From: an uncultured Myxococcales bacterium
GTDB lineage: Bacteria > Myxococcota_A > Polyangia > Polyangiales > Polyangiaceae
DNA length: 64,000 bases
Assembly: GCA_937872925.1 (NCBI GenBank)
Contig: CALMUT010000198.1
Coordinates: forward strand, 1 to 64,000
Direction of reading: 5' to 3'
This document shows, in pieces, positions 1 to 64,000 of this stretch. The notes under the pieces were generated by a model that worked only from the letters and a program-made list of their open reading frames with translations, did not search any database and had not been told where the DNA came from. The position numbers and the translations under genes were made by a program. Each line of letters starts with the position of its first letter. Position 1 is the stretch's first letter.

Positions 1-994
1 TGCCGACGGGAAGCGGAACGAACACACCGGAGAGGCCGCCGGGGCGTTCCTTCCCGGGAAAAACGGAGTAGTTTGCCAGCACGAAGACGGCCAAGTTTTG
101 CCGGCCGAACAGATCGTCGGAGGACGCGCGGACGAACGACTCGCGAAACTCCTGCCGCCACCGGCGGTCGCCAGATTCCGGGATCTCGTGCTGGGGAGTG
201 CACGCAACCACGCTGACCACGTCCACGTGGTCTGGTATTTTTCGGCCGAGACAGTGCGCATCCGTATTCAGGGCCTCGAGTGGACGACGGATCGGTCGAT
301 CGGTCCCGAGCGCAAGCACGTCGGAGCAAATTAGCGGCTGAATCGTCACGGTGGGCAGGTTGGCGTCCATCGGGCGGAGCGTCACCAGGCTTAGCAGGTT
401 CGCCTCCGTTAGTTGCTGCTCAGGGTGCGAACTCAATTCATACGGCGACCTCACCATTTTGGGATGCACGCACACTCGGGTCCTGGAACCGGCATCGATG
501 GTTAGCAGACACGCGAGGTTGAAGTGCCCCGCGACCTGGGCGCTCAGCCAACGAAGAAACCGGGCGAGGTCCTTTGCTACGACCCCGGGAACACGTTGCA
601 GCCGTCTCGCGAAATCGCGGACCTCGTCAAGCGGCAGCAGGTGGTTGTTCCCTGCGGATTCCGATCGCAGACCCACGTGCACGCACCCGAGTGGCACCGG
701 ATCATCGGACACAGATTCGAGGAACGCTATCAGCGTTTGCCACGGCAAGAACGCCTCTGGAAAGGTGACCAGGTCGAATCCTGCAGGGACCGGTAGTCCC
801 GTGGGATGCGGCAATTGGCGATCACCAAGCCTGTCTGCCGGCGGGCTGATCAGCGCCGTAATCGCAGCTCCGAAGATCGCCGCATGCCCGCTCGGGTCGT
901 AGACACTGGGTTCGACAACATAGACGCGAAACGGGTCGCCTTCGCGCCTGACGGTCCAGGTGAGAAGGTTGCCACTAAACCGTTTCCCAGCCAC
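1..994 (-). pseudogene. Frameshifted unknown protein, 3' end beyond left edge
   Basis: Reading the minus strand from a GTG at 994 gives about 235 well-formed codons down to a TGA at about 283. The next upstream stop in frame is at 1028-1030. Coding-like sequence then resumes in another minus frame, with the reading EALNTDAHCLGRK, and stays open to base 1. One missing base near 288 would join the two parts into a frame of about 330 codons that leaves the window. The composition (FPEAFLPWQTLIAFLES, LACLLTIDAG) is protein-like, unlike the plus-strand ORFs opposite it. I recognise no domain. It could be a decayed gene or an intact gene with a sequencing indel. The 5' end is uncertain because coding-like fragments continue upstream. 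Confidence 0.45.
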
Positions 995-1085
995 GGCAAG
1001 CAGGGTCGACCGGTCGTCGCTGCGGCGTCAAGAACTGCTGCCGCCGATCCTCGCGCACGGCTGTTTTGTCAGGAACCGACGTTGT

Positions 1086-1510
1086 TCAAGCGGACACGAT
1101 CAAAGCATCGCATGGCGCCGGTCGCCCGCACGCGTCGCGATCCTCCGGGCGGATCAGGCCTTCGCCGATCAAGGCAAAGAAGAGCGGTGGCCGCTGGGCT
1201 TGCCGACGTGGTGCAAGCGCAGCGAGTCGAACTCACGCCCTCCGAGCACGACGGCGCGCCAAAGCCTAGCTCCGAGTGCTTCGGCCACAGGTAGAATCCG
1301 ACCGTGGCAGATGCCACCCCGTGCCGGTAGTTCCCTGTGCGTCGGTCCAGCGCGAACTTCCGCCTGGATTCCTGCGGTTCTGGCGGCCATGGTGCGGAAG
1401 GCACCGACCATGACTGGCGTCAGGTACCGCCTGGGCTTCTGAGCGAACAGTTTTGCATTGATGCCGCCGCGCCGCCCATAGCAACCTGTGACTCGGCTGA
1501 ATCGGGGCAC
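1086..1510 (-). pseudogene. Degraded coding remnant upstream of the minus-strand gene
   Basis: A minus-strand frame starting at 1510 ([20 protein letters not shown]) reads plausibly to about 1190, through VVLGGREFDSLRLHHVGKP, then hits a stop. One frame over, the sequence continues sensibly as RPPLFFALIGEGLIRPEDRD to a TGA at 1086-1088. This suggests one coding unit with an indel near 1190. It lies directly upstream of the frameshifted gene at 1-994 on the same strand and may be its 5' part or a separate gene. No family is recognised. Codon-usage analysis would be needed to confirm that it is coding. Confidence 0.25.
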
Positions 1511-1657
1511 GGGCTGGCCCCCGGGTGCGGAGGATGCGCCGGAAAGAGTTTACGACATGGTGCCCGTCGTTCCGCTGTGCAAGTTTCGAGGCGTCTCAGG
1601 GAAGGGTTGGGACGGCGCTGGCGGCCCCACCAGGGAAAACGCGAGGGAGCCCGCACG

Positions 1658-2367
1658 ATGAACAAGCTCACGCTGAGCCAACTCTCCAGTCTGCTGTTCC
1701 GCGCCTGCGACGACCTGCGCGGCAACATGGATGCCTCGGAGTACAAGGAATACATCTTCGGCATGCTCTTTCTGAAGAGGCTCTCCGACCTCTTCGATCA
1801 GGAGCGCGAGCAGCTCGCCACGGACCTTAAGGCGAAGGGCATGGCGGATCATGCCATCGCCACCCAGCTTGACAACCCTGACAAGTACACATTCTTCGTT
1901 CCTGTTGAAGCCCGTTGGAATCCAAGGGCCCCCGATGGCAGCCCGGTCTACAGTGAGACCAAGGAAGGCGCGACTGTCACCAGAAAGCGCATGGGGGTTG
2001 CCCACCAAAAGACGGACGTGGGCTCATACCTGAACAAGGCACTCGAGTCCCTCGAAGACGCGAACGTCGACGCGCTGCAGGATGTGCTCAAGCACATCAA
2101 CTTCAACAAACAGATCGGTCAGCGCACCCTCGACGATGACACGCTGTCGGACTTCATCCAGAACTTCGAGAAGATTCCACTGCGCGACGAGAACTTCGAG
2201 TTTCCCGACCTGCTCGGCGCAGCGTACGAGTACCTGATCAAGTACTTCGCCGAGTCCACCACCGCGACCACACCGACGCCTTCTGGAACGAGGTCGACAA
2301 GGTGATGCCCGACTTCCGCGAGCGGAAAGAGTGGTTGCGCAAGAACGGGGCAGCCTTTGACGTATGA
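1658..2367 (+). pseudogene. hsdM: Truncated type I restriction methyltransferase subunit (HsdM N-terminus)
   Basis: The ATG at 1658 opens a classical HsdM N-terminal helical domain ([35 protein letters not shown]) and runs to [15 protein letters not shown]. In an intact HsdM the AdoMet-binding and NPPF catalytic regions follow. Here the frame degenerates and stops at 2305 after about 215 residues. Another frame resumes at 2272 ([17 protein letters not shown]) and ends at 2367, as if the middle of the gene were deleted and an unrelated or distal tail joined on. No methyltransferase motif remains, so catalysis is not expected. It is not a copy of the intact hsdM at 19018, whose N-terminus differs. 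Confidence 0.75.
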
Positions 2368-2421
2368 CCGTGCTCGCTTGGGAACGCGGTCAGAGCGAAT
2401 CGAAAATCCATCCAACTCACG

Positions 2422-5400
2422 ATGCACAGACGTAACCCGGTCGCTTCAATGCTCGCAGGTGCCGCTTTTGGACGCCACGTTGGCGTTTGGCGAATCGCCG
2501 CTGCACTGCACGACGAGGCCGTGGGCAAAGAAGCGCCGTCCATCACCGTGGAAGCGACGCGAGAGTTCGCACCGTGGGACGATGTTGTCGAAAACTGGAG
2601 CGACGGCAGACTTCATGTATGGCAGGTGAAATCGGGAGCGGTTTTGGCACCTGAACTGGTGAGCCTCGTGACGAAGCTCCATGACGGTTTGAAGGAAGCA
2701 AACGCCACGCTCGTAACCAGGACAGCCCCTCGGATTCCCGGCATCGGCGAGCTTGGGGTGCTGGATGAGTTACTGCAGTCCGTTCGTGCGGGCGCGGGCA
2801 TCGAAACATCGTCGGCTTGGTTCAAGTTTCTATGTGCGAATTGCGGGGGATCCGAGGGCGCCAAGGGTGTGGCCCGACGCTTAAACCTGGTGTTCGCAGG
2901 CAACCTTGAGGCGGTCCGGGACCGGGCACGTGACCATCTGGAACAGGTGTACGAAGCGGACGTGCTCGCGGCGGTGCTCGACCGTCTGTGCACGACGGTG
3001 GAGGTAACAACGGGTTCGGCAATGACTGTCTCGTCGCTTCGTCAGACCGCACTTCTGGATTTTGAAACTCGGCGCCGAGCCACGCTGGCTGTCGACATCC
3101 AAGCGGTTCGGCGGCGGTACATTCGGACCGTACAGTCCGCTGTCGAGAGCCGCAGGGTCCTTCGAAACATTCGCCAAGACGGCGTGAAGCTCACCAAAGT
3201 GTGGACCGAGCCACGGTTCTCGACTGCGTCAGGCCATGAGTTCCCAGAGGGCGAGTTGGTCACCAATCTGTCAGCCCACGGCCTGAACCTACTGTCGGCC
3301 CCCGCGGGAAGCGGGAAGACCGAAATCCTTGCGCGCCTTGCCGCGACGCTCGCCGGGCACGCCCATCAGTCGCCTGAAGCCGCCTTGCCGATCCTGCTTC
3401 GGACAATTGACGCGCGAGGTGCCACGGACGAAGCGATCGCTGCGGCCGCCGATTCGGTGGCGCCGGGAGTGGGCGAGCTACTCCAGCAGCTTCTGCGACG
3501 ACCAGACACAGCCTGGGGCGTGCTCATCGATGGTGTCGACGAGACTGAAAACGGCGCAGAAACGGTGGATGCCCTGATGCGCCGGTTCCCCAACGCGATG
3601 ACCGTGGCAACCGCTCGGCCGTCCATCGGCCGGACCCTTGAGCCTGCAGCGATGTTCCAGATTGAACCCTGGACCCCGGCCGATGCGGAGTTGTTCATTG
3701 GCTCGATGGCGGAGCTGAACCCAACGAGAGCAGAGACCTTGCGGAAACTGGATATCGGCGCAGGCGTCCTGCACCGTCCTCTGACGGCGACGCTCGCCGC
3801 AATCGTCGCGTTGCGCGACGACGTCGTTCCGCTGAATCGTGCGCAGCTGTTCCGGTCCGCCATTCCCGCGCTTGTGGAGCAGTGGGCCGAGCGCAGAAAT
3901 GCGCGCGTCCAGTGGGCGGCCGTGGCTGACGATGTTCGACAATTCGCGCTTGAGTGTGTTCGGGGGGACCGCGCTATCGTGTCCGAGACTGAACTGCAGC
4001 GCTTTGCGCACCGCGCGGCGCCCGACCGCTCCAACGGGCTGCGGGTCGCCGTTGAAGTCGACTTTGGGCTGCTTGTACCCACGACCAGCGGATACGAGTT
4101 CTTGTTGCGCGGACTAGCGGAATACCTTGCCGCCGAACTCCTTTCGCGATCGGACGACGACACATTGGACGCGGCCGCTCACAGTTGGGGAAGCGAGGCC
4201 GCGCGCCAATCGCTGGATCTGATTGCCGACGAAGATCCGGCCAGGTTTTGCCAGCTTGTGCGAACGATTCTGGCGAACACGGTCGGGTCGGACCCACCTT
4301 TGCACGAGGCGTTGCGCGCACTGAACGTGGTGATCCGAGCGCTGAGTGATGTCGGGGACATTGGCCGGCCCGTGGCAGCCGAAACAGCAGCCATCTGCGC
4401 AAAGTTAGTTGGCAACGAGCAATCACCCTGGCGCGCGGACCGGGTTGCGGAGGCGGCGGCTGAGCTGGCCGCTCACGGTGGACCGTGTTGGGCCGAATTA
4501 GCGGAGCACGTTGTCCGCACACTTCGCGATCCGCGCGACCCAGGCGATTGGTATGCTGCCCTGGGCGATAGTCCACCGGAAGCATGGATTGATTCTCTTT
4601 TTCACTGCGACCCAAGGGTGAGGTCCGAGGGCGTCCGGAGGCTGCGCCCGCACGTGGATGAACCGAAGGTCGCGGCGTGCCTGATGGCGATGCTATTGGA
4701 TGCGCCTGCTCACGCCGCCCTTGCCCGCCCACCAGCCGTGGAGGCCGGCCTGGCGCTGCGGCAGGCAAATCGGCTCGGTCCGGTCGCCGAATATCTTGAC
4801 TCCATTCGCCACCTGTCGGAGCAGCCCGGACAACTCGCGCCCACGGCCGCGTCGGTCGCACTTCGGCCGAGCGAGCAGGCGGCGATTGTGCTTGCTCGGG
4901 CGCTGCGAGCCGGCGCCGCCGCGGGATATTCTCCGGTCGAGGTGGTGGTTGACCTCTCGGTCTCACCGCAAGGCGTGACGACGCTGGACGCGGAATGGCC
5001 CGATTGGCGAACGTATCGCCCAACACCTTCCCACCGACCGAGTCCCGCCACCGCGACATCCACGCCACCACCGCCGTCAAGCTGGACGCGTCGGAGGCTG
5101 GTCCGGCTAGCTCAGAAGGCGATCGCTCGCGACAAGGCCCTAGCCGCCACGCTGTTCCAGGCAATGGGCGATGACGCGCAAGATCTCTACCTCGAAGCGG
5201 TGTGCGAAGCTGGCCTTCTTCGTCCAGCGGAGGCAAGTAAGCTGCTGGAAATTCCGGGCGACCGTTTCCCTCGGCTCAGTGAGCGGGCGCAAGAGCTCTT
5301 GGCGCTGGCTGCGATTCGGCACACCGATGTACGCCAAGAGCTCGTGAAAAAGTGGGCCGAGTTCGCTTCGGGCGAATCATGGCGATCGAGTATCTACCCT

Positions 5401-6336
5401 GGCCGAGCACTGGAGCGCCTTGTCGCGGACGGGGACCCTGAAGCCGTGAACGTTTATGCGGAGTGGATCCCGCGGTCGCTGTACGTTTCGGGCATGTGGG
5501 GCGGTGCCAGCCCAGACAGCCGCGTGTTCAAGCACCAGCCGGTAGCTCTGGCGGCGCGAAGCGCCGTTGACAGGGCGTGGCAACGCGCGACCGAGGGTTT
5601 TCTAGACGACAAACAAGAGCGCAATTGGCTATTCCCCGGATCGGCCGCTTCGGTGTTGAAACATCTTGCTCCATGCTGGCGAGATGGCGGACACATCGTC
5701 GATGGACTCATCCAGTGGTTGACTGCACCAGATCCAAACCAGCAGACTGCAGCGGTCACAGGGCTCGAGCGCGCTACGCTGACCAACGCGCAAAACGATG
5801 TACTGCGCACCGCTCTCCGCGCGGCACTACGCACACCCGCCAGCACTTTCCACGTCGTCACGATCCCGGCGTTGGTACGCTTAGCGGTCGCCCAAGGCAT
5901 CGCTAACGACCTTCGTCTGGAACTCAGGGCTCTGCTTGAGCAGCGCGGTCCCGCAGCAATCCCCGCCGCCTGCGCGCTGAGTGGTTTGGTGTCAAGGGAA
6001 CAAGCTCGCGAGCTCTCCGTCGCTGCGGCCTTGAGAGACGTCGACACCTTCGACAGCTTCGATTCCGTTGAGGTCGGAGAGCTCATCGCCCTGGCCCCGG
6101 AAGCCTGGGCAAGCGGCCTAGTTCGACAGGTCGAGCGCTACGGTCCGTCCAACATGGGCGCAATAGTCCCGGTTTTTGAACTCCTTCCGGCGCGCGAGAA
6201 AAGAGAAGTCGCTCATCGTCTACGCAGCTTCGCGCAAGCCCCGGTTCTACCGTGGTTTAGCAACGGGCTCACAGGTGAAACCTATCGCCCGTCGGACCTC
6301 GTTGAGCGATTGTTGTTTGATGCTGGACTCTCCTGA
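2422..6336 (+). CDS. Large NACHT/STAND-type ATPase with putative N-terminal nuclease
   Basis: This is a 1304-residue protein. Residues 1 to about 120 resemble the DUF4297/Cap4-type restriction-endonuclease fold: an acidic stretch ending in HVWQVKSG, where QVK would be the last part of a D...(E/Q)xK active site. A P-loop follows near residue 294 (SAPAGSGKTEI) and a Walker B near 365 (GVLIDGVDETE), as in NACHT/STAND NTPases. The C-terminal 700 residues are helical, Ala/Leu-rich and HEAT-like, a plausible sensor. By analogy with bacterial NACHT proteins I infer an anti-phage protein in which a sensed trigger causes oligomerisation and activates the nuclease. It stands alone between the broken hsdM and operon A. 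The nuclease assignment is weaker than the ATPase assignment. Confidence 0.75.
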   Translation: MHRRNPVASMLAGAAFGRHVGVWRIAAALHDEAVGKEAPSITVEATREFAPWDDVVENWSDGRLHVWQVKSGAVLAPELVSLVTKLHDGLKEANATLVTRTAPRIPGIGELGVLDELLQSVRAGAGIETSSAWFKFLCANCGGSEGAKGVARRLNLVFAGNLEAVRDRARDHLEQVYEADVLAAVLDRLCTTVEVTTGSAMTVSSLRQTALLDFETRRRATLAVDIQAVRRRYIRTVQSAVESRRVLRNIRQDGVKLTKVWTEPRFSTASGHEFPEGELVTNLSAHGLNLLSAPAGSGKTEILARLAATLAGHAHQSPEAALPILLRTIDARGATDEAIAAAADSVAPGVGELLQQLLRRPDTAWGVLIDGVDETENGAETVDALMRRFPNAMTVATARPSIGRTLEPAAMFQIEPWTPADAELFIGSMAELNPTRAETLRKLDIGAGVLHRPLTATLAAIVALRDDVVPLNRAQLFRSAIPALVEQWAERRNARVQWAAVADDVRQFALECVRGDRAIVSETELQRFAHRAAPDRSNGLRVAVEVDFGLLVPTTSGYEFLLRGLAEYLAAELLSRSDDDTLDAAAHSWGSEAARQSLDLIADEDPARFCQLVRTILANTVGSDPPLHEALRALNVVIRALSDVGDIGRPVAAETAAICAKLVGNEQSPWRADRVAEAAAELAAHGGPCWAELAEHVVRTLRDPRDPGDWYAALGDSPPEAWIDSLFHCDPRVRSEGVRRLRPHVDEPKVAACLMAMLLDAPAHAALARPPAVEAGLALRQANRLGPVAEYLDSIRHLSEQPGQLAPTAASVALRPSEQAAIVLARALRAGAAAGYSPVEVVVDLSVSPQGVTTLDAEWPDWRTYRPTPSHRPSPATATSTPPPPSSWTRRRLVRLAQKAIARDKALAATLFQAMGDDAQDLYLEAVCEAGLLRPAEASKLLEIPGDRFPRLSERAQELLALAAIRHTDVRQELVKKWAEFASGESWRSSIYPGRALERLVADGDPEAVNVYAEWIPRSLYVSGMWGGASPDSRVFKHQPVALAARSAVDRAWQRATEGFLDDKQERNWLFPGSAASVLKHLAPCWRDGGHIVDGLIQWLTAPDPNQQTAAVTGLERATLTNAQNDVLRTALRAALRTPASTFHVVTIPALVRLAVAQGIANDLRLELRALLEQRGPAAIPAACALSGLVSREQARELSVAAALRDVDTFDSFDSVEVGELIALAPEAWASGLVRQVERYGPSNMGAIVPVFELLPAREKREVAHRLRSFAQAPVLPWFSNGLTGETYRPSDLVERLLFDAGLS

Positions 6337-6532
6337 CGTGACCGCTCAGGTCAGCCACTCCCTCACTCGGTTTGGACAACATTCGTCGTTGGGCAGCCAA
6401 AGAGCTCGCGTCCGGGGGACAGCCTCGGGACAGCCGACCCAGAGATCTCTTGCAACGCCTCGCCGACGCGTGCCCAGGACGCTTCGCGGAATAGCGCGTC
6501 CGCACCCGCGCGTTCCAATGGTGACGGTCAAC

Positions 6533-9234
6533 ATGGGGTCTAAGACGCGCCAAAACCTCGCTCCTGCGATTCGAGCCAGCCTGAACGCGAAACGAGCGCG
6601 GCTGCTCGCTCGCCCGCTGATTGCGCAGGTGCAACGCGCGAGCCCGAGTGTCGACGCGGACCAAACGGTCGAGGGACCGGATGTATTTCGCGCATTGCAG
6701 AACGCCGCGCGAGACCTCCGACCGACGGCCCTCGACGCATGGCGTGAAGACCCCGACAACGGCACTTGCCGCGTGCAGATCTGCATCGACTACGACGACA
6801 GATGGCGCGGGTGCGAAAAGGAAGTGCTCGAAACGATCAAGAGCACCATCGAGAGCAACGTCGCGTTTCTTACGGAGGAGCAGAAGTCGCTGCTAGAGCG
6901 CTCACCGGCCGAGTTCCTGGCCTTGTCGCCAAGGCCGCAGGTCACCGAATTGGTCGCGTTCGCGACGGATGACATTGCAGGAAGCACTCGCGTCGTAGAA
7001 CTCACGTTCGCGGCGCCACCGGAGTCTCCCGAGCATGTGCGCTACGTTGCTATTGTACCCAACCTCGTGCAGCTCGAGCGCCAACTCGACGCACTCCATA
7101 CGGTCGAAACCGCCGAAGGCGATGGCCCACTCGGACCGCTGCGCGCTCTCATCGGAGCGAGCGACGATGTGGCACTTGGAGGCGATTCGACTGGCGGGGC
7201 GCTCACAGACCGGGCGTCATGCAAACAGCTCGACGAATTCCAACTGGAATGCGTGCACAAGGCATTGGCGACGCCCCACTTTGCGGTCATCGAAGGCCCG
7301 CCAGGATCAGGCAAGACGACCGTGATCACGACAATAGTCCGCGACGCCCTGGCCAGTGCCGGTCGAGTGCTGATCGTCTCGCCAACTCACGTCGCCGTGG
7401 ACAACGTGGTGGAAAAGCTGGTCTCCGTGCAGGGCACGAGCAATGACCTTCTGGCTCCTCACGGCCTACCGCTGCGCTACGCGGCGCGCGTCACGAAGCT
7501 GTCGGACAAGGCTGCGGAGTACTGGGTCGGTGCCCGAAAACAAAGCCGGGGCGCCACGATCGCCCGCCGCGTGGAAGTGCGGCTGAGGGACGCCATTCCA
7601 TTTGCAAGATCGCTCTTTGAGCAGGTGGACCCAGACGCCGCGCGCCAGCCGCGGTGTCGAACGTGCAGTCCGTGGTCTGCGGCACGCCCATTGGCGTTTT
7701 GTCGTACGACCTCGTCAAAGACTCCGTCCCCGGCAGCTTTGACCTCTTGGTAGTGGACGAGGTCTCCAAGATGACCCTGCCGGAGTTCCTGGCCATCGCA
7801 GTCAAAGCACGCCGTTGGGTCGTTGTGGGCGATCCGGCACAGCTCCCTCCGTACAACGACACCGAAGACAACGCGGTGACTCTCGATGACGTTGTGCCCG
7901 CCACGCCTGAACTCGCTTGCTCGACCGCAACCCTCCTCGCGAGGACACGGCCCGCTGTGCGAAGAGAAAACGCGCTGGTGGTCGTGTCTTCGGAGCCACC
8001 GAGGGCGGTCGCGGCGATCCGAGCGCACTTGCGCTCTGTGCTGCCAGGTGGGTTCCCAGATGTTGGCCTGATCGACGCGGATTCGACACCAGGGATCGTT
8101 GTCTGCGCGGAAGCCGACGCCGAAACCGCCTACGACACGCTGGTGCGGTCGGCCACGCACGAGAACGTGCGCGTCCTGGTCGAACGCGGAATCGCAGCCC
8201 GTCGGCCTGAGAATGGCTCTGACCAGACCCTGGTGGAGTGCCGCGAGCGCGCGCATGCTGCGCTGTTCGAGCAAGCCTTCAGCGCTTATCACTCGCAACC
8301 CTGGGCTCGCCGAACTGGCCAGCAGCTCGGAGCCAATGGCTTCGAGCTGCGCATGAAGGCGTGCACACCGTCTATGGCCGTGCTGGACGCCGTATTTCCA
8401 CAGCAGCCCGGCTTTGACGAAGCGGTTCGCGGCGTCGCCCAGGCCATATGCACCCGCTTCGCCATCAACACGGTCTCCGTGTACGACTGGCTTACCGGCA
8501 TCGCCACAACAGACCAAGACTGTTCCCCATTGCGTGAGTTGCGCGGGCTGACCTCCGCGGCGCTCCAGGGCGCGATCCGACCGTACGTCGGCACATTGAA
8601 GAAGCAGTACCGAATGCATCCAAGTCTGTCCCGGGTGCCCCGAGAGTTGTTCTACTTCGGCGAGGCGCTCTTCGACGGGCGCGCCGACCCGCAATCGGAC
8701 TGTCGGGTGACGCTGGTGCAGGTCGAGTCGGAGGCCGCACCGGGCGAATTCAATGAAGAAGAGGTCGGTGCCGTGTGCACGCTACTCGAATCGCTCGGCC
8801 AAGGCGAAACAGCGCACCGACCCGCACCCAGCGTAATGGTCATCACGCCCTATCGCAGGCAAGAAGCAAGGCTTCAGGACGCCATCAATGCACTGCCCGC
8901 CCGCCACGCACCCGGCAGCGGCGAGATCGAAGTTTGCACGTTGGACCGCTGCCAAGGGCGTGAAGCAGACTACGTGTTCATTTCTCTGGTGCGCAGCCGC
9001 GCCACGGCGTTCTTCGAGATGCCAAAGCGGTGGAACGTGGCTCTGACTCGTGCCAAGGAGGGCCTCCTTATCGTTGGCGACATCGACAGCTACATCGAGC
9101 AGGCCCGGAGTGCGCGCCGCGCCGCCCGTGGAAGGCCGCCGAAAATGAGCCTGCTCGCGCGCGTCATCGAGGCTTACGCCGCCCAGATCCGCGAACCGGC
9201 GCTCAGGCGCCGGCACGGAAACGGTCAATCGTGA
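6533..9234 (+). pseudogene. Upf1-like SF1 helicase, frameshifted copy (operon A)
   Basis: This is a superfamily 1B (AAA_11/AAA_12) helicase. The first frame carries Walker A (IEGPPGSGKTTVITTIV) and motif Ia (VSPTHVAVDNVVEKL). The second frame, open from 7654, carries DEVSKMTLPEF, GDPAQLPPYND, QYRMHPSLSR, LDRCQGREADYVF and WNVALTRAKEGL. It aligns end to end with the intact 903-residue paralogue at 29061, which fixes the start at ATG 6533 (MGSKTRQN against MDTNQRQN). The frame changes between about 7630 and 7655, where the paralogue has a few more residues. All motifs survive but on two frames, so no full-length helicase can be made unless the shift is a sequencing error. It overlaps the next gene by 4 nt. 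Confidence 0.85.
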
Positions 9235-9527
9235 CCACCTCGAACAGAACTTCTTCGACCAGTGCCGAGATCAGGCGTCCTTCTCGCGCGGAGATCGAGT
9301 CACTGTGCATCGTGCATGCGATCGGACAGACCGGCTGCACCCTGGGCAACTTGCCGGCGCGTCTGGGGCTCTGCCCCACCCTCGCCCCGGCCATGAAGGA
9401 GGCGGTCGCGCCGCTCGTCGCAGCGGGGCACGTCGAACTACGCGATGACACGGTGTGCGCCACTCCGGCGGGGTGGGTCTGGTTGCAGAGCCGATTGGCC
9501 GAATTGGGTCGGAGGGGAGATCTCTAA
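9231..9527 (+). CDS. Small conserved protein paired with helicase (operon A)
   Basis: A GTG start overlaps the helicase stop (GTGA), implying translational coupling. The 98-residue product has a variable N-terminus and then a conserved core: EIESLCIV, a helical stretch, and LPARLGLCPTLAPAMKEAV followed by a short beta-like segment ending in WLQSRLAELG. This layout resembles a winged-helix module, but I cannot assign a family. Its paralogue at 31769 follows the second helicase with the same 4-nt overlap, so the two genes form a fixed unit. Possible roles are a helicase cofactor or a DNA-binding regulator; both are inference. Confidence 0.7.
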   Translation: MTTSNRTSSTSAEIRRPSRAEIESLCIVHAIGQTGCTLGNLPARLGLCPTLAPAMKEAVAPLVAAGHVELRDDTVCATPAGWVWLQSRLAELGRRGDL

Positions 9528-9768
9528 GTCACACGCGCAAGCACGGTGGCGCAAATCTGGATACGACACGGTATCCCGCCCGAACAGACGCTCTTTTAGA
9601 TGCCCGGCGACGACGCCACGCCCCCGAACCAAGAAGCACTGCCCCGCCCCGTGGAATCCCGGCGCGTGCGGGTGAGCCGCCAACCCCAAATCCGCGGGAA
9701 GCAGCGGCACTGTCATTCAATGTCCGAGCACACCTTGACCCGACACTACCCGGTGCGACCCTAGTGCC

Positions 9769-11364
9769 GTGACCACCAAGAAGAACCGCGCAGTCGGCCG
9801 CCGGCGGCGCACGCCGCAACAAGAGCAAGAACGTACCAGTCGTCACCAGCTCGCACTTGCCTGGAAATCATGGCCGCTACAGGCGAACGTCGAGGACCTC
9901 GGCGAAGACTTGCTCTTTCAACTGTACGAGGATGGCAAGTACACCAGTCTGTCATTCTACGTGCAATTGAAGAGCGCGAGCGACCTTGCACGCTTCATCA
10001 AGAAACGCACACCGGATTCTGTCACGTATCGTCTGCCAACGAAGGATCTACTTCATTGGACAGACTCGACCCCCACCGTGATTATCGTGGTTTGGGACGT
10101 CCAAAAGGCGGAGGGGGTGTGGATTGACGTCCCGACCGCGATCAAGCAGCTAGACGCGAGGACTCCCGGCTGGCGCTCAAAAGGCGAGACGGTGCAAGTA
10201 CTGCTACCTCGTACGCAAGGCACCGATGTTGCCGGTCGTGCGAAACTACGCAGGCGGCTCGCCCAGTTGGCGTTCCCAACGCTGGCGCACGGCAGGAAAA
10301 TTCGAGTCACCCCCAGTTTTTCGTTCCCTAAGACGCCCTCAGGCAGGGCAGCGCACGAAGCGCTAACGCGCGCGATCGATGAAGGCGGAACCGCCACCAT
10401 CGAAAAAGAACACATTACAGCCTTCAGAATCCCCGGATGGTGGCAACGAGCCAGCGGCTCCATTGAGCCTGACAGCATCACGATCACGTCGCGGGCGCGG
10501 CCGCTGACGTTTCCCCTCCGACTGCAATGCGTCTGCCCTACGTCGTCGGCGTCGGTGGACATCCTACTGCGTACTACAAGGGCCGGCCTCAAGAGAATTA
10601 CGCTTGAATCTACTCCGGGCGCTGGACCGATGAATATGACGCTGATCTTGCACACGCATGAGAAGCGGGTCGAGACCACTCTCGACTTTGGTTTTCCGTG
10701 CAAAAAGGTTGACGATTCGTTGGCTCTGGCTCGACTCCTGATCACCCATAAACGGGGTGCTCCCATTCGGCTGGTACTGCCGGGAGGAACACCCCTTGGA
10801 GAAGTACAACTCGACCCCGACGCCGGGCGTCCCCTGGCCGAGCTCCTGCGGTGGGAAAAGACTCTCCAGCAGCTAAGCTTCATCCAGGACCGCGTGAGCA
10901 GGTACGGCGCGTTTGATGTCCGCAATCTTGCGGACGCCGACATCCCAACGATCGTCCGCGTGCACAAGTTGCTTCAGACAGGAACGTATCGCACGGACAT
11001 GACCTTCAGCATGGACATGGTGCGGCGGCCGAAACTACCCCCACCCGGCCCAGACGACGGCAAGCATCCGCTAACACTGAAGATCAACCCGTTTGGCGAA
11101 GAGAAGTTGCTCGGTGTGCGCATCCCGTTCGGCGAGGTCACTCTTGAGTTCATCAATCCCGTGGAGCTTCTCAAGCAGATGCGCGCAGCTCGGCCTTCCA
11201 AACGCAAGCCCACTACAATTTCGGTATCAGGTACGCCCGTTCTTCAGCGATTCCATGACTGGGAACCTCCCAAATCCGGACCAGAGGTCGAGCCGTGCCG
11301 GCCGGCGACAGAAAGTGCAGCCAAACAGCCGCGCAGGCGCCGAGCGGTGAACAGAGCCGCCTGA
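9769..11364 (+). CDS. DUF4365-like putative nuclease (slot 3 of operon A)
   Basis: The product has 531 residues and starts at GTG 9769. After a basic N-terminus, residues 20-110 show DLGEDLLFQLY, then a beta strand ending in FYVQLKS, then VIIVVWDVQ. This arrangement (acidic residue, QxK) is typical of DUF4365/PD-(D/E)xK nuclease-fold domains. The remaining 400 residues are mixed alpha/beta without a motif I know and may sense or dimerise. It sits between the small helicase partner and the AAA+ ATPase. In operon B the same position holds an unrelated CHAT-like protease, so this looks like an exchangeable effector. Nuclease activity is inferred from fold signature only. Confidence 0.6.
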   Translation: MTTKKNRAVGRRRRTPQQEQERTSRHQLALAWKSWPLQANVEDLGEDLLFQLYEDGKYTSLSFYVQLKSASDLARFIKKRTPDSVTYRLPTKDLLHWTDSTPTVIIVVWDVQKAEGVWIDVPTAIKQLDARTPGWRSKGETVQVLLPRTQGTDVAGRAKLRRRLAQLAFPTLAHGRKIRVTPSFSFPKTPSGRAAHEALTRAIDEGGTATIEKEHITAFRIPGWWQRASGSIEPDSITITSRARPLTFPLRLQCVCPTSSASVDILLRTTRAGLKRITLESTPGAGPMNMTLILHTHEKRVETTLDFGFPCKKVDDSLALARLLITHKRGAPIRLVLPGGTPLGEVQLDPDAGRPLAELLRWEKTLQQLSFIQDRVSRYGAFDVRNLADADIPTIVRVHKLLQTGTYRTDMTFSMDMVRRPKLPPPGPDDGKHPLTLKINPFGEEKLLGVRIPFGEVTLEFINPVELLKQMRAARPSKRKPTTISVSGTPVLQRFHDWEPPKSGPEVEPCRPATESAAKQPRRRRAVNRAA

Positions 11365-11432
11365 AACGGAATCCGCGCAACTCGCCCTCCCCGCCGCCCG
11401 CGGGCTATCCTAGGGTCCCGTCCAGGTCGCAC

Positions 11433-12416
11433 ATGGCAACCGCTGCACAAATCAAGGCTCTCATCGAGAGCCAGCTGGAAGGCGACGACCGTCAATTCAT
11501 GACAGTCGCGATGCAGATCGCTGCCCATGCCGCGCGCAAGGGCCAGGGCCGCCTCGCGGACGACATCCGAGCACTGGTGGAACAGGCACGCGAGCGCAGC
11601 GAGCACCGACGCGCGTCCAAGCCCGTTCCCATCGCCGCAGCCCGTGGCGAGCTCGAGGGACTTCTTGGCGTCTCCTACCCAGAAGTGCGGCTTTCAGAGC
11701 TCGTGCTGGACGGCCCGACGCGACAGAGGCTCGAACGCATCGTGCAGGAGTACCGCGCGCGCTCAAAGCTGCAGGAGCACGCGCTGGAGCCGAGACGGAA
11801 GCTCTTGCTCGTCGGACCGCCCGGCTCTGGCAAGACGTACACGGCGTCAGCGCTGGCGGGCGAATTGAACCTCCCATTGCTTGTGATCCGCCTGGACGGG
11901 CTCATCACCAAGTTCATGGGCGAGACGGCAGCAAAGTTGCGCCTTGTCTTCGACAGCATGAGCAAGACCCGCGGCGTGTACCTGTTCGACGAGTTCGATT
12001 CCATCGGTGCGGCTCGTGGCGAGCGGGGCGACGTCGGGGAGATCCGCCGTGTGCTCAATTCGTTTCTTCAGTTCATCGAGCACGACGACTCCGACAGCTT
12101 GGTGGTGGCTGCCACCAACTTCGGCCCATCGCTTGATCCGGCACTTTTTCGCAGATTCGACGACATCGTCGAGTACAGCCTACCGACCGCGCGGGAGGTC
12201 GAGGAGTTGCTCAGGTCGCGCCTCTCACCGTTCAGCACCGGGGGGATGAACTGGAAGCAGGTCATCAGCGAGGGAGTGGGCCTGAGCTACGCCGATCTTG
12301 CCCGCGCATGTACCGACGCGGCGAAGGATGCCGTGCTCGCCGGAGGAACGACCATCACGACAACCGGGCTGCTGGCGTGTCTCGGCGAACGCAAGCACTT
12401 GCCAGTAATGAAGTAG
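11433..12416 (+). CDS. ietA: AAA+ ATPase, IetA-like (operon A)
   Basis: The 327-residue protein starts at ATG 11433. The N-terminal 100 residues are helical and the rest is a classic AAA+ core: Walker A LLVGPPGSGKTYTAS near residue 128, the pore-loop-like region KFMGETAAKLRLVF, Walker B GVYLFDEFDSI near 183, sensor VVAATNFG and the arginine-finger segment LFRRFDDIVEY. An S8 subtilase gene begins 7 nt downstream. This ATPase plus subtilisin pairing is that of IetAS, a known anti-phage/exclusion system, in which the ATPase presumably controls the protease. The paralogue at 33088 has the same length and is nearly identical in the core. Confidence 0.85.
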   Translation: MATAAQIKALIESQLEGDDRQFMTVAMQIAAHAARKGQGRLADDIRALVEQARERSEHRRASKPVPIAAARGELEGLLGVSYPEVRLSELVLDGPTRQRLERIVQEYRARSKLQEHALEPRRKLLLVGPPGSGKTYTASALAGELNLPLLVIRLDGLITKFMGETAAKLRLVFDSMSKTRGVYLFDEFDSIGAARGERGDVGEIRRVLNSFLQFIEHDDSDSLVVAATNFGPSLDPALFRRFDDIVEYSLPTAREVEELLRSRLSPFSTGGMNWKQVISEGVGLSYADLARACTDAAKDAVLAGGTTITTTGLLACLGERKHLPVMK

Positions 12417-12423
12417 GTACCGG

Positions 12424-14907
12424 ATGGCGGGGGAGCAGGACGACAGGCGCCGGCATTTCGTGCTCGGCGCGAACGGCCAGACTGAACCTTTCACTTCGCC
12501 TCGTTCGGGGCGCGAGCGCTTGAAGCCAATTCCAACTGCGGATCGAAAATCGCACGCCGAAGTATTGCTTGCGCAACTCGAACTGATCAAACAGGCCATG
12601 GCCGACGTCACGGCAGAACGAGCCGCGCACCAAATCGAAGAGCAGGAGGGACTGGTGGTCGAGTTCGAGGCCGTCTCAGGTTTTGAACTCGCGCTTGAGT
12701 CCCTCGACGCACGAGACCAGGGCGTCGAGTTGCTATCGATCAAGGAAGGCCCGACCACACGCGCCACGGCGTTTATTCCCCACGGCAAGCTTGGCTGGCT
12801 GGAGCGAAAGCTTGAGAAGTTCCGTGACGAGGACACGCCCAAAGGTGCGCCCAAGAATGCGAAACTTGTCTCGCGCCTGGCGGCCATCCGCAGAGCAGCG
12901 TTGCGTGCCTTTTGGACTGACGACGAAGCGCTTTTTCCGGACGACGGCACGAACATTTGGTGGGAAGTCTGGCTACGTGCGGGCAATGATCGCCGGCGCG
13001 TTCTCGATTCGTTCGAACTCCACGCGGGACGTTTTGGGCTAAAACTGAAGCGCGGCGAAGTGGTCGAGTTCATCGACCGAACGGTGCTGCTGGCGTGGGG
13101 GCCACCGGAAGCGATGCGTGCTTCTGTCGAATTGCTGGATTGCATCGCCGAACTGCGCAAGGCGAAGGAGCTTGCGGGGGAGTTCTTCGATGTGCCGGGA
13201 GAGTTCCAGCGCGACCTTGCAGCAGACCTTCGAAAGAGGCTCGTTGTGAGCCGCTCCAACCCGCCGGCGGTCTGCCTGCTGGACAGTGGGGTGAATGACC
13301 ACCCACTTCTTGAGGGGTTCATCGCGCTCCGCGACACCGCCCTGGCGAAGTCCTTCGGCGTCGGTGACAGAGACGGCCACGGCACGGAGATGGCTGGCAT
13401 TGCACTGTTTGCCGACGAGCTTGCCGACCACCTCACAAGCGCGCTGCCAGTGGCTATCGACAACGTCGTGGAATCGGTGAAGTTGTGGCACGAGACTTCG
13501 CCAACGGATCCAGAGTTCTACGGTCACGTGACCGCACAGGCTGCCTATGCCGCCGAAGCCAGCGCGCCTGAACGCCAGCGCGCATTCTGCCTGCCCGTCA
13601 CCACGAGGGACTCAAGAGACCGGGGCGCACCCTCATCCTGGTCCGCCAGGGTGGATGCACTGGTAACGGAGGCGGTCCAGGACGACGCGCACGCCCGCGT
13701 TCTCGTGGTGTCTGCCGGCAACGTCATCGAGGCCTCGTGCCGGACCGGCCCGTACCCGGATGTCAACCGCGCAGACGGGATCCATGACCCGGGCCAGGCG
13801 TGGAACGCGCTTACCGTGGGCGGATTCACCAATCGAGCCACGTTGAACGCCAACCGATTCCCGGGATGGACTCCGGTCGCTGATGCCGGCGCGCTCAGCC
13901 CCACCAGCACGACGAGCCTCACCTGGAACGACAGCTGGCCCTTGAAGCCCGATGTAGTTCTGGAAGGTGGGAATCTCGCCACGGACCCGAAAACCAACGA
14001 AGCCGACACAGTGGATGATGTCCGACTTCTCACCACGTTCCATCACCCGACCCAACGGTGGTTCACGACAACGGGCGACACGAGCGCCGCCGCCACACAG
14101 GCCGCGAGAATGGCTGCGCTGCTCCTCGGCGAGTGCCCGGGCCTTTGGCCCGAGACCGTCCGCGCGCTGCTCTTACACTCGGCCGAGTGGACCGAGCGGA
14201 TGCTCCGCGAGTTTCCAACCGACAACGACAGACGGAACCGGCTGCGATGTTACGGCCACGGTGTTCCGAGCCTCGAGCGAGCCCTCTGGTCAGCGCGTGA
14301 CCAGCTCACTCTCATCATCGAGGACGAACTAGTCCCGTTCCGCAAGGATCCATCGGGAATGAAGACCAACGAGATGAACCTGCACGAGTTGCCCTGGCCC
14401 ACCGACGTGCTTCAGGGCCTTGGTCACACCCCAGTGGAACTCCGAGTCACGCTCTCGTATTTTGTCGAACCAAACCCTGCGCGCCGTGGCTGGCGCTCTC
14501 GATTCGTATACCCATCCCACCAGCTACGTTTCGACGTACGCCGTGCGCACGAGACAAGTGGGGCGTTCCGTGCGCGAGTGAACAAGCAAGCGCAAGCTAA
14601 CGGGCATCAACGCAGGGGTGGTTCTGACTCCGCGTGGGACCTGGGCCCCAACCTCCGGAACAAAGGCTCGGTGCATCAGGACACCTGGCGCGGCACCGCA
14701 GCCGACCTCGCTGCACGCGGCGTGCTGGCCGTCTACCCGGGCGGGTCGGGTTGGTGGAGATCCAGGCCCGCGCTCAAACGCTGGGGGAGCCCTGCGAGGT
14801 ACGCGCTCGTGGTTTCGATTCGGACGCCAGCAGTAGGCGTGGATGTGGACATCTACGCCGCCGTTGAAGCCCAGGTGAGCGTGCCCGTGGCGATCGCTGG
14901 ACGGTAG
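12424..14907 (+). CDS. ietS: S8 subtilisin-like serine protease, IetS-like (operon A)
   Basis: The protein has 827 residues and no signal peptide, so it should be cytoplasmic. The catalytic triad is visible: Asp287 in CLLDSGVND, His319 in DGHGTEMAG and Ser554 in TGDTSAAATQAARMA. The spacing between His and Ser is longer than in secreted subtilases. The first 280 residues form an accessory domain and the C-terminal 200 are beta-rich. It follows the AAA+ ATPase by 7 nt and is the last gene of operon A. By analogy with IetAS it is probably the toxic effector, restrained or delivered by the ATPase. Its cellular target is unknown. Operon B has lost this gene except for the first codons. Confidence 0.85.
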   Translation: MAGEQDDRRRHFVLGANGQTEPFTSPRSGRERLKPIPTADRKSHAEVLLAQLELIKQAMADVTAERAAHQIEEQEGLVVEFEAVSGFELALESLDARDQGVELLSIKEGPTTRATAFIPHGKLGWLERKLEKFRDEDTPKGAPKNAKLVSRLAAIRRAALRAFWTDDEALFPDDGTNIWWEVWLRAGNDRRRVLDSFELHAGRFGLKLKRGEVVEFIDRTVLLAWGPPEAMRASVELLDCIAELRKAKELAGEFFDVPGEFQRDLAADLRKRLVVSRSNPPAVCLLDSGVNDHPLLEGFIALRDTALAKSFGVGDRDGHGTEMAGIALFADELADHLTSALPVAIDNVVESVKLWHETSPTDPEFYGHVTAQAAYAAEASAPERQRAFCLPVTTRDSRDRGAPSSWSARVDALVTEAVQDDAHARVLVVSAGNVIEASCRTGPYPDVNRADGIHDPGQAWNALTVGGFTNRATLNANRFPGWTPVADAGALSPTSTTSLTWNDSWPLKPDVVLEGGNLATDPKTNEADTVDDVRLLTTFHHPTQRWFTTTGDTSAAATQAARMAALLLGECPGLWPETVRALLLHSAEWTERMLREFPTDNDRRNRLRCYGHGVPSLERALWSARDQLTLIIEDELVPFRKDPSGMKTNEMNLHELPWPTDVLQGLGHTPVELRVTLSYFVEPNPARRGWRSRFVYPSHQLRFDVRRAHETSGAFRARVNKQAQANGHQRRGGSDSAWDLGPNLRNKGSVHQDTWRGTAADLAARGVLAVYPGGSGWWRSRPALKRWGSPARYALVVSIRTPAVGVDVDIYAAVEAQVSVPVAIAGR

Positions 14908-15129
14908 ACGAACTAGCGACTGGATCGGTAATCTCAGAGTGGGCGACGGTCTCAGCGAAACCCTGTGGCCGACCGGCTCCTGAGGGACTCCCACCGGAGT
15001 TCTTATTCCCGTTTGGCACGAGGTACTGCAGCCCGGCCTGCATTGCTGGCCCTTGTATTCACCGAACCGGGCCAGCAGCGGGTTCACCGAGGCGAGTTCT
15101 TTCAGCGCTCTGCCGGCGGAGCGCGCAAC

Positions 15130-16458
15130 CTAGTCCGAACCCTCCGGTTCGCGGGCGTCCACTTCGGGCATCGGAACTTCCTCGGCGAGGAGCTCTCGGT
15201 CAGCGTTGGAGAGCACGAAAAAGATTCGGCTGTCCACGATGCGCAAACGCATGCTGTTAGCATCGTAGTAGAAAAGCGGTGGACTCATTTCGGCTTGATA
15301 TTTCGGCAACTTCGTTAACAGATTTGTAACGTCGCTGCCCCGGATTGTCTCCTTGTCCTGGCGGTGATGTGCCCGCCGCAGCATGTCCAGCAGTTGCGCG
15401 CGCTCCACTCCATCCTGCAACTTCTCCAAGTCCATGCCCAGCACCACCTGCACTAGGTAGTATGGCAGCAACAGGACTTGCTCCGCTTCGCCTCGCCGCA
15501 CTCGGGACTTGGCGGCGATGCCTTGGAAGCCTTTCAGCAAAGCGCTGCGTTGAGATACCAGTTTCGCCGCGATCGTGCGGTCCAGCGCTGACTGCTCCGC
15601 GAGCACCATTGGCGCCCCGTTGGCCTGCGTCTGAGTGACGCCGTGCTCGAGACACAGGTGCTTGAGGAACTCCTGAAAGAGCCCAACGTTTCCGTAGGCG
15701 TTGTGCTTCAGGACTTTGAGCAGCGCCGGGGCAATCGTGACGTTTAGATGTGTGCTCCCGGCCAAAGCCACGCCATCGAAGGCTTCATCCGTCCAAGGCT
15801 CGATAGGAATCTCAATGATACGGTCCTGCAAGTCACCGTTGTGCGTAACGAGGAGGTTCGCCTCCTTCCAAATTCCGAGTATCAAAAACCTGATTCCGAT
15901 TTCGTGGAATGTCTTCAAATCAAAAGCGAGCGCCCGCTGCGTGTCTGGCGGTAGGTAATGGTAGTTTTCGAGCACAATCCGCTTTTTGAACTTGAGCTGG
16001 GTAAGCAACTCGCTGATTGACTGGGCATCGCCGAAGTCGTACGCGACAAACTCGGTCGACAGCGCCTGTTGGCCTGATGCCTGCCCCGACGCTTCGACTT
16101 CCGCCTTGCCGCCTCCCAGAAAGGGGATACGCGCCTTGAATCCGGTCGTCACTTTGCCTCCGGCGGTCGCGCCAAGGGTGCGTGTCTCTATCGTCTGAAT
16201 GCGGGCGCCAGACTGGCGCAGTATCGATTGGTACAGACCCTCGATCGACATCCGCGGGCCGCATCGAACTATCAGGCATTCGTTGTCCGGCAGGTGTTTC
16301 TGTCGGAGCGAGGTCTTGCCCTGCTTCGATGATCCGTACACCACGATGTGGTGGTCGGAGGCAAGCGATTCGCGGAACCGAAGATCAACCTCATCGCGCT
16401 CGACGTAGCTCAGTACGAGTTGGGTACGAATTCCGAACACTTCATCGGTCGTAGCCAT
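15130..16458 (-). CDS. P-loop ATPase of a defence-associated type
   Basis: The 442-residue protein has a P-loop at residues 42-50 (GSSKQGKTS) preceded by the strand HIVVY. A hydrophobic strand KRIVLENYHYL stands where Walker B is expected. It lacks the usual Asp-Glu, so hydrolysis may be weak or the motif divergent. A Gly-rich insert (FLGGGKAEVEASGQASGQ) sits near residue 120. The ATG is backed by AGAGGAA 6-12 nt upstream. The gene is transcribed opposite to its neighbours, convergent with ietS and divergent from the gene at 16753. It resembles uncharacterised AAA/STAND-like proteins of defence islands; no specific system is assigned. Confidence 0.7.
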   Translation of the reverse strand: MATTDEVFGIRTQLVLSYVERDEVDLRFRESLASDHHIVVYGSSKQGKTSLRQKHLPDNECLIVRCGPRMSIEGLYQSILRQSGARIQTIETRTLGATAGGKVTTGFKARIPFLGGGKAEVEASGQASGQQALSTEFVAYDFGDAQSISELLTQLKFKKRIVLENYHYLPPDTQRALAFDLKTFHEIGIRFLILGIWKEANLLVTHNGDLQDRIIEIPIEPWTDEAFDGVALAGSTHLNVTIAPALLKVLKHNAYGNVGLFQEFLKHLCLEHGVTQTQANGAPMVLAEQSALDRTIAAKLVSQRSALLKGFQGIAAKSRVRRGEAEQVLLLPYYLVQVVLGMDLEKLQDGVERAQLLDMLRRAHHRQDKETIRGSDVTNLLTKLPKYQAEMSPPLFYYDANSMRLRIVDSRIFFVLSNADRELLAEEVPMPEVDAREPEGSD

Positions 16459-16752
16459 ATGTTCCTCTTTCGGGAGTCAAGATCACGCTCGACTTGTTTG
16501 GGTTCGGGCGCCCGGCCCCGGATCCCCGACGCTGTCTCACACAGGATGTCAGGATGACGCATTGGACTCAAGGCAGGAGACGAACCTACGACCGGCTCGG
16601 CGCGGGCCAACGGGTCGCTGGTTACAACGACAGTGCCGAAGCCGGGCCCAATGCCTGGCGTTGCGCGGTTTTTTGGCGCTCGGGCGCAGTCCGAGAGAAA
16701 CCGCCGACGCAGCGATGTTCGACATGTTTACCGGCTTGGCGGCTGGATCACA

Positions 16753-17667
16753 ATGCGCGATGACACTCCATGCGCCACGCTCGAAGAGTTTTCGGCCCTG
16801 GTATTGTTTCCGGAGTACGGCCAGGAACTCATTCAGGCTGGCACGGCGGCGCTATCCAGGGGCGAGCCCATCCACCCGGGACTGGGGCACGGAGACGCGA
16901 GCAAGACGAGCAACTACAAGGGAGCGGCGTTTGCGTTCCGCGGTCAGCGCTGGGTCGTGTGCGAAACCCAGCTGGTCAACGAGAATGCGCAGCTATTCGA
17001 TGCGACCGTTGCGTATGCCGCAGCCGTCGGCGCTGAACGGAGTCTCGCGATCCTCAAAGCGCCTAATGCTGCCGCCGGTGGCAACAGTGCAACCGACGAG
17101 TACACTGCGCGCTATCGCGCAGCAGCGTGGCATGGCTTTGGCGTTGTCTTCGTGACAGAAGACCGACTGCACGACACCATGAGGGTTGCGCCGACGCGAC
17201 CGCCTTCACACCAGGGTTGGATTACCGATCTGGTCAATGCTCTGCGCGACGCACTGCTTTCCCGCGAGTTCGACGTCGAGCGCATCAGCGGCAGCAAGGG
17301 CGCCGAAGAGTTGGTCCGACCGGTTATGGACAGCTTGTTGGTCGCCCGTGGCTTCCGGCGAGCCCCGACCAGCAGGTACCAGACGTTCTGGCGCGGTGCC
17401 CAGTCAGACGGCGCCTGGGCACGAGATGGCACGGCGCCCAAATTGGTCGCGCTGGAGGTGAAGCTGGAAGAGGACGTGGGCGGCCCATTCTGTCAGGTCA
17501 TCGAAAACCTAGGGCGCGCCGACGCGGTGATTCAGGTTCGCCTGGTCAACCGCAAGACTCGCGCAGCCCTGAATGAACTGCTCGCCTCCAACCCGTGGGT
17601 TCCGGAACTCAAGGCACGAGTGGCAATGAAGCTGCCTGTGCGGTTTCTGGAAATACCTGCGCGATAG
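16753..17667 (+). CDS. Unknown protein with possible PD-(D/E)xK nuclease core
   Basis: The 304-residue product is read from ATG 16753 (MRDDTPCATLEEF). The frame is open further upstream, but that part is low-complexity and not convincing. The C-terminal half contains GAQSDGAWARDG followed by LVALEVKLEEDVGG. A conserved Asp and an ExK pair like this could be a restriction-endonuclease-like active site. The N-terminal half has alternating strands and helices (WVVCETQLV, GVVFVTEDRL) and looks like a Rossmann-like or second nuclease-like fold. It is divergent from the ATPase at 16458 and upstream of the gene at 17991, with a 323-nt gap. Function is unknown; the nuclease idea is inference from one motif. 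Confidence 0.6.
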   Translation: MRDDTPCATLEEFSALVLFPEYGQELIQAGTAALSRGEPIHPGLGHGDASKTSNYKGAAFAFRGQRWVVCETQLVNENAQLFDATVAYAAAVGAERSLAILKAPNAAAGGNSATDEYTARYRAAAWHGFGVVFVTEDRLHDTMRVAPTRPPSHQGWITDLVNALRDALLSREFDVERISGSKGAEELVRPVMDSLLVARGFRRAPTSRYQTFWRGAQSDGAWARDGTAPKLVALEVKLEEDVGGPFCQVIENLGRADAVIQVRLVNRKTRAALNELLASNPWVPELKARVAMKLPVRFLEIPAR

Positions 17668-17881
17668 GCCGGCGGAACAACCATGCCGAAACGGCGCGGA
17701 CGTGCGTCGTCGCTGGTCCGACGACGCTTCTTCAACCTGCCATTGCACTCCGGTTCCGTGCTGACGGTGCTCAAGTTGGATGGGGGCACCACGGGCTCCG
17801 GGCCACGCTCGCTGCGCGATTCAACGGTTCGAGAGCCGTGCCGCGCCCCTTCCATGGCACGGCGCCAAGCCCGCGACGCTG

Positions 17882-17906
17882 CCATGCGACAAGAATCGTC
17901 GCATGG
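17882..17906. promoter_or_regulatory. Perfect 9-bp inverted repeat in a 323-nt intergenic gap
   Basis: CCATGCGAC and GTCGCATGG form perfect arms around a 7-nt loop. The hairpin lies 85 nt upstream of the ATG at 17991, in the gap 17668-17990. It could be an operator or an mRNA hairpin. There is no T-run after it, so a simple terminator is unlikely. The rest of the gap shows no convincing gene; the short ORFs there are Arg-rich shadows. Confidence 0.4.
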
Positions 17907-17990
17907 GGAACGCGACGACTTTCGCGCAGAGCACGCATCCTTTCGTCGGCATCCACCCAAGCGGTATGCTCGCTGTACCCAAGGAATGCC

Positions 17991-18986
17991 ATGAGCGATA
18001 GCCAGGTCCGCAAGCCGCTGATTCTCGTAAAACCCACCAGCGAGATTGAGCGCACCACCCAAGAAGGGGCGTCGGGCGCAGCGACCGACGTAACCAGCAC
18101 TTCGGCGGTGGAAGCGGCCACAGCGGCAAGCGCGGTTGCAGCGACCGGTGCAGCCCTAGCCAGTGCCCTCGTGCTGACTCCGGCAGTCGGACTGCCACTC
18201 TTCGGCGCCAAGCTGCTGTACGACGCCATTCGGAAAGGGCGCGATGATCGCGCCGAGGATAGCCCGGCGAGCGAACCTGACGCGAATGAGCACCGCGAGC
18301 ACGAGGCCGCGTTGGCCGAGCACGCGATGATGATTGGCTCCGCTCTTGAACGTAGTGAAGAAGTGCTTGTGGTCACGCTCGCGTCCATGCCGGATGGGTT
18401 GAACTTCCCGCCGGGTCATCCACTGCCAGCCAGGTACTACCGCCGACATCCCCTCAATGAAGACACGTACATCCCAATCGAAATGTACGACCGGCTGCTG
18501 CTTGAGGAACGCGAGGCCGAGCTAATACGCCTGCTGGTAGACCTCGGCGCCACTGGCATCGAAATCTCGAAAGCCGGAAACAATTCGCGTTCCTTGTCCG
18601 GCGGCGCTAAGGCCGAAGCCAGCGGCGTGAGCGGCGCGGAGATCGCGGCCGGCGGCGAGAGCACTCGCGCCGCCCGTGATCTCAGGGTCTTCGAGCTTCG
18701 CGGTATCCCGTGGACGGCGGAGATGCAGTTCGATCCCACGGCGTACAAGTGGCTGGAGTACGAGCCCGCTTGGAAGGCCGTGATGCATGCCCGGCGGGTC
18801 GGCGCCTGCGTCACCGCCAGCATCGAACTGCACCAAGAGACCAGCTTCTCGCTCGCGGCTTCCGCAAAGGCGACCGGTATTCTGGCAGACGTGGGCCTAG
18901 CGAGCGGCGGGGCGAATGCTGAGTACGACAGTCGCCAGGAAACCGCAGTTCGGTTCCGGGTCAGTTTTACGCCGGCAGAGACCTGA
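17991..18986 (+). CDS. Unknown protein with an Ala-rich hydrophobic segment
   Basis: The 331-residue protein starts at ATG 17991 with MSDSQVRKPLILVKPT. Residues 35-75 are an Ala/Val-rich hydrophobic stretch (VAATGAALASALVLTPAVG) that could be one or two membrane helices. A charged region and a conserved-looking soluble domain follow, including PLPARYYRRHPLNEDTYIP and RLLVDLGATGIEI. The C-terminus is Ser/Ala/Gly-rich (LSGGAKAEASGVSGAEIAAG). It resembles no family I can name. Its place just upstream of hsdM in a defence island, together with a possible membrane anchor, would suit a membrane-associated effector, but that is speculation. Confidence 0.6.
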   Translation: MSDSQVRKPLILVKPTSEIERTTQEGASGAATDVTSTSAVEAATAASAVAATGAALASALVLTPAVGLPLFGAKLLYDAIRKGRDDRAEDSPASEPDANEHREHEAALAEHAMMIGSALERSEEVLVVTLASMPDGLNFPPGHPLPARYYRRHPLNEDTYIPIEMYDRLLLEEREAELIRLLVDLGATGIEISKAGNNSRSLSGGAKAEASGVSGAEIAAGGESTRAARDLRVFELRGIPWTAEMQFDPTAYKWLEYEPAWKAVMHARRVGACVTASIELHQETSFSLAASAKATGILADVGLASGGANAEYDSRQETAVRFRVSFTPAET

Positions 18987-19017
18987 CCTCGGTGTTGTAT
19001 TAGCCTCGCAGTGCAAT

Positions 19018-21090
19018 ATGACCCAGACCCAAACCACCACGACCAGCGCCGCGCCACCGAGTGCGCGCACCTTCGCGAGCTTCAGCGAAGCCACGAGCTT
19101 CATCTGGTCCGTCGCTGACCTCTTGCGCGGGGACTACAAGCAGGCTGACTACGGCAAGGTGATCTTGCCGTTCACTGTGCTTCGGCGGCTCGACTGCGTG
19201 CTGAAGGACTCGAAGGGCAAGGTGCTCGAGAAGCACAAGGCGCTGAAGGGCGGCAAGATCAAGGACCCGGAGCCGATCCTCAACAAGCTGACGGGCGTCC
19301 CCTTCCACAACGTCTCCAAGCTCGACTTCGAGAGGCTCAAGGACGACCCGAACCACATCGCGCAGAACCTCACCAGCTACGTGAAGGGCTTCAGCCAGAA
19401 CGCTCGGGACATTATCGAGCGGTTCAAGTTTTCGGACCAGATCGCGAAGTTGGACGAGTCGAACCTGCTGTACCTGGTGGTCGGCAAGTTCGCGGAGATC
19501 GATCTGCACCCGAAGCGGGTGCCCAATCACGTGATGGGGTCCATCTTCGAGGAGCTGATTCGGCGGTTCTCGGAGCTCTCGAACGAGACGGCGGGTGAGC
19601 ACTTCACGCCGCGTGAGGTGATTCGGCTTATGGTCAACCTGCTGTTCGTGGAGGACTCGGAGGCGCTGACCAAGCCGGGCATCGTGCGCACGCTCTACGA
19701 TCCGGCGTGCGGGACAGGCGGCATGCTGAGCGTGGCTGAGGAGTACCTGCGGGAGCTGAACCCGAACGCGCGGCTGGAGGTGTTCGGGCAGGAGCTGAAC
19801 GACGAGTCCTACGCCATCTGCAAGGCTGACATGATGATCAAGGGGCAGAACCCCGAGAACATCAAGCGGGGCAACAGCTTCAGCGAGGATGGGCACCCGA
19901 ACCGCAAGGTCGACTACCTGCTCAGCAATCCGCCCTTCGGCGTGGAGTGGAAGAAGGTCGAGAAGGCCGTGCGGGACGAGCACGAGACCCAGGGGCACGC
20001 TGGCCGCTTCGGCGCGGGGCTGCCGCGCATCAACGACGGGTCGTTGCTCTTCTTGCAGCACATGGTCTCCAAGATGAAGCCGGCGGATGCCAAGGCGGGC
20101 GAAGGCGGCAGCCGGCTGGCCATCGTGCTGAACGGCTCGCCGCTGTTCACGGGGGACGCGGGGTCGGGCGAGAGCGAGATCCGTCGCTGGATCATCGAGA
20201 ACGACTGGCTGGAGGCCATCGTCGCGCTGCCGGACCAGCTCTTCTACAACACGGGCATCAACACCTACGTCTGGGTCGTTACGAACAAGAAGCCCAAGGC
20301 TCGGCGGGGCAAGGTCCAGCTCATCAACGGGGTCGGTTACTTCCAGAAGATGAAGAAGAGCCTGGGCAACAAGCGGAACGAACTTTCGCCCGAGCACATC
20401 GACGAGCTGACGCGGATCTGCTGCGACGCCGCCGAGGGCAAGCACTCCAAGATCTTCGACAACGACGACTTCGGCTTCCGCCGCATCGTGGTGGAGCGGC
20501 CGCTGCGCCTGAGCTTTGAGGCCTCGGCCGAACGTCTCGAGTTGCTCCGGGAACAGAAGGCCTTCGGGAACCTCGCCAAGAGCAAGAAGAAGGGGGCGGC
20601 GGGGCAGAAGGAAATCGAGGCCGGAAAGGCTGCCAAGGCGGAGATCATCGACGCGCTCGGGCGCTTGCCGCAGGACAAGGTGTGGAAGAACCGCGACGCC
20701 TTCGAGGCCGAGCTCGACAAGGCGCTTCGCGCGGCCAAGGTGAGGCTCGCTGCCCCGGTGCGAAAGGCGGTATTGGCCGCGCTCTCGGAGCGGGACGAGG
20801 CGGCGGACGTGTGCACCGACGCGAAGGGCAACCCCGAGCCGGACACCGACCTGCGCGACAACGAGAACGTGCCGCTGAAGGAGGACATCCACGAATACTT
20901 CGCACGGGAGGTGCTGCCGCACGTGCCCGATGCGTGGATCGACGAGAGCAAGACCAAGGTCGGCTACGAGATCCCGTTCACCCGACACTTCTACGAGTAC
21001 AAGCCGCTACGCCCGCTCAATGAGATCGAGGCGGACATCCGGAAGCTGGAGGAGGAGATCCAAGGGATGTTGGGGGAGGTGTTGGGGTGA
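19018..21090 (+). CDS. hsdM: Type I restriction-modification DNA methyltransferase subunit M
   Basis: The 690-residue protein is an N6-adenine methyltransferase. The N-terminal helical domain (residues 20-200) includes the VADLLRGDYKQADYGKVILP signature. AdoMet motif I is DPACGTGGML near residue 231 and catalytic motif IV is NPPF near 304. The C-terminal part (from about 520) is charged and longer than in many HsdM proteins. ATG 19018 matches the known family start. It overlaps hsdS by 3 nt, so M and S are coupled. It should assemble as M2S to methylate the site chosen by HsdS, protecting host DNA from HsdR. Confidence 0.95.
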   Translation: MTQTQTTTTSAAPPSARTFASFSEATSFIWSVADLLRGDYKQADYGKVILPFTVLRRLDCVLKDSKGKVLEKHKALKGGKIKDPEPILNKLTGVPFHNVSKLDFERLKDDPNHIAQNLTSYVKGFSQNARDIIERFKFSDQIAKLDESNLLYLVVGKFAEIDLHPKRVPNHVMGSIFEELIRRFSELSNETAGEHFTPREVIRLMVNLLFVEDSEALTKPGIVRTLYDPACGTGGMLSVAEEYLRELNPNARLEVFGQELNDESYAICKADMMIKGQNPENIKRGNSFSEDGHPNRKVDYLLSNPPFGVEWKKVEKAVRDEHETQGHAGRFGAGLPRINDGSLLFLQHMVSKMKPADAKAGEGGSRLAIVLNGSPLFTGDAGSGESEIRRWIIENDWLEAIVALPDQLFYNTGINTYVWVVTNKKPKARRGKVQLINGVGYFQKMKKSLGNKRNELSPEHIDELTRICCDAAEGKHSKIFDNDDFGFRRIVVERPLRLSFEASAERLELLREQKAFGNLAKSKKKGAAGQKEIEAGKAAKAEIIDALGRLPQDKVWKNRDAFEAELDKALRAAKVRLAAPVRKAVLAALSERDEAADVCTDAKGNPEPDTDLRDNENVPLKEDIHEYFAREVLPHVPDAWIDESKTKVGYEIPFTRHFYEYKPLRPLNEIEADIRKLEEEIQGMLGEVLG

Positions 21091-22382
21091 AGCTCAGTCC
21101 TGGAGACCGGCATTCGCCTTGGCGAGGTGACCTCCCGACTTCTTGGCCTATACGGCCCCTGAAGTACTTGGCCAAGCTCGACCTCCACAAGCTACCCGAA
21201 TCTACAGATGCCGATTACTCGTTTCGCTATGTCGATATCTCAAGCGTCACGTCACTCGGTCAGATCGTGCCGTCGGACCCCATTCGCTTTGGCGATTCTC
21301 CCTCGCGCGCCCGCAAGATTCCGCGTGCTGGTGACACCATCGTGTCGACAGTGCGAACGTACTTGAAAGCAATCGCACACTTCGACGAAGTGCCAACGGA
21401 TGTCGTCTGCTCGACGGGTTTTTGCGTCGTCACTCCCGGCGATGATGTGCACGCCCGCTTCCTCTACCACTGGCTGCGGTCTGACCACATGGTCGACGAG
21501 ATTTGCGCCCGGTCGGTTGGAGTCAGCTATCCGGCGATCAATCCATCCGACTTCGCTGGATTGCCCACGCCTGCTCCCGCGCTGGAGATCCAACGCGCCA
21601 TCGCCTCCTTCCTCGACCGCAAGACCGCCGCCATCGATGCGCTGATCGAGAAGAAGGAGCGGCTCATCGAGCTGCTTCAGGAGAAGCGCCAGGCCCTCAT
21701 CACCCAAGCAGTGACCAAAGGCCTCGACCCCACCGTGCCCATGAAAGACTCGGGCATCGAATGGCTGGGGGAGATTCCGAAGCATTGGAAGGTGACGCGA
21801 TTCCGTCGGTTTTGCGCCCTGTCGCAGGGCCTTCAGATCCCTCGCGAAGAGCGCTTCAGCGAGCCTGGACCGAGGCGAGCCCGATACATCACAGTTCAGT
21901 CGCTGAATGCGGGCGCGGATTTCAACGGATGGGAGTACATCGAAAATCCACCGGCACGAGTGCGCTGCACCTTCGATGACATTTTGATGGCAAGAACGGG
22001 CGCGACCGGAGAAGTGATCAGTGGCGTCGACGGCGCGTTCCACAACAACTTCTTCAAAGTCCAACTACAGGGCAGCTCAATGTCGAAAGAGTACGCAGTC
22101 GCGCTGCTGCGTTGCCCACGCGTAAAGGAACATTTGCTCATGCTGGCGGGGACCACAACCATCCCCGATCTCAATCATGACGAGTTTCTCGACACTCCAG
22201 TTGTCCTGCCGCCTCAGTCCGAGCAAAACGCAATCGCGCGCCATGCCAAGAAGACAGAAGACGACTTCGAACTCCTTGTGCGGATGTCCGAGCAGTCCAT
22301 CGGCGCCTTGCGCGAGTACCGCCAAGCCCTGATCACCGCCGCCGTCACCGGCAAGATCGATGTCGGCGAGGAAGCGGCATGA
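21087..22382 (+). CDS. hsdS: Type I restriction-modification specificity subunit S
   Basis: The 431-residue HsdS starts at GTG 21087, overlapping the hsdM stop. It has two target recognition domains (about 10-150 and 225-360). Each is followed by a conserved helix, the central one carrying FLDRKTAAIDALIEKKERL and the linker SGIEWLGEIPKHWKV, and the distal one SIGALREYRQALITAAV. The two TRDs differ from each other, so a bipartite asymmetric target is expected. The gene overlaps the downstream DUF262 gene by 4 nt, which places that gene inside the R-M operon. Confidence 0.95.
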   Translation: MKLSPGDRHSPWRGDLPTSWPIRPLKYLAKLDLHKLPESTDADYSFRYVDISSVTSLGQIVPSDPIRFGDSPSRARKIPRAGDTIVSTVRTYLKAIAHFDEVPTDVVCSTGFCVVTPGDDVHARFLYHWLRSDHMVDEICARSVGVSYPAINPSDFAGLPTPAPALEIQRAIASFLDRKTAAIDALIEKKERLIELLQEKRQALITQAVTKGLDPTVPMKDSGIEWLGEIPKHWKVTRFRRFCALSQGLQIPREERFSEPGPRRARYITVQSLNAGADFNGWEYIENPPARVRCTFDDILMARTGATGEVISGVDGAFHNNFFKVQLQGSSMSKEYAVALLRCPRVKEHLLMLAGTTTIPDLNHDEFLDTPVVLPPQSEQNAIARHAKKTEDDFELLVRMSEQSIGALREYRQALITAAVTGKIDVGEEAA

Positions 22383-24730
22383 GCGAGGTTCATCGCATTG
22401 ACGGTCAGGCTCGAACCGTGCGTCAGCTTCTCGACGGCGCTCGCTACACCATCGACTTCTACCAGCGCGAGTACGCATGGCAGGAACGCCAAGTACGTGA
22501 GCTCCTCGACGACCTGACCGGGAAGTTCCAAGACTTCTACGAAGAAGGGCACGAGCGAAACCAGGTCGCTTCGTACGGGCACTATTTTCTCGGCTCGGTC
22601 GTGATCAGCAACAAGCGCGCCCAGAAGTTCATCGTGGATGGCCAGCAGCGGTTGACGACGCTCTCGCTGTTACTCATCTACTTGCACCACCTCCAGAAAG
22701 ACCGCGAGGACAAGGTTCCGGTCGAGACGCTGATCTTCAGCTCGAAGTACGGGCAGCGCAGCTTCAACCTGGACGTGGAGGACCGCGTAGCCTGCATGGA
22801 CAAGCTTTTTGCCGGAGAAACTTTCGACCCCGAAGGGGCCAACGAGTCGGTTCGCAACATTGCGGCGCGCTACCAGACCATCACGGAGCACTTCCCCGAA
22901 GAAGTCGCCGAGCGAGCGCTACCCTTCTTCACGGACTGGCTGCTGGAGAACGTGCACCTGGTCGAAATCGAGGCGTACTCGGATGAAGACGCCTACACGA
23001 TCTTCGAGACGATGAATGACCGTGGCCTGTCCCTCAGCTTGCCGGAGATGCTGAAAGGCTACGTGCTGGCGAACATCCAGACCGAAGCGAAGCAGCGCGA
23101 GGTCAACACGCTCTGGAAGCAGCGCATGCAGCAACTCAAGGAGGTCGGGAACGAAGAGGACGTCGACTTCTTCAAGAACTGGCTGCGCGCCCGCCACGCG
23201 GAATCCATCCGGCCGGGCAACAAGGGCGCGGAGAACCGAGACTACGAGCGTATTGGTTCCGAGTTCCATCGCTGGGTTCGAGACCAGCGAGACAAGCTGC
23301 AGCTGAACGGCAGCGACAGCTTCGTGCGCCTCGTCAGTCGTGACTTGGACTTCTACGCCCGGCAAACACTGCGCATTCGCAGCGCGGCCTTCAAGCTCAC
23401 CGACGGCCTCGAGTCCATTCGCTACAACGAAGACCGGGGCTTCACGACGCAAACCCAGGTCCTACTGTCCGCGCTCTCCCCGGATGATTCCCCGGACGTC
23501 ATCAAGGCGAAGCTCGCGGTCGTTTCCGACTACCTCGACATATGGTTCACCCGGCGCGTCTGGGGCTCTCGCTCCACGGCACAGCGTACCGTGCGCTACG
23601 GCCTCTTCAATCTCTCCAAGGCCTTACGGGACAAGAGCGTGCCGGAGCTAGCGACGCACCTCCGGGGACTTTTGGACGAAGAGCAGGACACGTTCGCCAA
23701 GCATCCGGACTTGAGAGCGCACACCCAGAACTTTTATCAAGTGCGCCACATCCTGGCGCGACTGTCCCGCTGGGTGGATGAGCAATGTGGGGTCGCGTCT
23801 CACTACGAAGACTACACGGCCGGGGGCAAGGGCAAGCCGTTCGAGGTCGAGCACATTTGGCCGGACATGCACGACCGTTTCAGGGAGTGGTTCCCGCACC
23901 CGAGTGACTTCGAGCGGGCCCGGAACCGCATCGGTGGGCTGGTGCTACTGCAGCAAGGCCACAATCAGAGCCTCGGCGCCCTGCCCTACGAAAAGAAGCG
24001 CGACGCCTACGTGGCGCACGGTCAGAGCCTCCTGACACGGAGCCTCCATCCCCTGGCCTACCAGAACAACCCGGCGTTCAACGCTTTCATTGAGCGGACT
24101 GGGTTGGAATTCCGACCGGTCGATCAATTCGACCCTGCGGCCCAGCAGGAGCGGCAGGAGCTCTACCTCCGAATAGCGGAGTGGGTATGGAATCCTTCAC
24201 GTCTTGACCTGGACGGTGTGAAGCCCCCCACCCACGAGCCCTTGCTAGAGCCGGAGGAACAGAGTGAGCTGAAGGTCGAGAAGTCAGTGCGCTACGAGCT
24301 TCGAAAAGCGTTCTTCACCGAGCTGATCGAGCGGGCGAAAGCACAGGCTCAACCGCACGGACATCTCTCGCCGACCATGTACAGCTGGCTCGGCGCGCGT
24401 CAGGACGGGTTCTGGTGGAACTACGCCGTCACACAGGACGCGACGCGAGTGTGCCTCGACATCTCGACATTCGGGCGAGAGAAGAACAAGGCACTCTTCG
24501 ACCAGATCGCGGTCAAGAAGAAGGACATCGAGGCCGCGTTCGGAGGGAAGCTCGACTGGCTTCGAATGGACGACAAGAAGGGCAGTCAGATTTCGGTGAC
24601 CCTGCCGGGCGGCTACGTCGACGAGACCCAGCGGACCAAAACAGTCACCACGGCCGTCCAGACGATGGCGAAATTCTACGCCGCCATCAGGGAGCACGCG
24701 CTCGGAGCGAAAAAGGCGGTAGGGCTGTGA
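22379..24730 (+). CDS. DUF262/DUF1524 GmrSD-like restriction protein
   Basis: The 783-residue protein has an N-terminal DUF262 domain (ParB/Srx-like NTPase fold) with FYQREYAWQERQVRELLDDL at residues 22-41 and the signature DGQQRLTTL near residue 86. A DUF1524 HNH-type nuclease motif (FEVEHIWPDMH) sits near residue 490. The C-terminal 150 residues look like a DUF5655-type domain (FWWNYAVTQDATRVCLDIS). This is the layout of fused GmrSD type IV enzymes that attack modified phage DNA. It is embedded between hsdS and hsdR with 4-nt overlaps on both sides, so it is co-expressed with the type I system. Such a pair could restrict both unmodified and modified invaders. Confidence 0.88.
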   Translation: MSEVHRIDGQARTVRQLLDGARYTIDFYQREYAWQERQVRELLDDLTGKFQDFYEEGHERNQVASYGHYFLGSVVISNKRAQKFIVDGQQRLTTLSLLLIYLHHLQKDREDKVPVETLIFSSKYGQRSFNLDVEDRVACMDKLFAGETFDPEGANESVRNIAARYQTITEHFPEEVAERALPFFTDWLLENVHLVEIEAYSDEDAYTIFETMNDRGLSLSLPEMLKGYVLANIQTEAKQREVNTLWKQRMQQLKEVGNEEDVDFFKNWLRARHAESIRPGNKGAENRDYERIGSEFHRWVRDQRDKLQLNGSDSFVRLVSRDLDFYARQTLRIRSAAFKLTDGLESIRYNEDRGFTTQTQVLLSALSPDDSPDVIKAKLAVVSDYLDIWFTRRVWGSRSTAQRTVRYGLFNLSKALRDKSVPELATHLRGLLDEEQDTFAKHPDLRAHTQNFYQVRHILARLSRWVDEQCGVASHYEDYTAGGKGKPFEVEHIWPDMHDRFREWFPHPSDFERARNRIGGLVLLQQGHNQSLGALPYEKKRDAYVAHGQSLLTRSLHPLAYQNNPAFNAFIERTGLEFRPVDQFDPAAQQERQELYLRIAEWVWNPSRLDLDGVKPPTHEPLLEPEEQSELKVEKSVRYELRKAFFTELIERAKAQAQPHGHLSPTMYSWLGARQDGFWWNYAVTQDATRVCLDISTFGREKNKALFDQIAVKKKDIEAAFGGKLDWLRMDDKKGSQISVTLPGGYVDETQRTKTVTTAVQTMAKFYAAIREHALGAKKAVGL

Positions 24731-27711
24731 GCGCCAAGACGAAGGAAATCCACTTTGAGGACGCCATCGAGGCGCACTTGGTGGAGCATGGCGGCTGGCA
24801 AAAGGGCACTGCCACCGACTTCAGCCCCGAGCTGGCGCTGGAGCGGAAGCACGTCTTCGCGTTCATTGAAGCCACGCAGCCTGAATTGTGGACGGAGCTT
24901 CGGAAACAACACGGCAACAGTCTCGAGCAGACGCTGCTGGACTGGCTCACCAAGGCGCTCGACCAGCGCGGAACGCTGGACGTGCTCAGGCACGGGTTCA
25001 AGTTCTACGGAAAGAAGATCGATCTCGCCTACTTCAAGCCCGCTCACAGTCTGAACCCCGAAGTGCTGGCGCTCTACGAGAAGAACCGCCTGGTCGTGAC
25101 GCGGCAGGTGAAGTTCAACCCGGCGTCGGAGGAGAGCATCGACATGCTCCTCAGCCTTAACGGGCTGCCCATCGCCACCGTCGAGCTCAAAAACCCCATG
25201 ACCGGGCAGACGGTCGAGCACGCGAAGCGCCAGTACAAGAAGCGGGACCAGAAGCTCAAGCTCTTTCAATTCAAGAAGCGAGCGCTCGTTCATTTCGCGG
25301 TCGATCCGGATCTGGTGTCCATGACCACCCGTTTGTCGGGGAATCAAACCACCTTTCTGCCCTTCAACAAGGGCGATAGCGGCGGCGCGGGCAACCCGCA
25401 AAACCCAAGCGGTTATCGCACGGCCTACCTCTGGGAGGAGGTGTGGCAACGGGATAGCTTCCTGGATGTGGTCGGCCGGTTCATCCACCTCCTGGCCGAA
25501 GAGAAGTGGATCGACGGAAAGCGCACCACCAAAGAGACGATGGTGTTCCCTCGGTATCACCAACTGGATGTCGTGCGAAGGCTCGAGGCGGCCAGCCGGA
25601 GTGACGGCGCGGGGGCGAGCTACCTGGTTCAGCACTCCGCCGGCAGCGGCAAGAGCAACTCCATCGCCTGGCTCGCCCACCGGCTGAGTGAGCTCCACGA
25701 CAGCGAGGACAAGAAAGTCTTCGACTCTGTGGTGGTCGTCACCGACCGACGCGTGCTCGACCGGCAGCTCCAGGACACGATCTACCAGTTTGAGCACAAG
25801 CAGGGCGTGGTCGAGCCCATCGACAGCGACTCAGGCCAGCTGGCGGCGGCACTCGCCAAAGGCACGCCCATCGTCATCACCACGTTGCAGAAATTCCCCT
25901 TCGTCACGGGAAAGATCGGAGAGCTGCCGAACCGGCGCTACGCGGTGATCGTGGACGAAGCCCACAGCTCCCAGACTGGTGAAGCCGCTCGCGGCATGAA
26001 GGAAGTGCTGGCGCCAAAGTCGCTTGAGGAGGCCGAGGACACCGACCCGGCCGACGAGGACTACGAGGATCGCATCCTCGAGGTCATGGCCTCGCGCGGC
26101 AAGCAGCCGAACCTGAGCTTCTTCGCGTTCACTGCCACGCCCAAAGCCAAGACGTTGGAGCTGTTCGGGACACCCGACGGCGAAGGCATGCCCCGGCCGT
26201 TTCACCTGTACTCCATGCGCCAGGCTATCGAGGAGGGATTCATCCTCGACGTCTTGAGGCACTACACGACGTACAAGACGTTCTATCGGTTGGCGAAGCA
26301 GATCGACGACGACCCGGAGGTTCCGAAGCGCCAGGCCGCCCGCTCGCTCGCCCGTTTTATGAGCCTGCACCCCCACAACGTGGCGCAGAAGACGGAGGTC
26401 ATGGTCGAGCACTTCCTTCAGAGAGTGCGCCACAAGATCGACGGCCGGGCGAAGGCAATGGTCGTCACCAGCTCTCGCCTCCACGCGGTGCGCTATAAGC
26501 AGTCGTTCGACAAGTACATTCGGGAGCACGGCTACCAAGAGCTGCTCCGCGCGCTGGTTGCTTTCTCTGGGACCGTGCGAGACCCCGACAGCGGGCTCGA
26601 GTTCACCGAGCCGGGCATGAACGAGGGCATCAGCGAGAAGCAGCTTCGAGAGCGATTTGCCACCGACGAGTTCCAGGTCTTGCTCGTGGCGAACAAATAC
26701 CAGACCGGGTTCGACCAGCCGCTCCTGCACACGATGTACGTGGATAAGCGCCTCTCGGGCGTGCAAGCGGTCCAGACCCTCTCGCGCCTGAACCGCATCC
26801 ATCCCGGCAAGACCGACACCTTCGTGCTCGACTTCGTGAACGACGCTGACGAAATCGAGCGGTCATTCCAGCCCTACTACGAGGGCACCAGCGTCTCCGA
26901 GCGCGCGGACCCGCAGGAGCTGTACCGCCTGCAGCACGAGCTCGATGCGGCCCAGGTCTATCTGGAGCCCGAGGTCGAGGGGTTCTGCCGCTACTTCTAC
27001 GCCCCGAAGCACCAGCAGACCGTCCGAGACCAGGCGGAGATGAACCACTTTCTCGATCCCGGCGTGGACCGCTTCAAGGCGCTGGATGCCGACCTGCAGG
27101 AAGACTTCCGGGGCAAGCTCACGGCGTTCGTCCGGCTGTATGCGTTTTTGTCCCAGGTGATGCCCTTCGCCGACCAGGATCTGGAGAAGCGCTACTCCTT
27201 CGGCCGCTATCTCCTGACGAAGCTCTCCCGGCCAGAGAAGTCCGGCGTGATCGACATCGATGACGACGTAGCCCTTCGCTACTACCGCCTGCAGAAGCTC
27301 CGCGAGGGAAGCATCGTGCTCACCGTAGCGGACGGCGGCGTGGTCAAAGGCCTGACCGACGTCGGGACCCGAGCGGCCACCGATGACAAGGCCAAGCTCT
27401 CCGAGATCATCGAAGTCCTGAACGACCGCTTCGGCACGGACTTCACGCCCGCTGACCAGCTGTTCTTCGAGCAGGTGATCGAACAGGCCAAGAGCGACGG
27501 CGAAATGGTCCAGCAAGCCCAGGCCAACGACCTCGAAAACTTCTCCCTCGCCGCCCGCCAGAAGGTCCAAGATCTGATGATCGCTCGCCTCGAGGACAAC
27601 GAAGACATCGTCACGAAGTACCTGAACGAAGAAGATTTCAGGAACGTGGCGTTTGGGGAGCTGGTGAAGAGGATTTATGAGGAAGTGCGGCGGGCGGCGA
27701 CGGGGGGCTGA
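24727..27711 (+). CDS. hsdR: Type I restriction endonuclease/translocase subunit R
   Basis: This is a 994-residue HsdR. The frame is open further upstream, but the GTG at 24727 overlaps the previous stop and gives the expected N-terminus (KEIHFEDAIEAHLVEHGGW). The PD-(D/E)xK nuclease is at about 135-160 (LPIATVELKN). The SF2 motor follows: Walker A QHSAGSGKSN near residue 301, DEAH (VIVDEAHSSQTG) near 410, FAFTATPKAKT near 465, and motifs V/VI (YQTGFDQPLLHTM, AVQTLSRLNR) near 660-685. The C-terminal part is the helical HsdM-contacting domain. It should translocate DNA from unmethylated sites and cut at a distance. Confidence 0.95.
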   Translation: MSAKTKEIHFEDAIEAHLVEHGGWQKGTATDFSPELALERKHVFAFIEATQPELWTELRKQHGNSLEQTLLDWLTKALDQRGTLDVLRHGFKFYGKKIDLAYFKPAHSLNPEVLALYEKNRLVVTRQVKFNPASEESIDMLLSLNGLPIATVELKNPMTGQTVEHAKRQYKKRDQKLKLFQFKKRALVHFAVDPDLVSMTTRLSGNQTTFLPFNKGDSGGAGNPQNPSGYRTAYLWEEVWQRDSFLDVVGRFIHLLAEEKWIDGKRTTKETMVFPRYHQLDVVRRLEAASRSDGAGASYLVQHSAGSGKSNSIAWLAHRLSELHDSEDKKVFDSVVVVTDRRVLDRQLQDTIYQFEHKQGVVEPIDSDSGQLAAALAKGTPIVITTLQKFPFVTGKIGELPNRRYAVIVDEAHSSQTGEAARGMKEVLAPKSLEEAEDTDPADEDYEDRILEVMASRGKQPNLSFFAFTATPKAKTLELFGTPDGEGMPRPFHLYSMRQAIEEGFILDVLRHYTTYKTFYRLAKQIDDDPEVPKRQAARSLARFMSLHPHNVAQKTEVMVEHFLQRVRHKIDGRAKAMVVTSSRLHAVRYKQSFDKYIREHGYQELLRALVAFSGTVRDPDSGLEFTEPGMNEGISEKQLRERFATDEFQVLLVANKYQTGFDQPLLHTMYVDKRLSGVQAVQTLSRLNRIHPGKTDTFVLDFVNDADEIERSFQPYYEGTSVSERADPQELYRLQHELDAAQVYLEPEVEGFCRYFYAPKHQQTVRDQAEMNHFLDPGVDRFKALDADLQEDFRGKLTAFVRLYAFLSQVMPFADQDLEKRYSFGRYLLTKLSRPEKSGVIDIDDDVALRYYRLQKLREGSIVLTVADGGVVKGLTDVGTRAATDDKAKLSEIIEVLNDRFGTDFTPADQLFFEQVIEQAKSDGEMVQQAQANDLENFSLAARQKVQDLMIARLEDNEDIVTKYLNEEDFRNVAFGELVKRIYEEVRRAATGG

Positions 27712-28880
27712 TGCGTTCCCGCCGCGATACGAACCCTCTGTTTCGTGAGGGCGACCTGCACGCCTGGCTTGGAGCCAGGCTTCAGCAGGCACTCCACGAA
27801 GCCGACGCCCTCGTCGAGGACGCCCTGCTTGCAACACCGATGGACGACCTGGTCGACACCATTGCTGCACGGCACGAAGTCACCATGGTCGCGCTCGACC
27901 GGGAGGCAATCGCAGTCGTTGACCAAGGCGACGTCCGGATGCCGATGAACGATTTCGGACGGGAATTCGTTGGGCACATGCACGGCGTGGAGTTCTCCGT
28001 GCCGTTCACCGGGGACGCTGAACTCTTTCGGTATCAGGGCTCTACGTGGACTTCCATGCATCCGCGAGCGAACGTCCGTGCTGGAGAGCTGTTCATCTCA
28101 GTTGTCACCGAGGAGAAAGACGCCGAGCAAGTCAAACAAAAACTCCGGCGAGAGCTGGACTTGATTCAGCAATGGCTTGGTGGCGTAACCCCAGTGGTGT
28201 CGGAGTATGGGCAGAAGTTGCCGAGGGAGTTGCGCACGCGGCTCGAAACTCGCAAGAAGCGCATCTTGGAGAGAAAGGGTCTGGTAGAGAACCTCGGATT
28301 CCCAGTACGACCGCGCGGCCAACACGCCATTGCCGTGCCCATCGCTCGAAAACGCATCGTTCCAGCGTTGCCCGCCGCCCCGCGCGGCGGGTTCGAGCCG
28401 GAACCGGCTCTTTCAGAAGCGGACTACGCCGCGATCCTGGGCGTCATGCAGCAGATGGCGCTCGTAGTCGAACGCAATCCGGGCAGCTTCGCCAACGCGG
28501 ACGAGGAGACAATCCGTACTCATTTCCTGGTTGGGCTGAACGGTCAGTTCGAGGGTGCTGCGACGGGCGAGACTTTCAATGGGAACGGAAAGACGGACAT
28601 CTTGATCCGTGTACAGGGGAAGAACGTCTTCATCGCGGAATGCAAGTTCTGGAAGGGCCCCGAGAGTCTCTCCAAGACCATCGATCAGCTCATGGGATAT
28701 CTGAGCTGGCGAGACACGAAGTGCGCAATTGTCGTGCTATCGCGCGACACGCAGTTGTCCACCGTGCTCGCAAAGGTACCCGATGTTGTACGAAGCCACT
28801 CGTTGTTCAAGCGCGAGAACCCGACCGGCGAGGCAACGTGGTTTCGAGCGGTGCTCCAACACCCTGAAAAGCGCTCGTGA
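27711..28880 (+). CDS. Mrr-like restriction-endonuclease-fold protein
   Basis: The 389-residue protein has its ATG overlapping the hsdR stop by one base. Residues 1-230 are unfamiliar and include a helical segment (EKDAEQVKQKLRRELDLIQQ). The C-terminal 150 residues hold a clear PD-(D/E)xK pattern: NGNGKTDILIRVQGKNVFIAECKFWKG, broken as GKTDILIR (Asp) then FIAECKFWKG (ExK). A long helix and CAIVVLSRD follow. This matches Mrr/RecB-like nuclease domains. As the last gene of the R-M operon it is probably an accessory nuclease of this restriction locus; substrate unknown. Confidence 0.7.
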   Translation: MRSRRDTNPLFREGDLHAWLGARLQQALHEADALVEDALLATPMDDLVDTIAARHEVTMVALDREAIAVVDQGDVRMPMNDFGREFVGHMHGVEFSVPFTGDAELFRYQGSTWTSMHPRANVRAGELFISVVTEEKDAEQVKQKLRRELDLIQQWLGGVTPVVSEYGQKLPRELRTRLETRKKRILERKGLVENLGFPVRPRGQHAIAVPIARKRIVPALPAAPRGGFEPEPALSEADYAAILGVMQQMALVVERNPGSFANADEETIRTHFLVGLNGQFEGAATGETFNGNGKTDILIRVQGKNVFIAECKFWKGPESLSKTIDQLMGYLSWRDTKCAIVVLSRDTQLSTVLAKVPDVVRSHSLFKRENPTGEATWFRAVLQHPEKRS

Positions 28881-29060
28881 CGGTGATGGTCTTCAACGTT
28901 CCCCGTCGAAGAGACCCCTGATGTTGTCGGCTGTGCCGGCGCGCGGCCCGGGCTAGCCGCAGTTCGCATCCACCTCGCGGACGCGACCCGTCCGCCCAGC
29001 GCTTCGGAATACCCAAGCGACCCGCGGGCGTTCTCAGCACACAGGCCGGTGCCACACAGC

Positions 29061-31772
29061 ATGGACACGAACCAGCGCCAGAATCTTGCGGCCGGAATTC
29101 GAGCCGTTCTCAACGCGAAGCGGGAGCGACTGCTCGCACGCCCCATCATCGCGCAAGTGGCAGCTACTGCGCCGGAGGGTCACGCGCAGGACAGCGCGGC
29201 GACGCCGGACGTCTTTCGCACGCTGCAACGCGCCGCGCGCGACCGCCAGCCCGCAAGCCTCGATATCTGGCGCGAAGATCCAACCGACGGCACTTGTCGA
29301 GTGCGAATCGTCATTGACTACGAGGACAAGTGGCGTGGCTGCGAGAAGGAAGTTCTCGAATCGATCAAAGGCATGATCGAGGGCGCGATCACGTTCCTCA
29401 CTGAGCAACAGAAACTGCTTTTGGAGCGCGCACCTCACGATTTCCTCGCTCTGTCCCCAGGACCGGAAACCGCGGAGTTGATCGGTTTCGCAACCGACAA
29501 CGTGGGCGGCAGCATTCGCGTCGTGGAGCTCACGTTGGCGGCGGCACCGCAGTCTCCCGCACATGTGCGCCACGTCGCGATCGTACCCAACCTGGTCCAA
29601 ATCGAACGCCAACTGGACGCGCTTCATCAAATCGAAAACGAACCCGAAGACGGCCCGCTCGCGCCGCTTCGAGCTCTCATTGGCATGACCCACGTCGCCC
29701 AACTCGCGACCGCGCCGGCCCCAGACCCCCGCGGGGATGCTGAGGATTTCGAGCGCCTCGACGAACACCAACGGGAGTGCGTCGTCAAAGCCCTAACGAC
29801 GCCGCACTTTTCTGTCATCGAGGGTCCACCCGGGTCCGGCAAGACGACCGTGATCACCACCATCGTGCGCCAGGCCTTGGCTCGCGGCGACCGCGTGCTC
29901 GTGGTGTCACCCACCCATGTCGCCGTCGACAACGTGGTTGAGAAGCTCGTGGCGACAAGCCCTTCCGCGGAGGATGTTCTCGACGTTCAAACGATTCCGG
30001 TCCGATACGCGGCGCGGACTGCGAAGCTCTCAGAGAAAGCGCTCGAATACTGGGTGGGAGCGAAACGACAGCGTCGCGCCAAATCAATCGGCGCGCGCGT
30101 CCAGGCGCGGCTCAGCGAACGGTTCCCTCTTGCGGGACCGCTGTTCAAACGAGCGGACCCAAACAACGCCGGGATGGGCCCGCTTTCCAGCGCGGTGTCG
30201 AGCCAGGAAGCCGTGATCTGCGGCACGCCGATCGGTGTGCTGTCATACGACGCCGTGAAGAATGCGCCGCCCGGCAGCTTTGGCATGTTGATCGTCGACG
30301 AGGTCTCAAAAATGACCTTGCCCGAGTTTCTGGCGATCGCCGTCAAGGCACGTCGGTGGGTCGCCGTTGGTGATCCGGCGCAACTCCCGCCGTACAACGA
30401 CGCCGAGGAAAACGGTGTGACGCTGGACGACGTGGTTCCATCGGTGTGTGAGCTGGCCTGCTCCACGGCCACCGTGCTTGGCAGGGTCAAGCGCGCCTTT
30501 CGCCAGGAAGCGAGGTTCGTGGTGGTGTGCTCAGAGCCTTCTGTCGCCGCCGCCGCGATTCGCGCGCACCTCCGCTCCGTGTTCTCGACTGGGCTTCCGA
30601 GCGTCGGGCTTGTTGATTCGGATCCGAAGTGTGGAATCGTGGTGTGCACGCCCACAGATGCGGAGCGCGCGTGCCACGCACTCGCGAAAAGCAGCGGCGG
30701 CGTCCGGGTATTGGTCGAGCATGGCATCGACATGCTCGCTGGCGAGTTCGCGGGCGCCGAGACGCGCGTCAAAGACCGAGATCGCGCGCATGCAAGGGTC
30801 TTCAGTGAGGCGTTCGACGCCTACCACTGTGGACCCTGGGCTCGGCGCAGTGGTCAGCGACTCGCGTCGAACGGATTCGACAAGCGCTTGCAAGCGTGCA
30901 TGCCTTCAATGGCAGTGCTGGACGTAGTAGTTCCGAAGCAATCCAGTCTCGACGAGGCCATCCGAAGCCTCGCACAGGCAGTCTCAACGCGATTCGCGAT
31001 CAACACCGTCTCCCTGTACGACTGGTTGACCGCCATTCCGACCACAGACACAGACTGCTCTCCCCTTCGCGACTTGACCAACCTCTGTTCGCCGGAACTG
31101 CAGGCAGCGATCAGGCCTTTCGTCGGCACGTTGAAGAAGCAGTACCGTATGCATGCGAGCTTATCTCGCGTGCCCCGGCAACTGTTCTACTTCGGCGAGG
31201 CGCTGTTCGACGGTTGTGCGCCGACAGATCGGGACTGCCGGGTTTCCCTTGTGCAAGTGGATAGGCCGGCGAATGCCGTCGAAACCAACCAAGAGGAAGT
31301 CCGCGTGATCTGCGAACTTCTCCAGAACCTCGGTGACGCGGACACAGCGAAACATGCCAGCACCAGCGTCATGGTGATCGCGCCGTACCGCGCGCAAGAA
31401 GCGGCGCTCCATGCGGCGATCGGACAGCTGCGAGCAGCGGGCGCACTCGGAGGAGTCGACATCGAGGTGTGCACCCTAGATCGCTGCCAGGGGCGCGAAG
31501 CTGACTACGTCCTGATTTCTCTCGTCCGAAATCGCGCAACCGCCTTTCTTGACGCACCCAATCGCTGGAATGTCGCACTGACCCGCGCAAAGCAGGGCCT
31601 CTTCATAGTTGGCGACATCGCCAAGTTCGCTCACGAGGCCGCACGTGCCCGGAATGCCGCGGGACGCCAACAGCCAGAAATGAGCCTGCTCGCGCGGGTT
31701 GTCGAGGCCTACTCAACCCAGATCCGCGCCGCACGAACCACCGACCCGCGCCCGAATGGTGACCGCCAATGA
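29061..31772 (+). CDS. Upf1-like SF1 helicase, intact copy (operon B)
   Basis: This 903-residue SF1B helicase is intact. The N-terminal 240 residues precede the motor and contain CRVRIVIDYEDKWRGCEKE, which is conserved with the operon A copy. Motor motifs are Walker A IEGPPGSGKTTVITTIV, SPTHVAVDNVVEKL, Walker B DEVSKMTLPEF, GDPAQLPPYND, QYRMHASLSR, LDRCQGREADYVL and WNVALTRAKQGL. ATG 29061 was chosen over GTG 29049 because it aligns with the paralogue. It overlaps the small gene at 31769 by 4 nt. UPF1/DNA2-like helicases recur in defence systems; here it probably acts on DNA or RNA ahead of the effector genes of operon B. Confidence 0.88.
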   Translation: MDTNQRQNLAAGIRAVLNAKRERLLARPIIAQVAATAPEGHAQDSAATPDVFRTLQRAARDRQPASLDIWREDPTDGTCRVRIVIDYEDKWRGCEKEVLESIKGMIEGAITFLTEQQKLLLERAPHDFLALSPGPETAELIGFATDNVGGSIRVVELTLAAAPQSPAHVRHVAIVPNLVQIERQLDALHQIENEPEDGPLAPLRALIGMTHVAQLATAPAPDPRGDAEDFERLDEHQRECVVKALTTPHFSVIEGPPGSGKTTVITTIVRQALARGDRVLVVSPTHVAVDNVVEKLVATSPSAEDVLDVQTIPVRYAARTAKLSEKALEYWVGAKRQRRAKSIGARVQARLSERFPLAGPLFKRADPNNAGMGPLSSAVSSQEAVICGTPIGVLSYDAVKNAPPGSFGMLIVDEVSKMTLPEFLAIAVKARRWVAVGDPAQLPPYNDAEENGVTLDDVVPSVCELACSTATVLGRVKRAFRQEARFVVVCSEPSVAAAAIRAHLRSVFSTGLPSVGLVDSDPKCGIVVCTPTDAERACHALAKSSGGVRVLVEHGIDMLAGEFAGAETRVKDRDRAHARVFSEAFDAYHCGPWARRSGQRLASNGFDKRLQACMPSMAVLDVVVPKQSSLDEAIRSLAQAVSTRFAINTVSLYDWLTAIPTTDTDCSPLRDLTNLCSPELQAAIRPFVGTLKKQYRMHASLSRVPRQLFYFGEALFDGCAPTDRDCRVSLVQVDRPANAVETNQEEVRVICELLQNLGDADTAKHASTSVMVIAPYRAQEAALHAAIGQLRAAGALGGVDIEVCTLDRCQGREADYVLISLVRNRATAFLDAPNRWNVALTRAKQGLFIVGDIAKFAHEAARARNAAGRQQPEMSLLARVVEAYSTQIRAARTTDPRPNGDRQ

Positions 31773-32059
31773 GCGTGGAACACCAAGGCGACGAAAACCG
31801 CGGAACTCCGGCAATCACGACCGATGAGATCGAATCGCTGTGCATCGTGTACGCCGTGGGCGACGGCTGTGCGCTGGATGACCTGGCGGCACGCCTGGGC
31901 CTGTCGCCCACCCTTGCCGCAGCCATGCCCGCCGCGGTCGCCCCGCTCGCAGCCATCGGCTTGCTCGAGGTGCACGACGGCACGGTTTGCCCCACGCTGG
32001 CTGGCCGGGAGTGGCTTCGGAGGCGATTGGGTGAACTTGGCGTTGGACGGACCGTGTAG
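31769..32059 (+). CDS. Small conserved protein paired with helicase (operon B)
   Basis: This 96-residue paralogue of the protein at 9231 keeps the core: EIESLCIVYAV, LAARLGLSPTLAAAMPAAV and a C-terminal WLRRRLGELG. The N-terminal 20 residues diverge. ATGA overlap with the helicase is the same as in operon A, supporting translational coupling and a physical or functional partnership. The core looks like a winged-helix or helical DNA-binding module; no family is assigned. The 258 nt that follow, up to the protease gene, show no convincing gene. Confidence 0.7.
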   Translation: MSVEHQGDENRGTPAITTDEIESLCIVYAVGDGCALDDLAARLGLSPTLAAAMPAAVAPLAAIGLLEVHDGTVCPTLAGREWLRRRLGELGVGRTV

Positions 32060-32318
32060 AGACCGCAAGTCGCTGCCGTCGATGGATCGCAAGTCGTCGT
32101 CGACTACACGCGCGTGCCGCTGCCACGGTGAGTTCGGATTCACTCAAGCCGATCTCTGCAAAACTCGGCCGAAGATCCGTGGCGCTTGGCCAAAGAATGT
32201 CCGACCCCGCCTTGACGACAACCGGGATGGTGCGAATTCTACGACACTAGCTGCATCCCAATTTCGCAGCGTCCGGCACGCGCTGCGGGTCAACGATGGA
32301 ACTTCCAAGAAATCGAGC

Positions 32319-33002
32319 ATGAGTGTGGCCCGTCGACGCAAAAATCAGCCCCCGTCCCTGCTCATCATCCAATTCGACGCGGAGAAACTTCGGGCCGACG
32401 GGCTTCTCCTCGCGGACCTGGCGACGTTCGTTGGGGTCGTGACCACGCTCGCGTCGGGGGCAGTGGTTGTGACCAAAGAAGCAACCACGCACCAGCACCT
32501 GTGCGGCGTGCTGGAAGAACTCGCGAGCGAAGGGCACCGATTTGACGTCATTGCAGCCATCGGGCACTCAAATGAAACCGGCGTCCGGATCGCGAGGGAC
32601 AAATTCGCCGACTGGGACGAGTTCGCTCATCACATCAAGCGGTTCGAGCCGCGACGCCTGGTGCTCGTAGCATGTCAAGCAGGCAGGTGGCCAGCGGCCA
32701 ATGTACTGTTCAAGAAGCTCCCGAAGCTTCGCCGCATCATCGCTTCGCCCGTAAATGCTTCCAAGGACCTGGCCACACTAATGCTCGCCATCGTTCCGTA
32801 CCTGGTCGAAGTGAAGGCACCTTCTGGCAACATGGTGCTCAGGGCGCAGGCCTTGTTGACCGCCGCAACCGGCCGTCAGGTGCGGCATTGGATGCGGAAG
32901 GACAAGGACGACCCGGCCGGTCTACTGCTGGACTTCGCTTCGCTGAAGGCGCACCCGATTATCCAGGACCTTCGTGGGGCACTTCTGCGGAGCATCCGAT
33001 AA
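32319..33002 (+). CDS. CHAT/caspase-like cysteine protease (slot 3 of operon B)
   Basis: The 227-residue protein shows the two hallmarks of CHAT/caspase-like peptidases: a strand ending in His (FDVIAAIGHSN, His83) and, after a helix, LVLVACQAG with Cys119. The order and strand context match clan CD His-Cys dyads. The N-terminal strand SLLIIQFDAEKL and the C-terminal helices complete a small alpha/beta domain without TPRs. An in-frame ATG at 32082 exists, but the intervening sequence looks non-coding. It occupies the slot filled by a DUF4365-like nuclease in operon A, so it is probably the effector, activated by the helicase or AAA+ ATPase. Protease activity is inferred from the dyad only. Confidence 0.65.
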   Translation: MSVARRRKNQPPSLLIIQFDAEKLRADGLLLADLATFVGVVTTLASGAVVVTKEATTHQHLCGVLEELASEGHRFDVIAAIGHSNETGVRIARDKFADWDEFAHHIKRFEPRRLVLVACQAGRWPAANVLFKKLPKLRRIIASPVNASKDLATLMLAIVPYLVEVKAPSGNMVLRAQALLTAATGRQVRHWMRKDKDDPAGLLLDFASLKAHPIIQDLRGALLRSIR

Positions 33003-33087
33003 GCCCAGCATTGTCGAGCGGCACAGCATCCAATTCGGCCTCCCCATCGCGTACGAGCTATCCTATGTTCATCCTGAGGAACCCGCG

Positions 33088-34071
33088 ATGGCAACGGCCG
33101 CACAAATAAAGGCGCTGATTGAGAGCCAACTGCAGGGCGACGATCGACAGTTCATGACGGTCGCGATGCAGATCGCTGCGCATGCTGCGCGCAAGGGACA
33201 AGGTCGTCTGGCCGACGACATTCGAGGACTTGTCGAGCAGGCCCGGGAGCGCAGCGGCCACCGCCCCGCGTCGAAGCCAGTGCCTATTGCCGCTGCTCGC
33301 GGCGAGCTTGAAGGCCTGCTCGCCGTGTCCTACCCCGAAGTTCGGCTTGCCGAGCTCGTTCTGGACGACAAGACCAGGGCGCGCCTGGACCGAATCGTTC
33401 AGGAGTACCGCGCGCGATCCCAGCTGCAAGCACATGCCCTGGATCCGAGGCGTAAGGTGTTGCTCGTTGGCCCGCCCGGTTCTGGCAAAACGTTCACGGC
33501 TTCTGCACTCGCTGGAGAGCTGGGCCTCCCGCTCCTGGTGATCCGGCTCGATGGGCTCATCACGAAGTTCATGGGGGAAACCGCCGCCAAACTTCGCCTG
33601 GTCTTCGACAGCATGGGCAAAACCCGCGGCGTGTACCTGTTCGACGAGTTTGATTCCATCGGGGGAGATCGCGGCGAGCGAGGAGACGTTGGCGAAATTC
33701 GTCGCGTTCTCAACTCCTTCCTGCAGTTCATCGAACACGATGACTCCGACAGTCTCGTAGTGGCGGCCACCAACTTTGGGCCAGCCCTCGATCCGGCGCT
33801 ATTTCGAAGATTCGATGACATCATTGAATACAGTCACCCAACTGCCGCTGAAGTTGAGGAGCTGCTCAGGTCGCGACTATCGCCATTCGCGACGCATGCG
33901 GTCGACTGGAAGCGGGCCACGCTTGAAGGCGTCGGATTGAGCTACGCGGAGCTAACGCGCGCCTGTACCGACACCGCGAAGGACGCCGTCCTGGGCGGTG
34001 GAACGACCATCACCACTTCCGGCCTGCTGAGATCCATCGCCGAGCGAAAGAGCGTGCCAGGCACGCGGTAG
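33088..34071 (+). CDS. ietA: AAA+ ATPase, IetA-like (operon B)
   Basis: This 327-residue protein has the same length as the operon A copy and is highly similar throughout, starting MATAAQIKALIESQL. Walker A is LLVGPPGSGKTFTAS, Walker B is GVYLFDEFDSI, and the sensor and arginine-finger regions are conserved. GAGGA lies 8 nt before ATG 33088, fixing the start. The partner subtilase is missing: only a short stretch resembling its first codons remains at 34081. The ATPase may therefore work with the CHAT-like protease upstream, rely on the operon A subtilase, or be non-functional. Its frame is intact. Confidence 0.85.
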   Translation: MATAAQIKALIESQLQGDDRQFMTVAMQIAAHAARKGQGRLADDIRGLVEQARERSGHRPASKPVPIAAARGELEGLLAVSYPEVRLAELVLDDKTRARLDRIVQEYRARSQLQAHALDPRRKVLLVGPPGSGKTFTASALAGELGLPLLVIRLDGLITKFMGETAAKLRLVFDSMGKTRGVYLFDEFDSIGGDRGERGDVGEIRRVLNSFLQFIEHDDSDSLVVAATNFGPALDPALFRRFDDIIEYSHPTAAEVEELLRSRLSPFATHAVDWKRATLEGVGLSYAELTRACTDTAKDAVLGGGTTITTSGLLRSIAERKSVPGTR

Positions 34072-34080
34072 GCGCACGAG

Positions 34081-34110
34081 ATGGCGGGGGAAGAGGACGG
34101 GCGGCGCGTG
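34081..34110 (+). pseudogene. Remnant of the subtilase (ietS) start
   Basis: Nine bases after the AAA+ ATPase stop, an ATG opens MAGEEDGRR, matching the operon A subtilase start MAGEQDDRR at the equivalent place (7 nt after its ATPase). Similarity ends within about 30 bases, and the continuing frame to 34365 is an Arg-rich shadow. The subtilase has been deleted or replaced, with the breakpoint just inside its start. Confidence 0.6.
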
Positions 34111-34270
34111 CCGAACCAGGGTCCGCGAGCTGGACTCGTCGTTGGCGTCTTCCGGAACAAATGCGGCATTTGGCGGGTTGGATCGGGGAACCACAGTCTG
34201 GCGCACGCCAAGAACTCCAAGAACGTCCGGCCCGCTCGCGCACGGGCACGGGCCACGATACACTCAGCAA

Positions 34271-34993
34271 ATGGCACTCCCCGCCACCTTCTTCCTAGAA
34301 CCCGAGGCACCAGCCGACCTCGTGCTGCCGGAAGGTATCGATCGAGCCGAATACGCGCGGCTTGACCAGCAAGTTCGCGACTTGGTGGCCGAGTATCGCG
34401 ACGCAAGCCTTGGTGAAAGCTGGGACGGGGAACACGCATTCTTCCGGCGCTATCTCGTGCTCGCCTTGGGCTCGGGAAGCCTGCTCCGCGCGGCGCTTTC
34501 CAAAACCCTCCAAGGCTCCGCCCTGCGCGCATCCCGCCAGCTACTCGAAAAGGAATACGCGGCATCGGAGTTCGAGCGAAAGTTCGCGCTCAGGCAGCTT
34601 CAGCATTCCGTTGACGTGTACGGTGTGCTGATCGAGCAGTTTGGCATCCTGCTGGCGGAGCAGCCCCAGCGGCACAGCGCCCTGCTACTAGCAGCTCAGC
34701 ACTTCGCCGACTCCGAAACCGAACTTGACCGAGATGAGCAGACCTTCCTGCGCTTTCAGCTGGACCTTTTTGCCAGCCTCACAGCACTGGACGGTCCGCT
34801 GGAGCAACTGACTCGCCTGGCTTTTCGTGCAACCACCGGCGCCCGCCGGATCGAAGCGACGGGCAATCTCTTCGGAGCCGCTGCACTCCAAGCCGAGCTG
34901 AAACGCCTGCGGGCCCATAACGCCTGGGTCGGCTGGACGCGCCAGGACGCCGAAACGGAGCTGGAGCCGTGGCCGACGCGGTCATCGCCATAG
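34271..34993 (+). CDS. Helical protein of unknown function, upstream partner of a PIN fragment
   Basis: The 240-residue protein from ATG 34271 is almost entirely alpha-helical (FALRQLQHSVDVYGVLIEQF, AALQAELKRLRAHNAWVGW), with no membrane segment and no motif I know. Its 3' end overlaps by 25 nt the start of a truncated PIN-domain gene, the spacing of a toxin-antitoxin-like pair. At 240 residues it is large for an antitoxin, so it may be an unrecognised regulatory or effector subunit. It replaces the region where the operon B subtilase should be and so marks an insertion or recombination. Confidence 0.55.
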   Translation: MALPATFFLEPEAPADLVLPEGIDRAEYARLDQQVRDLVAEYRDASLGESWDGEHAFFRRYLVLALGSGSLLRAALSKTLQGSALRASRQLLEKEYAASEFERKFALRQLQHSVDVYGVLIEQFGILLAEQPQRHSALLLAAQHFADSETELDRDEQTFLRFQLDLFASLTALDGPLEQLTRLAFRATTGARRIEATGNLFGAAALQAELKRLRAHNAWVGWTRQDAETELEPWPTRSSP

Positions 34994-35133
34994 TTGACAC
35001 TGGACCGGTCATCGCGCTCCACGGCATCGGTCAACTCGGACTACTCGACCAACTTACGAACCACGTACCGCCGTTGACCTACTCCCCCACGCGCAACGCC
35101 ACCCACCCCCGATGCACCCTAACCCGCCACTGA
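34969..35133 (+). pseudogene. Truncated PIN-domain protein
   Basis: GTG 34969 opens ADAVIAIVDTGPVIALHGIGQ, the N-terminal strand and first catalytic Asp of a PIN ribonuclease (DUF3368-like). The frame then loses resemblance and stops after 54 residues. A full PIN domain needs about 130 residues and three more acidic positions, so this copy cannot be an active nuclease. The 258 nt up to 35391 show no further PIN sequence and no gene. Confidence 0.6.
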
Positions 35134-35391
35134 TTCCCCAATTTCCTCGCCCAAATCCCGTCAAAACACGCCTCGCTCGCCCCATTGGCGCTGCAAATCA
35201 TCGTCCGGACTCCGGAGTCGAACACAGCCGACTCGGACGCGCTGGCTTCGTCGCCAACTTGGGCTCAGAGGTCGGGCCGGCGGTCGATGCCGGCTGGCTG
35301 GGAGATCCACATGACAGCGCACTCACGATCAGCGAGTTCGCGGCGGCGACCAGCAGCAATCGACTTGCTCGCGACAATGCAAGGGTCAACG

Positions 35392-35913
35392 TCAAAACTG
35401 CCGGACGGCCTCTCGAACGAGCTTCAGCAGAGTGCGGCCGCCGGCCCCTCGGAGCAGCGACAGACGTGGAAAGTCGTGTTCGCACGGCGCCACCACACGA
35501 TCCTTCGCCCACCACGGATACTCAGCGTTGTCCGGCGCAGCCTCTTCGTCGACGGAGGGGGCAAGCTTTTCGATCTCGCGCGCAAGCGTCAGGGTAGTCT
35601 TGCTCACCTGGCGCAGCTGCGCGTCCTTGCCCTCGTAGCGGCTCTTCACCAGCGGAGACAGCAGGAAGCTCCGCATGAATTTCTCGAAACCAACATGGCG
35701 CCTCAGCAAACCGCCTTCGCCGTGGAGGACGGCGTCCGTCTCGCGCGTCCGGTACGCCTTCGCCACTTTCTCGCAGGCCATCTGGAGGTAGTGAAGCGAG
35801 TGGCATCGAGGAAACTCCTGCTGCGGCTGGCGCTCGAGCAGGTCGTAGACAGCGAGGTCCGAGCTTGCTTGGCGGAGAAACGCCCGGGCCCACTCCTCTC
35901 GCTCGACGTTCAT
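35392..35913 (-). CDS. HEPN-domain protein
   Basis: The 173-residue protein opens with the HEPN pattern WARAFLRQASSDLAVYDLLE, a His-containing helix and LHYLQMACEKVAKAYRTRE, the usual second long helix (compare the QxAEKalKA type). HEPN proteins are often RNA-cleaving toxins or their scaffolds. The canonical R-x4-6-H is not obvious, so activity is unsure. Its start overlaps by 4 nt the end of the upstream gene at 35910, forming a two-gene unit on the minus strand. The region DNAEYPWWAKDRVVAPCEHDF lies in the second half. Confidence 0.65.
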   Translation of the reverse strand: MNVEREEWARAFLRQASSDLAVYDLLERQPQQEFPRCHSLHYLQMACEKVAKAYRTRETDAVLHGEGGLLRRHVGFEKFMRSFLLSPLVKSRYEGKDAQLRQVSKTTLTLAREIEKLAPSVDEEAAPDNAEYPWWAKDRVVAPCEHDFPRLSLLRGAGGRTLLKLVREAVRQF

Positions 35914-36281
35914 TCGGCCGCTGCGGACCTAGGAAACGGCTCGGCGGAGCCCAGATCCCAGCCGTGTGGGAGCGCGGCAGCCTCAGTTCGAAGCCGCTCG
36001 TACTCCTCGGGCGTGACCTCGGCGATCTGAACGTAGAAGGGCATGTCGGCAGTCGGACCAAATGTGAACACATCAACGCTGCCGGTCGCCACCGTCGCAG
36101 CGTTCACCTCAAGCAGCTTGATGGGCTCGTCCGGCGCCTGCTCCCTGGCGCCGATGATCCGGTAGACCGCGCGCAGCTCCGGCTCGATACGGAAATGATG
36201 TCGCACGAGTTCCCTTACGGCGTTGTCCTTGCTCGGCACGACCGAAGAATAGCACGCCAGCCGCTCAGGTCTCACGCTCAC
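35910..36281 (-). CDS. Unknown partner of HEPN protein
   Basis: The 123-residue protein from GTG 36281 overlaps the HEPN gene by 4 nt. It has mixed strands and helices (IKLLEVNAATVATGSVDVFTF, in two parts, and FYVQIAEVTPEEYERL) and ends in a low-complexity tail. It shows no nucleotidyltransferase GSxxxxDxD motif, so it is not the usual MNT partner. The fixed coupling suggests antitoxin or accessory function; I do not recognise the family. Its first 17 nt overlap the end of the small ORF at 36265. Confidence 0.6.
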   Translation of the reverse strand: MSVRPERLACYSSVVPSKDNAVRELVRHHFRIEPELRAVYRIIGAREQAPDEPIKLLEVNAATVATGSVDVFTFGPTADMPFYVQIAEVTPEEYERLRTEAAALPHGWDLGSAEPFPRSAAAE

Positions 36282-36393
36282 ACTCCAGCAACAATATCAG
36301 CAGGGCCACCCGCAACTCCCGCCGGTCACCGCTCTGCTCCCAGCGCTCCCTCGCCTTCCCCAAGCGCTCAGAAACGCTGTTTTTCAGGTCCAA
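36265..36393 (-). CDS. Small protein, copy 1 of a duplicated block
   Basis: Using TTG 36393 this encodes 42 residues (MDLKNSVSERLGKARERWEQ then SGDRRELRVALLILLLECERET), one charged amphipathic helix and one hydrophobic helix. The assignment rests on a second copy at 41001-41125 with the same TTG position and SERL...GD...LRVALL pattern, in a DNA block conserved over about 130 bp. It overlaps the 35910 gene by 17 nt. The function is unknown. The Leu-rich end could be membrane-seeking or a dimerisation helix. Confidence 0.45.
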   Translation of the reverse strand: MDLKNSVSERLGKARERWEQSGDRRELRVALLILLLECERET

Positions 36394-36473
36394 ATCGCCG
36401 TTTACTACACTACTACGAACGGGCTGGTCCCGACGTAGGTCTCCAGGGGCCAAGCATCACGATAATCACGGGC

Positions 36474-36575
36474 ATGTCGAAGCCGTTCCGAACCACGTTT
36501 CGGGAGCGGGACTACAAGGCCGTGCGCAGTTTGGGCGTCGAGTACACGAAACGGAGGCCCCGCAGCGTCAGCTAG
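36474..36575 (+). CDS. Possible 33-residue basic peptide
   Basis: ATG 36474 opens a short frame (SKPFRTTFRERDYKAVRSLG) rich in Arg/Lys, ending at TAG 36575. It lies divergent to the small-ORF block and overlaps the tail of the Xre fragment by 8 nt. There is no family match that I recognise, and it may be chance. Confidence 0.2.
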   Translation: MSKPFRTTFRERDYKAVRSLGVEYTKRRPRSVS

Positions 36576-36792
36576 CGAGGGCGTCGTCAGCGTCGTCTCT
36601 GGAGGTCGAGCGCTTCTCGCGAGCCGTTTTCCTGGTCGTCTGACTCCCTGCGTGTCGGCGGGGAGACGTCTTAGGGATCAGTTGGAGTTCGAGCCCTAGC
36701 GCCTCCGCGAGTTTGGCGAACGTGGCCAGCGTCGGGTTGGCTCGCTGAGCGGCGAACAGCCTGCGAATCGCCGCAGGTTCTGCCGCGAGCTG
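36568..36792 (-). pseudogene. 5'-truncated Xre-type antitoxin
   Basis: A minus-strand frame open from 36792 to the TGA at 36568 reads LAAEPAAIRRLFAAQRANPT then LATFAKLAEALGLELQLIP. This is the last part of a helix-turn-helix Xre domain, as in HigA-like antitoxins, followed by a basic tail. A TAG stands immediately upstream at 36793-36795 and no start codon exists in the domain, so the recognition helices are missing and the gene is broken. It abuts, head to head, a BrnT-like fragment at 36806, suggesting collapsed toxin-antitoxin modules. Confidence 0.6.
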
Positions 36793-36805
36793 CTACGGTT
36801 GCAGC

Positions 36806-37420
36806 GTGGAGCACGGATGCCGCGACTTGGTTTTCACCTGGGACGAGCGGGAGGCCGAGAAGAACAACCCCGCAGGCGAGCGAGCCCGCCTGCCGCCGAG
36901 AGAAAACCGGTTTCACGGACGACTCAGAGCAGCTTTGGAGCTCGGAGTTCGCGCCACCCTGACTCTCGGAGCGATGACGTTGTCGAACGCTTGCTCCGGC
37001 AACTCCGACGCGGATCGGAAAGCGCCCGAAGACGCGCAGGCAGAGAAGGACTCGGCGATGTGGGGGTTTGACGCGGGCTTTTGGGACGCCGACGGCTCAT
37101 TGCTGGACACCTCCTTCGTACCCTGCGGTGGCGAGATCCAGTCGGGGTGCGCCTGGACTGTGCCGCTGGGTTCGGACGGGAAGGCTGCGGACCTCAACAA
37201 GATTTCGATACGCCTGCGTGACGCCACGGGGCATGAGACGCCCCTGTCGCGCGTGGCGGGCCCCGGCGCTTGCGTCGGCGACTCACAGGCTTGGTACGTC
37301 GACACGCCCTATGGCGCCGGGTCCGTACTGCTCATCGCCTGCCCGGCAACGTGCGACCTCATCAACGCGACCGGCCAGGACGTCGTCCTGCTGCCCGGGT
37401 GCGTCGACCCTCAGCCCTAG
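36806..37420 (+). CDS. Lipoprotein-like ORF fused to a BrnT-like fragment
   Basis: The open frame from GTG 36806 encodes 204 residues of two origins. Residues 5-20 (RDLVFTWDEREAEKN) match the start of BrnT-type toxins, and the match stops there. From about residue 44 a lipoprotein begins: LGVRATLTLGAMTLSNAC has a lipobox-like end at Cys, followed by an Asp/Gly-rich secreted domain with Cys pairs (PCGGEIQSGCAW, IACPATCDL). The working start of the lipoprotein may be TTG 36935 or ATG 36974, not the GTG. The secreted part has no family I recognise. The junction looks like a deletion endpoint. Confidence 0.5.
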   Translation: MEHGCRDLVFTWDEREAEKNNPAGERARLPPRENRFHGRLRAALELGVRATLTLGAMTLSNACSGNSDADRKAPEDAQAEKDSAMWGFDAGFWDADGSLLDTSFVPCGGEIQSGCAWTVPLGSDGKAADLNKISIRLRDATGHETPLSRVAGPGACVGDSQAWYVDTPYGAGSVLLIACPATCDLINATGQDVVLLPGCVDPQP

Positions 37421-37480
37421 GACGCACCGTTGCGTAAGGTCTTGTAATCATTATGAGAACACACGCAATTGCTGACCCAC

Positions 37481-37502
37481 AATGTTGCGCTTTTGCAACA
37501 TT
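37481..37502. promoter_or_regulatory. Perfect inverted repeat, probable operator of the NTase pair
   Basis: AATGTTGC and GCAACATT form perfect 8-bp arms with a 6-nt spacer (GCTTTT), centred about 40 nt upstream of ATG 37531. This is the position and shape of an autoregulatory operator for a toxin-antitoxin operon. A hairpin role cannot be excluded. Confidence 0.55.
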
Positions 37503-37530
37503 GCTAGGAACGCCCTACCTTTACAGGGCA

Positions 37531-37722
37531 ATGGACAACCGCCGCGCCCCCAAACTCCGCAGGGATGTGGAGCTGGAAAACGCCAAGCGGCTCAACCGCG
37601 AGGCGGATCGTCAGGCGATTTCGAGCGGCATGGCCACGCACGAACAGATCCAACGCCAGAACCGCATCATCGACGGCTCCAAGGTGCGCATCGACTACTC
37701 CCGCGTGCCCATGCCGCGGTGA
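37531..37722 (+). CDS. Small putative antitoxin/partner of a nucleotidyltransferase
   Basis: The 63-residue, highly charged protein starts at ATG 37531 (MDNRRAPKLRRDVELENAKR). It contains a long helix with Arg/Glu/Asn and a C-terminal IDYSRVPMPR. Its stop overlaps the GTG of the nucleotidyltransferase gene (GTGA). Small size, coupling and an upstream palindrome suit an antitoxin or toxin-binding partner. No DNA-binding fold is obvious. Confidence 0.6.
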   Translation: MDNRRAPKLRRDVELENAKRLNREADRQAISSGMATHEQIQRQNRIIDGSKVRIDYSRVPMPR

Positions 37723-38495
37723 CTCCGACGCCGACCGATTCTCGTCCACCAATCCCAGCGGCGGATGTCCGCTCACTGCTGTGCCAGATCGGCTCTGACG
37801 TTGGGCTCGTCGGTGGCCAGGCTCTGAGTATCTGGGCCGAGCACTATGCCGACGTTGAACCGGAACTTGCCAACTATGGCCCATACACAAGCAGAGACGT
37901 CGACTTTCGAGCGAGTCGAGCAGATGTTGAGAAATGCGCGGACCGCCTGGGCACGCGCCCAGACTACGCGGCAGGCAAGGCGTTCGGGTCGATCATAGAA
38001 GCCGTAATCACTTTTCGCGACAGCACGGACGAAGAACGCACCATTGAGTTCCTAAGAAGCGTTAAGGGTCTCACGCCGCAGGAGGTGCAGAGCACCGCCG
38101 TAGAGATCGAACTAGAAAAAGCCCGAATCCGCGTAATGCATCCAGTGTTGGTTCTCGTGAGTCGCGCCACGAACGTAATCAAGCTCAAAGAGAAGTACGA
38201 CAACGAGCACGGAGTGGAGCAACTTCGCGTTGCCGTCTTCTGCGCACGGGCCTTCCTGAAAGAAGCAATGCAAGCGGGGGAGGGTCGGCTTGCACTCAGT
38301 TGGGCGGAACGCGCCTACCGACTGATCAAGAGCCAGGTAGGCATCAGGGTTCATGTAGAAAAGCAAATCGATTTGCTCCAGGCCATTCCGTTGGAGCACA
38401 TGCCGGAGAAGTTCCGGAGCACCCGATACCCGCAGATGGTGGTCCAGGCCAACGCGCTTCGGGAAAAGAAAACGAAAGTTGCGAAACGCAGCTAG
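37719..38495 (+). CDS. Nucleotidyltransferase-fold protein, putative toxin
   Basis: The 258-residue protein starts at GTG 37719. Residues 20-65 show the nucleotidyltransferase pattern VGLVGGQALSIWAEHY followed by SRDVDFRA, where GG and the DVD acidic pair are the likely nucleotide/metal site. A third strand (ERTIEFLRSV) and VSRATNVIKLKEKYDN, with a conserved Lys, follow as in AbiEii/MenT-like enzymes. It is cotranscribed with the 63-residue gene. It most likely modifies a tRNA or protein by nucleotidyl transfer; substrate unknown. It is distinct from the AbiEii protein at 40255. Confidence 0.7.
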   Translation: MTPTPTDSRPPIPAADVRSLLCQIGSDVGLVGGQALSIWAEHYADVEPELANYGPYTSRDVDFRASRADVEKCADRLGTRPDYAAGKAFGSIIEAVITFRDSTDEERTIEFLRSVKGLTPQEVQSTAVEIELEKARIRVMHPVLVLVSRATNVIKLKEKYDNEHGVEQLRVAVFCARAFLKEAMQAGEGRLALSWAERAYRLIKSQVGIRVHVEKQIDLLQAIPLEHMPEKFRSTRYPQMVVQANALREKKTKVAKRS

Positions 38496-38577
38496 GCCCT
38501 GGCAACGCGTAGACACCTGGCAATGGCCCCTTTCTGCTCGCCAACCGCTCCCATGGGCGCAGTCTTGGCGGCGGGTG

Positions 38578-38886
38578 TCAGCGGGCATCTCGAACAGCAC
38601 GCCCTTTCCCGCCCAGGGCCAGCGCGTGTGCAGCGGCTGCAACCTGCCCGGCGCATCGCCCCTTCCTCCGCGCTTCCAGCTCTTGCGCTAGCTGCTCCAC
38701 GATATCCCAGCGCCCAGCACGGGCTGCCAACTTCAGCGCCTCCGCCAGAGCTGGTTCGACAACGCCGGCCAGATTCAGCACGGACGGTTGATGGACGGAT
38801 TCGTGTATTGCCTCGGTCCCCTCGCCCACCGCAGCCATTCGTCCTGAATCGTCCTCGCCCACGTGCAATCGCGCACTTAGCTCCAC
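38578..38886 (-). CDS. Small protein with myxobacterial-type helical C-terminus
   Basis: The 102-residue ORF on the minus strand starts at ATG 38886 (MELSARLHVGEDDSGR). Its centre reads LAEALKLAARAGRWDIVEQL then AQELEARRK, a pattern I associate with the tails of myxobacterial proteins. After that the sequence is Ala/Gly-rich. It could be a genuine small gene or the 3' remnant of a larger one. Function unknown. A strong hairpin lies about 100 nt upstream. Confidence 0.4.
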   Translation of the reverse strand: MELSARLHVGEDDSGRMAAVGEGTEAIHESVHQPSVLNLAGVVEPALAEALKLAARAGRWDIVEQLAQELEARRKGRCAGQVAAAAHALALGGKGRAVRDAR

Positions 38887-38984
38887 AATGGAGCGCGTGT
38901 CCCGTTCCGTGGTCGTGTCGGATCGTGCATGAATCGTGCTGTTTCATGCATGCTCACAGGAATTCGAGTCCCGTCCGCCCCGCT

Positions 38985-39018
38985 CTGAAAACAGCACCCA
39001 TTCGGGTGCTGTTTTCAG
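38985..39018. terminator. Perfect 15-bp inverted repeat with 4-nt loop
   Basis: The arms CTGAAAACAGCACCC and GGGTGCTGTTTTCAG are perfectly complementary around ATTC. The base-paired run GAAAAC/GTTTTC near the stem ends gives partial T-tracts on both strands, so it could terminate transcription in both directions. It sits in a 480-nt stretch (38887-39366) that has no convincing gene. Confidence 0.5.
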
Positions 39019-39029
39019 TTTCGGTGACT

Positions 39030-39119
39030 GTGACAGGGTCGGGGTCAGTGACAGGGTCGGCGTCGGTGACAGGGTCGGCGTCGGTGACAGGGTCGGCGTC
39101 GGTGACTGGGTCGGGGTCG
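39030..39119. repeat. 18-bp tandem repeat array (5 units) with GTGACAG-rich tail
   Basis: There are five head-to-tail copies of an 18-bp unit, consensus GTGACAGGGTCGGCGTCG. The middle three are identical; units 1 and 5 have small changes. A degenerate GTCACxG/GTGACAG-rich stretch continues to about 39215. The unit length is a multiple of 3 and all frames stay open: one plus frame reads a Ser/Thr/Val repeat (SVTGSA) and a minus frame reads an Asp/Val repeat (VTDADP). This leaves open whether it is the tail of a lost secreted protein or a non-coding minisatellite. There are no spacers, so it is not CRISPR. Confidence 0.7.
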
Positions 39120-39366
39120 GTGACAGTGACAGACACCGACACGGTCACGGTCACCGTCACTGACTCGGTCACTGCCACTGACACTGCCTCAGCCACGGAC
39201 ACGGTCGCGGATCTGTAGCTGTGTTCGCAACGTCGCGAAGCAAGCGCGTGCCAGTGGCAAATTCGGAGCGATAGCCGCCGAGGGAGCGCAGTTCCCACTT
39301 GCGTCCAAACCGGAGCGAGTCCGTGCTGAAGTCGGGGAATGTGTGATTTCTTTCCAAATAGCTTTA

Positions 39367-39383
39367 TTCACCTATTACGTGAA
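39367..39383. promoter_or_regulatory. AbiE operator-like box 1
   Basis: TTCAC, 7 nt, GTGAA: an inverted repeat directly upstream of the promoter. A second box with the same spacing is at 39430. AbiEi antitoxins are known to autoregulate through paired inverted repeats. Confidence 0.5.
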
Positions 39384-39393
39384 GTTCGCGCTA

Positions 39394-39422
39394 TTGACAG
39401 CTGCCATTCCAGTGGTAAGAAT
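39394..39422 (+). promoter_or_regulatory. Sigma70-type promoter of abiE
   Basis: TTGACA (39394-39399) is a perfect -35. After 17 nt comes AAGAAT (39417-39422), matching four of six -10 positions. It lies between the two operator-like boxes and points to abiEi, giving a predicted leader of about 20 nt before ATG 39449. The area is AT-rich compared with its surroundings. Confidence 0.55.
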
Positions 39423-39429
39423 AGTGCTA

Positions 39430-39446
39430 TTCACGCAACACGTGAT
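39430..39446. promoter_or_regulatory. AbiE operator-like box 2
   Basis: TTCAC, 7 nt, GTGAT: same arms and spacing as box 1 apart from one base. It overlaps the expected transcription start and ends 3 nt before ATG 39449, so bound protein would block initiation. Confidence 0.5.
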
Positions 39447-39448
39447 TT

Positions 39449-40258
39449 ATGCGCTCCAGAACACAGATCACCGGCATGCAACTGCTAGACGAGTTCGTCA
39501 GCCACGGAGTCAACCAATTCACGTCGGCCGAGGCCGCCGCGCGACTCGGTCGATCTGCCGCAGCGACGGGAAACATCCTCGGGCGACTCGTTCGGGATGG
39601 GCTGCTCGACCGGGTTCGACGGGGACACTATGCGATCCGGCAACTTGGGACGCTCGGTACGACTGCTGCCGCAGAGAGCGTCCTTCTTTCCGTCGCCGCC
39701 GGGTTCCGTGACGTTCCCCATCGTGTTGCGTATCGAACTGCGCTGGATCAGCTCGATCTTCTCGCGCATCCCTCGCGGTCGATCCAGGTGGCGCTCGCCA
39801 AACCGACGCGGAGCGAGCGCCTCTCCGGGCGGCGACTCACGGTGGTGCAAGAGCCCGAGTCGGCCCTCGACGTGGGCGCGAAGAAACAGGACGGCGTCCT
39901 CATCTCGGACCTGGAACGCTCGCTGCTCGATGCGGCCGCGCGTCCAGATCTCGTCGGTGGAATCGCCGTTCTGGCAGAGGCCCTCGGAGCAGCGTCGTCA
40001 AAGGGGGTCGATGCGGAAAAGCTCACCGAGTACGCCCGCGCGCTGTCGTGGGGGCCCGCGCTTCGCCGGATCGGTTCCCTCGCCGACAGGCTGCACATTG
40101 CCGGGCTGGCTGGTCGGCTGGCGCCGCTCACGAAGCCGAGCAGTGACATCGACCTGGAGCCTGGGCACGGGCACGGGCAGACGTCCTACCGCGACGCGAA
40201 ATGGTGGGTCCGTTGGGATCAGGCGCCATCCGAGTTGCAGAACGTCGTGCACCAATGA
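39449..40258 (+). CDS. abiEi: AbiEi-family antitoxin/transcription regulator
   Basis: The 269-residue protein has an N-terminal winged helix (residues 10-60: FTSAEAAARLGRSAAATGNI then LVRDGLLDRVRRGHYAI), characteristic of AbiEi. An AbiEi C-terminal domain follows, with YRTALDQLDLL and ISDLERSLLDAAARPDLVGG. ATG 39449 is used; ATG 39476 is an alternative. It overlaps the downstream toxin gene by 4 nt. As a type IV antitoxin it should repress its own promoter through the flanking inverted repeats and neutralise AbiEii without being described as directly binding it. Confidence 0.88.
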   Translation: MRSRTQITGMQLLDEFVSHGVNQFTSAEAAARLGRSAAATGNILGRLVRDGLLDRVRRGHYAIRQLGTLGTTAAAESVLLSVAAGFRDVPHRVAYRTALDQLDLLAHPSRSIQVALAKPTRSERLSGRRLTVVQEPESALDVGAKKQDGVLISDLERSLLDAAARPDLVGGIAVLAEALGAASSKGVDAEKLTEYARALSWGPALRRIGSLADRLHIAGLAGRLAPLTKPSSDIDLEPGHGHGQTSYRDAKWWVRWDQAPSELQNVVHQ

Positions 40259-41004
40259 CGTCAAAGGGGCAGATCACCAAGATCGCGAGCAACGACGGCG
40301 TGGACGCAAAAGTCGTCGAGCGGGACTACGTGCTCGCCCATGTCGTCGCGCTGATCGCGGCACAGAACGGCGACGGCGCAGTCATTTTCAAGGGCGGAAC
40401 GTCTCTGAGGCTTCTGCATTTCGAAGACTACCGGTACTCGGCGGATCTCGACTTCTCCGTCGTCAAACGGGGCAAGGACGCGGCGCGAGAGCTGATCACG
40501 GCGGCGCTGGCAGGGACCCATCCCGACACAATCACCGAGCTCGAGGTCGTCGAAGATGCCATCCTCTACAAGGGACCGCTCGGAGCGCAGCGAAGCATCA
40601 AGCTCGACCTTGCCGACGATGAGCTGGTGGTGAACACGGAAGATCGCCCACTGCTTCCACGCTGGACGGACACCCCACCATGCAACGTGCTGGCGTACAC
40701 CAAGCTTGAGATCACGGCGGAGAAGCTCCGGTGCATTCTGCAACGGCGCCAATGCAGAGACTTCCTCGACCTCAGTCTGTTGCTCGGGCAAGAAGACCTC
40801 GACGCAGTCGCGGAACTGTTTCGGCAGAAGGCGACGCATCGCGGTCTGGACCCCGCGAAGTTTGCAGAGAGGTTCGAGAGGCGTGTCGAGGAGTACAAGC
40901 GCCAGTGGGATCAGGAGCTCGAGCAGTATCTAGGCGAAGTCCCCCATTTCGAGGCGGTTGAGCGGAGCGTGCGCCGCGAGTTGCGGAAGGCCGGCTTGCT
41001 CTAG
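40255..41004 (+). CDS. abiEii: AbiEii-family nucleotidyltransferase toxin
   Basis: The 249-residue protein carries the AbiEii motifs: VIFKGGTSLRLLHF (GGTS, nucleotide binding) near residue 45, YSADLDFSVVKRG (DxDF acidic pair) near 62, and later RSIKLDLADDEL and LEITAEKLRCIL with conserved Lys/Glu. The C-terminus is helical. It overlaps abiEi (ATGA). These enzymes cause growth arrest and abortive infection by transferring nucleotides to a target, in related toxins tRNA. The cassette appears intact, and its stop overlaps convergently the end of the small ORF remnant at 41001. Confidence 0.9.
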   Translation: MTSKGQITKIASNDGVDAKVVERDYVLAHVVALIAAQNGDGAVIFKGGTSLRLLHFEDYRYSADLDFSVVKRGKDAARELITAALAGTHPDTITELEVVEDAILYKGPLGAQRSIKLDLADDELVVNTEDRPLLPRWTDTPPCNVLAYTKLEITAEKLRCILQRRQCRDFLDLSLLLGQEDLDAVAELFRQKATHRGLDPAKFAERFERRVEEYKRQWDQELEQYLGEVPHFEAVERSVRRELRKAGLL

Positions 41005-41125
41005 CTGCGCTCGAGCTCGACGAGCACTCCAACAACGCCACCCGGAGTGCCCCCTGGTCCCCGTCCTGGTCCCACCACTCCTTCGCCGCCGCGAGGCGCT
41101 CAGACAAGCCGTCGTTCAGCTTCAA
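41001..41125 (-). pseudogene. Small protein, copy 2 of a duplicated block (frameshifted)
   Basis: Starting at TTG 41125 this reads MKLNDGLSERLAAAKEWWDQ then DGDQGALRVALL, matching the 42-residue protein at 36265. After that point the frame leaves the similarity. One base over it reads VVGVLVELERS and stops at 41001-41003, just where copy 1 has LLILLLECERET and its stop. A single missing base therefore separates it from an intact copy. Its stop overlaps the convergent abiEii stop. Confidence 0.45.
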
Positions 41126-41210
41126 GTCCCCGTTTACTACATTACTTCAGCGACCTGCCTGGTCCTGCCGCGTTGGCAAAACGTGGCGCGAGCACATACC
41201 CTCGGCGTGC

Positions 41211-41703
41211 ATGCGTAGCGCCGAGTTCCGCCGATCGCTGTGGGCGATCCCCGTGTTCGTTGCCTGTGGGGCAACGCAGCCGCAACCCAGTGGAGCGAAC
41301 CTTGCCCCGGCACCGACGACCGTGAGCGCGCAGGAAGTGGACGCGGCCGGGTCAGCCGGTGGCGTGGCGCAAGCGGACGCGGCGGCTGCGCCGGTGCCCA
41401 CGCACGACGCGGCGCCGGCTGCAGCGGGTGATCGCGCAGGGCCGTTCGAGGCGGCGAAAGTGAAACACGCTCAGGTGCGGGCCTTGGCGATTGGTTCCGC
41501 GGTGCAGATCTTTCAAGCAACCCAGGGCGACGACTTCTGCCCCACGTACGCGCAGCTCATCGGCGCTCGGGTCCTGCCATCCAGCAGCGCGGGGAAATCC
41601 GTACCGCATCGAATGCTCCGACTCCGGCGCGGTCGTCGCATCGAACGGACCCGACGGAGAGCCCGGAACTCCCGACGACGTGCCGGGGCGCTCGACGCCA
41701 TAG
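41211..41703 (+). pseudogene. Frameshifted lipoprotein with pseudopilin-like domain
   Basis: ATG 41211 opens a lipoprotein signal (SLWAIPVFVACGAT) and an Ala/Pro linker. A domain follows, with HAQVRALAIGSAVQIFQATQ and DDFCPTYAQLIG. Near 41580-41595 the sensible sequence moves to another frame: GNPYRIECSDSGAVVASNGP then DGEPGTPDD, ending at 41703. That ending is typical of type II secretion GspG-like C-terminal regions. One indel therefore splits the gene, by decay or sequencing error. It is the first envelope-type gene after the defence island. Confidence 0.6.
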
Positions 41704-41815
41704 CACCCGGTTCGCGAACCGCAGACGCCGTCGCGGCGCGCCCACGCGCCACCCCCGAGTCATGCTCTGCTTGCTGCGCATTCCCGAACGCTGCTGAAAG
41801 CGGTACGCTCAGGCC

Positions 41816-42325
41816 GTGGCTTGGACATTGGGGCGCACGTTCGCGCGACTCGCACTCGTGTCCGCGACCGCGTGCCAAGGCCCGGCTGCACCAGCGGCCG
41901 CGCCAGCGCCGCCCACGCAGACTGCGGGGCGCGCACCGCCCGCGTGTCCCGCCGCAAGCGCGGCGCCTGTTGTGACGGCGGATAGCGGCGCGCCACCAGT
42001 GCTTGCTTCCGTAGAGTTCTCGCCGCGGTCGGTGCAGTGCGCGGCGTACGGACAGCCCATTGGGACCAGCTTGCAGCGCAACGACGACGGCACGTCCTAT
42101 CGTGGTGGGGCCACCGACAACTACGAGGCCGCGGATTTCTCGAGTTGTTCCAGCGCGGCGCCCAGCACCCTAACCTGCTCCGGAACGTGGCGCTTCAGCA
42201 AGACTCCGGCGCAGCTGACGATCGTGCTCCGCAGTGACGGCTCCGTGCTCGGCACCCTGACCCGCCCCCAGGGCGGCGTCGTGCCGGTGAGCTGCATGGC
42301 AAGCGGAAGCCCCATCGCGCGGTGA
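41816..42325 (+). CDS. Putative lipoprotein, unknown
   Basis: The 169-residue protein from GTG 41816 has a short signal with a lipobox-like ALVSATAC, an Ala/Pro-rich linker of about 40 residues, and a small Cys-containing domain (VQCAAYGQPIGTSL, FSSCSSAAPSTLTCSGTW). It should be anchored in the envelope. I recognise no family for the domain. It lies between the broken gene at 41211 and the AgmX-like gene at 42387, all on the plus strand. Confidence 0.6.
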   Translation: MAWTLGRTFARLALVSATACQGPAAPAAAPAPPTQTAGRAPPACPAASAAPVVTADSGAPPVLASVEFSPRSVQCAAYGQPIGTSLQRNDDGTSYRGGATDNYEAADFSSCSSAAPSTLTCSGTWRFSKTPAQLTIVLRSDGSVLGTLTRPQGGVVPVSCMASGSPIAR

Positions 42326-42386
42326 CCCACGCGCGCGCGGAACCTGATAGCGTCGCGCAGTGCTACCCATCCCGAGCCACTCGCGT

Positions 42387-43292
42387 ATGCGACTTTTGGC
42401 CGCGCTGCTCGCGTGCAGCCTGATCGGTTGCACACCATCCGGCGTTGCACCTGCCACCGTGCCCACGGCGACAGCCGCTCCTGCCCGGCCCGCTGCTGCC
42501 GCGGTCGCACCCAAAGCGGCTTCCGCGCTTCCGCGGTGGCTCGACGAAGAACTCCGCGAAGTGCGCCTAACACGCGCCGACAATGGTCGCGAACTCATGA
42601 ACGGCGAGCATGTCGTCGTCACGCAAAGCCGCATCGTGGCTGGCGGAACTCTCGTGGGGCGTCCCGCCGAAGTCCTGGCGGCCAACCGGCTGCAGCGCGT
42701 GGATCCGTTGTTCGAGCACATGAAGGCGATCCGCGAGGCATTCAAGTCGGCTCACCCGGGGGAGCCCTTTCACGGCACTGTCTTGCTCTGGGTCGACGCG
42801 CGCGTCCCCGCGCTGGTGGTCAAGAATGTCTTCCAAACCTGTGCGTTCGCTGGCTTCCCGTACGCGCAGTTTGTCGTCCTGCGCCGGGATCGAAACGACT
42901 ACGCGGCACTCGGAACCGCCGCGCGAGTGCCCGGGCCGCCCGTTCGCGGCCAGTCCCAGGATCCCGAGCTGGCGCGACTTCGGTCGGGCGTGGCCGTCTC
43001 GGGTCGGCTGCCCCCGGAAGTGATCCAACGCATTTTTCGCCAGAACTTCGGTCTCTTCCGTACCTGCTACGAGAAGGGTTTGCGGAAAGCGCCGAAACTG
43101 ACCGGACGCGTCGCCATTCGATTCACTATCGGGAAAGACGGTGCCGTCACCGACGCACGGACGGACTCGACGACGCTACCCGACGTGAGCGTCGTCGCCT
43201 GCGTCCTGAACTACGTGCGGCAACTGCGCTTTCCGGCGCCGGAAGGCGGCACGGTGACCGTGGTCTATCCCATAGAATTCGCGCCCGAGTGA
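42387..43292 (+). CDS. Lipoprotein with AgmX/TonB-C-like domain
   Basis: From ATG 42387 (GTG 42360 is an in-frame alternative) the 301-residue product has a clear lipoprotein signal, MRLLAALLACSLIGC. A middle domain includes NVFQTCAFAGFPYAQF. The C-terminal 100 residues, VIQRIFRQNFGLFRTCYEKG then GRVAIRFTIGKDGAVTDA and VACVLNYVRQLRFP, are the AgmX/PglI C-terminal domain frequent in myxobacteria and related to energy-transducing TonB-like domains. The role may be in motility or envelope assembly. A 28-bp internal piece (42839-42866) recurs at 44020. Confidence 0.75.
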   Translation: MRLLAALLACSLIGCTPSGVAPATVPTATAAPARPAAAAVAPKAASALPRWLDEELREVRLTRADNGRELMNGEHVVVTQSRIVAGGTLVGRPAEVLAANRLQRVDPLFEHMKAIREAFKSAHPGEPFHGTVLLWVDARVPALVVKNVFQTCAFAGFPYAQFVVLRRDRNDYAALGTAARVPGPPVRGQSQDPELARLRSGVAVSGRLPPEVIQRIFRQNFGLFRTCYEKGLRKAPKLTGRVAIRFTIGKDGAVTDARTDSTTLPDVSVVACVLNYVRQLRFPAPEGGTVTVVYPIEFAPE

Positions 43293-43343
43293 TTGCCCGA
43301 GCCCACCCACGCTGCTCAGTCTAGGCTCGGCGTCACCCGGTAG
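43281..43343. repeat. 63-bp direct repeat, copy 1
   Basis: This spans the last codons of the AgmX-like gene and a copy of the last codons of the DUF1592 gene. It is identical to 44045-44107 except for one C/T change. Together the copies flank the Kazal lipoprotein gene. Confidence 0.9.
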
Positions 43344-43354
43344 GGGACGGTGAT

Positions 43355-43978
43355 TCAAGGGGGACATATTTCTTTTCCCCGAAGCACCACGCCGGCTGCT
43401 TGACGGACACAATCGTTGTCGTAGGTCTTGCCGTCGCAGCCGCAGACCGGATCAAGATTGGCGGGGCAGTCGTTGACGGACGGTTTCGCCATGCATCGAC
43501 CGAACAAGTTCTTGTCGCTTGTTTCACACGCATTCTGCGTGACGAGAGGGCTTGGTGTGTCTCCATATTCACAGAAAGCTCCGATTGGGCACGCCTTGGC
43601 GTCGGGCCCACCGCAGGTCTCGGCCTCGGGGACGCAGACCGCTTGGTAGCTACTCAAAGACCCCACACCAACGCACAGCTTGCCCGGCTCGCATTCGGAT
43701 TCCTGCCAGCCGCAGTCCGCGCCGCTACAATTGGGATGCCCGCAAAGCTCGGAACAGTCGATGTCGTAGCCCTCCAGGCGCATTCCGGCGTTGTTCGGGT
43801 CGCACCAGGCGTCGAACTCGCACGGGAAATCGACGTAGCAAAAGCCGCCACCACCGGCGGAGTCGTTGCCACCAGCGCCCGCCGCACCAGCGTCTGCACC
43901 CATGCGGCCTCCATCATCACTGGCGCAGGCAGCGAGGAAAGAGAGCAAGCAGCCCCACGCTGCGCCATACTGTGTCAC
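43355..43978 (-). CDS. Lipoprotein with Kazal-like domain
   Basis: The 207-residue protein is taken from GTG 43978 because it places a signal with lipobox (GCLLSFLAACAS) at the N-terminus; the frame is open to 44074. A Gly/Ala linker, a Cys-rich region (FCYVDFPCEFDAWCDPNNAG, CSELCGHPNCSGADCG) and a C-terminal Kazal-type motif DPVCGCDGKTYDNDC follow. Kazal domains inhibit serine proteases in eukaryotes; in myxobacterial lipoproteins they are common but uncharacterised. The gene lies exactly between two 63-bp direct repeats, as if inserted or created by a duplication. Confidence 0.75.
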   Translation of the reverse strand: MTQYGAAWGCLLSFLAACASDDGGRMGADAGAAGAGGNDSAGGGGFCYVDFPCEFDAWCDPNNAGMRLEGYDIDCSELCGHPNCSGADCGWQESECEPGKLCVGVGSLSSYQAVCVPEAETCGGPDAKACPIGAFCEYGDTPSPLVTQNACETSDKNLFGRCMAKPSVNDCPANLDPVCGCDGKTYDNDCVRQAAGVVLRGKEICPP

Positions 43979-44044
43979 GGAGCCCACCGTGTCTGGGGAG
44001 AGCAATTCTTGGACCAACGCTGTGCGTTCGCTGGCTTCCCGTAC

Positions 44045-44107
44045 GCGCCCGAGTGATTGCCCGAGCCCATCCACGCTGCTCAGTCTAGGCTCGGCGTCAC
44101 CCGGTAG
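44045..44107. repeat. 63-bp direct repeat, copy 2
   Basis: This matches 43281-43343 with one mismatch and contains the genuine 3' end of the DUF1592 gene. It is directly preceded at 44020-44047 by a 28-bp copy of an internal piece of the AgmX-like gene, so the two segments are joined here as in a deleted duplicate of that gene. Confidence 0.9.
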
Positions 44108-45789
44108 CGGAAGGCGTCGGAGCCGGTGATGGCGACGACGAGCTCGCGCAGGTCGAGATTTGCGTTCGAGTAGGCGTTATAGGCCTGGTCCATGGACGAC
44201 GCTTCTCCGCGGGCGTCGCGTCCCAGGGCGTAACGCAGCCACTGCAGAGTCAGGCATTGGCCCACGCTTTCGCTGCTGGCGAGCGCTTGGGTCATCTGTA
44301 GGGCATCGTCGTAGGGCGCGTCGACGTCCGTGGCATATTCCTCTGATCCGCCTTCGATGGTGGCGCTCGGGTCTACGGGCGCGCCCGAGTAGTCCTTGGT
44401 CCGGAAGCTGCCGATGGCGTCGTAGTGCTCGAAGCCGAAGCCGATCTGATTGGTCAGCAAGTGACAACCCGCGCACTCGCCTTGGCCGGTCAACGCCGTC
44501 AGCCGGGCGCGATCGTCCATGTTGGGGCTGAGCGTCTTTTCGATCTCCGCGATGGCTTCGTCCACGTTGGCCGGGCGCGGGGCCAAGCTGTGGCACAGCA
44601 CCCGGGTGCGGATGAAGATGCCTCGGAAAATCGGCGTGGTGAATCCCTCGGTCGCGGTAGCGGTGAGCACCGAGGGCTGCGTCAAGATGCCGGATCGATT
44701 CGGGAGCTCCACTTGAGCGAAGCCCGACGCTTTCTGCGGCGTGACGCCGTAGAGCTGCGCTAGCTCCGGATTGACAATGGAGTAGCTGGCGGACAACAGC
44801 GCCTTTTGACTTCCGCTGTCGTTGCGGAACACGTGCACCGCGAAGCGCTCGGTCTCCTCCTGCATCGCGCTGATCAAGCTGTCGCCGAATTGCGGGTACT
44901 GCGCTGGGTCGCGACCCAACCCGTCGAGCTGGCCGAGGCCGAGCCATTCTCCAAAGAACTCCCGGATGGCACGGTCGAAGCGCGGGTCGTCCATCATGCC
45001 GCGCGCCGCGGCTTCTACGCCGGCTTTGTTATCCAGCTTGCCGGCGGTTGCCGCAGCCAGAAGCGCCGCATCCGGCGCTTCGCGCCACAGGAAGTACGCG
45101 AGACGTACGGCGACTTCGCGCCCGTCGAGCTGCCGCGGAGCGTCCGAACCGCCTTGCTCTACTAGGTACAAGAAACTCGGCGACTGCAGCATTGTCGCAA
45201 TGATCAGGCGCGTGGCATCTTCGAAGCTGTCGCCTTCCCCACGCACTCCATCGTAAAGCTCGGCGTAGGCCGTGACTTCTTCGGGCGAAACCGGGCGTCG
45301 GTAGGCCTTCTCGCCCAGATCCCGCACCAGTTGCTCGGCGCAGGCCTTGTCGCCGCTGGTGACGTCGCAAGCCAACAGGGCTTTCAGATCCGCCGCGGCG
45401 GCTAGGTCTTCAGCGATGGCCGAATAGCGGTCGACGTCATCCGCGCTGGCGGACACGCTTTCGTTGCTGGAGAAGATCTCCGCGGCCGCGTGATCTTGGG
45501 GCAAGTGCGTCACGTCCAAAACGACGGCGCTTCCGAGCAGCTGGCGCACGGAGTTTGCGTACTGAGCCCGCGTCAAACGCGCGAGCGCCGAGCCCTGCAC
45601 GCATACGCCCTCGGCGCATACCGCGGGACGATCCGTCGTGCCGGAACTTCCCGGTCCGCCTGTGGTGCCCGGGCCCGATCCCGCGCGCTCCGTTGGCTCG
45701 TCGATCTGCCCCACGCAGGCCACGCATAGCGCCGCCAAGAGCACGCTGCCGCTACCGAGTCGCTGCTTCCAAGTCATCGAGGCCCTCAT
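44080..45789 (-). CDS. DUF1592/DUF1588-type cytochrome-like lipoprotein
   Basis: The 569-residue protein from ATG 45789 has a lipobox-like signal (LLAALCVACVG) followed by a linker. The multidomain family found in Planctomycetes and myxobacteria then follows: LTRAQYANSVRQLLG (DUF1587-like), YRRPVSPEEV and MLQSPSFLYLVE (DUF1592), VLCHSLAPRP and GQGECAGCHLLTNQIGFGFE (DUF1588, with a c-type-haem-like CxxCH, CAGCH), and a DUF1585-like end with LQWLRYALGRDA. Biochemical role is unknown. It overlaps by 4 nt the DUF1552 gene upstream, its usual partner. Confidence 0.88.
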   Translation of the reverse strand: MRASMTWKQRLGSGSVLLAALCVACVGQIDEPTERAGSGPGTTGGPGSSGTTDRPAVCAEGVCVQGSALARLTRAQYANSVRQLLGSAVVLDVTHLPQDHAAAEIFSSNESVSASADDVDRYSAIAEDLAAAADLKALLACDVTSGDKACAEQLVRDLGEKAYRRPVSPEEVTAYAELYDGVRGEGDSFEDATRLIIATMLQSPSFLYLVEQGGSDAPRQLDGREVAVRLAYFLWREAPDAALLAAATAGKLDNKAGVEAAARGMMDDPRFDRAIREFFGEWLGLGQLDGLGRDPAQYPQFGDSLISAMQEETERFAVHVFRNDSGSQKALLSASYSIVNPELAQLYGVTPQKASGFAQVELPNRSGILTQPSVLTATATEGFTTPIFRGIFIRTRVLCHSLAPRPANVDEAIAEIEKTLSPNMDDRARLTALTGQGECAGCHLLTNQIGFGFEHYDAIGSFRTKDYSGAPVDPSATIEGGSEEYATDVDAPYDDALQMTQALASSESVGQCLTLQWLRYALGRDARGEASSMDQAYNAYSNANLDLRELVVAITGSDAFRYRVTPSLD

Positions 45790-47240
45790 TTCATCAACCG
45801 ATCGTCGAGCCCAGTGGCGCGACACTTGCTGGGATCGCCAAACTCTTTGATGTCGGACTGACCCATGGCGTGCGCCAAGGAAATCAGCAGATTGTTGTTG
45901 GTTTCGTTGCCCTCCGCGTTGCCATTGCCACAGCCGTCGCATCCTCCTTCGGGCTCCTGTTCATAGTGCCCCCAGCGCAGGTAGCGTCCGGTCTGCATCG
46001 GACCGGAGTTGCCTTGCGCGACCACGATGGGCACGTTGCGATTGGAGTGATAGCCGGCATGGCTCATGGCCATGCCCCACACCACCAGCGTGTCTTCCAT
46101 CAGCCCCGCAGACTTCAGCTCAGACAGCAGCTTGGCGAACTTTTTGGCACACCAGTTTTGGAGTGTCGTGATGTCTGCGACGGCTTGCTGACGTTCGCTG
46201 CTACTGGTCCCCTGATTGGTGTTGTGAGACTGCGTGTGCACGCCGCTCCCTTTCCAGGGCATGAAGGCGCTGAAGGAGGAAGCGCTTCCCCATACGTTCT
46301 CCGGTGCCAAGCTGAAGCTGACAACCCGGGACAAGTCGCAAGACAGCGCCTGCACGATGTTGGCGATCTGCGCGTCGGCGGTGGCATCGGGGTCGTCGCG
46401 GAAGTCCTTGCCCACACTGGGACGATCCGCCGCGGACGCAGCACACTGCGGCCCACCTGCCAGGGAATCGATGCGGGTTTCTAGGGTATTGAGTCCTTCC
46501 ACGTGACGGTCGAAGCGCTCGCGATCCGCGCCGCTTAGCTGCGCGCGCAGGCGAGACAGCTCGCCCTTGAGCAGCGCGATGGAGCGCTTGCGGCGCGGGC
46601 CCTTGCGGTCGGGAACGCCGCTACCGGGAAAACCATCTTTGAACAGACTATCGAACACCACTTGCGGATTTGGCTCCACTGGCAATGGCGTTCCGTTCGA
46701 GTCGTAGGAGTAGACCTGCCGCGGATCGATGGGTCGGTTCCAGATCCCGAGCTGCAGCGAGCGGCGCCCCCCACCGATGCGATCGTTGATGAGCTGGTCG
46801 AGCGAAGCGCCATTGGGGTACGCGCCGGCATCGCCCTCGAACTTTTGTCCGCCGCCGTTTCTCCCGGTCCAAAGTACGCTCGAGCCGGCGTGCCCGGTGC
46901 TGCCGGTTCGGTTGTTCTTGGTGCTGCTGAGGTAGATCGTCGAAAGATCGATACCGTCGAGCAGCAGCAGCGAATCTCGGTGCGCGTCCAGAGGCGACAA
47001 GATCGGGCCCCGTAGTTCCGGCAATGCGGCGCCGTCCGCGAAGGCAGCGCCACTGCCGTTGCTTCGCCAGTTGGGCAGGATCGAGCCGTTGCCCGTCTGC
47101 ACCAGGATCAGCCGCTTCAGTCCGCTGCCAGCGGCGTGGCCTTCGCTCGGGAGCAACGGGGCGACGGCGGCGGCAGCGGAGGCGATGCCGGCCGATCGCA
47201 GGAAGTGTCGTCGCGTCCAGCCTTTGGTGATCACATGCAT
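45786..47240 (-). CDS. DUF1552 protein exported by Tat
   Basis: The 484-residue protein has a twin-arginine signal at residues 9-18 (TRRHFLRSAG) with a hydrophobic stretch and AHA-like cleavage region (EGHAAG). The body is typical DUF1552: RLILVQTGNGSILPNW, GHAGSSVLWTG, SLDQLINDRIG and LVVWGMAMSHAGYHSN, related in fold to alkaline-phosphatase/sulfatase-like DUF1501 proteins. It is transcribed first in a two-gene operon with the DUF1592 lipoprotein (ATGA overlap). It diverges from the FHA activator at 47423 with a 182-nt shared upstream region. Function is unknown although the pair is widespread. Confidence 0.88.
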   Translation of the reverse strand: MHVITKGWTRRHFLRSAGIASAAAAVAPLLPSEGHAAGSGLKRLILVQTGNGSILPNWRSNGSGAAFADGAALPELRGPILSPLDAHRDSLLLLDGIDLSTIYLSSTKNNRTGSTGHAGSSVLWTGRNGGGQKFEGDAGAYPNGASLDQLINDRIGGGRRSLQLGIWNRPIDPRQVYSYDSNGTPLPVEPNPQVVFDSLFKDGFPGSGVPDRKGPRRKRSIALLKGELSRLRAQLSGADRERFDRHVEGLNTLETRIDSLAGGPQCAASAADRPSVGKDFRDDPDATADAQIANIVQALSCDLSRVVSFSLAPENVWGSASSFSAFMPWKGSGVHTQSHNTNQGTSSSERQQAVADITTLQNWCAKKFAKLLSELKSAGLMEDTLVVWGMAMSHAGYHSNRNVPIVVAQGNSGPMQTGRYLRWGHYEQEPEGGCDGCGNGNAEGNETNNNLLISLAHAMGQSDIKEFGDPSKCRATGLDDRLMK

Positions 47241-47422
47241 GAGGCCTCGTCACTTCAAGCTCCGTGCCAGCGTCCCAACCACGCGAAACCCCGCGTATCC
47301 GCGCGGGACGGACCCAGGTGCGATCTGCCAGCACGCACCGCACTGCGCTCCGCCAGCACGCGCCGCGACCTGCCGGGTCCCCAACAAAAACGCGCAGTTG
47401 TGCATGCTATCCTGGGCGTCCG

Positions 47423-48774
<1,352 letters not shown>

Positions 48775-48778
<4 letters not shown>

Positions 48779-50637
48779 AGCTGGCACTCCGCTCTTGGGC
48801 ACGGCTGTTACAGAGCCTCTGCGCTGGGGCGCTTCTTTGTGCTGGCTGCTACTACAGCGTCTCCGATCCCGTCGAAGGTGCCGGCGGAGGCGGCGGTGGC
48901 CCCATCCTGTGCACGCCGGCCTGCGCAGAAACCGAGCTCTGCGTGGACGGCAGCTGCACGCTCAACTGTGCCGGCTTCACCGAGTGCGGCGGTCAGTGCA
49001 AAGACACTTCCGTGGACCCGAGCCACTGCGGCGCCTGCGGCACCAAATGCGATCCGGGCCAAGTCTGCGACGCAGCGCAATGCAAGGCCACTTGCAGCGG
49101 CGGCAAGACCGCGTGCGGCGCGAGCTGCGTGGACCTTTTGGCGGATCCGTCCCACTGCGGCGGGTGCGGGATAGGCTGCAGCGCCGAAGAAGACTGCGTT
49201 CAGGGCGGCTGCGAAGTCGCCTGCGAGTCGCTGCTGCTTTCGCCGATCACAGATCCCTGGGGCAATGCCTGGGACGGAGAAGAACCCCCCGGAGCCAGCT
49301 TCGACGCCGCGTCCCAAAACTGCGACGCCTTCCGCGCGCGGTTGGCGTTGGCAACGGAGGTGTACCGCCTACGAAGCGGACAGCCGAAAACTCTGCCGAA
49401 CGCCACAGGCAGCTTGCTCTGGACGCTGGTGCCGGCCAACGCAACCGCGCAGCTGACGGTGCGGGCGAACAACGGCACCACGGCGACCACGCCCACCGGC
49501 AATGCGCTCGCATACCGTTGCATGTGCCCGGGACCGATCCCGTCCGGGTTCGGCTCCGGGGACTGTCTGGGATCCCCCGGCAGCGAGTGCTTCAGCGTCA
49601 AATTCGGCAAAACCAGCTACAACGTGGACAGGGCCGATCGCCCCGGCATGCCCAAGCCCAGCGCCATGTTCGAGTGCGGCTTCGCTGGGGGTCGACTGGC
49701 GACGGCGGCGGAGCTTGTCGGCGCCATCGGATTTGGACTGCCTGGCGGCACCGACTTCCCGGTGTTCATCTCCGACGACGAAAGCCCGCTGAAAGGCGCC
49801 GGCATCCGCTGGATCGATGAAGAGACTGACTGGAACCCCCAGAGCGGCTCCATTCACGCGCGCAACCACACGGATTTCATTCCGGGTCGTTGCTTTGGTC
49901 CGGCGGCAGCGCCTGATCCGCATCCAAACCCCGTCCCGAAGGAGTTTGTCAGCCGCCTCGGACGCAAGGCGGACGGTGAAGACGCCGCGCCGCTTGCTTT
50001 CGATCAGGCCATCGACGCCTGCTGGGCGCGCGGCGGCCACCTGCCTGGATCCACCGAACTGGCCGAGCTGATCCTAGCAGGTATGCCCGGCGGCAGCGGT
50101 CAGCGGCTCGTGACGGCTGACCACGCCTCCGATGCAAACGCCAACGGCATTCGTTGGAGCGGAGTCCAGCTACGCTTCGCCTACGCGGCCGACGCCGATG
50201 AAGCTCCCAAACCAACGCCGCGGCCGTTTCGCTGCATCTTCTACCCCATCGACAGCAGCTACGTTGGCCCCGGCGACGCGGCGTGCAGCGGCGGTTGCAT
50301 GCGCTTCGACTTGTCGGGCGGTGCATCGGTGTGGGCTGATAAGACCAGTCGTGCGCCGGCCCCTGGTGGCGCGGCCGCACGGGATTGCGCCAAACAAGGA
50401 GGCCGTTTGACCAGTGTTCGGGATCTTCTGGAGCTGATCCCGAAAGGGTTGCCCATCAGCAACACCGGCTACCTGCACAGCTTGGAGATCGTCTCGGATC
50501 CGACCGGCGGCAATTGGTTGCTGCAGCCCCACGCGGCCCAGTTAGCCACCGCTCCCAACAACGCCGCTAGCTACGAATTCACTCAAAAGGGCTCGACCCG
50601 CGCCTACCGCTGCTTGTGGACCAACGAGGTGCGATGA
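48775..50637 (+). CDS. Cys-rich lipoprotein, operon with sigma54 activator
   Basis: The 620-residue protein has a lipoprotein signal (SLCAGALLCAGCYY). Residues 40-150 carry repeated Cys modules of the form D(P/x)SHCGxCGxxC, common in myxobacterial surface proteins. The remaining 450 residues contain three related-looking segments with RPFRC/YRCLW-type ends, Cys pairs, and GGRLATAAELVGAI, GGHLPGSTELAEL and GGRLTSVRDLLEL. This looks like three repeats of an extracellular domain. It overlaps both neighbours by 4 nt. The role may be surface sensing or adhesion; unproven. Confidence 0.75.
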
Positions 50638-51680
50638 AAGCGGATTCTTTGCGCCGACCCCTGAGCGCTTGCCGGCGACGCATCGCTCCCGCGGCCAACT
50701 CCGTCATGGGTCGTGCGCTTTTGCAGCTCGGCCTCGCCATCAGCGGGATGGGTCTCAGTCCCCTCGCCCGGGCAGATGACGCCGCCGAAGCGCCGTCGCC
50801 TGCCGAGCTCTTCTCGGAGGGACAGGACGCGTTCAACGCACGGCGCTACCAGCGCGCTGCCGAGCTATTCGAGCGTGCTGACCGGATCCGACCGGCTTCT
50901 CAGGCCGCGTACAATGCCGCCTGGGCCTGGGACGCGGCGGGCAACAGCGAAAGCGCTGCCAACGCGTTCGTGCGCAGCTTAGATCGCGGCGAGCTGAACG
51001 CCGATGAAGTGCGCGAAGCATCCCGACGCCTGCTTGAGCTGTCCATGGCTCTTGGCAAGCTTTCATGGACCGGGCCGAGCGGCGCGCGGATCGTGTCTTC
51101 GGATCCGCCGGTCAGCGTTCCAGGAACCTTGTTCGTGAAGCCGGGTACGCATCGGCTTACTTGCGTTACGTCCGACGACACTCGGATCGACCTCGAAGTC
51201 ACCGCGCGCGCTGGGCAAGCGCTGCAGATCACGTGCGCCAAGCCGCTTTCCACGCCGAAGGGTCCCGCGTCCGGCTCGCCCGCCAAAGACCCGCGAGCTG
51301 AGCCTCCCCGGGCAATGCCTTCGCAGTCGGGTTTGAACACGTCACAGATCTTGGGGGTCGGCGCCCTCGGGGTCGGCGCCGTGGCGCTCGGCGGCGGCAT
51401 CTTTCTCAATCTGCGCGGACTATCCGCCAACGACGATTTCAACGCATCGGGCAAAACGGATCTCGATGCGCGGGACCGCGCGGTGCAGCTGCGCACCCTG
51501 GCCTTCGTCGGCTATGGCGCAGCGGCAGTGTTTGGAACTGTGGGGACGGTCTTGCTGCTGGGTTCGGATAGGGAGACGAGCGGCAACGCGCAACAGACGC
51601 CGCGTTCAGCGCGAGTGGCGCCGCCGCGCGTCGGAATGCAGCTGACGCCACGTTCCGTCACGCTGCGCGCGCGCTTCTGA
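50634..51680 (+). CDS. TPR-containing exported membrane protein
   Basis: The 348-residue protein starts at ATG 50634, overlapping the previous stop. After a basic stretch comes a signal (LLQLGLAISGMGLSPLARA) and a TPR-like segment (ELFSEGQDAFNARRYQRAAE, LFERADRIRP). A PEGA-like beta domain (VSVPGTLFVKPGTHRLTC) and a Pro-rich linker follow. Two C-terminal hydrophobic segments (ILGVGALGVGAVALGGGIFL, FVGYGAAAVFGTVGTVLLLG) end the protein. This layout is typical of myxobacterial envelope proteins of unknown function. It closes the operon begun by the FHA-sigma54 activator. Confidence 0.75.
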   Translation: MKADSLRRPLSACRRRIAPAANSVMGRALLQLGLAISGMGLSPLARADDAAEAPSPAELFSEGQDAFNARRYQRAAELFERADRIRPASQAAYNAAWAWDAAGNSESAANAFVRSLDRGELNADEVREASRRLLELSMALGKLSWTGPSGARIVSSDPPVSVPGTLFVKPGTHRLTCVTSDDTRIDLEVTARAGQALQITCAKPLSTPKGPASGSPAKDPRAEPPRAMPSQSGLNTSQILGVGALGVGAVALGGGIFLNLRGLSANDDFNASGKTDLDARDRAVQLRTLAFVGYGAAAVFGTVGTVLLLGSDRETSGNAQQTPRSARVAPPRVGMQLTPRSVTLRARF

Positions 51681-53261
51681 TCAGCGATCGTAGGGATTCT
51701 TTGCTAGGGGCTTCTTGCCGGGCTTTGGCGGCGCTGTGGGCCCGGATGAGGGTCGGCGCGCAGGCGCCGCAGCCGGAAACGCGAGGCGCATCGGGTTTTT
51801 ACCCTGCCACAACCCCGACACACGCACGCCGCTTTCCGCGATGGCGTCGACCTGCAGCTCTTTGCGATCCTTGGCCCACTCGGGCAATGGGATCTTCAGC
51901 ACGCTGCTCGGTGTCTTTAGCTGGGTCGCGCGCCCGTCCAAGCTCAGCATGGTGATCTTTGCGTTCGCCTGCACCACCAGCTGCCGCTCCACGCCCGGTT
52001 CGTCTGCAGCCTGGGCCACGGCGACAGAACGCGCCCAGGCTCCGGAGTCGGGCCAGCGCGCGAGACTCGACTCGACACGCTGATCGAACGCCACGAACAA
52101 GCCGGCAGAAGACGCGGCAACTGCGAGGGCAGCCGTAATCCACACACCCCGAAGGGAGCGCCGCGGCGCGCGCGACTCACGCGTCTCCACGGAGCTCGTG
52201 GACCGGGTTTGCCCCGTCTGCTCCGCCAGTGTCGCCGCAAAGCTCGCTGCCGGCAGCGAAGACGACTGGCTGGGCGGCTCCTCCACTAATAGCGACGCCA
52301 GCTGATCGCGCAGCTGCTTCACCTGCCCCAGCTTTTCTCGACGCTCTCGGATCTTCACTGCGGCCAGCCGCTGGACCCATTCGGCGCACTCCTCGTGTTC
52401 CGCGAGGGGAGCGGCGGCCATGAGCCGGCGCCGAAACTCTGCCGCACTGGCGCAGCGCGCGTCCACGTCCAGAACCAGCGCGGACGCGATGACCTCCGAC
52501 AGCTCATGCGAAAAGCCCGGGACCACGGCAACCAGTTTGGGCGGCACCGCGTCGACGATCTCCAAGAGTGTCTGGATGTTGGCGTCTCGTCCCTTGCGCA
52601 GCCGACGTCCGGTTGCCATCTCCCACGCCAGCACCCCGGCGGCCCAAACGTCGCAGCGCCGATCCAACGTGTCGCCGCGCACTTGCTCGGGCGCCATGTA
52701 GTTGACCTTGCCTTTGATCACGCCGGAAACGGTGTGCGAAGGCGTTGCGGCCATTTTGGCGATGCCGAAATCGCTGAGACGCGCCACGCCATCGAGTCCC
52801 AAAAGAATGTTCTGGGGCGTGAAGTCTCGATGAACCAAGCCGAGTTCCGTGCCGTCGGGCTCTTTCAGCTCATGGGCGGCGTGCAGCCCTGCGAGGGCGT
52901 CGCACAGCATCCTGAGCCAGACCGCCTGCGGCAGGGCCGTGCCCTGCTCACGCGCCAACCTGCGCAGCCCCGAGAGCGAATCGCCCTCCACGAAGTCCAT
53001 CACCAGATAAACGTTGGCTTCGTCTTCCGCCACATCGATCACCGGCACGACATTGGGATGGCGGATCCGGGAGCAGACGCGGGCCTCCGCCAAGAATTGC
53101 CGCACCAGGCTGCTGTCACCGATCAGATGCGGATGCAGCACCTTCAACGCCACTTCGCGACGGAATCCGGCGGCGCCCTGCACTAGGGCCAAATACACGC
53201 TGGCCATGCCCCCGACGCCGAGGGGCCCGAGCAGCTGATACCGACCCACTTGGGCAGGCAT
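51681..53261 (-). CDS. Membrane-anchored Ser/Thr protein kinase
   Basis: ATG 53261 gives the standard start MPAQVGRYQLLG; GTG 53285 is an in-frame alternative. The kinase domain (about 8-275) has the Gly loop LGVGGMASVYLA, the Lys in VALKVLH, HRDFTPQNILL (catalytic loop), DFGIAK and YMAPEQVRGD. A Ser-rich linker is followed by one transmembrane helix (GVWITAALAVAASSAGLFVA near 375) and an extracellular domain of about 120 residues ending in a Pro/Lys-rich tail. It is an eukaryotic-like PknB/Pkn type. It is convergent with the FHA-activator operon, a plausible but unproven partner through phosphothreonine binding. Confidence 0.92.
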   Translation of the reverse strand: MPAQVGRYQLLGPLGVGGMASVYLALVQGAAGFRREVALKVLHPHLIGDSSLVRQFLAEARVCSRIRHPNVVPVIDVAEDEANVYLVMDFVEGDSLSGLRRLAREQGTALPQAVWLRMLCDALAGLHAAHELKEPDGTELGLVHRDFTPQNILLGLDGVARLSDFGIAKMAATPSHTVSGVIKGKVNYMAPEQVRGDTLDRRCDVWAAGVLAWEMATGRRLRKGRDANIQTLLEIVDAVPPKLVAVVPGFSHELSEVIASALVLDVDARCASAAEFRRRLMAAAPLAEHEECAEWVQRLAAVKIRERREKLGQVKQLRDQLASLLVEEPPSQSSSLPAASFAATLAEQTGQTRSTSSVETRESRAPRRSLRGVWITAALAVAASSAGLFVAFDQRVESSLARWPDSGAWARSVAVAQAADEPGVERQLVVQANAKITMLSLDGRATQLKTPSSVLKIPLPEWAKDRKELQVDAIAESGVRVSGLWQGKNPMRLAFPAAAPARRPSSGPTAPPKPGKKPLAKNPYDR

Positions 53262-53377
53262 GTTCGGCGCTTTTTCCAAGGCCACTGTAGCTTAGCTCGG
53301 ATCCCTGAGAGGGGTCCAACCCCGCCAAACGTCAGAGCGAAAGACGCGGCGGTCGGGTAGCAGCAGGGCGCCCTTCC

Positions 53378-54568
53378 CTAGCTGTCCCCGCGCAAGAAAA
53401 ACGTCTCCAGCTTGCCTTTGCCCTTCACTTCGATCTCGCCGCGGGATTCGACGGCGTAGCGATCCCCGAGGCGGTCGCGGGTCGAGCGGCTCAGGTGGAT
53501 CTCTCCGGGAAGACCGTGAGATTCGAGGCGTGACGCGGTATTCACGGTGTCGCCCCACATGTCGTAGGCGAATTTTCGGGTGCCGATGACGCCGGCGACC
53601 ACTGGGCCCGTGTTGATGCCGATACGGATCTGCAGGTCGAGCTCTGTACGTGCACCAACCTCGGCGACGATCTCTCGCATGCGCAGCGCCATCGCAACGA
53701 TGGCTTGCGCGTGGTCCGCCCGCGGCGTCGGCACGCCTGCGGCGACCATGTAGGCGTCGCCGATGGTCTTGATTTTCTCTAGCTTCAGCTCATCGGCGAC
53801 GTGATCAAAGGCCGAGAATACATCGTCGAGCACTTCAACCACTTGCCGCGGGCTCAGCTTCGCCGCCAACGGCGTAAACCCCACGATGTCCGCGAAGAGA
53901 ATGCTGGCTTCGTCGATGGCGTCCGCGATGTGCTGTTCGTCGGCGCGCAGCCGGTCGGCGATGGGACGGGGCAGAATATTGAGCAACAAGCGCTCGATCT
54001 CCGCTTCGGCATTGGTGATATCGCGCACAAAAAGCGTGACCACCAAGAACAGCGACGCGGCGACGAGCATCGTATTGACGCGGGTCGCCAACCACACGCC
54101 CATGGGCGGCGCGACAGTAGCGTTGCCGATGACATTGAATTCAATCAGTGCCAGGAGGGAGAAGCTAATCGCGGCGTAGAGGTAGCAGTAGAGCCGCTCT
54201 CGCCGAGTGAACAACAGGAACGGCACAACGGCGACCGCGGCGTACCAACGATGCGCCCCAGACGCGGCCCCATAGGACGCCACGCACAATATGGCGAGGT
54301 GTACGTTGGCGTACAGCACGAGCATGTGGCGGGAGGAGCGAGTGTGCGCGGTTGCGTTGCGCAGCAGTACGATGCCGAAAATCACGATCCCGGTGATATT
54401 GAGCCATGCGGTATCCGTGAAGCCGGACAGCAACTGGGCTGAAAGCCAGACGCCCAGGGCAAGCATGCCCAGTAGCGCGGTTGCGTTCGTCAGCTTGATC
54501 CGCCGGCGATGCGCGCCATGCAGTGTGCGCGTGCCCAGGCTGACTAGCGTCTCAAGGGGCCCAAGCAT
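53378..54568 (-). CDS. Membrane adenylate/guanylate cyclase (class III)
   Basis: ATG 54568 is preferred over TTG 54589, giving 396 residues. Residues 25-210 contain about six hydrophobic helices. A signalling helix leads (AEAEIERLLLNILPRPIADR) into the cyclase domain. The first metal Asp is in ILFADIVGFT, substrate Lys and second metal Asp are in KIKTIGDAYMV, and DMWGDTVNTASRLES provides the adenine-selecting Asp and transition-state Asn/Arg. The Lys/Asp pair suggests ATP, hence cAMP. All catalytic positions appear present, so it should be active as a homodimer at the inner membrane. Confidence 0.92.
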   Translation of the reverse strand: MLGPLETLVSLGTRTLHGAHRRRIKLTNATALLGMLALGVWLSAQLLSGFTDTAWLNITGIVIFGIVLLRNATAHTRSSRHMLVLYANVHLAILCVASYGAASGAHRWYAAVAVVPFLLFTRRERLYCYLYAAISFSLLALIEFNVIGNATVAPPMGVWLATRVNTMLVAASLFLVVTLFVRDITNAEAEIERLLLNILPRPIADRLRADEQHIADAIDEASILFADIVGFTPLAAKLSPRQVVEVLDDVFSAFDHVADELKLEKIKTIGDAYMVAAGVPTPRADHAQAIVAMALRMREIVAEVGARTELDLQIRIGINTGPVVAGVIGTRKFAYDMWGDTVNTASRLESHGLPGEIHLSRSTRDRLGDRYAVESRGEIEVKGKGKLETFFLRGDS

Positions 54569-54625
54569 TGCAGTCGCAACCCAACGCAACTCAAGTTCGC
54601 CGCTGGGGCTGGACCCCGAGCCAAC

Positions 54626-55018
54626 TCATTTCGGCTTACACGTTCCGCCGCAAGAATAGCCGGCTTGAGACATGCACTCGCAGCGCATATTCGGGCCGCA
54701 AGGGTTCGGGTTGTAACCTTTGGGTGGCGGCGCGTCGCCCCTGGGTCCGCCGCTCCAGATCGAGCACGCCTGTTCGGCGGGTGCGTTGGGATCCGGCGCC
54801 TTGCTGGGCGGCACGACGGGCGCCCCAACCAATGTCGGGTCGGGATCCCGCGGCGGGGTCGGGTCCGGCGCCGGCTCTCTGCCGTCCGCAACCGGTGCGG
54901 GTCCCGGCTCCGCTGGCGCGACCGGCTCGGACGGCGGCGGTGCAGCTGCGCCGCAGGCACTCGTCAGCGCCGCGGCCAACGTCGCTGGCAGGATCGCGGA
55001 TCTGGGTCTCTGTCTCAC
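54626..55018 (-). CDS. Small Pro-rich lipoprotein
   Basis: The 130-residue protein from GTG 55018 has a signal with lipobox (TLAAALTSAC), a long Pro/Ala/Asp-rich linker, and a short C-terminal Cys-rich tail (CGPNMRCECMSQAGYSCGG) likely held by disulphides. It lies between the cyclase and the hybrid kinase on the same strand, with short gaps of about 58 nt on each side. Function unknown. Confidence 0.65.
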   Translation of the reverse strand: MRQRPRSAILPATLAAALTSACGAAAPPPSEPVAPAEPGPAPVADGREPAPDPTPPRDPDPTLVGAPVVPPSKAPDPNAPAEQACSIWSGGPRGDAPPPKGYNPNPCGPNMRCECMSQAGYSCGGTCKPK

Positions 55019-55076
55019 GGGCAGTCCTCAAGATACTGCTTCGGCACAGCCAGGGGAAGCCCAAGCCCCGCCGCCG

Positions 55077-57047
55077 CTACTTGGATTCGAGCGCGCGCTG
55101 CACCGTGGCCTGCAATTCGTCCAGCGGGTAGGGCTTCGCCAGAAAGAGCACCGCGCTGTCCTCCACCACCCGGGCGTCTCTGCCATGACTGGGGTACCCG
55201 CTCGAAAGCACCACCGGCAGATTCGGCGCAATCTTTCGCAACTCGGCCAGGACCTCAAACCCGTCCATGCCGGGCATGGTCACGTCGAGCAGAGCGACAC
55301 TGATGTCGTCGGCATGCGCGCGGAACACCTCAAGCGCCTGTTTTCCATCGCACGCCGCAAGCACACTGTGCCCCGCCGTGGTGAGTGCGACGCGCAGCAC
55401 GCGCGCCAGAGGGGCTTCGTCTTCTGCGACCAGCACGGTGGTCACCCGTGGCGCAGCGTGTTCCTGAGGCACCTCAGGCCGAGCACTGGGTGCGCCTTCC
55501 TTGGCGGGGAACAGCACTCGAAAGCGCGTGCCTTCGCCCAAAGTGCTCTCAACTTCAATGGCGCCGCCATGACTGCGTACGATCCCTTGCACGGCCGAAA
55601 GACCCAGGCCGCGACCTGCAAACTTCGTCGTGTAGAACGGATCGAATATCCGCAACTGAGTCGCCGCGTCCATGCCCGTACCCGTATCGGCGACCTCGAA
55701 GGCAACGTAGCTGCCCGGCGACAAATGCAACTCTCTGGCGCGTTCAGAATCAGCGTCGACCTCCACAGCGGCGGTGCGGATCTGGATTTCGCCGGCTCCG
55801 TCCGGCAGCGCTTCAGACGCGTTGAGGATCAAATTCATCGCCAGCTGCTGGAGTTGGGACGGATCCACCTCAACCACGGGCAGGTCTGGCGCAAGTTCGT
55901 AGTGGAGTTCCGCCTTTTTGGAGACCGATACGCGCAGCATGTCCGCAAGCTCAGCCAGCGTTGCGCCCAAATCCACGGTTTCGGTGCGTGGATCCCCCTG
56001 ACCCGCGTAGACCAACAACTGGTGCGTGAGGCCGCTGCCGCGCTGCACCGCTGCGCTGATCTGTTCCAGGCTTGCTTTGACTTGCTGGCTGTCCCCCAAC
56101 TCTCGCATTGCCAGATCTGCGTTCGAGGCCACTACGGTCAGCAAGTTGTTGAAGTCGTGAGCGATGCCCCCAGCGAGCACTCCGAGGGTCTCCAGCTTCT
56201 GCGCATGTTGCACTCTGGATTCGCGACGAGCCCGCGCCGCCTCTTCACGGCGCATCTCCGTCAAATCTCGCATGCCGGTGATGCGCGCCGGTTTGCCGTC
56301 GTACTTCACGTTGCGACCCAAGAGCTCGCAAGGAAAGGTCGACCCGTCTTTGCGTACGGCAGTGCCCTCGTAGGGTGCCTCGACACCCTCCTGGATGTGA
56401 CGCAAAACCACGGCGGCAGACTCCGGGGTTGCGAGCTGCGCTGCCGTGACGCCGACGAGTTCCCCCGGTCCGTAACCGAACATCTCTTCCATCGCGCGGT
56501 TTGCGTGAATGATTTCCCCAGCCACGGAAATGCATAGGCCTTGGAAAGACGCTTCCACCAGCGTTCGGTAGCGCTCTTCGGCCTCCGCGCGCTCGCGTTC
56601 CGCGTGCTTGAGCTCCGTAACGTCGTGAGTGATCAACACGGCGCTCTCGACGACGCCGTCAACCAGAACCGGGCTGATGCGATTGACGTAGTCGCGTCCG
56701 GTCACCGAACCGACGGACTCGTAGCTGGCGAGGGCGGCAGTCTCGTACACACGCTGCAGAGCGGCGCCGAAGGCTTCATGAAACGCGGGCTCCATCCAGC
56801 GGCGCACGTTGGTACCAAGGACGTCCTGCATCCGGTGCCCGGGGGGTGGCCGGTTCATGTAGCTAATCACACCGGCTCGATCGAAATGCAGGATGTAGTC
56901 CGGCGCGTGGAGCGTGATGGAGGTCAGCAGCCGCTCCACGGCGCGCAGCCGCTCGACTTCGCCGGTGGGGGGCGTCGGGGCGCCGCTTTGCGTGCTTTCG
57001 TCTTCGTCGGGGTCAGTCACGGGCACTTGTCCGGGGCACTTCGCCAA
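55077..57047 (-). CDS. Hybrid PAS histidine kinase with receiver domain
   Basis: The 656-residue protein has no membrane segment. A first PAS (about 40-150; APDYILHFDRAGVISYMN) and second PAS (about 160-275; YRTLVEASFQGLCISVAG) precede the phospho-acceptor His near 297 (GGIAHDFNNLL). The HATPase follows with N box LNASEALPDG and G boxes VADTGTGMD and GRGLGLS. A C-terminal receiver has its Asp near 589 (LLDVTMPGMDG). TTG 57047 is the longest start; GTG 57026 or 57020 are alternatives. It senses a cytoplasmic signal and may pass phosphate to an unlinked partner. It diverges from the gene at 57141. Confidence 0.92.
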   Translation of the reverse strand: MAKCPGQVPVTDPDEDESTQSGAPTPPTGEVERLRAVERLLTSITLHAPDYILHFDRAGVISYMNRPPPGHRMQDVLGTNVRRWMEPAFHEAFGAALQRVYETAALASYESVGSVTGRDYVNRISPVLVDGVVESAVLITHDVTELKHAERERAEAEERYRTLVEASFQGLCISVAGEIIHANRAMEEMFGYGPGELVGVTAAQLATPESAAVVLRHIQEGVEAPYEGTAVRKDGSTFPCELLGRNVKYDGKPARITGMRDLTEMRREEAARARRESRVQHAQKLETLGVLAGGIAHDFNNLLTVVASNADLAMRELGDSQQVKASLEQISAAVQRGSGLTHQLLVYAGQGDPRTETVDLGATLAELADMLRVSVSKKAELHYELAPDLPVVEVDPSQLQQLAMNLILNASEALPDGAGEIQIRTAAVEVDADSERARELHLSPGSYVAFEVADTGTGMDAATQLRIFDPFYTTKFAGRGLGLSAVQGIVRSHGGAIEVESTLGEGTRFRVLFPAKEGAPSARPEVPQEHAAPRVTTVLVAEDEAPLARVLRVALTTAGHSVLAACDGKQALEVFRAHADDISVALLDVTMPGMDGFEVLAELRKIAPNLPVVLSSGYPSHGRDARVVEDSAVLFLAKPYPLDELQATVQRALESK

Positions 57048-57140
57048 CGGCCGGGAAATGGAGCCGCCAGCTCACAGCAGATTAGCGCACCGCGCAGCGT
57101 GCGCGGACAATACATACTGCCGAAAATTTGCGACTTGCCT

Positions 57141-58844
57141 ATGCTGGAGATCATGGGACGCGACGCGGGCTTCTTTCAGCATCGCGGGCTCTTCGTCATT
57201 CCGGCCGAAGCGCTGCGCTGCGGGCAGATCGACGCAAACTGTGCGACGGCGCTCCAACAGCGCACATCGATAGATGCCGATTGGGTCGCGGGCTTCAACC
57301 GCGCGTTTTCTCGATACTGCCTGCGGATGGACGACCTGCACGCGCGGGCAAGCGACTTCTTCTTGCCTGCCCGCCATCCGAACTTCGTCATCGTCACGGC
57401 GCCGGCGGCGGTGCGCCCATACACCCAACCCTTTCGCGGCAGTTCTTGGTTCGCCTACGCCTCCGACTTCCGTGCAACCACCTCCAGCGACGAACTCGCG
57501 GTGTTCGTGCTTGTCTACCTAGACGGGCTCAGCCGCACCCAGAGCCCCATGCGGGCGCTGGCCCGGAGCCTGCCGTATTTGCTCACCCTGTCGGAGGCGC
57601 AGATGACGGATCTGCGCGCCGGCTGCGCCCTCACCCAGCGCAGCGACGCCGTCGCCTTCCGTACCTTGGGCGAGCACTTGCAGGCGCTGCGCCGGATGCA
57701 CCATCCGGACCTCGCCCCGCTAACCGCGGCTGCGCCGGACGCCGAAGCCTACGCGCCGCTGCGCGAAGCGGGCCTGCTGGTGCCCAAAGACCTGATGCAC
57801 ACCGTGCAAGGCGTCGCGAACGTGTTCGAGCGCGCTGCGGAAGCTGCCACGCACCGCTATCTCGCGCCGTTCACCGACGAAGCGGACGACGAACACGCCG
57901 ACGCCCTCGCGGGCTGGCTGCGGCAGGCGGCGCCCCAGGTACTTGTCGCCGGGGCCGACGGCCACGTGCTTTGGGATCCCGAAGCTCCCGCCACGACGGA
58001 CGCCCTGCAACAGGCAGCAACCGGCATCACTAAAGTCGCCGCCGAAAGCCTGCGTGCCGATTTGCAAACCGTATCCGATTGCTCCCGCGCTTTCTTGGCC
58101 GCCCTGACGCGCCCAGAACAATTGAAGCCTCCCTCGGAGATCGAGGCCGAGGGCGGCACCTACCTGCACGCCACGCGCCGGTTGGTTGTCTACAGCTTAG
58201 AACAGCCCGGCATTCTGACGCTGATCGAGCCTGCGCCGCCGTTCCATCGCGAGTTGCTCGCAGCGCGAACCATCCACGAATGGGGTCACCTGGCCGTGGA
58301 CGCGGGCTGGGTCCGAGTGCCGGAGGCACGTCGAAACGAGTTTCGCGCGGCTCAAGGCCAACTGGAAGCGCAGTTCGACGCGTTGCTGCGAGCGGCACCC
58401 CTCAGCCAACACCAGGCCGCATACGAAGCTGCCTCGGAAATCATTGGCGCTCCAGCCGATCGCATCGGACCCGCCTTTGCGCACATCATCTTGCAACGAG
58501 CGTCCGACTACGCTTCCAACCTTGTGGCGCAGCGTTTCCTCGACGCGGAACTCCGGCACTATCTTCGCGGGAACCTGCGCAGCCTGCACGACACCGAGCT
58601 GGGCCAGTTCACGCAGCTAGCCCAGCAAGCCTACGCCTTTCAGTACCTGCTGCTGGCTGGCATCGAGAAGCCTTTCGAGTACTTCATGAAGGTGACCGGA
58701 GCACGCGCCACCTTTGTCGAACCGCGCATCGCGTCTGAGGCTCAGCTGGAAACGCTGTTCAGCGCGGTGAGCGCGCTGCTGGGTTGCTTTGAAGTAGACG
58801 CTTCGGCGTTCAGGGATCTGCCTCGGGCTCCGCCAACCCAGTAG
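57141..58844 (+). CDS. Unknown large protein with HEWGH zinc-protease-like motif
   Basis: The frame is open far upstream, but that part is the shadow of the hybrid kinase; ATG 57141 (or 57153) fits the divergent gap. The 567-residue product has no signal peptide. Its one recognisable feature is His379-Glu-Trp-Gly-His383 in ARTIHEWGHLAVDAGW, an HExxH zincin motif, with Glu residues about 60 downstream (AAYEAASEIIG) that could supply the third ligand. The rest is helical (TLGEHLQALRRMHHPDLAPL). It could be a cytoplasmic metallopeptidase or a family that only resembles one. I recognise no named family. Confidence 0.6.
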   Translation: MLEIMGRDAGFFQHRGLFVIPAEALRCGQIDANCATALQQRTSIDADWVAGFNRAFSRYCLRMDDLHARASDFFLPARHPNFVIVTAPAAVRPYTQPFRGSSWFAYASDFRATTSSDELAVFVLVYLDGLSRTQSPMRALARSLPYLLTLSEAQMTDLRAGCALTQRSDAVAFRTLGEHLQALRRMHHPDLAPLTAAAPDAEAYAPLREAGLLVPKDLMHTVQGVANVFERAAEAATHRYLAPFTDEADDEHADALAGWLRQAAPQVLVAGADGHVLWDPEAPATTDALQQAATGITKVAAESLRADLQTVSDCSRAFLAALTRPEQLKPPSEIEAEGGTYLHATRRLVVYSLEQPGILTLIEPAPPFHRELLAARTIHEWGHLAVDAGWVRVPEARRNEFRAAQGQLEAQFDALLRAAPLSQHQAAYEAASEIIGAPADRIGPAFAHIILQRASDYASNLVAQRFLDAELRHYLRGNLRSLHDTELGQFTQLAQQAYAFQYLLLAGIEKPFEYFMKVTGARATFVEPRIASEAQLETLFSAVSALLGCFEVDASAFRDLPRAPPTQ

Positions 58845-58998
58845 CGCCCGGAGCGCGGCGCCGGCGTGCCATTTCCAGCGCGAGTACCAATCTGCACTTG
58901 CTGTGTAAATATTCGACACTGCTACTGAAATACCACGGGTCGCACACTATCCTACATTGTCTCCACATGCTTTCCTGATCCCCAGGAGGCCCGAACCC

Positions 58999-61329
58999 AT
59001 GTCCCTGCGCATCCTTCACTCCGTCACCCTCTTCGCTGCCCTCTGCGTGGCGTGTTCTTCCGCGCCGCCGGACCCGCAGCCCACCGCCTCGACCGCCGAG
59101 ACGCCACGCAAGCCTCTGGGCAAAGCGGACGCCGCCGGCAGTTGCCAGGGTGCGGGGCAAGACTTCTGCGGCGGCAAATCTGCCGACGCCTGCTGGTGCG
59201 ACGATGCGTGCGAGAACTACGGCGACTGCTGCTCGGACAGGTATTCGGTGTGCAGCGCGCTGCCGCTAGCCGTGGAGTCCCTCGACAGTGTTGCCACTTT
59301 CGACGCTCTCGCCTTCTCGGGATCCGAAGGCGCCATCTTGGGCAAGTCCGTCAAGTTTCTGATCGACGCTCGCAACCCCTCGGCGCGCTCGGTGCGTTTC
59401 ATCAACGCGAACTACGCGGGCACGGACGTGGACGCAAAGGCCAAGCAGTTTCATTTCAACTTCGCCCAGGCCACCCTGCCGAACTTCTCCGAAAACGGCC
59501 AGAGCTTCAACGACAAGACCTATTGGACTCAGGACAAGTCCTACTTCGCAGGCACGCTCCAAGAATACAAACTCGGAGCCAACGCCGAACCCTTGTACGC
59601 AATTCAGTTCTACCCCCAGGACGTGATCGCCGAAGCCACCGCCTTGGCTGCAGTGGAAACCCTTGTGCCGGCACTTTCCCTCCAAGGGGCTCGCTTGGCA
59701 TTTGTCTCCCTGGGTCCCCAGCAAACCACCGGGACGGTGAAAACTCAGATGGCTGCCCTCGGCGTCGAGGCACTCAACCTCGATGCCGTCCTGGGCGCCC
59801 TAAACTACATCCCGATGCAGACCGGCGAAGCTTGGGGGTACCTGCGCATCTTTCCCCAGAACCAAGACTTGCTCAGCGCCTTGGACATTCCCGTCTTCGC
59901 GGACTTGCCCTTGGACCTGACCGTCGTGGCCGGCACCATCACCAAGGCGGTGCAGGACGCCAGCTCCCACGTGAACCTCAAGAGCAAGGAGCGCAACACG
60001 CCAAATATGGTGCTGCGAGACGCGGGACCGAGCCACGCAGAGCTCGCCGCCTTCGCAGACAAACCCGTGCACCTGGTCGTCAGTGCGGACCGCTTTTTCA
60101 TCGAGGAGTCCAGCGAAGCCGTGGTGCTCCAGAAATACAAAGAGCGCACCGACAAACCCTGGCAGCCCCTCACCATCGATCCGAACGGCAGCGTCATCTC
60201 CTACCGGGACATGTGTCCGAATAGCGCCGCGGACTGTCTCAAGCTCGCGCCACGCCTGGGTGGCAAGGCCGGCAACCTTGGTTTTCTGATCCACCGCGAC
60301 GTGCTCGGAACCACGGCCGACCCGGGCAGCAAGAGCGCCAGCGTGGGCTACGACATTGCGCCCCACGGCGTCGGCGTGCCCGTGCAGCGCTACTTCGACT
60401 TCGTGAAGCACGCGCCCAATGGCCCGTTGCGCGCGGCCCTGGACGAGCTGATCAGCCAAGAAAAGGCCGGAACGCTCAGCGTCGCCGAGCGCGTGGCGCT
60501 GCTCAGCCAGGTGAAGTCCTTGACGCTAGGAGCGGAGCTGCCCGCCAGCATCTTGAACGAGGTGCGCACGGGCCTGCTCGCCGCCCTGCCCGCGGGCTCG
60601 GAAAGCGTGAAGATCCGCTCCAGCGCCAACGCCGAGGACATCCCCGGATTCGATGGAGCAGGGCTCTACGATAGCTTTCGGGCAGATTTCGACGAGCCCA
60701 ACAACGGCGCGTGCCAAGTCGTGCTCGACAACGACGGCGAGCTCGAGACGGAACCGCGCAGTCTCGAATGCGGCATCAAGGCCGTGTACGCCAGCCTCTG
60801 GAACAAGCGTGCCATTGAAGAACGCTCCTTCGCGCGCATTGACCACGCCACCGCGGGCATGGGCCTGGCCATCGTGCAGCGCTATCGCGAGCTGGGCGAC
60901 GTAGACGCCAACTCCGTGGTCGTCACCCGCGTGCTCAACAGCGGCGGCGTCTACGGCTATACCTTCTCGTCGCAGACCGGAAACAACGTTGTGACGAACC
61001 CGGCGCCGGGCACGTCCAGCGAAAACGTAATGGCGGCGTTTCTGCCTGGACAGCCCAATACCTTCGCAGTCACGCGCTACGCCACGCCTACCGCCGACGG
61101 CGCGCCCTTGACGCAGACCGTTTTGACCCACGCACAAATGAACGAGATGCTGAGCCTGACGCAGCACGTCGAGAGCGTGTACTGCCAGAAGAAGTCAGAC
61201 TATTACCCCGGCAACTGCGGCAGCGTGCTCTTCGACGTCGAAAAGCCTCGCGCACTAGACATGGAACTCAAGCTTTTGACTGGCGGTCGCTTCTTGCTCA
61301 AGCAAGTGCGCGAGTTTTCCGGCAAGTAG
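58999..61329 (+). CDS. Lipoprotein with somatomedin-B and PPDK/PEP-synthase-like domains
   Basis: ATG 58999 follows AGGAGG at 58984-58989, a strong RBS. The 776-residue protein begins with a lipoprotein signal (VTLFAALCVACSS). Residues 37-77 form a somatomedin-B-like knot with eight Cys (CWCDDACENYGDCCSDRY). A 400-residue region of unknown type follows. From about residue 535 comes a pyruvate-phosphate-dikinase N-terminal ATP-grasp signature (VKIRSSANAEDIPGF, GLYDSF) continuing to VYGYTFSSQTG and a C-terminal MELKLLTGGRFLLKQVREF. PPDK-like ATP-binding domains are normally cytoplasmic, so a secreted one is unusual. It may have been recruited as a binding domain. Confidence 0.75.
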   Translation: MSLRILHSVTLFAALCVACSSAPPDPQPTASTAETPRKPLGKADAAGSCQGAGQDFCGGKSADACWCDDACENYGDCCSDRYSVCSALPLAVESLDSVATFDALAFSGSEGAILGKSVKFLIDARNPSARSVRFINANYAGTDVDAKAKQFHFNFAQATLPNFSENGQSFNDKTYWTQDKSYFAGTLQEYKLGANAEPLYAIQFYPQDVIAEATALAAVETLVPALSLQGARLAFVSLGPQQTTGTVKTQMAALGVEALNLDAVLGALNYIPMQTGEAWGYLRIFPQNQDLLSALDIPVFADLPLDLTVVAGTITKAVQDASSHVNLKSKERNTPNMVLRDAGPSHAELAAFADKPVHLVVSADRFFIEESSEAVVLQKYKERTDKPWQPLTIDPNGSVISYRDMCPNSAADCLKLAPRLGGKAGNLGFLIHRDVLGTTADPGSKSASVGYDIAPHGVGVPVQRYFDFVKHAPNGPLRAALDELISQEKAGTLSVAERVALLSQVKSLTLGAELPASILNEVRTGLLAALPAGSESVKIRSSANAEDIPGFDGAGLYDSFRADFDEPNNGACQVVLDNDGELETEPRSLECGIKAVYASLWNKRAIEERSFARIDHATAGMGLAIVQRYRELGDVDANSVVVTRVLNSGGVYGYTFSSQTGNNVVTNPAPGTSSENVMAAFLPGQPNTFAVTRYATPTADGAPLTQTVLTHAQMNEMLSLTQHVESVYCQKKSDYYPGNCGSVLFDVEKPRALDMELKLLTGGRFLLKQVREFSGK

Positions 61330-62244
61330 CTAGTTACACGGCGTCGGCTTGAGATTCGAGTCCTGCGCCACGTTGTTTGCCACGCCTTCGCGATGGATCA
61401 CGATGCGGTCGATCAAATGATAATCGGCTCGGGCGGATAGCTCGAGGCTGTACGTGCCGGCAGTCTTGAACTCCATGTAGATGGCGTGCCCATCGTTGTC
61501 GCTGGTGTTGGTGGACCAATTCCAGTTGCTGGCGCCGGAGCAATACACCTTCATCCAGCCGTCCTTGGTGGAGCCATTTGGGCAGGTGGCGCTGCTCACC
61601 GCCGGCAGCGCGTTGATCGACGCCATAAACGTGGTGTCGTCGCATTTCGGTTTGGGATAGCGCCGGCTTTCGTTCGGTGAAGTGCCCTTCAAACCGTAGT
61701 AGCCCTCGGCATCCGGATAGCGCACCCAGGTGTCGTTGTGCTCGGTCGTGTTCGTGCCCATGCCGATACGGCTGCGCCACTGCATGCGATAGCGGCCCGC
61801 TTGGTCGATGCCAAGCTTCACCGTGATCACGCCCTGGCCTGGATTGTTGTTCTGGCTCGCGCCCTCCCACTGGATGTAGCCCGTGCCATAGGCGCCACTG
61901 GCGCTGTTGGCGGCCTTCCAGCTCCCGGAGAGCGTGAGGTCTTCGGCTTCCATCACGAGCACGCCGTTGCTGCCAACCTTGTAGTCGCAAGCGCCCGGCG
62001 TGCCGCCCGTGCCTCCGCCGCCACTGCCCGCGCTGCCGCCGCCACTGCCCGCGCTGCCGCCGCCACTGCCCGCGCTGCCGCCGCCGCTGCCCGCGCTGCC
62101 GCCGCCGCTGCCCGCGCTGCCCGCGCTGCCGCTCGCTCCCCCGCTGCCCTTTTTCCCGCCAGCGTCGTCGTCACCGCCGCAAGCCGAGAGGCAGAGACCA
62201 GTCGTCAACATTAAGAGCGCAGCGGCGGGAGTGGTGAGGGTCAT
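61330..62244 (-). CDS. Lipoprotein with Gly/Ser linker and carbohydrate-binding-like domain
   Basis: From ATG 62244 (304 residues) the signal ends in a lipobox (TTGLCLSACGG). A linker of repeated SAGSGGG units (DNA repeat at 62030-62120) leads to a beta-sandwich-like domain. There, VLVMEAEDLTLSGSWKAANS and TGYIQWEG near the start, and YSLELSARADYHLIDRIVIH at the end, are typical of CBM6/CBM35-like carbohydrate-binding modules. Several Cys could form disulphides. It probably binds polysaccharide at the cell surface; ligand unknown. It is convergent with the gene at 58999 and next to the DNase I-fold lipoprotein gene upstream. Confidence 0.75.
   Translation of the reverse strand: MTLTTPAAALLMLTTGLCLSACGGDDDAGGKKGSGGASGSAGSAGSGGGSAGSGGGSAGSGGGSAGSGGGSAGSGGGGTGGTPGACDYKVGSNGVLVMEAEDLTLSGSWKAANSASGAYGTGYIQWEGASQNNNPGQGVITVKLGIDQAGRYRMQWRSRIGMGTNTTEHNDTWVRYPDAEGYYGLKGTSPNESRRYPKPKCDDTTFMASINALPAVSSATCPNGSTKDGWMKVYCSGASNWNWSTNTSDNDGHAIYMEFKTAGTYSLELSARADYHLIDRIVIHREGVANNVAQDSNLKPTPCN
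62030..62120. repeat. 21-bp tandem repeat encoding the SAGSGGG linker
   Basis: About four to five head-to-tail 21-bp units (plus-strand unit like GCCGCCGCCACTGCCCGCGCT) lie within the lipoprotein gene at 61330. The first units have CCACTG and the later ones CCGCTG. The unit is seven codons long, so copy-number change would alter linker length without shifting the frame. Confidence 0.8.
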
Positions 62245-62279
62245 CGGCTCACTATACCTGCCACCACGCGGGCGGGGAA

Positions 62280-63176
62280 TCATCGCTTTGCGTATTCCAA
62301 CGTGGCGACGATGGGAAAGTGATCCGAGGGGTAGCGGTCGTTCGGTGGGTACACGGTCAAGTCTGCGTGCCAGCTGCTCGCTGACCAGTCGGTGGTATTG
62401 CCGGCGACGAAGATGTGGTCGATGCGATCCGCAAGATCATAGCTCGGCGGCGGCTCTTGGTTCGTGATCACGCTCCACTCGGCCGCGATGGACTGCGCGT
62501 CCACGAACGCAAAGCCGTGCCCAGCGTCCGTCGTCAAGGTATCCCAAGCCGGATCGCTGGGCTGGGAGTTGAAGTCACCCAGGACGACGACGGGGGTGTT
62601 CTGTGCGAACGGGGCCGTGCGCTCTTTCACGAGCGGTGCGCTCATGGCTTGGCTGGGCGTGTTGTTGTCGAAGTGCGTGCTGGCAAAGTAGATCTCGCGG
62701 TCGCCGGCCTTGTCCTTGAGCAGCGCCCAGACCAGCAAGCGCGGCAACTGGGGTGTGGCGAAGCCGTTGCTATTCGGCACGTCTGGCGTCGGGCTCAGCC
62801 AGTACTCGCCGCTTTCGATCACGCTGAAACGATCCTTGCGATAGAAGATGGCGGCGTCTGGGTAAGGCGCGGCGTCTTCGGGCGCGAAACTGATAGCGCC
62901 TCTGCCTGGCAAACGCTCCAGCATCAGGCCCACTTCGTCGCCGAAGGGACCCAGCTCCTGCAGGCCGACCAGATCCGGATCGTGGCGATCGAAGACGTCG
63001 CGGAACATGTCCAGGCGCTGTTCCCAAGGATCGTGCTCCTTGGTTGCGCACAGCGAACACAGCACGTTGAAGGTCATCACGGAGACCGGAGCCGGCGGCA
63101 GCTTCTGCGCCTCGGGTTCGGCGTCTCCGCAGGCGATCAGATAGAGGGCGCCCAGAGCGACAAAAACACGCTGCAT
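62280..63176 (-). CDS. Endonuclease/exonuclease/phosphatase-family lipoprotein
   Basis: The 298-residue protein has a lipobox signal (ALGALYLIACGD) and then a complete DNase I-like fold. SVMTFNVL (Asn), DPDLVGLQELG (catalytic Glu), FASTHFDNN, VVVLGDFNSQP (Asp/Asn), RIDHIFVAG and YPSDHFPIVATLEY (Asp-His pair) are all present, so a metal-dependent phosphodiesterase is expected. Substrate could be nucleic acid, phospholipid or a sugar phosphate; members vary. It acts outside the cytoplasm. The next gene (61330) lies 36 nt downstream on the same strand. Confidence 0.88.
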   Translation of the reverse strand: MQRVFVALGALYLIACGDAEPEAQKLPPAPVSVMTFNVLCSLCATKEHDPWEQRLDMFRDVFDRHDPDLVGLQELGPFGDEVGLMLERLPGRGAISFAPEDAAPYPDAAIFYRKDRFSVIESGEYWLSPTPDVPNSNGFATPQLPRLLVWALLKDKAGDREIYFASTHFDNNTPSQAMSAPLVKERTAPFAQNTPVVVLGDFNSQPSDPAWDTLTTDAGHGFAFVDAQSIAAEWSVITNQEPPPSYDLADRIDHIFVAGNTTDWSASSWHADLTVYPPNDRYPSDHFPIVATLEYAKR

Positions 63177-63306
63177 GCGGGGAGTGTTTCACCCGGACGC
63201 GGCCGAGTCACGTCCGGACGCGCGTGCCCGCAGGATCCGGACGGATGGGCCGCTGGCCCGAAATTCTAGGGAGAATCCCCCCGGACCCCGGGCTGCCAGG
63301 TGCGGC

Positions 63307-64000
63307 ATGGACTCTGCACTGACCCCTGAGATGCACCCTCTCGGCAACCTGCTCCGCTTCGCCCGTCCCCGCCTCGCTCTGGCCGGCCTGACCTCCGTGG
63401 GTCTGGCCGTTGCCTGCGCGCCCGCCACCGGGGACTCCGTCGATGACGAGTCGACACCTGGCGTGGGGCGCTCCGCCGAGCGCGTCGGCAAGCTGCAGTC
63501 CGCCCATTGTTCGATCACCGTAAAGGGCAAGGGCGCCAAGGACACTGAGACGGACTACATCGCCCGGGTGATCGCCTGCGAGAACACCGGCGCGGGACTG
63601 CAGGCACTCAAGGCCCAAGCGATCGCTGCGCGCAGCGTCGCGTACTACGAGATGGAGTCCAAGGGATCCATCTGCGACGGCCAAGGTTGCCAAGTGTACA
63701 CCTGCTCGAACCAGCCGCAGGCCGTGCACTTTCAGGCCGCGGCGGAAACCGCGCAGCAGTACTTGGCGAACTCGAATATGCTCACCTATGCGTTCTACGT
63801 TTCCGGCGACTCCAACGTTTCTGGCCCTGATTGCCAGGACGTGGGGGGCTCTTTGACGAAGTACGTGACCTTCAACGACGGCAAGACCGGCAAGAGCGTG
63901 ACGCAGACGAAACTGGGCTACGTCGGACCTGCGGGCTTCGGTCAGAATCGCGGCTGCGCGAGCCAGCACGGCATGCGCTGCCTCGAAAACGCCGGACGCG
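63307..64000 (+). CDS. SpoIID/LytB-like lipoprotein, partial at right edge
   Basis: ATG 63307 opens a frame that is still open at base 64000 (231 codons seen). A lipoprotein signal (LTSVGLAVACAP) is followed by a linker and the SpoIID-type pattern DYIARVIACENTGAGLQALK then AQAIAARSVAYYEM. The Glu in ACEN aligns with the catalytic Glu of lytic transglycosylase SpoIID. Cys pairs occur later (CDGQGCQVYTCS). It likely cleaves or binds denuded peptidoglycan. The 3' end is outside the window. Confidence 0.8.
   Translation, partial: MDSALTPEMHPLGNLLRFARPRLALAGLTSVGLAVACAPATGDSVDDESTPGVGRSAERVGKLQSAHCSITVKGKGAKDTETDYIARVIACENTGAGLQALKAQAIAARSVAYYEMESKGSICDGQGCQVYTCSNQPQAVHFQAAAETAQQYLANSNMLTYAFYVSGDSNVSGPDCQDVGGSLTKYVTFNDGKTGKSVTQTKLGYVGPAGFGQNRGCASQHGMRCLENAGR

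What the first reader, a model, noticed from the sequence alone, without database searches (positions are those of the whole stretch)
2422..6336. Giant NACHT-type ATPase with a possible Cap4/DUF4297-like nuclease head
A P-loop (APAGSGKTE), Walker B (LIDGVDE), a long HEAT-like C-terminus and an N-terminal HVWQVKSG motif fit a nuclease-effector NACHT defence protein. The 700-residue tail has no recognised domain and may hold a new sensor.
Basis: partly seen in the sequence, partly recalled or inferred. Interest (0 to 1): 0.62.

Follow-up and report, generated by a model that had tools for sequence, protein, structure and literature searches.

The report
Lone nuclease-like NACHT defence protein
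A bacterial defence island holds one very large immune-receptor-like protein with a proven NACHT switch domain, a probable DNA-cutting head and a helical tail of unknown target; the layout is already known from other bacterial antiviral proteins, but I could find no relatives of this head and tail.

Summary
In detail: window 2422-6336 is one coding ORF of 1304 aa with HVWQVKSG (65-72), APAGSGKT (293-300), LIDGVDE (368-374) and TARP (397-400). The centre is a NACHT ATPase: Pfam E 2.5e-8, above the curated cut-off; NLRC4/NLRP3 lead a fold search. The head matches no family in four libraries. A profile built here from Cap4/DUF4297 heads aligns at D53...QVK70, with 18 of 2000 shuffles scoring as well, so a PD-(D/E)XK nuclease is likely but unproven. 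The tail matches nothing; a low-confidence model is all helical and weakly resembles HEAT/ARM solenoids. No relative of head or tail was found in about 260 genomes of the phylum, in plasmids, phages, or pattern scans of viral and genome contigs. The surroundings are a dense defence island (IetAS, type I restriction, GmrSD, DUF4365). The neighbouring helicase is probably not a partner: five homologues elsewhere show no NACHT neighbour. Best reading: a single-gene, NLR-like abortive-infection protein of the nuclease-NACHT-helical-sensor kind (as bNACHT25/32 and Avs3), an orphan member with a sensor of unknown specificity. About 30 codons in the tail may be locally frameshifted.

The parts
2422..6336 (+). 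NACHT protein gene, 1304 aa
2422..3261 (+). head (residues 1-280): probable PD-(D/E)XK-type nuclease, candidate residues E44, D53/D54, Q68, K70
   Evidence: local profile match D53-S71 to Cap4 heads, shuffle tests; no library match
2578..2637 (+). DDVVENWSDGRLHVWQVKSG (residues 53-72), candidate active-site motif
3262..4161 (+). NACHT module (residues 281-580): Walker A 293-300, Walker B LIDGVDE 368-374, TARP 397-400, EYLAA 567-571
   Evidence: Pfam PF05729; alignment with nine relatives; fold search
4162..6333 (+). helical tail (residues 581-1304), putative sensor
   Evidence: no library match; all-helical low-confidence model; weak solenoid matches
5000..5090 (+). stretch with coding signal in another frame (residues ~860-889): possible compensating indels, assembly error, or P/S/T-rich linker

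Best explanation
A single-gene bacterial NLR-related (STAND/NACHT) antiphage protein. Proposed steps: the helical tail binds an infection signal (inferred); this releases the NACHT module, which binds ATP and oligomerises (inferred from the family; the NACHT itself is shown by homology); the N-terminal PD-(D/E)XK-type heads are brought together and cut DNA, so the infected cell dies or stops growing before the phage multiplies (inferred; the nuclease head rests on motif and position only).
For: NACHT above the gathering cut-off and aligned through Walker A, Walker B (D-G-hDE form), T-x-R-P and EYLAA with nine bacterial NACHT proteins. Fold search led by NLRC4, NLRP7, NLRP3. Head: D53...QVK70 aligns without gaps to the catalytic motif of Cap4/DUF4297 heads; 18 of 2000 shuffles score as high. 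The low-confidence model has helices at 6-33 and 77-92 flanking the motif region, compatible with the order of the PD-(D/E)XK core. Tail all-helical. Neighbours are defence genes: IetA/IetS, DUF4365, PDC-S59, type I restriction-modification with GmrSD. In bNACHT25/32 the same order, PD-(D/E)XK DNase - NACHT - helical domain, gives phage defence that needs the nuclease (PMC12169576); activation of Cap4-type heads by SeAvs3 tetramerisation is described in PMC11291478.
Against: No Pfam or PADLOC model matches the head even at E 10, and none in NCBIfam or PHROGs at a useful level. Head pLDDT about 28, so no fold evidence. No relatives of the head, so conservation of the candidate active site could not be tested. 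Tail model pLDDT 48. The possible frame disturbance in the tail could mean the gene is damaged.
Confidence: 0.62

Rival explanations
1. An NLR-related NACHT defence protein whose head is not a nuclease: the QVK motif is chance and the head is a helical, protein-binding or other effector domain.
For: No nuclease profile matches; the model of the head is mostly helical beyond residue 77; NACHT relatives found carry NNH1 helical heads.
Against: Motif, spacing and N-terminal position all agree with Cap4 heads; shuffles rarely match.
Confidence: 0.25
2. A decaying or mis-assembled gene in a decaying part of the island; no working protein is made.
For: Upstream hsdM is truncated and frame-broken, the downstream helicase is frame-broken at ~7645, and residues ~860-889 show coding signal in another frame.
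Against: A 1304-codon open frame with codon preference in frame over the rest of its length and intact Walker motifs; long decay would have left stops.
Confidence: 0.1
3. The NACHT gene and the following SF1 helicase form a two-gene defence system.
For: Adjacent and on the same strand; a second, intact copy of the helicase lies at 29049-31772.
Against: The second copy and five homologues elsewhere in the phylum show no NACHT neighbour in the stretches read; about 190 bp separate the genes; the local helicase is frame-broken.
Confidence: 0.03

Closest known systems
bNACHT25 / bNACHT32 (clade 6 bacterial NACHT proteins)
   Same: Order of parts: PD-(D/E)XK DNase head, central NACHT, helical C-terminal part; single gene (PMC12169576).
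   Different: No NACHT C-terminal helical model matches the ~720-residue tail here. Direct sequence comparison was not made because their sequences were not to hand.
Avs3 / AVAST STAND nucleases with Cap4-type heads
   Same: Cap4-like nuclease head activated by assembly of a STAND ATPase (PMC11291478).
   Different: No PADLOC Avs model matches; the ATPase here is a NACHT.
NNH1-NACHT(-LRR) proteins (L009, L015 and others)
   Same: NACHT module; best sequence matches found.
   Different: They have NNH1 heads, and L009 has leucine-rich repeats, instead of this head and tail.
Cap4/DUF4297 nuclease family (PF14130)
   Same: D...Q[VI]K motif with the same spacing near the N-terminus.
   Different: No match to the family profile; several residues more between the E-bearing strand and the D pair; the F-x-Y-Q of the first helix reads F-x-x-H.

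Membership tests
NACHT (PF05729) STAND NTPases | profile match over gathering score | tested here: met
   34.4 bits against 26.7
NACHT (PF05729) STAND NTPases | Walker A, Walker B with small residue and acidic pair (DGVDE), T-x-R-P | tested here: met
   residues 293-300, 370-374, 397-400; shared with nine relatives
PD-(D/E)XK nuclease, Cap4/DUF4297 type (PF14130) | profile match over gathering score | tested here: not met
   no match at E 10 and none in the own genome by family search
PD-(D/E)XK nuclease, Cap4/DUF4297 type (PF14130) | D ... (D/E/Q)xK motif with fitting spacing | tested here: met
   D53/D54 to Q68-V-K70
PD-(D/E)XK nuclease, Cap4/DUF4297 type (PF14130) | alpha-beta-beta-beta-alpha-beta core fold | tested here: inconclusive
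   model pLDDT about 28 in this region
PD-(D/E)XK nuclease, Cap4/DUF4297 type (PF14130) | metal-dependent DNA cleavage | not testable with these tools
   needs an assay
bNACHT clade 6 (bNACHT25/32) | NCH1 C-terminal domain | tested here: inconclusive
   no NACHT-associated Pfam match in the tail at E 10; NNH1 hits show that the library holds such models, but the presence of an NCH1 model itself was not checked
AVAST (Avs1-5) | match to a PADLOC Avs model | tested here: not met
HEAT/ARM solenoid tail | repeat-family match or confident solenoid fold | tested here: inconclusive
   no repeat family; solenoids lead the fold search but best E is 3e-3 and TM about 0.2 on a low-confidence model; ungapped self-similarity reached by 1 and 0 of 100 shuffles

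The most novel reading that the evidence does not exclude
The head and the ~720-residue tail, found nowhere else here, are a new effector-sensor pair on a NACHT chassis: a nuclease subfamily outside PF14130 and a solenoid sensor recognising a phage component not seen by known bNACHT or Avs proteins.
Probability: 0.2. Interest if true: 0.5.

Novelty: new member of a known kind. Interest (0 to 1): 0.3.

Why it matters
If it works as proposed it adds one more NLR-like nuclease to bacterial immunity, with a large sensor of unknown target. It shows how far heads and tails diverge around a conserved NACHT core. By itself it does not change the picture of how these systems work.

Tried and rejected
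Relatives: pattern scans of genome contigs with the full protein and with a motif-weighted alignment holding synthetic rows made only to steer the choice of words (only NACHT relatives came back); viral contigs; plasmids and phages by tblastn down to E 10 (nothing reliable); about 260 genomes of the phylum and 121 with the tail alone: no relative. Weak hits L004-L008 were read and are unrelated. Sixty NACHT-bearing stretches of the phylum fetched by family: no shared head or tail. PF14130 in the phylum: three hits, one a Cap4-STAND protein (L111) with the same layout but no sequence relation to this one by BLAST. Larger genome searches failed for machine reasons. Structure of residues 1-640 with nine NACHT rows: usable for NACHT only. 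NACHT-helicase operon: rejected.

Full report
What is there. The ORF at 2422-6336 (+) codes for 1304 aa. It begins at the only in-frame start after the preceding stop. Codon preference supports the frame along almost the whole gene.

Centre. Residues 294-423 match Pfam NACHT at E 2.5e-8, above the curated cut-off. An alignment with nine bacterial NACHT proteins (L009-L017) shares Walker A, VLIDGVDE, T-x-R-P and F...EYLAA. A fold search with the model of residues 1-640 is led by NLRC4, NLRP7 and NLRP3 (best E 1.9e-9), although the model is poor overall (pLDDT 45.8). The alignment rows dominate that result, so it supports the NACHT and nothing else. The two relatives scanned carry NNH1 heads, and L009 leucine-rich repeats; only the NACHT is shared.

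Head. No family model matches residues 1-280. I collected ten Cap4/DUF4297-type heads (L111-L118, L120, L121) and built a profile. It aligns residues 53-71, DDVVENWSDGRLHVWQVKS, without a gap to the catalytic motif EDll.ersDG.fe.vQvKt. hhalign picks the same 19 columns (E 0.13 for one comparison). The total score is matched by 18 of 2000 shuffles. A regex for the motif is found in 2 of 20,000 shuffles, but it was written with the sequence in view and misses four of the ten true heads. Together this makes a PD-(D/E)XK head likely, not established. The structure model is uninformative there (pLDDT about 28).

Tail. Residues 581-1304 match no family. A single-sequence model is almost all helical, pLDDT 48. 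The best fold matches are importins, transportin, PP2A, condensin and other HEAT/ARM proteins at E 3e-3 to 5e-2 and TM about 0.2, which many helical strings may give. Ungapped self-similarity is a little above shuffles. 'HEAT-like' is thus a fair guess only.

Possible damage. From nt ~5000 to ~5090 the reading frame gives EWPDWRTYRPTPSHRPSPATATSTPPPPSSWTRRRL, and codon preference favours the +2 frame there. Compensating indels or an assembly error would explain it; a P/S/T-rich linker would too.

Relatives. None for head or tail in about 260 genomes of the phylum (tail alone in 121), plasmids, phages or viral contigs, nor in two pattern scans of genome contigs, which find only proteins sharing the chosen words. 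'Rare' is therefore safer than 'unique'.

Surroundings. 1658-2305 is the N-terminal part of HsdM, broken in frame. 6530-9204 is an SF1 helicase (AAA_11/AAA_12) broken at about 7645; an intact copy, 61-65% identical, lies at 29049-31772. Then come a DUF4365 protein, IetA and IetS, PDC-S59 and a type I restriction-modification cluster with GmrSD. Five helicase homologues elsewhere lack a NACHT neighbour in the stretches read, so the NACHT gene most likely works alone.

Mechanism. The nuclease-NACHT proteins bNACHT25 and bNACHT32 defend E. coli and need their PD-(D/E)XK head (PMC12169576). In SeAvs3 and DUF4297-HerA, assembly with the ATPase brings nuclease domains together (PMC11291478). By analogy: tail senses, NACHT assembles, head cuts DNA. 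Only the NACHT step is supported by homology here; head activity, trigger and outcome are inference.

Verdict. Observation correct; interpretation partly supported; an orphan member of a known kind, in a genuine defence island.

Noticed in passing
6530-9204 and 29049-31772: Two helicase copies, 61-65% identical; the first is frame-broken at about 7645, the second intact.
   Followed up: yes
11295-12416 and 32974-34071: Two ietA copies, 86% identical in protein; only the first is followed by an ietS subtilase (12424-14907). The second is preceded by a 227-aa protein (32319-33002) with GHS and ACQAG segments that by eye recall a caspase/CHAT fold; Pfam gives no support for that.
   Followed up: partly
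1658-2305: Truncated, frame-broken hsdM remnant directly upstream of the NACHT gene.
   Followed up: partly
5000-5090: Within the NACHT gene, about 30 codons with coding signal in the +2 frame: possible compensating indels or assembly error.
   Followed up: partly
18916-28880: Type I restriction-modification cluster (HsdM, HsdS, GmrSD/DUF4268 protein, HsdR, PDC-S54).
   Followed up: no
L111:4238-8230: 1331-aa protein in a genome of the same class with a sub-threshold Cap4 head and a STAND-like ATPase; its head is 35% identical to plasmid-borne hypothetical proteins of Pseudanabaena and Deinococcus.
   Followed up: partly
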